25,120 nucleotides of DNA from a virus, in IMG/VR virus record IMGVR_UViG_3300033388_000375, positions 1-25,120 of that record. One strand, written 5' to 3'. The notes under the pieces were generated by a model. It was not told where the DNA came from. It worked only from the letters and a program-made list of their open reading frames with translations, and ran no database searches. The first letter of the stretch is position 1, and each line of letters begins with the position of its first letter. Shown here one piece after another: positions 1 through 25,120 of this stretch. The translations under genes were made by a program, and so were the position numbers.

Positions 1-1117
1 ACTTCTCTTCGCCTTCACCAAGTTTAACACATACCTCCTCAACTCCTTCTACATTATCGGCTAATGCCTTAACGAGTTCAAGTTTAGCAGATACATCTAA
101 ACCAAGTGCAAGGTTTTTGATTTCGTCAGACGTTAACGCCTCGACTATTTGACTTTTAGTCTTAAACATTGCTGTGATTTTTGTGATTAAAGATGAATGT
201 AAACCGCCAACTTGCTCACCACTATAATCTACTCTGTCGGCAAAGCCTAACTCAACAGCCTCCTCAGGCGTTAGCCAAGTTTCAGCATCAAGCATTTCGA
301 TTAAGGATTCCTCAGGTTGACCTGTTTTAGTTTTATATCGCTGCACCATAATGTCTCGGACTTTGTCGAGTACGTCAGCTGATTGTCTTAAGTCTTTTGA
401 CTCCCCAACAGCCACGGTATGGGGATTATGCACCATAAGCATCGAGGCTTCCCTCATAATTACGCTTTGACAAGCCATCGCAAAAAGAGATGCAGCACTT
501 GCCGCTAATCCTTCTACAATTGCCGTTGTTGGCCCTTGATGGTTTTTGATTGCATTATATAGTGCAAAGCCTTCAAACACATCACCACCAACTGAGTTGA
601 TCTTGATTACTAAAGGTGCACTTGTTCTGTCTTCGATTGCGTCTGCAATCTTTCTTGCGGATACGTCCCAAGTACCAACTTCGCCTGAAAGCACCACCTC
701 GATACCTTCCGCTTTGTTGTTAATCTTGGCAAGTGACGTATCGTTAATTTTTGCTTTTACTGTGTTTATAATTTCTTTCATACGCTTTTCGCCTAATGTG
801 CCAACACACGCCCATTTAATTTGAGCAACAACTCCTGCAATGTTAGAAAGGTTTGGACTTGTATCGTCTTTAAACTGCTTGCCGTCCTCAAAATGTCTTG
901 CACACCACGCTTCTCTTTCAGATACCCATTGCAAAACGCCTTCCGTCTTCTCGCCTTCTCTGTATTTCGTAAAATACTCAAAAGCCTCATTGCCTCTAAT
1001 GTTGCCTCCTGCTTTCCAAATCTTAGGATAGTTATCCTTAAGGTCTTTGGCATAAGCAAAGTCAAACCTATCGTAATCACTCTGTGTCAACGCAGGCTTG
1101 TCAGGGTTTATTGGCAT
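1..1117 (-). CDS. ClpP-type prohead protease with extra N-terminal domain (C-terminus cut by window edge)
   Basis: Serine protease of the S14/ClpP fold that would process capsid or scaffold during prohead maturation. From the ATG at 1117 the frame stays open for 372 residues to the window edge. Residues 113-372 are ClpP-like: GLAASAAS puts the nucleophile near Ser207, MLMVHNPH gives His230, and LDAETWLTPEEAVELGFAD carries the acidic residue and the usual C-terminal helix. Residues 1-112 form a separate domain (motifs IWKAGGNIRGNEAF, EAWCARHFEDG, GVVAQIKW) that I recall beside phage head proteins but cannot name. A shorter start at the ATG at 781 would give only the protease, but the frame continues without a stop to 1117. 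The gene lies downstream of the tape measure, which is unusual. The major capsid gene may follow beyond the left edge. Confidence 0.85.
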   Translation of the reverse strand, partial: MPINPDKPALTQSDYDRFDFAYAKDLKDNYPKIWKAGGNIRGNEAFEYFTKYREGEKTEGVLQWVSEREAWCARHFEDGKQFKDDTSPNLSNIAGVVAQIKWACVGTLGEKRMKEIINTVKAKINDTSLAKINNKAEGIEVVLSGEVGTWDVSARKIADAIEDRTSAPLVIKINSVGGDVFEGFALYNAIKNHQGPTTAIVEGLAASAASLFAMACQSVIMREASMLMVHNPHTVAVGESKDLRQSADVLDKVRDIMVQRYKTKTGQPEESLIEMLDAETWLTPEEAVELGFADRVDYSGEQVGGLHSSLITKITAMFKTKSQIVEALTSDEIKNLALGLDVSAKLELVKALADNVEGVEEVCVKLGEGEEK

Positions 1118-1155
1118 CACACAACGATACGAAAAACGATTGTTCTTTTTGCCAT
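1117..1155 (-). other. 12-codon ORF coupled at both ends (TAATG and TGATG)
   Basis: The stop of the HTH-like gene overlaps an ATG (TAATG, 1157-1153). That ATG opens a 12-codon frame, MAKRTIVFRIVV, which ends in a TGA overlapping the protease ATG (TGATG, 1119-1115). One slip back on the A5 run at 1150-1146 would instead read MAKKNNRFSYRCV straight into the protease. It may be a reinitiation leader, a frameshift site or a single-base deletion. Confidence 0.35.
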
Positions 1156-1337
1156 TAATTTATGGCTCTTCTTATCCAAGTAACAGACCGTCCAAACTTG
1201 TTTGCAGTTTCTTGGTATGCCTTCATAGATTCTCCGTGAATCTGTAAACGCTCACGATAATAAGCCTTGGCAATTTGCTTAACATTGATAGGTACAAAAG
1301 CACCTGTGTTAATCATTTTACGTATGTTGTCTGTCAT
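1155..1337 (-). CDS. Small HTH-like protein of unknown role (60 aa)
   Basis: A basic 60-residue protein whose C-terminal half (AYQETANKFGRSVTWIRRAI) reads like a helix-turn-helix with a recognition helix, of the kind found in small phage regulators or excisionase-like proteins. The start ATG overlaps the tape measure stop by 4 nt (ATGA), so it is probably translated by coupling. Its stop overlaps the next ATG (TAATG). A putative DNA-binding protein between tape measure and prohead protease is unexpected. The function is not known. Confidence 0.6.
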   Translation of the reverse strand: MTDNIRKMINTGAFVPINVKQIAKAYYRERLQIHGESMKAYQETANKFGRSVTWIRRAIN

Positions 1338-4300
1338 CCTATTGTTCTAAGTGATTCAATAACGTCTACACTATTCTCACGTTCTCTCAGTTGCTCGACT
1401 ACCAGGACAGGCTGTCTTGACTTCATTCCTGCCGATATAAGGTCTGCTGCACGGTCTGTTGGCGTTGCTGATTGTATAGGATCAAGAACACCACCATTGG
1501 CAAAGAAAGGAACACCACCACCTGCAACGTTTATTGCTGATGCCATAGATGCCAGTGCAGGATTTGCCATTACTCCCTTAGTCATTACAGCCTCTCCACC
1601 TTCTGCCTCTCCGTAAAACGCACCGCCTTTACTAAACATTGGTATACCACCTTGTGCGTGGCTTGGGCCGTTTAGGATTCCACCTTTGGCAAACTTCTGA
1701 GACTTAATCATTTTTATCTGTGCAGCACCTTGTGCGGCTGCGATACCTCCCATAATTAAACCAACAGGTAGGAATGGTTGTGATGCAAGTCCTGCTGTAA
1801 CTGCCTTTGCTGTGTTTATCAGTGCTTGTACAATGTCAATCTTTTGTTGCTTACGTGCTGCATCTTTTTTGATTTGCTCTTTTTTCTTTTCAGCCTCCTC
1901 TTCGTTTATCACACCCTGTTGTAGCATTTGGTCAACATTAGCTAAACGCTCGGCTGCCTTTGCTTGTGTGAGTTGTGTCATTACATCTAATCCTGCCTCC
2001 ACGCCTGCAACACCTTGATTTATTTTTGCAACCTGCTCCTCGTTTAATCCAAGCCTGTCGGCAAGTGTCTTAGGCTCGCCATCTTCGTCTTTACCTGCGT
2101 TTTGTATTTCAAGGTTTATGCCTGCAAGTGCGTTGCGTAGTTGCTCAAGTGCTGCTGTTGTTTCGCCTTGACCAAGTGTACCCTCAATCAACGCAATTTG
2201 GTCAATCAATCCTTGACGTTGCAACTCTAACGATTCTGATTGGAAATCTTTTTGCAATTGCAGTTTTTGCTCCTCGGTAAGTTGCTCATTGCGTAACTCA
2301 TTAAGCATCGCAGTTTCTCGAATAAGCAACTCAGTTGATAAACCTTCTTGTATTGCTTTAAGGTTTTTGTCAAATGTTTCTTGGGTTGTTGCTAGTTCAT
2401 CTGCCTCATTCTTGTCTCTAAGGTCTGCTAGATCATCATTGTACTTTGCATACAAAGCAGTACGTGCAGCAAGTTCATCTGCTGTCATATCAGATATATC
2501 CTTGTCAAGGTCAAGTTCTCGAAGTTTGTCGTAGAAACGTTTGTCAATTAGTTCCTCCTCCGCAAGTGTTCTCTCTGTTTCTGCGTTAACAATTTCATTT
2601 AGTGCCTTTATCCTGTCAAGTGCTTCTTGTGCTTGTTGCTGTGCAAGTTTTTCAGACTCAGACATTGCCGTTGATGTACGGCTTGACCTACGACTTGAAT
2701 TTTTATCTTCTTCTTTTTCTAAGTTGTTTAGTGCGTCTTGTGCAATTTGTGCGTACTCCTCAACACTAAGAGAGATTCCTTCAACGCTTACCGATGTGAT
2801 GTTGGCGTTTGCCTCAATTTTCTTTGCTACGTTTTCTAGGTTGGTTGTAATTTCTTCAGCACTTCTTTGGCTAAATATATCCTCTGCCTCCATTAAAATA
2901 GGCTGTCGTGCTTGTTCGGCAACTATATCTCTAAGACTACCAACATACTCATCTGCTCGTTCTCTTGCTGCATCAAGTGCTGCCTCTGCTGCGATTGTAT
3001 TAGCCTCAAGTTGTGCCTGTGCTGCTGCTGCTTCTTGTGATGCCTGTCGTTGTTGTTCAAGCATTTTTGCAAACTCTCCAGACGATTGTGCTGCATTGTC
3101 TGTTTCTTTGCTTGTAAGACCTAAAGAGGATGCAATGTTTCTTAAAGGTTTAACGGTTGCTGCTGCTGCATCTTTAAGCTTATTAAATCCGTCTATAACA
3201 AATTCAATAGGCTTAATAAGTGAATTGTCAATTATAAATGATAATGCTTGAATAGTACCAAAAAACACCTTGCTTAAAAACGCACCTAAATCTTTAAGTA
3301 CTTGCATAAAGGATTGCACTCCTTCGCTGTTAAACGCCTTATCTCTTGCTTCTGCCACTTCTTGCTGTCGTGCAATGTCGGCTTCCATCCTTAGACCTTG
3401 CTCGTCAAGTGCTGACGTTTGCTCTTGTGTGGCAACAGTTAAGGCTTCGAATACCTTTAATGCTCCACCTGCGTCCTCTCCTGCACCTGCAAAAACATCA
3501 GCAGTAATTTGAGCCAACGCTTGTTCTCCAATGGCTGTCTCCTCGGCTTGCCTTCTTATCTCTTTAAGAGCCTCTGCCGTACTTAAAGCACCTGAGTCTA
3601 TTTGTGCAAAAAGATTATCAGTAAACTCCTCATCAAACGCATTAACAAGTGCATCTCTTGTTGCTGTTGTTTGCTCTCTAAGTTTAATGTCTGCCTCTTT
3701 AAGTGCATCAGGTAACTTGTCTGTATATATTCCAAGATCAAAACCTGCATTTATAATATCACTAAACTCCTTAACGCTAAAGCCTGCCTGTGAGAAAAAT
3801 GTAGAGTACTCGCCTATGCTTTGCAGAAACTCGTCATTAGCACCGTTAGTTGCAAGTAGTCCGTTTTGTATTTTGTTAAGTGCCTCCTCGTAAGTTAATC
3901 CAAATTGCTGAACAAGTACCTTTGCACTTTGTACGAGTTGCTCTTGCTCGACTCCTAACGTTTGTGAAATTGCATCGGACTGAATTCGTATTTGGTCAAC
4001 AAGCTCACCTGACTCATTAGTTAGTCCAGATATTAAAGCGTTAGTCTTTTCAACCTCTGCATTGTAGTCAATAAATGCCTTTGTTGCTAATCCTATGCCT
4101 GCAAGTGCTGCAATAGCCGCACCAACTCCTGTGCCGATAAAGGCAAGTGCTGCTCGTGTTGCACCTTGTATGCCTGTCGTTATTGCTGTCAATGCACCCT
4201 TAACACCTCCACCGCTTGCTGCAATATCTGTAAGTTGATTGCCAAACGGAATCATACTACCAACAGCACTCTGAATTGCCTCCTCGTAATTACCTACGTT

Positions 4301-4753
4301 TCTGCGTGTATCGCCAATTGCTTTCTCCTGTGACTTAACTTCAAGCGTTAGTTGCTCGATACGGTCAGACATTTCCAATGCCTTTGCAGCACCCTCATCT
4401 GTTTCTTTGTTTAATTGGCCGTACTCTTTTTGTAGTAGGTTAAGCGAGGCACGCAATTGGTCAAGGCTTCCTTCCTGTGCTTGTGTTACACGGATGTTCT
4501 GTTTTAGTTGTGCTGTGTTCTCGCTGACTATCTTCTTGGACTTAGTTTGCTCAATGTTGTTTTGAGCCATTGCCTTAGTATAATCCTCTTGGCTTATCTC
4601 ACCGTCTTTAAAAGCCTTCTGTGTGGCTTTCATTTCGGTTTTTAGTTCTGCTTGTTTTTGCCTTTGTTTTTCTATCTCTAAGGATAGGCGTTGCATATCT
4701 GATTGTGCTTCCTTAACTCCCTTTAGTTGTATTTCAAGTATTGTCTGTGCCAT
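1334..4753 (-). CDS. Tail tape measure protein (1139 aa)
   Basis: The longest gene of the window. The protein starts with a long Lys/Glu/Gln-rich coiled coil (residues about 1-150), followed by Gly/Ala-rich hydrophobic segments around residues 165-230 (GTGVGAAIAALAGIGLATKA) and further coiled coils at about 570-940. The C-terminus has a hydrophobic Ala/Gly stretch (FLPVGLIMGGIAAAQGAAQI) and repeated GG motifs (FAKGGILNGPSHAQGGIPMF, FANGGVLD), typical of Bacteroidota phage tape measures. It sets tail length and is ejected with the DNA. At about 0.15 nm per residue it would specify a tail of roughly 170 nm. It is followed with a 4-nt overlap by the small HTH-like gene. No tail assembly chaperone lies immediately upstream, unlike in most siphoviruses. 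Confidence 0.92.
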   Translation of the reverse strand: MAQTILEIQLKGVKEAQSDMQRLSLEIEKQRQKQAELKTEMKATQKAFKDGEISQEDYTKAMAQNNIEQTKSKKIVSENTAQLKQNIRVTQAQEGSLDQLRASLNLLQKEYGQLNKETDEGAAKALEMSDRIEQLTLEVKSQEKAIGDTRRNVGNYEEAIQSAVGSMIPFGNQLTDIAASGGGVKGALTAITTGIQGATRAALAFIGTGVGAAIAALAGIGLATKAFIDYNAEVEKTNALISGLTNESGELVDQIRIQSDAISQTLGVEQEQLVQSAKVLVQQFGLTYEEALNKIQNGLLATNGANDEFLQSIGEYSTFFSQAGFSVKEFSDIINAGFDLGIYTDKLPDALKEADIKLREQTTATRDALVNAFDEEFTDNLFAQIDSGALSTAEALKEIRRQAEETAIGEQALAQITADVFAGAGEDAGGALKVFEALTVATQEQTSALDEQGLRMEADIARQQEVAEARDKAFNSEGVQSFMQVLKDLGAFLSKVFFGTIQALSFIIDNSLIKPIEFVIDGFNKLKDAAAATVKPLRNIASSLGLTSKETDNAAQSSGEFAKMLEQQRQASQEAAAAQAQLEANTIAAEAALDAARERADEYVGSLRDIVAEQARQPILMEAEDIFSQRSAEEITTNLENVAKKIEANANITSVSVEGISLSVEEYAQIAQDALNNLEKEEDKNSSRRSSRTSTAMSESEKLAQQQAQEALDRIKALNEIVNAETERTLAEEELIDKRFYDKLRELDLDKDISDMTADELAARTALYAKYNDDLADLRDKNEADELATTQETFDKNLKAIQEGLSTELLIRETAMLNELRNEQLTEEQKLQLQKDFQSESLELQRQGLIDQIALIEGTLGQGETTAALEQLRNALAGINLEIQNAGKDEDGEPKTLADRLGLNEEQVAKINQGVAGVEAGLDVMTQLTQAKAAERLANVDQMLQQGVINEEEAEKKKEQIKKDAARKQQKIDIVQALINTAKAVTAGLASQPFLPVGLIMGGIAAAQGAAQIKMIKSQKFAKGGILNGPSHAQGGIPMFSKGGAFYGEAEGGEAVMTKGVMANPALASMASAINVAGGGVPFFANGGVLDPIQSATPTDRAADLISAGMKSRQPVLVVEQLRERENSVDVIESLRTIG

Positions 4754-4927
4754 TTATTCAAAGTATCCTAGGTCGGTTGCCTCGCTTGGAAGTAACCAAA
4801 TTCTGTTATTTAATTCGTCAACGTGCACATAAGCAGGAACTTCTGCAACCCAATCTATGCCGTTGGTGTACACTCTAAGACTTACCTCTCGTGCTTGTTT
4901 CTCTGTGTTGAAAATATAGTATCTCAT
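4754..4927 (-). CDS. Small protein, paralogue of the preceding gene product (57 aa)
   Basis: An ORF of 57 codons between the tape measure and the upstream small gene. Its ATG overlaps the upstream stop (ATGA) and its TAA abuts the tape measure ATG, so there is no untranslated gap. The start MRYYIFNTEKQA and the segment YTNGIDWVAEV correspond to MKYYKYITEDEA and CTNGTDWVLIV in the upstream protein, suggesting a tandem duplication in which this copy lost about 20 internal residues. Function unknown. Its position between the adhesin-like tail gene and the tape measure suggests a tail role. Confidence 0.7.
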   Translation of the reverse strand: MRYYIFNTEKQAREVSLRVYTNGIDWVAEVPAYVHVDELNNRIWLLPSEATDLGYFE

Positions 4928-5169
4928 ATTTCATCAGATAGATAGCCTTGCTCTTCTGCTTCCTCTTGCGTTATCCATTCCACGCCAATCAATACTGACC
5001 TTGTAGGTATAGAGTCATCTACAATAAGAACCCAATCCGTTCCGTTAGTGCACCAGGTGTAACTATATTTCGTGTTGCGTTCCTCTGGTGGTTGCCACGC
5101 ATATAAGTCATAGATGTCTTGACTTGCCATTTTTGCTTCGTCCTCTGTTATGTACTTGTAGTATTTCAT
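4924..5169 (-). CDS. Small acidic tail-region protein (81 aa)
   Basis: An acidic, Tyr/Trp-rich 81-residue protein with no family I recognise. It shares the pattern YYxxxTExxA near the start and TNGxDWVxxV in the middle with its downstream neighbour. It ends in an acidic tail (EEAEEQGYLSDEI). The ATG at 5169 follows the stop of the large tail protein by 1 nt, and its own stop overlaps the next ATG (ATGA). It may be a minor tail or baseplate component, or a chaperone for the adhesin upstream. This is inferred from position only. Confidence 0.7.
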   Translation of the reverse strand: MKYYKYITEDEAKMASQDIYDLYAWQPPEERNTKYSYTWCTNGTDWVLIVDDSIPTRSVLIGVEWITQEEAEEQGYLSDEI

Positions 5170-5170
5170 C

Positions 5171-7969
5171 TTAATATATTGAGTAGTGTCCGTTTATTGC
5201 TGTTTCTATATTTGACTCATCGCTTGACTTGTCTCCATCGTAAACGATAAATTCTTGCATATCCCAATTGGCAAATTGAGACGCACCGTAACCTAATATA
5301 AACGAACTAATTGTGTTATCTAAACTTCCGTCAATAGTCATTAAAGTTTGTGCCAAGTTTGTTGTATATACCTCGCCCCTATTTACTGGCGTATAGGATG
5401 CACCGTTTCGTCTATAAGTGTTTGCCAAGTAGTGAGGATCATTCCGTGTATTGGTTGATGTGTTACCGCTTTGTGCGATTAACTGAAATCTTGTATTCTC
5501 ACGATATAACAAGGCTCTGCTTGTTGTTGTATTGCATACTGAAAAGAAGTAGTGTTGTCCTGTTGACGGCAAGTAATCGGTCTTCGTGCCTATTAAATCC
5601 ATATGTGAACCACCTGCCGCACCTACTCCTGTGATTACAGGCTTGCCATTGTCCTTTAATACTGCACCACTTGAAACAATTTGAGGCTGAACCGCACCTG
5701 CTCCTTGTTCCATATTTCCACCGTTACCGCTTTGGTCGTACCACTTAGTAACAAAGCCGTCTCCACTTCCACAATGCGCAAGCAATGCAGACTCGTCAAG
5801 ATTGCCACTTCCATCAAATCCAATGTCCAACTCAACACTTGAGCCATTACGTACACGCATACAATTCCCTGTGTATGCTGTCCTTAGTTTACGTACTGAG
5901 TAAGCCAATTTAACATTTGTGCCGTATGTGTCAAGTAATAACGCAGCAGGCGTTACCTCCTCGCTTGCTCTAAACGCATCCACAGCTAACAACTCAACCT
6001 CTACCATCTGCTCATCCAACATAGGATCAAAGTCTTTAACCTTGTTTAAAATAAAGCGCTGGCCCATTAGCGTGTAGTACTTAGAAAGGTCAAGACTTGT
6101 ATATTCAGTACGAGATAACAACACCTTAGTGACTAATGTCCGTGTTGTAATAAACTTCTCAAGTGTGGTCTTCCAGAATCTCTCATATAAGCCGTCTACC
6201 ATTGTTACCGTGTTGGCGTTGTAAATGCCAAGATTAACGTCATCAATGTCGTTGCTTACAATGTCTGTTAGTCTACCTAAATCGGTAGCATCTGACGGCT
6301 GTCTTGTAACGCTTACATCAGCAACGTCCACGTTTAGTATTGTGTCAAAGTCAGATACCTTTGTTACGATACTTGACAACGAAGAGCCATCACCTAACGC
6401 AAGTGTTTCGTCTGTGTGTACGTATGGATTGACCGTCATACAATTATAGATAAACGGATAGCCAAGTTGTGTGCTAAGTGTTCCGTCTGCTTGCTTGTAA
6501 ACCCATTGCCTCCAAGTTGGCGTAAACAAGTACGCCTCTAATCCTGTGTATCTACTTGTGACAGGGTTAATAACACTTGTGTGTCGTGGCATACCCATTG
6601 GTGCAGAGCCTGACTTAAACACGAACAATCTGTTTGAGTAGGAGTTGTCAGGATCAAAGGTTATCGATGTTGCTTGATTTGCTTCGTCTTCTGTGATAGG
6701 GCCAACAAAGCCTCGTGTTCTTACTCTATCAAATTTGGCTTGATAAAACTTGCTAAGGCTTGTGTTAAATGGCAGCTTAATATCTGTAATGCCTTCATCG
6801 TTGTTGCTGTCTAAGTCAATGATGTATCGTACCTCTGGCTGACTTACATTTTCATCAGTTATAAAGGGATACATATTGTCATCAATTGGATAACTCTCAG
6901 TTCCCCAAGACAAACGCACTTGCCTTTTGTACTTGCTTGTCTTGTATTGTATCTCTTGGTTTACGCTTACCTTCTCACTCCAATCAATATCGCCTGAATA
7001 GAAACCATTGTATGTTGTGCCGTTCCAAGATGTCCAATCTTGTCGTGGCTCAACCTTTAGCGTAATGCCGTCAAAACTAAAGATAAGGTTAAACGTCTTG
7101 CAGACATTCATAAAGAAGTCAAGCATTGTGACCTCAGTAGGTAGAAAGTGCCTCCAGTCTTCTGTTGCCCCAAAGGTCACGTTAGGATAGTCATCTTCAC
7201 TTCTGTCGCTGTAATATATGTTGTCAAAAAAGCCGTGTGTTGCGTTGTCGGTTAGAAAGTCACTATCTAACTCAAAGGCATCAAAGCCAAAGACCGATTG
7301 AACAAGTGGATTAGTTGCAGTTCCAAAGATGCCGTCAATAAGAAAGTCAAGCCTAAATGCAGGCCAAAAGTCTGTGCCTCGTGCGTTACGACTTGTTCCT
7401 TCGTATGTTTCGGTGCTGTCGTAGTTCTCTGCATCGCTGTCGCTGAACTTGTACATATACGGATTGACAAACACATAACTTGGATCGAGCATTGTGCGTG
7501 GATTAGGAACAACCCTTGCAAGTATATTTGCATCTGTGTAAGCAAGTTGCAAAACCGTGCCGCTTGTGTTAGTTGTCATATCCGACATTTTCAATGATTG
7601 TAATGCCACTACCCAAGACTCATTGCCACCTACAAATTGACACTCAAATTCTATTGCATCCGTATCACGTTTTGCTTTTAGGATATATACATATCCCTCG
7701 TCAATTACATTGCCGTTAACGATAACTAAGCATTGTTGTTTGTATACGTTTACAGCATCAAGGTCTGTTCCTATTACGTGAGCATATCCTAATGCTTTGA
7801 CGTTGTCCTCTGTTGCAGGAATCTTAAACGACTTGCTAAACGTCTTATTACGTTTGCTTACGTCCTGTATCTCTGCGATTGACTTGCTTAACGTAAATGG
7901 AAAGTCACCATCTTGTCCAAGTTGGATGTATTTGCCTGTTTCCTTTATGTATAGTTGTGCCGCTCTCAT
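5171..7969 (-). CDS. Tail/baseplate protein with C-terminal arabinofuranosidase-B-like (lectin-fold) domain (932 aa)
   Basis: Large tail-tip or adhesin candidate. Residues 1 to about 680 look like the baseplate/tail proteins of Bacteroidota siphophages (opening with YIKETGKYIQLGQDGDFPF and SKRNKTFSKSFKIPATEDN). The last 250 residues match the N-terminal sandwich domain of alpha-L-arabinofuranosidase B and related LamG-like phage domains: AYSVRKLRTAYTG, MRVRNGSS, DIGFDGSGNLDESAL, FVTKWYDQSGNGGNMEQ, QPQIVSSG, and a C-terminal NWDMQEFIVYDGD. Whether this domain binds or cleaves glycan cannot be decided from sequence. Receptor recognition on the capsule or surface polysaccharide is the likely role. 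The ATG overlaps the upstream stop (ATGA). Confidence 0.8.
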   Translation of the reverse strand: MRAAQLYIKETGKYIQLGQDGDFPFTLSKSIAEIQDVSKRNKTFSKSFKIPATEDNVKALGYAHVIGTDLDAVNVYKQQCLVIVNGNVIDEGYVYILKAKRDTDAIEFECQFVGGNESWVVALQSLKMSDMTTNTSGTVLQLAYTDANILARVVPNPRTMLDPSYVFVNPYMYKFSDSDAENYDSTETYEGTSRNARGTDFWPAFRLDFLIDGIFGTATNPLVQSVFGFDAFELDSDFLTDNATHGFFDNIYYSDRSEDDYPNVTFGATEDWRHFLPTEVTMLDFFMNVCKTFNLIFSFDGITLKVEPRQDWTSWNGTTYNGFYSGDIDWSEKVSVNQEIQYKTSKYKRQVRLSWGTESYPIDDNMYPFITDENVSQPEVRYIIDLDSNNDEGITDIKLPFNTSLSKFYQAKFDRVRTRGFVGPITEDEANQATSITFDPDNSYSNRLFVFKSGSAPMGMPRHTSVINPVTSRYTGLEAYLFTPTWRQWVYKQADGTLSTQLGYPFIYNCMTVNPYVHTDETLALGDGSSLSSIVTKVSDFDTILNVDVADVSVTRQPSDATDLGRLTDIVSNDIDDVNLGIYNANTVTMVDGLYERFWKTTLEKFITTRTLVTKVLLSRTEYTSLDLSKYYTLMGQRFILNKVKDFDPMLDEQMVEVELLAVDAFRASEEVTPAALLLDTYGTNVKLAYSVRKLRTAYTGNCMRVRNGSSVELDIGFDGSGNLDESALLAHCGSGDGFVTKWYDQSGNGGNMEQGAGAVQPQIVSSGAVLKDNGKPVITGVGAAGGSHMDLIGTKTDYLPSTGQHYFFSVCNTTTSRALLYRENTRFQLIAQSGNTSTNTRNDPHYLANTYRRNGASYTPVNRGEVYTTNLAQTLMTIDGSLDNTISSFILGYGASQFANWDMQEFIVYDGDKSSDESNIETAINGHYSIY

Positions 7970-8145
7970 TGCATTTTGTCCATTGAATCCATTTGGTCAA
8001 TTAACCAGGTAACCAATACGTCACATTGATCATAAGTTAAGTCCATCGAAAACGTAGCCTCGTCCTCGTTGTCAAACGTCACGCAAACGTAGTTGTCTGC
8101 GTTGCGAAGTTTGGGATACATTACTTTCAACTCTGTTGTTGTCAT
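7966..8145 (-). CDS. Small acidic protein between two tail genes (59 aa)
   Basis: A 59-codon ORF that overlaps both neighbours by 4 nt (ATGA at each end), which strongly supports translation. The sequence starts MTTTELKVMYPKL and has an acidic core (FDNEDEATFSMDL) followed by WLIDQMDSMDKMQ. It has no signal peptide or membrane segment. I do not recognise the family. It may be a minor tail protein or a chaperone for the adhesin that follows. Confidence 0.7.
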   Translation of the reverse strand: MTTTELKVMYPKLRNADNYVCVTFDNEDEATFSMDLTYDQCDVLVTWLIDQMDSMDKMQ

Positions 8146-9458
8146 ACGTCTGCGTATCTGTAAGAGAAAGAAAGTTTCTGTGCTCTGTTGTTCTTAATTA
8201 CGTCAACCTTGCCATCGTTAATTGATATCCTGCGTATGTTGTCGTACCCTGTGTCAGGATGTACAACCTCAAAACTGCTCGCATAGTTAGTCTCTGTTTC
8301 TACGACATAGTGCACAGGACTTGCAAAGAAGTCAAGTATTATCTCCCTGTTTTGTTCTGGCGTGTACGGCAGCGTGTTGTTTACCTGAAACTCAAACTCA
8401 CTCTTTGGGTTTATTGCTCGCTGTCGTGCACCTGTCAAAAGATAAGCACCTAAGTCATCGGTAAATGCACCAAAGGCGTCAGTATTGACAAGTGTCGCAT
8501 TATCTCGACTACTAACAACAGCCTCGTTAGTCTTAGTGTCTAAGGTCAGCACATCGTGCACACCAAAGCGATTCATATAGATAAATGTTGTAGGGCATCT
8601 AACATTGTACTTTTCAGGTCGCAAAAATGTAATTGTGGCTTTGTTAGAATTAGTTGAATTTACTAATGAGACATCTATTTGAAATACTGTGCTATCAAAA
8701 GACGCAGGACCAATAGTCCAACCTGACTCCCCTGACGCAGTAGATAGAGTTGCAAGGTCATTGTAGTTTACAGGCAACGCTACAAGTTTAGAACCTGATA
8801 CAAGACCACCAAGCACAGACACGTTGACACTTACAGTACCTAATGGAGAACCTGAAGCGTCATTAGCACTTACATTTAGAAAGGTAAACCCTGAGGCAAA
8901 AAAGCATACTCTACTATACTCTGTGAGGTAGTTACGTGTAGTCCGTCCATCTTGCAACTTAAAGTCTACGTCATTTCCACTTGCCGTTGAGCCTCTAAAG
9001 TAAGGCAAGTTTGTTAGATAGTATCGGTTTGCAATAGTCTCTTGTGCTGTTCCGTTAGCGTTATAAACTTGATGCTTGGCCTTTGTCATATAAAAGGCGT
9101 TGGTGTCTGTCGTTGCATCAGTCGTGCCGTCTGTCTCTATCTCGGTAATTTCAACCTGTATCTTCTTGAGCAGGTGATCATAATAGTGTGGAGTAACCGA
9201 TGCATCAAAACTGCAAAAGTCATCCTTGATAATAGACAAAAATCCGTTGATATAATCGCTTAGATTAAACGTAAACTCGCTACTTATCTGTGGAGCATAA
9301 TAAGCAGGAACGTCAGTTAGGTTTGTTCCTGTGTCATCTTGCAACTGAAACTTTAAGTACTTAATGCTTGCGTTGTTGCTTGTTGCCTTAACCACGCACG
9401 GATATTCTGAACTCCAAAACGTATTGGCTGTTGGTTGTGATGTTATAGTGATTGCCAT
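8142..9458 (-). CDS. Structural tail protein, beta-rich (438 aa)
   Basis: A 438-residue protein rich in Thr, Ser, Asn and beta-forming residues, with no catalytic motif. It opens MAITITSQPTANTFWSSEYP, has an Ig-like-looking middle (VSVNVSVLGGLVSG), and ends with FEVVHPDTGYDNIRRISI and KLSFSYRYADV. It sits between the gp10-like neck protein and the adhesin-like tail protein, the place of a baseplate or distal-tail protein in related phages. It could alternatively be a tail-tube-associated protein. Its start overlaps the upstream gene by 16 nt and its stop overlaps the next ATG. Confidence 0.6.
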   Translation of the reverse strand: MAITITSQPTANTFWSSEYPCVVKATSNNASIKYLKFQLQDDTGTNLTDVPAYYAPQISSEFTFNLSDYINGFLSIIKDDFCSFDASVTPHYYDHLLKKIQVEITEIETDGTTDATTDTNAFYMTKAKHQVYNANGTAQETIANRYYLTNLPYFRGSTASGNDVDFKLQDGRTTRNYLTEYSRVCFFASGFTFLNVSANDASGSPLGTVSVNVSVLGGLVSGSKLVALPVNYNDLATLSTASGESGWTIGPASFDSTVFQIDVSLVNSTNSNKATITFLRPEKYNVRCPTTFIYMNRFGVHDVLTLDTKTNEAVVSSRDNATLVNTDAFGAFTDDLGAYLLTGARQRAINPKSEFEFQVNNTLPYTPEQNREIILDFFASPVHYVVETETNYASSFEVVHPDTGYDNIRRISINDGKVDVIKNNRAQKLSFSYRYADV

Positions 9459-9871
9459 TGCTTTCCTATTGTGGCCTCAAAAGATGCCTGTGCTTGTTTA
9501 TCTAATTCACGCAGTATGTCTGGCTCTACGGCCTTCATTGTATCTGCGATAACGTTTAATTTGTTCTTGTCCTTTGGCGCACCTAACTGCCCTATCTTGC
9601 GTGCAATGGGAAATGCAGCCTCCTTTGGTATACCTCTTGCCACGCACCATTCCATTATACGGTTAAGTGGTGGTTGCTTACCAGGTGCTCGGCCTTGCTC
9701 TACGTACTGCCATTGCTCTGCACCCATAATGCGTAACACCATATTCCCTGCATCAAACTCAGAAAACAACGAGGCGGATGTACGTCCTGTGGCGTTACGG
9801 TCTTTAAGTTTCATTGTAGCCTTTAGGCCGCTAATGATCTCCTGTGCAATTTTGTCTACGTTAATCGTCAT
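9443..9871 (-). CDS. HK97-gp10-like neck / tail completion protein (142 aa)
   Basis: The central segment (WQYVEQGRAPGKQPPLNRIM, EWCVARGIPKEAAFPIARKI) follows the gp10-like pattern of a YA-x-fvE-x-GR-x-PGK-x-PP block, then a Trp-containing helix and an A-x-x-IA-x-x-I helix. These proteins join head and tail. The ATG at 9871 is preferred because it overlaps the upstream stop by 11 nt; an alternative start at 9895 overlaps more. The C-terminus overlaps the next gene by 16 nt. Confidence 0.72.
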   Translation of the reverse strand: MTINVDKIAQEIISGLKATMKLKDRNATGRTSASLFSEFDAGNMVLRIMGAEQWQYVEQGRAPGKQPPLNRIMEWCVARGIPKEAAFPIARKIGQLGAPKDKNKLNVIADTMKAVEPDILRELDKQAQASFEATIGKQWQSL

Positions 9872-10334
9872 CGTGTACACAAAAGTCTGTTTCAACGTCC
9901 ACGTTGAAGGTTACGTATAAAGCACAAAGGTTAAGTTGTGAACTATAAGGTATGTGTCGCATCTCTAGACCACCTGTTACTTGTGTCTCTGGATACTCGC
10001 TTACATTATCCAACAAGGTAAAGGTCAACGTCTCAAAGCCGTTCATCTTAGTCCACCAATAATCCCAACGGTTTACGGCTGTTACTGTTTGGTCTGCTTG
10101 GTGTAGATTGTCAGCCAACAACAGGACAACTTGATAACGGATGTATTGACCGCCTGTGTACTCTACGTCTGCTATATTAGCGTTTTGCAACATTACTCCG
10201 TAGTACGGCATAGTTTGGTTGGCTAGTTTGTTTAACTCAGACTCGTCCCAGATGTAACCATAAGATGTTATACCGTTAGCTGTAAAGGCGTGTTCTAGTC
10301 TTGCCTTAACTTTGGATAGTGATCCTTGCGACAT
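9861..10334 (-). CDS. Probable tail terminator / head-tail joining protein (157 aa)
   Basis: A 157-residue protein with no certain family. Its position directly before the gp10-like gene, its size and its composition suit a tail terminator or minor neck protein: SKVKARLEHAFTANGI, then beta strands YIRYQVVLLLADN and FETLTFTLLDNVSEYPE, then LNLCALYVTFNVDVETDF. The ATG at 10334 touches the stop of the upstream gene at the same base. The role is inferred from gene order and fold-like pattern, not from a diagnostic motif. Confidence 0.55.
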   Translation of the reverse strand: MSQGSLSKVKARLEHAFTANGITSYGYIWDESELNKLANQTMPYYGVMLQNANIADVEYTGGQYIRYQVVLLLADNLHQADQTVTAVNRWDYWWTKMNGFETLTFTLLDNVSEYPETQVTGGLEMRHIPYSSQLNLCALYVTFNVDVETDFCVHDDD

Positions 10335-10675
10335 TACCCTTCTCTATGTAGTACAATTAAAAAACCTGTTGTACTAACAAGTGGCAACATTGGCTCGTCT
10401 TTATCAACCTTTTGCGTTTGTGTTTCTAAGACAGGTGTTACTGATACAACTTGATATCCTCCGTCAGGGTTGTTACTTTTGTCAAACTTGTTAAGGTGCA
10501 CATCTAATGCTCTTGTGATTTGGTTGTTTTTTGTGCCGTATGATCTCATAGCATTTAAAGACGTATCCATCTTTTTATGCTTGGTTTCAATCCTGTCGTA
10601 CTTGTCTCTTATGTTTTGCTCTTGTTGCTTTACCTCCTCGTGTTGTATAGGAAGAAATAGTGTGATTAATGCCAT
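10334..10675 (-). CDS. Unknown protein at the head of the neck/tail operon (113 aa)
   Basis: The N-terminal half is a charged helix (EEVKQQEQNIRDKYDRIETK) likely to form a coiled coil. The C-terminal half is strand-like (YQVVSVTPVLETQTQKV, STTGFLIVLHREG). I do not recognise the family. It is the first gene after a 400-bp gap and so probably the first gene of a separate transcript or of the continuation of the terminase transcript. A minor head-tail or tail protein is the simplest reading. Confidence 0.55.
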   Translation of the reverse strand: MALITLFLPIQHEEVKQQEQNIRDKYDRIETKHKKMDTSLNAMRSYGTKNNQITRALDVHLNKFDKSNNPDGGYQVVSVTPVLETQTQKVDKDEPMLPLVSTTGFLIVLHREG

Positions 10676-10769
10676 TAGTTATGTTTGCCCTAAATATAAG
10701 TAATATAATCCAAAGTCATTTTGCACTATAATTGTATTATGTTATTTTCTTTTCTTTTCTATTCTTTTA
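10676..10769 (-). promoter_or_regulatory. AT-rich upstream region of the neck/tail operon with possible promoter
   Basis: This very AT-rich stretch precedes the first gene of the tail operon. On the minus strand it contains a TTTG followed 12 nt later by TATATTTA, near the Bacteroidota -7 consensus TAnnTTTG but with too short a spacer. A promoter here is plausible but no clean match is visible. Confidence 0.25.
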
Positions 10770-10821
10770 GCATTGCTACGGCATTGCTACGGCATTGCTA
10801 CAGCATAAAAGTGTTGCTACG
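10744..10821 (+). repeat. Ori-like module 2: TTTTC-rich tract plus 11-bp GCATTGCTACG iterons
   Basis: A pyrimidine tract of TTTTC-like units (10744-10769) runs into three head-to-tail 11-bp units: GCATTGCTACG (10770), GCATTGCTACG (10781) and GCATTGCTACA (10792). A related GTGTTGCTACG follows at 10811. The layout (tract, TTTTAGCATTGC junction, 11-bp phase) is the same as in the repeat inside the replication gene at 18659-18725. This region is non-coding, so the repeats are not explained by protein sequence. Confidence 0.75.
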
Positions 10822-10837
10822 TATACAAAAAAATGTT

Positions 10838-10878
10838 GGGGGCGCAAGTTTTTAACGCCCTTTTTAACGCCCTTTTTT
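10838..10878 (+). terminator. Plus-strand intrinsic terminator with duplicated 3' arm
   Basis: GGGCG (10840-10844) pairs with CGCCC (10856-10860), extended by G-T pairs, and is followed by T5. The block TTTTTAACGCCC is then repeated, giving a second CGCCC (10868-10872) followed by T6, so two alternative hairpins are possible. The strongest T-runs are on the plus strand. On the minus strand a T-run comes only after a 6-nt gap, so weak bidirectional action is possible. Confidence 0.55.
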
Positions 10879-10899
10879 ATGAAATAACAATAAAAAGTG

Positions 10900-10927
10900 T
10901 ATCTTAGAGTTCAAGAAGGATATCTTG
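10900..10927 (+). promoter_or_regulatory. Possible plus-strand -7-like element and small hairpin before the terminator
   Basis: TATCTTAG (10900-10907) resembles the Bacteroidota -7 box TAnnTTTG with one mismatch. The longer string TATCTTAGAGT recurs just before the ATG of the plus-strand chaperone gene (21185-21195). No -33 TTTG is seen at the right distance. CAAGA-AGGATA-TCTTG (10912-10927) can form a 5-bp hairpin. Confidence 0.25.
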
Positions 10928-10939
10928 TGTTTAGTTCAG

Positions 10940-10971
10940 AGCCTCAGCCTTAATTGGTTGGGGCTTTTTTT
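10940..10971 (+). terminator. Plus-strand intrinsic terminator
   Basis: AGCCTCAGCC (10940-10949) pairs with GGTTGGGGCT (10956-10965) over ten positions, two of them G-T, around the loop TTAATT. The stem runs into seven T. Read on the minus strand the same stem has A7 before it and no T-run after it, so it acts only on plus-strand RNA. No long plus-strand gene lies upstream. Confidence 0.7.
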
Positions 10972-10985
10972 ATTACCTTAGACTT

Positions 10986-11075
10986 ATGGACTTACAAAGC
11001 ATCTTGATCATTGTGTTTTGCACGGCTTACATCTTAGGCACGTTCTATTGGGTTGGTCGTACTATGGACGATTGA
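10986..11075 (+). CDS. 29-codon plus-strand ORF, single membrane helix
   Basis: MDLQ is followed by a hydrophobic stretch (SILIIVFCTAYILGTFYW) and then VGRTMDD, a plausible single-pass microprotein with a charged C-terminus. Its TGA ends at 11075, directly abutting the TerL stop on the other strand at 11076. The terminator at 10940-10971 lies 14 nt before the ATG, so expression would need readthrough or a start within the leader. It is short enough to be chance. The support is the transmembrane composition and the exact fit to the gap. Confidence 0.35.
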   Translation: MDLQSILIIVFCTAYILGTFYWVGRTMDD

Positions 11076-12230
11076 CTACTTGATACTAAATGCTCTACTG
11101 CTGTGCAACTTGGCGTAGCGACTTGCATCAATTGCGTGGTCTAAGTACTTGCGTGGCGTGTCTAGGAGTATGCCTGACCGTGTACGCTCGTAGACGTAAT
11201 TACGTAACTCCTTGATTAGATTGATTGACCGCTTAGTTACCACAAACGGCTTTGCTTTCATCATAGCAAGTCCACCATCTACTGAGCCTCTAAACTTCTT
11301 TACGCCCATTATTTGAACACCGTGCTGTCCTAACTGACGGATAACAGTCTCGTGTGATGGGTCTGCCACAACCATACGCCTAACATCTCCTGCTCGTATT
11401 ACAGACATTAACTTGTCAAAGCCAAAGCCTGCTTCATAGTGTATCTCATCGTAATAGTCCACACCATCGTGCTGCCACAGGTCGACAAGTGTTGTTGGGT
11501 TAGATTCTCCAAAGTCCATACCTGAGCAGATGTATCTTGCATTCTCAGGCAAGTTACTAACTGACCAAACAGACGGAGGAAAGATAACGCCTGTTGGTGT
11601 ACCAATTTCGCCAAGACCAAAAACATTAAACCAATCTTTGTCGTGCTTCCTACTCTCTATGTTGTCAATCGTTACTTGGTCAAGTGCTTCGTTGTGCTTG
11701 TAGTTTAGTTTAACAAATCGCACCTTATCTCTAAAGTCCTCCTCTGGGTGTCCAAGTATCTCGGTGTGCGCCCAAAACTCTGCAACAGGGTTGAAGTCAA
11801 TGATTGACCACTTGCGTGTTCTAATAAACAACTCTGACCACGCTTCGTAACTGACGTTGTTAGCCTCGTTAATAAACAAGTAGTCACGCCTTGCGCCTCG
11901 CAGCTTATCGCCTTGGTCAGCACTAAAGAACTCAAACGTTGCCTTCTTGATCTTGTACGTGTGGCTTGACTTGTTGTGCTGCCGTTCACGATACATATCG
12001 TTAGACGTTAGTATAGTAAAGAAGTCACGCATTGCACCACGCCTTAGATGTGGTAATGACTCCGATACAATGCTTATCAACCCCACAAGGCTGTTCTTGT
12101 GTGCTGCTAAGATTAGGTATTGCAGGACTGCATACGTCTTACCTGCTGACGTTCCACCTTGCACGATAACAATACGTCCCTCGTCCTGTATTGCCTCGCC
12201 TACTTGTCCAAATGCTGATGTTGTTCTCAA
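11076..12230 (-). CDS. terL: Terminase large subunit (384 aa)
   Basis: The ATP-driven DNA packaging motor and headful/cos nuclease, acting at the portal. The Walker A motif is GGTSAGKT (residues 25-32) and Walker B is DYLFINEA (116-123). The C-terminal RNase-H-fold nuclease has Asp239 in GMDFGESNP, VVADPSH (287-293) and KYLDHAIDASRYA (about 361-373), giving a complete set of acidic residues. The start is a TTG at 12230 that overlaps the TerS stop (TTGA). The next Met is at residue 67, after Walker A, so TTG is the only reasonable start. At 384 residues it is a compact member of the family. It is followed by the 400-bp gap rather than by the portal. Confidence 0.95.
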   Translation of the reverse strand: MRTTSAFGQVGEAIQDEGRIVIVQGGTSAGKTYAVLQYLILAAHKNSLVGLISIVSESLPHLRRGAMRDFFTILTSNDMYRERQHNKSSHTYKIKKATFEFFSADQGDKLRGARRDYLFINEANNVSYEAWSELFIRTRKWSIIDFNPVAEFWAHTEILGHPEEDFRDKVRFVKLNYKHNEALDQVTIDNIESRKHDKDWFNVFGLGEIGTPTGVIFPPSVWSVSNLPENARYICSGMDFGESNPTTLVDLWQHDGVDYYDEIHYEAGFGFDKLMSVIRAGDVRRMVVADPSHETVIRQLGQHGVQIMGVKKFRGSVDGGLAMMKAKPFVVTKRSINLIKELRNYVYERTRSGILLDTPRKYLDHAIDASRYAKLHSSRAFSIK

Positions 12231-12589
12231 ATGTTATGTAGTACGTCCATTGCTATCTGTGACATTGGTTGTATCACAATTTGTGGCTCTCCTGTGTTCT
12301 CTATCTCTTGGCGTTCAACATACCCTCGCTTCTTGCCTTTGGTCTTTAGATAGAAGATCGTTGCCGTTGTATTGCCGTCCTTAATCTGTTTGTGTAGGCT
12401 TGACTCTGCAAAGTCCAATGCGATGTCGTTTACATCTTCAATTGATGCTTTATAATCCTTGTCCTCTCGCATCCATCGGTAGTGTGTCTCTCTGCTAATG
12501 CCGACAGCCTTGCAAGCACTTGTTACAATGCCTAGAGACTTCTCCATTGCCTCTACCATTGCCTTTTTATTGATGTCACTTTTTGTCAT
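12227..12589 (-). CDS. terS: Terminase small subunit (120 aa)
   Basis: A DNA-recognition subunit for packaging. The N-terminal half is a helix-turn-helix: AMEKSLGIVTSACKAVGISR, then ETHYRWMREDKDYKASIEDV, the typical TerS pattern of a recognition helix and an acidic helix. A central oligomerisation-type helix (ALDFAESSLHKQIKDGNTTA) is followed by IFYLKTKGKKRGYVER, very common in small terminases. The start overlaps the ParB-like stop (ATGA), and the stop overlaps the TTG of the large subunit. The packaging site is not visible to me. Confidence 0.9.
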   Translation of the reverse strand: MTKSDINKKAMVEAMEKSLGIVTSACKAVGISRETHYRWMREDKDYKASIEDVNDIALDFAESSLHKQIKDGNTTATIFYLKTKGKKRGYVERQEIENTGEPQIVIQPMSQIAMDVLHNI

Positions 12590-13113
12590 ATTGCTGTTGT
12601 TACGAAGTATGCACCACTATACTTTCGGTCAATCAGTTCTTGTATGTCAACCTCTGCCTTCTGTAATTGTTCTGCACTCTCAAAGGTAATCTTTATTGTT
12701 GAATGTTTTTCTTGCTCATCTTCAGGCTCTTCAAACACCTCGTCAAGTACTTGTGGCACATCTAACGCCCAATCATTAAGGTCGCTAACATCCCACTCGT
12801 TTGCAAGCAGTTCCCAATCCCAGTCACCAAAGCCTACATTGTCCTTGATAATGAACTGACGTTGCTCTTCCTCTGTTAGGTCATCAGCGTACACAACAGG
12901 TACTTCGGTCAGTCCTATGTGCTTACACGCCTTTAGTCGCATATTGCCACCCAGAACGATGTTGTCCTTGTTCAATACAATGGGCCTCAGTTCAAGCATA
13001 CGTGGAAACTCCTCGATTGACTTTACCAACTTGGCAAACTTGTCCTTGTTTATGCTTCTTGGGTTGTTTGGGTTCTGCTTAATCGCAGACAACTTCATTA
13101 TTGTAGTGTTCAT
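12586..13113 (-). CDS. ParB/Srx-fold nuclease-like protein (175 aa)
   Basis: The N-terminal 90 residues follow the ParB N-terminal (ParB/Sulfiredoxin) fold: MKLSAIKQNPNNPRSINKD, SIEEFPRMLELRPIVLN, then the conserved GGNMRLKACKHIG that corresponds to the GxxRxxA box, and VPVVYADDLTEEEQRQFIIK. The C-terminus is acidic (EVFEEPEDEQEKHS) and ends in a small domain. In phages these proteins often sit next to the terminase and a DNA methyltransferase and may act in DNA modification or packaging rather than partition. No ParA is present nearby. Both ends overlap their neighbours (ATGA). Confidence 0.82.
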   Translation of the reverse strand: MNTTIMKLSAIKQNPNNPRSINKDKFAKLVKSIEEFPRMLELRPIVLNKDNIVLGGNMRLKACKHIGLTEVPVVYADDLTEEEQRQFIIKDNVGFGDWDWELLANEWDVSDLNDWALDVPQVLDEVFEEPEDEQEKHSTIKITFESAEQLQKAEVDIQELIDRKYSGAYFVTTAI

Positions 13114-13637
13114 CGTACCTTAAATATATCACCGCTTCGGTGTAAGTGTATAGTGTTCTTGTCAACAACGTCTTCTGGATCAATAGACAGTCCTTGATAA
13201 CGTACCTCAAAATGTAGGTGTGGCCCTAACGAGTTTCCTGTACTTCCTACAATACCAACAGGACATCCTTGCGGAATCCAATCTCCTTCTTCAACAAGCA
13301 ACTCTCTTAGATGTGCGTAATACGTCTCTAAGCCGTTCAAGTGTGTAACGATAACTAAATACCCATACCCTCCATTGTAGCCTTTTTTAGCGTATCGTAC
13401 ACGACCTAACCACGAACTCTTGACCGTATCTCTGTTGTTGTGTGATATGTCAAGTCCGTGATGTATTCTTCCGTTACGATATCCGTGTCCACTAATTAGA
13501 ACACCATCAACAGGATAGTGGATATCTGTTAAGTGTAGCGTTGCCGTGTCTGGCAAGCTTACAGGTCGGTAATGTATTTGTGCCGTTGCGGTCAATGCCC
13601 ATAAAAGCATTAGAACCATTGCATAGCGATTAGCCAT
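13110..13637 (-). CDS. Exported M23 metallopeptidase (175 aa)
   Basis: A peptidoglycan endopeptidase of the lysostaphin type. A Sec signal (residues 1-20, hydrophobic VLMLLWALTATAQ) suggests export to the periplasm without a holin. Zinc and catalytic residues are all present: HxxxD in HHGLD (His59, Asp63), His109 in YYAHL, and HLHFE (His140, His142). GSTGNSLGPHLHFEV is the standard block. It may assist endolysin at lysis or open the wall locally during entry. The gene overlaps the ParB-like gene by 4 nt. Confidence 0.9.
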   Translation of the reverse strand: MANRYAMVLMLLWALTATAQIHYRPVSLPDTATLHLTDIHYPVDGVLISGHGYRNGRIHHGLDISHNNRDTVKSSWLGRVRYAKKGYNGGYGYLVIVTHLNGLETYYAHLRELLVEEGDWIPQGCPVGIVGSTGNSLGPHLHFEVRYQGLSIDPEDVVDKNTIHLHRSGDIFKVR

Positions 13638-13677
13638 AATATTAGTGTTATTCCAATTGATGTTAAAATAATGTCGA

Positions 13678-14568
13678 TCATAGTTCGGTAAGCATTGTTA
13701 ACAATTCTTCTTGTGGGAACATATCGCTTTTATACTTGTTGGTGTTGCTGTGTGTCCATAGACCTTTGACTCTGCCATAGTACGCATCTACATTCCACTC
13801 AAATGCTGCTGCACCTTTCTCTTTTACAAGTTCTGGTAATCCTTTCCTAACGTCAATGTTGTCTCGATTGCCAATAAACTCAATAAGGTGTTTTAGTGCG
13901 TTCAGTTGCTTGTCGCTGTATCTGTGCCAATACTGTTTATTCTTAAACGGCTTGTCAAGTTTAACAATCTGATCTTCGTGGACTGTATGCCCTGCATAGC
14001 ACTTGCCTTTTACAATGTAACTAAAGTTGCACACCTCGATGCCAACGCTGTCCGTGTGCATTGCTTGGTTGCCGTTCTTGCCTAAGTGCCAAGCATAACC
14101 TCCGTCAGGAATACACTTTACAATCTCGCCATCGTACTCAAAGTCTGTGTTGAATATTGACGGCCCTCCTATAACAAACTCTGTTGCAATACGTCCACGC
14201 TTATCACGTCCCCAATTGTCAATACACTTGTAAGGATTGTGCCAACCTGCTGTGTGATGCAGAAACAGATACTCCTTTTTAGTAGGCCCTTCAAGATACT
14301 CGCCTTTCGGTAAGTAGTGGTTTCTAATGTCTAAGTCTGCAAAGTGTTCAGGCTGTGAATCCGCCTCTTGTTTGTCTGTGGTTGCAAGCTGCAACATTGT
14401 CCACGTCTTAGGGCCAACAATGCCGTCAGACCATAGTCCTTTGTTCTTTTGATACTCCTTTACGAAGTGTTCCGTGATTGGGCCAAATATGCCATCCACG
14501 TCAATTCCAAGTGCTTCTTGGATAACTCGCACATTGTCACCAGTACATCCTTGATATAATACTACCAT
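13678..14568 (-). CDS. Endolysin: peptidoglycan-binding domain plus N-acetylmuramoyl-L-alanine amidase (296 aa)
   Basis: The N-terminal PG_binding_1 domain (residues about 10-60) contains VRVIQEALGIDVDGIFGP and SDGIVGPKTWTML. The amidase_2/PGRP domain follows (about 95-285) with FLHHTAGWH (zinc His105 region), AWHLGKNGN (His161), DSVGIEVCN, and the third zinc ligand in WTHSNTNKYKSD (His273, with Asp282). All expected ligands are present, so it should be active. No signal peptide is seen, so release would need the holin, which lies 9 kb away. It is separated from the M23 gene by 40 nt and from the methyltransferase by 13 nt. Confidence 0.92.
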   Translation of the reverse strand: MVVLYQGCTGDNVRVIQEALGIDVDGIFGPITEHFVKEYQKNKGLWSDGIVGPKTWTMLQLATTDKQEADSQPEHFADLDIRNHYLPKGEYLEGPTKKEYLFLHHTAGWHNPYKCIDNWGRDKRGRIATEFVIGGPSIFNTDFEYDGEIVKCIPDGGYAWHLGKNGNQAMHTDSVGIEVCNFSYIVKGKCYAGHTVHEDQIVKLDKPFKNKQYWHRYSDKQLNALKHLIEFIGNRDNIDVRKGLPELVKEKGAAAFEWNVDAYYGRVKGLWTHSNTNKYKSDMFPQEELLTMLTEL

Positions 14569-14581
14569 AATCTAAAAATAA

Positions 14582-15208
14582 TTAAAACATTTTAAGTTGT
14601 GCTATGTGGTTGTTATAACGCTTAACTGCTGCGTTGTAATATTCCTCGTCTAATTCGTATCCTTCTAAGTCATAGCCTAAGTTGTGGCAAGCAATTGCAA
14701 TAGAGCCACTCCCTAAGTGCGTATCAAGTATCTTATCTCCTTCTTTTGCGTAATTCATTAAAAGCCATTCGTAAAGTGCAATTGGTTTTTGGGTTGGATG
14801 AAATTTTGTTCCTGTACAAGTGTTACCCTCTAAATTTCCATAATACCTGTAATCAAATTGCTTGGCATTTTTATTAAAACTTGTCCAAGCCAATTCTCCA
14901 TCAGCAAAATTTGATACAGGGTTTCCTTTGTGCCAATAAATAAAACATCTTCCACCAAAACCCCATATAAAAGGAAAGTAATTGCCTCCCCAAATAATTT
15001 GATTTTTACTAACTCTAAATAATTCTTTAAAATATACCTCATTAGGTGCTACATTCCACTCTCTATGTTGCTCTTTTTGTCTAAAATTTAAAATATTTGT
15101 TTTCTTATCTCCATAGCCATAAGGTGGATCAACAATAGCCAAGTCAAACTGATTATCTTGCATTTTAGCAAGGGCCTCCATACAATCTCCGTTGTGTAGG
15201 CTTATCAT
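14582..15208 (-). CDS. DNA adenine methyltransferase, beta class (208 aa)
   Basis: S-adenosylmethionine-dependent N6-adenine methyltransferase. Catalytic DPPY (residues 27-30) lies N-terminal to the cofactor motif LDTHLGSGSIAIAC (161-174), with FHPTQKP (136-142) before it, the order of the beta class (PF01555). No restriction enzyme is adjacent, so it is probably an orphan phage enzyme that protects phage DNA. The ATG at 15208 overlaps the upstream stop (ATGA) and is preferred to a GTG at 15217. The middle of the gene (about 14800-15120) is visibly richer in A and T than its neighbours and uses AGA and AAT/AAA codons more, suggesting recent acquisition. Confidence 0.93.
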   Translation of the reverse strand: MISLHNGDCMEALAKMQDNQFDLAIVDPPYGYGDKKTNILNFRQKEQHREWNVAPNEVYFKELFRVSKNQIIWGGNYFPFIWGFGGRCFIYWHKGNPVSNFADGELAWTSFNKNAKQFDYRYYGNLEGNTCTGTKFHPTQKPIALYEWLLMNYAKEGDKILDTHLGSGSIAIACHNLGYDLEGYELDEEYYNAAVKRYNNHIAQLKMF

Positions 15209-15402
15209 TCCTCGCACACCGTTATAATGCCTCCGTTGATCACATCGCTACCAATTAACACCACACTTCCGTTAGGGTTAACGTAGAAGAAACCTGTGTC
15301 TCGCCCTCCTCTAATCATTTTGCTTAACTCGGTAACCTCTATGCCTCGACAAAACATTGTTGTCATCTCTCCTTTGTACTCTACATCAATTCTTACTCTC
15401 AT
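15205..15402 (-). CDS. Unknown small protein (65 aa)
   Basis: A 65-residue protein predicted to be mostly beta strand (MRVRIDVEYKGEMTTMFCRG, TGFFYVNPNGSVVLIGSD). It has no recognised motif and no membrane segment. It overlaps the HNH-like gene by 17 nt upstream and the methyltransferase by 4 nt downstream, so it is clearly part of the operon. It may be an accessory of either enzyme or a host-takeover protein. Confidence 0.6.
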   Translation of the reverse strand: MRVRIDVEYKGEMTTMFCRGIEVTELSKMIRGGRDTGFFYVNPNGSVVLIGSDVINGGIITVCEE

Positions 15403-15658
15403 AGTACTGTCGTTTTAACGCTTCTTTGCGTTCATTAAATAAATCATACCGCTCCTGCTTCTCGTGTTCTTCTGGTAGCATTAGCATAATGTTGTCAGGG
15501 TTTAGCTTAAACGAAGGATACTGCCCTTTGCTTAGTATGTGAGCAAACTGCCAATGCCATTGATAATGATGGCGTGGTAATAACGGCTTACCTGATACCT
15601 CGCTTACGTGCTCACGAGTTGCCCAAACAAACTCAAATAGTTCCTTCTGACTCCGCAT
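15386..15658 (-). CDS. HNH-like small nuclease-related protein (90 aa)
   Basis: The segment HHYQWHWQFAHILSKGQYPS, FKLNPDNIMLMLPEEHEKQE resembles the core of HNH-type proteins: a His in a strand-like segment, a KG-x-YPS turn, Asn in NPDNI, and His in EEHEK. The zinc-binding cysteines of many HNH enzymes are missing. Similar small proteins occur in Bacteroidota phage replication operons, possibly acting on recombination intermediates. Activity cannot be claimed. It overlaps both neighbours by 17-26 nt. Confidence 0.55.
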   Translation of the reverse strand: MRSQKELFEFVWATREHVSEVSGKPLLPRHHYQWHWQFAHILSKGQYPSFKLNPDNIMLMLPEEHEKQERYDLFNERKEALKRQYYESKN

Positions 15659-15851
15659 AAGTTTTTACGACTGCTGTGAGTATTTTCTCCACTACCTCAT
15701 CGTTCTTCATCAATGCAAGTAACCCCTCTGCACACTTGTTGGCATCTCCGTGCATTCCTGCCGTGACTACGCCTTTACGATTGACGTACACTACCAATGC
15801 GTGATCAATGTCTTGAGGAACTGCATCCTTTATTTTCTGTCTTAATCCCAT
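15633..15851 (-). CDS. Unknown small protein (72 aa)
   Basis: A 72-residue alpha/beta protein (DHALVVYVNRKGVVTAGMHG, then helix CAEGLLALMKNDEVVEKILT). No recognised family. The start lies 2 nt after the stop of the PD-(D/E)XK-like gene, and the end overlaps the HNH-like gene by 26 nt. Similar small proteins with VVYVNxxGxV are frequent in phage early operons, but I cannot name a function. Confidence 0.55.
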   Translation of the reverse strand: MGLRQKIKDAVPQDIDHALVVYVNRKGVVTAGMHGDANKCAEGLLALMKNDEVVEKILTAVVKTYAESEGTI

Positions 15852-15853
15852 AA

Positions 15854-16306
15854 CTATAAATTAAAAAAGTCACATAATTCTTTAGGCACACGATGTAAGT
15901 TGTCATAGCCTTTCGTGTTCTCTTTGTCAATGTACTTAACCTCCAGATACTTGTCTTGATAGATAACGTCACTATGACAGCACACAGCCGTGTGTGTTTC
16001 CTTGCATATTATCACGTAATAAAACGAGTGCCGTTCACATAGGCGTTGCTTACGCCCTAAAAAACTAACCGTATCAAACGGATAGGTTGTTGCATCCTCA
16101 AACGGATAGCCTGTCTTTACCTCTAACTCAAAGTAAAACGTCTCAAGGCCGTACTTGCTAATTACATCGTGATAGTAATCTTCAGATGTTTTCGCTATTT
16201 GATGCCCTCGCTTCTGGAGAAACGGCACAAACAAGGCTTTGGCAAGCGTGTCGTTTACGTCATAAGACTCTTGACTAAACGTGCGTGGATTAGAATGGCA
16301 ACGCAT
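15854..16306 (-). CDS. PD-(D/E)XK-like nuclease candidate (150 aa)
   Basis: The start was placed at the ATG at 16306, which overlaps the SSB stop by 17 nt. A longer reading to 16378 would run through SSB codons and is unlikely. The motif EDYYHDVISKYG, then FYFELEVKTGYPF, fits the D...ExK core of the PD-(D/E)XK fold, with a third conserved block FLGRKQRLCERHSFYYVIIC after it. Such small nucleases occur in phage recombination and DNA-repair operons. Position next to SSB supports a DNA-processing role. The assignment rests on motif spacing only. Confidence 0.6.
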   Translation of the reverse strand: MRCHSNPRTFSQESYDVNDTLAKALFVPFLQKRGHQIAKTSEDYYHDVISKYGLETFYFELEVKTGYPFEDATTYPFDTVSFLGRKQRLCERHSFYYVIICKETHTAVCCHSDVIYQDKYLEVKYIDKENTKGYDNLHRVPKELCDFFNL

Positions 16307-16655
16307 CGCTGTGTGCTTGTGCTGCCGTTGTAGATTGTGTCTTACCACCACCAACAAACTCAAAGCTACTAACCTCAACGTCTACTGCGTATCTGTCAAT
16401 TCCGTTTTTGTCTTGGTATTTTCGATGTCGAGTCTTTCCTTCAATGTAGATTTGGTCACCTTTGTTTACGTACTTGTGTAGCGTTTCGGCTGTCTTGCCA
16501 TACGCCACCACATTGTGCCAATCTGTGCGTTCCTGCTTCTCTCCGTTCTTAGTCCAACGCTCAGACGTTGCCACACTAAACTTGCAAATTGTCGTACTTG
16601 CATCAACGATTTCTGGTTGTTGCCCAACCCTTCCTAAAATTAACTGCTTATTCAT
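16290..16655 (-). CDS. ssb: Single-stranded DNA-binding protein (121 aa)
   Basis: OB-fold SSB that coats ssDNA during phage replication and recruits partner proteins. Seen: MNKQLILGRVGQQPEIV, KFSVATSERW, TDWHNVVAYGKTAETLHKYV, KGDQIYIEGKTRHRKYQD, which are the standard bacterial SSB blocks. The linker is short. The C-terminal tip DALPF keeps the acidic-aromatic end (DxxPF) that docks helicase and nuclease partners. The start overlaps the zinc-ribbon gene stop (ATGA). It belongs to the replication operon with DnaB and the Rad52-type protein. Confidence 0.95.
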   Translation of the reverse strand: MNKQLILGRVGQQPEIVDASTTICKFSVATSERWTKNGEKQERTDWHNVVAYGKTAETLHKYVNKGDQIYIEGKTRHRKYQDKNGIDRYAVDVEVSSFEFVGGGKTQSTTAAQAHSDALPF

Positions 16656-16855
16656 AAATAATCTTTTACTTTGTCATAACTGACGCTCTTAACGTCCTCC
16701 ATTTTACCCCTGCAACCACAACTATGTGGTCTTGTTGCGTATGTGAAAGTGTACTTGCCACATTTACATAATTGTATTCCTTTGATTTTTGTGTCTAGCT
16801 TGTCGTTGCATACCTCACAAGTAAACGTATTACGTTTTATTGAGTACTTATACAT
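16652..16855 (-). CDS. Small zinc-ribbon-like protein (67 aa)
   Basis: Six cysteines in CEVCNDKL, LCKCGKY and CGCRGK suggest one or two zinc-binding knuckles, as in small DNA- or protein-binding ribbon proteins. The rest is basic and Tyr-rich. It sits directly before ssb (4-nt overlap) and overlaps the upstream gene by 8 nt. A role in replication or as a transcription modulator is inferred from the ribbon and the context only. Confidence 0.6.
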   Translation of the reverse strand: MYKYSIKRNTFTCEVCNDKLDTKIKGIQLCKCGKYTFTYATRPHSCGCRGKMEDVKSVSYDKVKDYL

Positions 16856-17120
16856 TGTTATAAAACTTTAACAACTGTGCTTTCTTCATCTTTAGAATCT
16901 TCTCATTCTTAGAATCAAACGCATACAGCAACTCACCAACAACTTTAACATAGTCCTCAAGGCGTGACCACTCAAAGTAAGTCTTGTCTACTTCTAAGCC
17001 AAACAACTCATCGTGAGCCTCTCGTAGTGCGTTTATGTTTCCTGTAACCAGATACTCACATACTCGTTTCTCAAACAAGTGTAGGTAACCCTCTGCTATT
17101 GTTTCGTATGTATCAAGCAT
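16848..17120 (-). CDS. Unknown helical protein (90 aa)
   Basis: A mostly alpha-helical acidic protein (YETIAEGYLHLFEKRVCEYL, EYLVTGNINALREAHDELFG) with no recognised motif. It starts 19 nt after the DnaB stop and overlaps the zinc-ribbon gene by 8 nt. Position suggests a replication accessory protein, for example a helicase modulator, but nothing in the sequence proves it. Confidence 0.55.
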   Translation of the reverse strand: MLDTYETIAEGYLHLFEKRVCEYLVTGNINALREAHDELFGLEVDKTYFEWSRLEDYVKVVGELLYAFDSKNEKILKMKKAQLLKFYNNV

Positions 17121-17139
17121 ATCCCTAATTTACTAAATT

Positions 17140-18444
17140 TTAAAATGGCGTAAAGTCCACATTGTCAACATTCCAATTCTCGTATCGACTACTTTGACCG
17201 ACAAATTGCAAGTCACAAACAAGGCACTCGCCTTCTCTGTTTTTCTTTATTATGCCGTATGCCTTTCCCTTTTGCGTTTCGCCTCCTCTTATTGGATCAT
17301 CTGGTAACTCGTAGTAATCAGGACGATATAAAAAAGTAACCGTATCAGCATCCTGCTCAATACCTCCAGAGGCACGCAAGTCAGAAAGTTGCGGAACTTT
17401 ATTAGGTCGTGATTCAACGCTCCTGCTAAGTTGATGCAACAGCACAATTGGTATGTCTAACTCGTTTGCCATTGCGTGAATGTTCTTAGAGTTCTGCGTT
17501 ACTCCTCTGTATTCATCTCCTCCGTCATCCATAAGTCCAAGGTAATCCATAACAAGGATAAACTTTCCAAACTTAGCCTTCCATTTTAGGCACTTAATAC
17601 GTAGCTGTGCAAAATTAATGCTTGGCGTATCGTCAACCTCAAAGTCTAAGTCCTGCATTGTAGTGTGTGCTTGGTCGTACTTCATACGCTCAGAATCGTT
17701 TATCCTGTTAAGACGTAACCGTTCTGTCTGGATACCGCTTAAATACGATTCAACACGTAGTGCAATCTTGTCTCTAATCATTTCGCCACTCCAGAAGCAA
17801 ACAGGCAACTCCCTGCAAGCATTAACCGCAATACTAACTGCAAACGCTGTTTTTCCCATTGCAGGCCGTGCTGCAACAACGTGAACCCCTGTGTACAATC
17901 CTCCGATTGCCTTGTCCCATTTATGCAGCCCTGTGGGCACTCCCATCATACCGCCCTCTCGTGTGCTACGTTCTGCAAGTTCTCGGTTTATAATTGTGGC
18001 AAGTCTCTCAGGCTTTACCTGCTCAAAACTTGTAGTCATTGCGTTAACTCGCTGTTGTACGTTGTCAAGCAATTCATTAACCGATACGTTATCCTTCTCG
18101 GCATCCTGTGCAATCATTAAACCTAACAACTCAAGTTCTCGCTTTATGGCTTTGTTCTTTAGTATCCAAGCGTGTGCCTCGATATTTGCGGAACTGCCAA
18201 TCTTATTAGTCAAAGCTGCTACGTCATAGGCTTTAAGGTTGCTACGCTTTGCTTTTAGTTTATCGCATACGGTTAATATATCAATAGGATTGCCGTCTGC
18301 GTTTACCTCAACAATAGCCGTATACACCTCCTCGTGCCATCCAGTAAAGTAATCAGGTTGCAAAATATTAGATACAACGTGATACGCACCTTTTTCCATT
18401 AGGATTGATCCTAATACTATTACCTCAATTTTCTCGTGTTTCAT
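17140..18444 (-). CDS. dnaB: Replicative DNA helicase, DnaB family (434 aa)
   Basis: Hexameric 5'-3' helicase that unwinds DNA at the phage fork. The N-terminal DnaB domain (residues about 5-100: LGSILMEKGAYHVVSNIL, PIDILTVCDKL) is followed by the RecA-fold motor: Walker A ARPAMGKTA (192-200, first Gly replaced by Ala), WSGEM with catalytic Glu221, Walker B FILVMDYLGLM (Asp300), the QLSR sensor (338-341), and DLRASGGIEQDADTVTFLYR. The length is normal for the family. The ATG overlaps the initiator stop (TAATG). The upstream gene is the likely loader/initiator. Confidence 0.96.
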   Translation of the reverse strand: MKHEKIEVIVLGSILMEKGAYHVVSNILQPDYFTGWHEEVYTAIVEVNADGNPIDILTVCDKLKAKRSNLKAYDVAALTNKIGSSANIEAHAWILKNKAIKRELELLGLMIAQDAEKDNVSVNELLDNVQQRVNAMTTSFEQVKPERLATIINRELAERSTREGGMMGVPTGLHKWDKAIGGLYTGVHVVAARPAMGKTAFAVSIAVNACRELPVCFWSGEMIRDKIALRVESYLSGIQTERLRLNRINDSERMKYDQAHTTMQDLDFEVDDTPSINFAQLRIKCLKWKAKFGKFILVMDYLGLMDDGGDEYRGVTQNSKNIHAMANELDIPIVLLHQLSRSVESRPNKVPQLSDLRASGGIEQDADTVTFLYRPDYYELPDDPIRGGETQKGKAYGIIKKNREGECLVCDLQFVGQSSRYENWNVDNVDFTPF

Positions 18445-19028
18445 TAGGCAAATTTATAATTAGGTTTCGACTTTTCCTCTTTATTCCACCACGTTCTTGC
18501 AGTAGACTTCCAATTCTTAATGGCTATGTTGTTAGACTTAATCCATCCTTGGCTGTCATAGTAAAGAAAAAACTGAGATGCCTCAGATGCAGGTTTACCA
18601 TTTTCCTTAAAGTAATCAGCAACCTGTTTCTCTGTTGGCTTAATAAACTTATGTTCTGTTTTTTTCTTTTCTTTTCTTTTAGCATTGCCGTTGCTATGCT
18701 GTTGCATTGCCGTGGCATTGCCGTTCCATCGTTTATGTGCTTTCTCTTGTGCAATCTTAGTGCGATTTACAGCACCTTCAACCTCCTCGCATATCCAATC
18801 AATAACCACCTGGTCATCCACAATACGCATAAAGCCACGCTTGAACAATCGGTTAATTGCTTTGTCGTTGCGGATATACTCTCTAAGCATCTCCTCGTCA
18901 ACATCACACTCACGAGTAAACAACAAGTTGCAGCAGTCAATAAACACACCTTTTACCGTGTGCGATTCCATCATTATTCGTCCTGTTATCCACGTTTGCG
19001 GATAAAATTTAAACCACTTCAGTGCCAT
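18444..19028 (-). CDS. Lin1244/Lin1753 (DUF4373)-type replication initiator / helicase loader (194 aa)
   Basis: The N-terminal domain (residues 1-95) opens MALKWFKFYPQTWI and contains KGVFIDCCNLLFTRE, DEEMLREYI and FKRGFMRIVDDQ, the winged-helix pattern of this family. A low-complexity linker (about 100-125: RWNGNATAMQQHSNGNAKRK, then EKKKTE) is encoded by 11-bp iterons and a TTTTC tract. The C-terminal DnaD-like part has PTEKQVADYFKENGKPASEA, FFLYYDSQGW and NWKSTARTWW. Placement just before dnaB fits an origin-binding loader comparable to lambda O, whose gene also contains its origin. The gene overlaps the DnaA-domain gene by 20 nt upstream. Confidence 0.85.
   Translation of the reverse strand: MALKWFKFYPQTWITGRIMMESHTVKGVFIDCCNLLFTRECDVDEEMLREYIRNDKAINRLFKRGFMRIVDDQVVIDWICEEVEGAVNRTKIAQEKAHKRWNGNATAMQQHSNGNAKRKEKKKTEHKFIKPTEKQVADYFKENGKPASEASQFFLYYDSQGWIKSNNIAIKNWKSTARTWWNKEEKSKPNYKFA
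18659..18725 (+). repeat. Ori-like module 1: TTTTC tract plus four 11-bp iterons inside the initiator gene
   Basis: The tract 18659-18680 runs through TTTTAGCATTGC into four units in exact 11-bp phase: GCATTGCCGTT (18682), GCTATGCTGTT (18693), GCATTGCCGTG (18704) and GCATTGCCGTT (18715). One unit is diverged. The layout matches the non-coding repeat at 10744-10821. Iterons within an initiator gene next to an easily melted tract are the arrangement of the lambda origin. Confidence 0.75.
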
Positions 19029-19413
19029 CGCTCATAAGGTTTTTAATTACGTTTAATCTGCCTCCGATTGTTGGCTTACCCTCTAACAATTCCAGAATCT
19101 TTAAAGCTTTGTCGTGCTTTGTGTCTACATTGCTGCGCTTCATATAGTACACAAAGTCAGCATAACGATTAGCATAGTCCTCTTCTGTGTCCATCCTATC
19201 GTTAAACTTATTAATTGAGTTAATAATTGTAGCGTGATTGCGGCACAATGTTCTGCCTATTTCTGTAAGATTCATTGAGGTTTCCTCTCTAAGAAAGTTG
19301 CACATAAATTGCCTTATTTCAATCAACTTGTTTCTACGATTCGCACAAGTTATGTGTGCTCTGCTTAAGTCATAGTTTTCTTTAATACGTTTAAAAACGT
19401 GTCTTGCATCCAT
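19009..19413 (-). CDS. Stand-alone DnaA domain IV-like DNA-binding protein (134 aa)
   Basis: Residues about 5-95 align by eye along the whole DNA-binding domain IV of DnaA: FKRIKENYDLSRAHI, CANRRNKLIEIRQFMCNFLR, then the helix-turn-helix MNLTEIGRTLCRNHATIINS, corresponding to the DnaA signature region (S-LPEIG...RDHTTVLHA). The usual Asp-His-Thr-Thr reads Asn-His-Ala-Thr. There is no AAA+ ATPase domain. It may bind the phage origin or compete with host DnaA. Overlap with the initiator gene (20 nt) supports a shared role. It starts after a 33-bp AT-rich gap. Confidence 0.78.
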   Translation of the reverse strand: MDARHVFKRIKENYDLSRAHITCANRRNKLIEIRQFMCNFLREETSMNLTEIGRTLCRNHATIINSINKFNDRMDTEEDYANRYADFVYYMKRSNVDTKHDKALKILELLEGKPTIGGRLNVIKNLMSDGTEVV

Positions 19414-19446
19414 AATAAAATAATTTAGGTCGTGAATATAAAATAA

Positions 19447-19731
19447 TTATCTGTTGGCAGCACGCTTTGCTGCCTCAGTACTGGAATAGCTGTCCCTTTC
19501 ACGAATAGGATCTAACTGATTTTGTTTGGCTCTGTTAATTAGGACAAGCCGTTCCATCATATCAACCTCCTCGGCATCTGTAAGTATTGCCTCTCTCTTG
19601 TCATCGTTATAACTTGACGTAGATAACAGCCTTTCCAGATACATCAGTTGATTGTACTTAATCTCACGAGCCTCTTCCTTGCTGTTTACAAGGTCGTTAA
19701 TCGTGTTGTACGTTATAAACTCCCAACTCAT
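19447..19731 (-). CDS. Unknown charged helical protein (94 aa)
   Basis: Charged, helix-rich protein (MSWEFITYNTINDLVNSKEE, LTDAEEVDMMERLVLINRAK, ending EAAKRAANR). No recognised family. The start overlaps the Rad52-type gene stop by 4 nt (ATGA). It probably belongs to the recombination/replication set as a small accessory protein, but the sequence itself shows no function. Confidence 0.55.
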   Translation of the reverse strand: MSWEFITYNTINDLVNSKEEAREIKYNQLMYLERLLSTSSYNDDKREAILTDAEEVDMMERLVLINRAKQNQLDPIRERDSYSSTEAAKRAANR

Positions 19732-20201
19732 TGCTTCTTGATTAGTACGTATTGCTGAGTAAACTGACCTTCATTAATCATAGTGGTCATTTGGTCAAGC
19801 CGTCCACGTATCTCACGAGGCACAAAACGCATTTCGCCTTCTATTTGTACAAGCGGATAGTCATACAAATCTCTGGCCACGCCAAATTTTACAGCACAGC
19901 GTTTAAGTGAATCGCTTATACCGCCTTTAGTTGACTCAATGGCTGTATCGTCTGCACCGTCTTCTTTACTAATCCATCCGTCCTCGCCTTTAACAGACAG
20001 CGTACACATTACACCTTTACCTTTCCACTCTCTGTAAGTGTCTTGCCATCCCTCAGGGCCAAAGGCATCGTCAAATCTATTCATCACAGCACGGCTTTGG
20101 ATGTAGGGCACGATTGTAGTCTTGCCACCTTTCGCACTTTGTACACGCCATTCAATCTCGTTAGGCTGTATCGGCTTTCTTAGTATCTCGTAATTAGTCA
20201 T
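19728..20201 (-). CDS. Rad52/Rad22-type single-strand annealing protein (157 aa)
   Basis: Recombinase that anneals complementary strands. The pattern SRAVMNRFDDAFGPEGWQDT, EWKGKGVMCTLSV, KEDGADDTAIESTKGGISDS, LKRCAVKFGVARDLYDYP matches the Rad52/DdrA-like core: an AVMNRLDD-like helix, a GW turn, a beta hairpin, and the A-x-K-G-x-x-SDSLKRAA-x-x-FG-x-GRYLY block. The start MTNYEILRKPIQPNE at 20201 overlaps the upstream gene by 8 nt; the longer reading to 20282 would cover most of that gene. Together with SSB and the nuclease candidate it forms a recombination set. Confidence 0.85.
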   Translation of the reverse strand: MTNYEILRKPIQPNEIEWRVQSAKGGKTTIVPYIQSRAVMNRFDDAFGPEGWQDTYREWKGKGVMCTLSVKGEDGWISKEDGADDTAIESTKGGISDSLKRCAVKFGVARDLYDYPLVQIEGEMRFVPREIRGRLDQMTTMINEGQFTQQYVLIKKQ

Positions 20202-20415
20202 TTTTAAAATATTTGTATAAATCATATAATCCACTTGCACATTCGTCAAGTTCACACATATCGATAACGCAAATCGCATCACCGACTGACAACTGAAATA
20301 CGTTGTCGTTGTTTGTTAGGGCAACCATTGCACGCTCGTAGTGCATAGGTCGCTCGTGTTTCTTTAGTAACAAGGTTGTTACTTGTTCAGGGTTTAGTTT
20401 ATCCAATAGTGTCAT
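20194..20415 (-). CDS. Unknown small acidic protein (73 aa)
   Basis: A 73-residue helical acidic protein (MTLLDKLNPEQVTTLLLKKH, FQLSVGDAICVIDMCELDE). No recognised family or membrane segment. It overlaps the upstream gene by 17 nt and the Rad52-type gene by 8 nt. Small early proteins of this type often interfere with host enzymes, but that is context only. Confidence 0.55.
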   Translation of the reverse strand: MTLLDKLNPEQVTTLLLKKHERPMHYERAMVALTNNDNVFQLSVGDAICVIDMCELDECASGLYDLYKYFKND

Positions 20416-20767
20416 TGTCTAGTTCATTAATAAGTTTAGTAATAAATGCTTTAAAGTTATGGCTTCCGTACTCGTTACGCAATACTTCTGCAACGTGTGT
20501 TGCAAATTCTTTAACAGGCATATCCCCAAGCACACTTGCAATCGCTCGTGCCTTAGGATGGCAATTGTTTACCGTCAACTCAACACGCTGGTATGTATGG
20601 TGGTTAAAGTACTTCTTGTCTAAGTCGTGATTATAGTGCTTTTGGATTGTCTCGTTTACAATACCTACAAAGTCCTCAATCTCGGCAGTATGCAAAAAGT
20701 CATCCAGGTGCATTACTGCTCTGTCTCTTTCTTGCTCTTGTCTCATTGTTTCTTGTGTGTTATTCAT
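20399..20767 (-). CDS. Unknown early protein (122 aa)
   Basis: The start was set at the ATG at 20767, 2 nt after the stop of the first operon gene; a longer reading to 20815 would overlap that gene by 46 nt. The protein is helical with a polar N-terminus (MNNTQETMRQEQERDRAVMH), His-rich middle (QKHYNHDLDKKYFNHHTY) and a C-terminal helical part (SHNFKAFITKLINELDNDTI). No recognised family. Confidence 0.55.
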   Translation of the reverse strand: MNNTQETMRQEQERDRAVMHLDDFLHTAEIEDFVGIVNETIQKHYNHDLDKKYFNHHTYQRVELTVNNCHPKARAIASVLGDMPVKEFATHVAEVLRNEYGSHNFKAFITKLINELDNDTIG

Positions 20768-20769
20768 AA

Positions 20770-21117
20770 TTAAAGATCTTGTTGTTCTGAATCTCTCAAA
20801 GCATCGTAAGGGCAAATTTCAAAGTCCTGCTCCTCATTACGTCTCATATACCACTCCTCGCCATAATACTTTTCCTCTTGGTAAAGTTCTGTCATATAAG
20901 TAAGGTACTTGTTGATATACATATAGATGCCTGTCTTATCGTTGGTCATTTCCTCGTAAGTAGGCCAAGCCTTCTCGTTAAGTTCATCGTACCAATCCTT
21001 AAGTTCTTCACCTTTAACGGTTGTAATACGATAAGCAGAAGTGTTGTAATCCTTCGTGCTGTAATAGACTATAAAGTCGTTCTTGTCGTGTAGTTCTACT
21101 GATTTAATAAAGTACAT
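20770..21117 (-). CDS. First gene of the leftward early operon, unknown acidic protein (115 aa)
   Basis: Very Tyr- and Glu-rich (MYINKYLTYMTELYQEEKYY, then GEEWYMRRNEEQDFEICPYD), strongly acidic, with no recognised domain. It starts immediately downstream of the divergent promoter region with a palindromic operator candidate, so it is likely expressed first after infection. Acidic early proteins of this size can be DNA mimics or host inhibitors. This is a guess from composition and position. Confidence 0.6.
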   Translation of the reverse strand: MYFIKSVELHDKNDFIVYYSTKDYNTSAYRITTVKGEELKDWYDELNEKAWPTYEEMTNDKTGIYMYINKYLTYMTELYQEEKYYGEEWYMRRNEEQDFEICPYDALRDSEQQDL

Positions 21118-21135
21118 AATGTTAATAATTTAGTA

Positions 21136-21165
21136 CGAATATACACATTGCATCTAATTATGCAA
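21136..21165 (-). promoter_or_regulatory. Leftward early promoter with palindromic operator candidate
   Basis: On the minus strand TTG (21165-21163) is followed after 19 nt by TATATTCG (21143-21136), close to the Bacteroidota pattern TTTG-N(17-23)-TAnnTTTG. A perfect dyad TTGCAT-CTAATT-ATGCAA (plus strand 21148-21165) overlaps the -33 element and spacer, the expected place for a repressor site. It lies 19 bp upstream of the first early gene and within the 78-bp divergent region. Confidence 0.5.
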
Positions 21166-21195
21166 TACCTAACTGAAAAAAAATTATCTTAGAGT

Positions 21196-21974
21196 ATGTT
21201 CACATTGGAGATTACTACATTAGACGGACAGCAGACCGTTGAGTTACCGTCAGGATGGCACGAAGTCAGTTACACTTACTATAAGGAACGCATTGCACCC
21301 TTTGCACAAGCAGAGGAGGATGTTGTTAAAAACAATGTTAAACTTGTTTGCTCTATGCTTGGCATAAACGCAAGCGAGGCCAATGTAATGGAGTTTAGTG
21401 CTATACTTGGCAACCTTATGGTGTGGATGGAAGAGATGCCACAGGTTAAAGAGTTTTGGCATAATGACGTTATGTATCAGTTACCGGTACTTGGTAAGGC
21501 ACAAGCAGGTGATAAGCCGTTTATGACGGTTGGAGATTGGGAAAATGCCAACGATGCAATGAAATTTTTGCAGGACTCAGAGTATGATCAAGAAGATAGT
21601 GCAGATGTTGGACTTGTATTGTTGGCTGCGTTGGCACGTGGCCCTGAAGAAGTAACGGATATTGAGTTTGCACGTAGACTAAAGGATTGGAAGGACATTA
21701 ATATGGATGCAATACTATCCGCCTCGTTTTTTTTTCTTTTGTTCAATCACACATTCAAGAAGGATACCCTGCATTCTTTGACAGAACTCACGAAAAAAGC
21801 CAATCTTCTGCTCCCAAATATAACTTTGGATGGACTACGATGGTTGCTCGGCTCGCATCCGCAGGTATATTTGCAAAGCCTGCTGAGAAAGGAAGTGTCA
21901 TAGAGCACACTTACCAAGCCTGTCTTTTAGAGTTTATGAAATACGGACAGATATACGCCTCTGGTAACCTATAA
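21196..21974 (+). CDS. Tail assembly chaperone-like gene with probable -1 ribosomal frameshift
   Basis: The only large plus-strand gene. Frame 0 ends at 21903 (235 aa). It begins with the beta/helix pattern of Bacteroidota tail chaperones (QTVELPSGWHEVSYTYYKER), has a helical middle (VVKNNVKLVCSMLGI) and reaches DAILSASFFF at residue 180. There nine T (21727-21735) allow a -1 slip. The -1 frame, blocked by stops up to about 21706, is open from there to TAA 21972-21974 and adds 79 residues (GYPAFFDRTHEKS, KYNFGWTTMVARLASAGIFA, IEHTYQACLLEFMKYGQIYA), giving 259 aa. Short and long forms are the G/GT pattern needed to load tail-tube subunits on the tape measure. A one-base sequencing error in T9 is the alternative. 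Its end overlaps the phosphoesterase stop tail-to-tail. Confidence 0.7.
21727..21735 (+). promoter_or_regulatory. T9 slippery site
   Basis: TCG TTT TTT TTT CTT in frame 0 contains T TTT TTT, which lets both P- and A-site tRNAs re-pair after a -1 shift. The codon read next would be TCT (21735-21737). The -1 frame then stays open for 79 codons. No downstream stimulatory structure was identified. Confidence 0.6.
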
Positions 21975-22679
21975 GTCCATAAGGCAGTTAATCGCTGTGT
22001 GCCCTCCGATAACAACACCGCAACCAATTGCTTGCTTTTTGTAGTTTTTAGCGTATGCCATTGCATAGCTTTCACGATCAATTCCGCAACCTACTTGCAT
22101 AGCAAGAATCTTAAATTTATTGCCAACCATCCACTCAGTATAAGCCTGTGTGTGAATGTGTCCTTGTACTGTTGATTGCATATCGTTTTTGGCTCGTGTT
22201 CTTGCCGTGCCACCTTCACCGTGTACGTACTGCACATTGTCGTAGACTACTCGGTCGGCCCAATTCCAGTTAGTACCAAGCACCTCGTTATAAGACTTTA
22301 TCCATTGCTGTGGAATTGCAGAAGTAAATGCCTTACGCATTATCATTCTGTCGTGGTTTCCAATAATAACATCAGCAACAGGAAACGCATCGGCCCAATC
22401 CTTTAATCTGTCAATGGCAAGTTGCAACTCCTCGCCTCCACCATATCCGTTTGGACTTGTCTCGTGGTAACTGCTATAATGCGAATCAATACAGTCTCCT
22501 ATAAATATAACTTGATTGCAATTATGGCGAGAGTAAACGTCTTGACAAAATCCCAAATATCCATCAATAGAAAATGGCTCGTGTATGTCTCCAATAATAA
22601 GTATTCTACGTTCATCTCGTGTAAGGTTTTCAAACGCTTTCCTGCGTTGTCCGCTTAGTCTTGGTCTGATCTCTGACAT
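21969..22679 (-). CDS. Calcineurin-type metallophosphoesterase (236 aa)
   Basis: A two-metal phosphoesterase with every family motif: GDIHEP (residues 30-35), GDCIDSHYSS (61-70), GNHD (107-110), VHGEGG with His153, and GHIH (173-176). The substrate cannot be read from sequence; phage members act on phosphodiesters, nucleotides or 2',3'-cyclic ends. The ATG overlaps the stop of the amidase-like gene by 25 nt, and the gene ends against the plus-strand chaperone. It closes the leftward portal-holin block. Confidence 0.9.
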   Translation of the reverse strand: MSEIRPRLSGQRRKAFENLTRDERRILIIGDIHEPFSIDGYLGFCQDVYSRHNCNQVIFIGDCIDSHYSSYHETSPNGYGGGEELQLAIDRLKDWADAFPVADVIIGNHDRMIMRKAFTSAIPQQWIKSYNEVLGTNWNWADRVVYDNVQYVHGEGGTARTRAKNDMQSTVQGHIHTQAYTEWMVGNKFKILAMQVGCGIDRESYAMAYAKNYKKQAIGCGVVIGGHTAINCLMDL

Positions 22680-23236
22680 ATAGTTTTAATTGTATTAAAT
22701 AATGCACCAACAAGTGACTCCTGGAACTGCAAGTTAATCATTCGACTATAATCATAGTACAAGTCAACACTCCCTGCATAAATAACAAAACTCGGACATT
22801 TTGGTTTCTTTAAAATAGAGTGTTCGTGTTCCATATCATAGCAAACCTTTTCAACAGGCATTTGCCAACCTTCCATATTAATAGACATCTCCTCGTAAAG
22901 CAATTCGCCTATCTCCTCGCTACGTTCACGGATGTTGCCTAAGATGCGGATTCCGGAACGTTCGTGTGTTCCTGTATAGATAGATAAGGCAAACGTGTCG
23001 TAAGCCATAGTATAGCTGTTTAAACGCTGCACACGTGTACACTCGGATACGTTGCTTAGTTCTGGACAGATGTTAGTGTAATGTAGCGTCTCGTAATCTA
23101 ACTCTCTCTGAAGATCATTGCATATCCAACGACTAAAATTCCCACCGTTAAGGATGCCGTGTCTAAACTCAGGAGAGTGCTTGCCATTGTATTGCCCTGC
23201 AATAGTACCTCCACCTTCAGGGTTTAAGATTACCAT
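22655..23236 (-). CDS. Amidase_3-fold protein lacking all catalytic residues (193 aa)
   Basis: The layout follows N-acetylmuramoyl-L-alanine amidases of Bacteroidota phages: a first strand (MVILNPEGGG), a TIAG-QYNGKHSPE turn, a long helix (FSRWICNDLQREL), an S-E-x-TRVQRLN helix, the strand FALSIYTGTH, SGIRILG, SEEIGELLYEEM, and a final CPSFVIYAG strand. At the four key places the residues differ: the first zinc His (usually NGHG) reads EGGG, the zinc Glu reads Asn/Gly, the second His (SxHxN) reads Tyr in SIYTG, and the catalytic Glu (LTENxF) reads Tyr/Ala. The frame is intact, so it is likely a working non-enzymatic protein. The ATG at 23236 gives the typical N-terminus and a 20-nt overlap with the holin; an ATG at 23296 would add 20 residues. 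Confidence 0.6.
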   Translation of the reverse strand: MVILNPEGGGTIAGQYNGKHSPEFRHGILNGGNFSRWICNDLQRELDYETLHYTNICPELSNVSECTRVQRLNSYTMAYDTFALSIYTGTHERSGIRILGNIRERSEEIGELLYEEMSINMEGWQMPVEKVCYDMEHEHSILKKPKCPSFVIYAGSVDLYYDYSRMINLQFQESLVGALFNTIKTICQRSDQD

Positions 23237-23609
23237 TGATAAACTTTTTGACTGCCGATAATAGTCCTGTGCCTGTTTGCCGTTGTATGTTCTCATAAAC
23301 ACTTAGCATTTCTGTTGATGCGATTACACTACTAACTGCAAAGGATACAATCAGTCCACCGTCTGCTAAATACAAAAGGTCAAAAGCGTGTGCAATTAAT
23401 ATAGCAATAAAATACGCAATTAATTTATCAATTGTCCTGCGTATGCCTCGACTAATAAACTTCATATTGGATGCTTTCCAACCTGTGTACAAATCAGCGA
23501 CAACTAAAACAACAGTAAACACAAGATACCACGCAATCGGTAGCAAGAACCATCCAATTGCTGTAAGTATCGTTGAAAGTATGCTTTTATGTATCACTCT
23601 TTTTTGCAC
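23217..23609 (-). CDS. Phage holin, PF05105-like (about 130 aa)
   Basis: An inner-membrane protein expected to form lysis holes. Hydrophobic segments: ILTAIGWFLLPIAWYLVFTV, KLIAYFIAILIAHAFDLL, and LIVSFAVSSVIASTEML. The signature ADLYTGWKASNMKFISRGIR with a following K and the late E-x-x-S-x-YEN motif match this holin family. No ATG precedes the first membrane segment. GTG at 23609 (VQKRVIHKS) or 23597 (VIHKS) is most plausible; a GTG at 23675 would overlap the previous gene by 89 nt. It lies next to the amidase-like protein, far from the real endolysin. Confidence 0.8.
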   Translation of the reverse strand: MQKRVIHKSILSTILTAIGWFLLPIAWYLVFTVVLVVADLYTGWKASNMKFISRGIRRTIDKLIAYFIAILIAHAFDLLYLADGGLIVSFAVSSVIASTEMLSVYENIQRQTGTGLLSAVKKFINGNLKP

Positions 23610-23796
23610 TTCTGCGAAGTTTACGCTCTGCTCGTAGTTGCTTTCGCTTGATTCGAGTTGCACGTAGTTTTGCACGTGCTTCTTTTGTAGGTCGCTTGAT
23701 CTCTAAGCGTGTTCTCTGGTTGTCTGCTATTGTTGGCAGAGCCTGACCAAATCCTGCAAGGAACTCAATAAGCGAGGCAAGTAGTTTACTTAGCAC
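23587..23796 (-). CDS. Small basic protein with hydrophobic N-terminus (69 aa)
   Basis: GTG start at 23796 (11-nt overlap with the upstream gene). A short hydrophobic N-terminal helix (LLASLIEFLAGFGQAL) is followed by a strongly Arg/Lys-rich helix (KEARAKLRATRIKRKQLRAE). This could be a membrane-associated lysis accessory or a DNA/RNA-binding protein. It is placed directly before the holin. Family not recognised. Confidence 0.55.
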   Translation of the reverse strand: MLSKLLASLIEFLAGFGQALPTIADNQRTRLEIKRPTKEARAKLRATRIKRKQLRAERKLRRSAKKSDT

Positions 23797-24001
23797 TCTT
23801 CTTGTCCTCCTTCTCCACTTCTACAAATAAACGCTCCTCGATTGCATCTGGCAACAACTCAAGTATACGCTCAAGTATTTCATCGTCTTTTTTAGACTTC
23901 GTTAATGGTGCAATGTATCGGTCATAAAACACGACAGCACCTAAGAGGATTGACGCAATTTGCCATCCCCAAGTTTGGATAAATTCTACTATTGAACTCA
24001 T
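23786..24001 (-). CDS. Small single-pass membrane protein (71 aa)
   Basis: One N-terminal membrane helix (WGWQIASILLGAVVFYDRYI) and a charged cytoplasmic tail (SKKDDEILERILELLPDAIE, ending EKEDKKSAK). The start overlaps the connector stop (ATGA). It could be a second holin-like or antiholin-type protein, given the holin two genes downstream. Function inferred from topology and neighbours. Confidence 0.6.
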   Translation of the reverse strand: MSSIVEFIQTWGWQIASILLGAVVFYDRYIAPLTKSKKDDEILERILELLPDAIEERLFVEVEKEDKKSAK

Positions 24002-24456
24002 ACTACAAAAATTGAATTGGTTATAAAATCGGAATCATTCTGCTCAGTCCATCCATACGTGTTTGCATTATCACGCAGGTAGTCAATTAGTCGTTGACGT
24101 AGTTGTTGGACTAACGTCTCATTTTGTTTGTGTGCAACCATTCTAGCCTCATCAGTCGCTGTTGCATTAGGTGTGTTTGGATACGCTGCACCTACATTGC
24201 TAATTCGTGGACTATTATTAGCCAATACAAGCGATTTAACGCCATAGGCAAGTAAAGGCTTGACGTAGGTATCTCTAAGCGTTATCTCGTCAGCAGATGG
24301 ACTTCCACCGCTTACAGAGGCATATAACGTATCTCCAAGAATAGGTTTAATTGTGTTGTCCTCAATCAAGTCAATGAATCGTGCTTTAATATCGGCAGGA
24401 TCAAAGTTAGCGTAAAACGCTTCTGTTACTATATCACTCGCTGTCATCAACGCCAT
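23998..24456 (-). CDS. Probable head-tail connector protein (152 aa)
   Basis: Helical protein (MTASDIVTEAFYANFDPADI, FIDLIEDNTIKPILGDTLYA, then YVKPLLAYGVKSLVLANNSP) with a helical C-terminus (AHKQNETLVQQLRQRLIDYL) and TYGWTEQND. Size, helix pattern and position just after the portal suit a gp6-like adaptor. It overlaps the portal end by 23 nt and the next gene by 4 nt. An internal ATG at 24447 (MTASD) is an alternative start. Confidence 0.65.
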   Translation of the reverse strand: MALMTASDIVTEAFYANFDPADIKARFIDLIEDNTIKPILGDTLYASVSGGSPSADEITLRDTYVKPLLAYGVKSLVLANNSPRISNVGAAYPNTPNATATDEARMVAHKQNETLVQQLRQRLIDYLRDNANTYGWTEQNDSDFITNSIFVV

Positions 24457-25120
24457 AGCCTAACTCTTTTTGTATTTCAGATAATGGAACGGCCTCGTCT
24501 ACTTTTGCTTGGCTTACATAGTCAAGTGCTGTAAACATTGGCTTGTTCTCAAACATAATAGGAGACTGCTCTGCAAGTTGATAGTACTCCGTGCCTTCTA
24601 AGGTATGCAAATAGGTGTGTAGTATCTTCTCTTGTAATGGCTCAATCTCGTATTGCATCACTCGTCTGTGGTGATTTTCTACTTCTCTTGTATTACCAAG
24701 TTTGCCTGCTTCCTCAACACCCATAAGTGAAGGATGCCATCCTGCTGCCATAATTATATTACGTTCACAAGTACGTCCTAAGTCCTTAAACGCTCCGTCT
24801 TGAGGTAGGTTATATTGTATCAAATCTAACTTACCATCGCCTCCTGAAATGTTTACAGGTGTACTCGGCCCAAAGGCAGACTCTCCTTTAAGTTGCTCAC
24901 GAATACGATCACGAATCTCTTTGGCTGTATCGTCATCCGGTGTAAATGGCATCTCAACATTTAGGATACCGCTTAGGAAAATAGAATTTTGCAAATGTAC
25001 GTAATTGAACCGTGGAAGCTTGTCCTCAAGGACTGCCGACCAAAATGCCGAACTCCAGTCCCCTCTTGAGTAAACCTGTTTTCCTGGTTCTGCTTGGTCA
25101 ATACGATGTACACAAACCTT
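24434..25120 (-). CDS. Portal protein, C-terminal 228 residues (5' end cut by window edge)
   Basis: The frame is open to the right edge, starting inside the protein (KVCVHRIDQAEPGKQVYSRG). The segment SAFGPSTPVNISGGDGKLDL, IQYNLPQDGAFKDL, then RNIIMAAGWHPSLMGVEEAG and KLGNTREVENHHRRVMQYEI, EPLQEKILHTYL is the clip/stem/wing helix pattern of phage portal proteins (helix after a GVE-x-AGKLGN loop, long helix to an IEPLQ-x-x-IL end). It ends SEIQKELGYGVDDSE. The portal forms the dodecameric DNA gate on which the terminase docks, but it is not next to the terminase here. Confidence 0.82.
   Translation of the reverse strand, partial: KVCVHRIDQAEPGKQVYSRGDWSSAFWSAVLEDKLPRFNYVHLQNSIFLSGILNVEMPFTPDDDTAKEIRDRIREQLKGESAFGPSTPVNISGGDGKLDLIQYNLPQDGAFKDLGRTCERNIIMAAGWHPSLMGVEEAGKLGNTREVENHHRRVMQYEIEPLQEKILHTYLHTLEGTEYYQLAEQSPIMFENKPMFTALDYVSQAKVDEAVPLSEIQKELGYGVDDSE

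Follow-up and report, generated by a model that had tools for sequence, protein, structure and literature searches.

A two-part iteron module within the initiator gene and beside terL of an uncultured phage, and its reading as a candidate pair of initiator-binding sites

The virus record IMGVR_UViG_3300033388_000375 raises the question of why a repeat array located in the non-coding gap beside terL reappears inside a gene for a putative replication initiator, and which function, if any, the two copies have in common. The window (the whole stretch of 25,120 bp that was analyzed) is a linear virus record with almost all of its genes on the - strand. In addition to an SSB-like protein, which is also encoded in the window, the features relevant to this question are as follows:

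10334..10675, - strand: 113-aa gene that opens the late/tail operon; the gap module is always upstream of it
10676..10736, - strand: promoter-like block GTGCAAAATGACTTTG ... TATATTTAGGGCAAAC, preceding the first tail-module gene and conserved (alignment, 16 gaps)
10737..10769, - strand: gap 5-bp microrepeat tract (AGAAN)n, a putative DNA unwinding element that is kept in relatives
10770..10813, - strand: gap iteron array, four 11-bp units with core GCAWTGC, three perfect and one degenerate, non-coding
10938..10967, + strand: strong terminator-like hairpin; no + strand gene precedes it in the window
11076..12230, - strand: terL (Terminase_3 / phrog_2)
12227..12589, - strand: terS-like gene
17140..18444, - strand: DnaB-type replicative helicase, overlapping the initiator stop
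18444..19028, - strand: initiator gene, a distant DUF1376/Lin1244_N relative
18649..18681, - strand: intragenic 5-bp microrepeat tract, coding for KRKEKKKTEH
18682..18725, - strand: intragenic iteron array, four 11-bp units, encoding the linker GNATAMQQHSNGNAK
19009..19413, - strand: DnaA domain IV-like DNA-binding protein (Bac_DnaA_C, E 8.8e-11), directly upstream of the initiator
19728..20282, - strand: Rad52/Erf-like single-strand annealing protein

The same two-part module is present in both places, comprising four 11-bp iterons with a palindromic 7-bp core (GCAWTGC) and a 5-bp tandem repeat of the unit AGAAN. On the coding strand, four units of core plus four free bases are followed by TA and then by the tract. 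The gap module (10737-10813) is non-coding and lies between terL and the 113-aa gene; in + strand letters, its tract TTATGTTATTTTCTTTTCTTTTCTATTCTTTTA (10737-10769) stands directly before GCATTGC units at 10770, 10781 and 10792 and a degenerate GCATAAA at 10803. The intragenic module (18649-18725), within the initiator gene, reads TTATGTTCTGTTTTTTTCTTTTCTTTTCTTTTA (18649-18681), followed by GCATTGC at 18682, GCTATGC at 18693 and GCATTGC at 18704 and 18715. Lag-5 identity is 0.77 in the gap tract and 0.74 in the intragenic tract (shuffle p=0.001 for each). The copies are 7.9 kb apart in identical orientation and agree at 33 of 36 positions over the stretch up to the first GCA, and the joint TTTTAGCATTGC has two occurrences in the whole record, one per module. 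Array scores of 25 (gap) and 27 (intragenic), out of a maximum possible 28, exceed those of all 300 whole-window shuffles under a dinucleotide model (mean 18.4, best 22). Together with the sequence read, these scores confirm the original prediction that both modules are present; its start for the gap module, 10744, was about 7 bp late, the real start being 10737, and the TTTTC tract that it described exists in both copies, but the 5-bp tandem repeat of this tract had been missed. Whole-record pattern scans detected no third array in the window or in its relatives, and records holding both modules have exactly two arrays. A scan with a single 15-mer performed near chance level and was given no weight.

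The intragenic copy does encode a predicted disordered linker, which lends some appeal to the idea that the repeats are a chance or coding by-product, and the original prediction had allowed that they might be excused as a low-complexity linker. This excuse fails in the gene itself, where the 11-bp period is out of frame, such that the units encode differing residues (GNA, TAM, QQHS, GNA), and where synonymous codons follow the core. A synonymous choice could break the core at seven codons, and the window keeps the core at all seven, where its own codon usage predicts 2.5 (P=5.6e-4); in other initiators the core is kept at 6 to 8 of 7 to 8 codons, with P values that are not independent, the initiator genes being related. 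Because of the out-of-frame period, the core-keeping codons and the non-coding copies, the DNA itself is shown to be the conserved object in the module. Chance or linker coding was thus rejected on the strength of the shuffles, the 11-bp frame, the codon test and a non-coding copy in 21 of 21 records, and retains practically no probability.

A terL search retrieved 26 close records (69-100 per cent). The gap iteron array is kept in all 21 records that reach the gap (19 of the terL set, L208 and the window), several of which are near-identical, so that independent lineages are fewer; the intragenic array is present in nine of nine initiators found by protein similarity. Both sites are complete in five genomes only. 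The 5-bp tract also occurs in the gaps of ten relatives (lag-5 identity 0.54-0.83, p 0.01 or better). Iterons, tract and promoter-like block are constant and the remaining gap content is variable, with methyltransferase or opposite-strand genes inserted between terL and the gap module in some relatives. Comparison with related phages therefore sustains the predicted duplication: relatives keep the gap iterons despite changing gap content, and both copies share one layout, which makes a duplicated module, with predicted binding of the initiator, the best reading. In two distant relatives, L025 and L026, the gap module is inverted, with the tract on the terL side, and the cores in the L025 gap are GTAWTAC, a symmetric change of the palindrome; the L025 record is a fragment that does not include the initiator gene. 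Among 44 terL relatives at greater distance (30-41 per cent), not one has an array downstream of terL, and the gap copy thus marks the clade of the window. A profile search for more distant initiators yielded no new loci.

Several observations concern the surroundings of the two modules. Methyltransferase-like insertions occur downstream of terL in L004, L009, L012, L017 and L019. In L011, L018 and L022 an opposite-strand gene lies in front of the hairpin position, for which reason the hairpin of the window looks like a remnant of a gene since lost. To the left of the gap module (6001-11000) the GC skew is close to zero (-0.05 to 0), and to its right (11001-20000) it is about -0.08 to -0.23, a shift that may reflect either replication or gene content; at 21196-21903, the sole large + strand ORF amid - strand genes, the skew is reversed. 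A lone DnaA-box-like TTATCCACG is present at 18986 (+), at the start of the initiator gene. DnaA boxes were rejected as the identity of the iterons, the window having only one TTATCCAC (18986). An RNA element was likewise discarded, as no Rfam match was obtained and the inversion in L025 and L026 speaks against an element of the transcript.

The window initiator has no Pfam match at E 0.01 (below family cut-offs). Profile-profile alignment relates it to DUF1376/Lin1244_N (hhalign probability 98.5 per cent, E 1.9e-15) over residues 5-117, a range that includes part of the array-coded region. An AlphaFold model built from 41 sequences has a mean pLDDT of 81, an earlier model from eight sequences having been poor (pLDDT 50). 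The model predicts a winged helix-like N-terminal domain (about residues 14-101, with pLDDT >90 across much of residues 20-80), and a helical C-terminal domain (133-181), joined by a linker predicted to be disordered (about 102-131); array and tract encode this linker, with the array coding residues 103-118. VIA-align Z values of 5-6.6 were obtained against winged helices of ORC2, Cdc6, DnaD-N and Rep, where Z <8 may indicate no more than a common arrangement, and kinship with these proteins is only suggested by the predicted fold. Judging from sequence, this initiator very probably binds the iterons. The neighboring DnaA_C-like protein also counts against DnaA boxes as the iterons: between the window and L022, whose cores are identical, the initiator retains 59 per cent identity and the DnaA_C-like protein only 29 per cent.

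Outside the clade, the exact triple GCAWTGC-N4-GCAWTGC-N4-GCAWTGC occurs in at least 119 viral stretches (about 0.1 expected by our estimate) and, across many phyla, in 101 genome stretches (about 0.5 expected), and many of the genome matches are unrelated simple repeats. Among the matches listed, 40 of 75 viral ORFs overlapping arrays belong to DUF1376 and 20 of 75 to Lin1244_N; the corresponding genome counts are 17/61 and 13/61 (together 30/61), both ORF sets having been chosen by the pattern itself. A universal iteron in DUF1376 was rejected, since the 289 alphaproteobacterial genomes contain 16 loci and this array only at the seed, which had been selected for it; a lag search detected 12-bp repeats at some of the other loci and no repeat at the remainder. 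As far as these sequences indicate, the GCAWTGC iteron is common among DUF1376-type genes and not universal.

The position of the module ranges from inside to beside or far from DUF1376/Lin1244_N genes. Sixteen of 52 genes have two arrays separated by about 160-230 bp; initiator genes with such a pair are found in L210 (14697/14888), L211 (8536/8728), L256, L465 and others. In such double-array genes, the first array is within the coding part for the DNA-binding domain. The cultured phages Arctus_1 and morran9-1 carry both arrays within the initiator gene, with no perfect triple array elsewhere in their whole scanned records, and a distant second site is therefore not general. L233 and L246 have the array immediately next to, and not within, a DUF1376-like gene; L263 has one, together with a 5-bp tract, between late genes and close to a prohead-protease-like gene. 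L264 has two arrays 3.3 kb apart (8481 and 11750), apparently in two initiator-like reading frames. The Lin1244-type genes of L465 and L458 exhibit a GTAWTAC core in both arrays of each gene, which fits recognition by one protein. A related initiator gene in L482 (Cellulophaga phage Nekkels_1) shares the architecture of the window's with a different core, as it combines an 11-bp repeat TTCAACA-N4 with a 5-bp tract at about gene nt 377-500.

Behind the array, the tract repeats every 5 bp in 22 of 26 Lin1244-type tails and every 6-7 bp in 19 of 24 DUF1376-type tails; the Bacteroidota-type phages are the 5-bp exceptions. Unit length tracks initiator type in the array tails of L213-L290 and L330-L409; a strict rule assigning 5 bp to Lin1244 and 6-7 bp to DUF1376 was dropped, being broken by the window, morran9-1, Arctus_1 and Nekkels_1. 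The microrepeat unit length possibly corresponds to the single-strand footprint per protomer.

The nearest precedent for such a pair of sites is Bacillus phage SPP1, in which gp38 (G38P) binds oriL inside gene 38 and an intergenic oriR that interrupts the late genes; oriL and oriR each consist of direct repeats and an AT-rich element and are about 12-13 kb apart, and gp38 bound at oriR is believed to halt replication forks and set off the formation of concatemers (PMC6316719, PMC3485210). By analogy, the four 11-bp sites of each module would be bound by the winged-helix initiator of the phage, and the 5-bp tract would be the likely place of strand opening and of initiator/helicase loading. The intragenic copy is likely to be an origin, most plausibly the primary (theta) origin. 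The gap copy would act like oriR: replication could start there late, or forks could stall at the bound site some 8 kb from the first origin, or both; stalled forks could then lead to a recombination-dependent switch to concatemers, which would be packaged by terminase. SSB-like and Rad52/Erf-like proteins are expected for such a switch. Because the copy in the gene has a lambda-type layout, the late copy has the SPP1 layout and these two proteins are encoded, an SPP1-like pair, with an origin in the initiator gene and, about 8 kb distant within the late region, a second initiator-binding site, is the favored and reasonably probable reading. On a slightly narrower balance, the gap copy would start replication or block forks, in preference to controlling transcription or titrating the initiator.

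The main rival to the SPP1-like pair is control of the tail promoter, in which the tail operon would be regulated by the initiator, or by the tract serving as an UP-like element, and late transcription would be coupled to replication; the original prediction spoke of a second control site and did not name the late promoter. The module is always upstream of the first tail gene, close to the TATATTTA box of the promoter-like block (10690-10698 in the window), and stays on the tail-gene side even in relatives where additional genes separate it from terL; a location 58-94 bp upstream of the box fits a transcriptional role as well. However, the distance from the iterons to this conserved box varies (58, 69, 72, 82 and 94 bp), the module is inverted in L025 and L026, and the 5-bp tract is kept though unnecessary for an operator. 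Variable spacing and inverted relatives speak against a phased operator and not against looser control, and the operator is overall regarded as a rather unlikely explanation.

The constancy of tract and location also bears on the proposal that the gap copy limits replication by titrating or handcuffing the initiator. Plasmids such as P1 and F use extra iteron sets outside the origin in this manner, but titration would make the tract needless and a place by the tail promoter arbitrary, yet both are constant, and this role appears improbable. Still more doubtful is a packaging signal recognized by the terminase small subunit. The gap copy is indeed downstream of terL, and SPP1-type pac sites contain repeated motifs; nevertheless, the same module recurs in the initiator gene, elsewhere lies inside or beside the initiator gene and not in terS, and is missing downstream of terL in the 44 more distant relatives, which leaves this possibility very little weight.

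Taken more widely, the GCAWTGC/11-bp iterons with a 5-7-bp tract may well be a widespread phage origin module, with DUF1376/Lin1244_N as a large initiator class of swappable core specificity and with a second copy that became fixed next to the tail operon in this clade, where it would serve as a late origin or a barrier to forks; this combined reading is held with slight preference. No paper joining DUF4373/Lin1244/DUF1376 with replication initiation was found in the open-access literature, nor was one there on the GCAWTGC core as an iteron, subscription papers being outside the scope of this search, and the wider module is probably, not provably, new to the literature. It would suggest what two Pfam families of unknown function do. 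Annotations seldom include phage origins, and a recognizable module could locate origins in many uncultured phages. The dual-site arrangement has until now been known mainly from SPP1, and its likely counterpart in a virus of Bacteroidota-type bacteria would represent a second, apparently independent lineage in which the theta-to-concatemer switch can be studied outside Bacillus.

Among known systems, the DnaA-trio of bacterial oriC resembles the tract in being a short tandem motif adjoining double-strand binding sites, and is thought to guide the initiator on single strands. Its unit is 3 bp, in contrast to 5 bp in the window (6-7 bp in many DUF1376 types), and its initiator is DnaA, unlike that of the window, where the function of the tract is putative. 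The DUF1376 and Lin1244_N families (the latter formerly DUF4373) share remote homology with the window initiator and GCAWTGC 11-bp arrays in many members, whereas most unselected alphaproteobacterial DUF1376 genes are without this iteron.

The lambda origin, to which the original prediction appealed, holds as a precedent for iterons in the linker part of an initiator gene and gives way to SPP1 oriL/oriR as the closest model for the pair. As in the window, lambda ori has four iterons and an AT-rich element within the central part of the initiator gene (gene O) that codes for the linker, and the DnaB gene adjoining the initiator gene is a further likeness to lambda-type origins; the lambda iterons are longer (18 bp), the protein belongs to another family and there is no second copy. 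The resemblance to SPP1 is one of layout. SPP1 differs in its spacing of 12-13 kb versus about 8 kb and in its use of the loader gp39, for which no counterpart was identified in the window. Both phages have one site of repeats and an AT-rich element in the initiator gene and another that is intergenic in the late region, both encode a single-strand annealing protein, an SSB and a DnaB-type helicase, and the moron-like insertion spot of this clade by the gap module is comparable to the segment around oriR.
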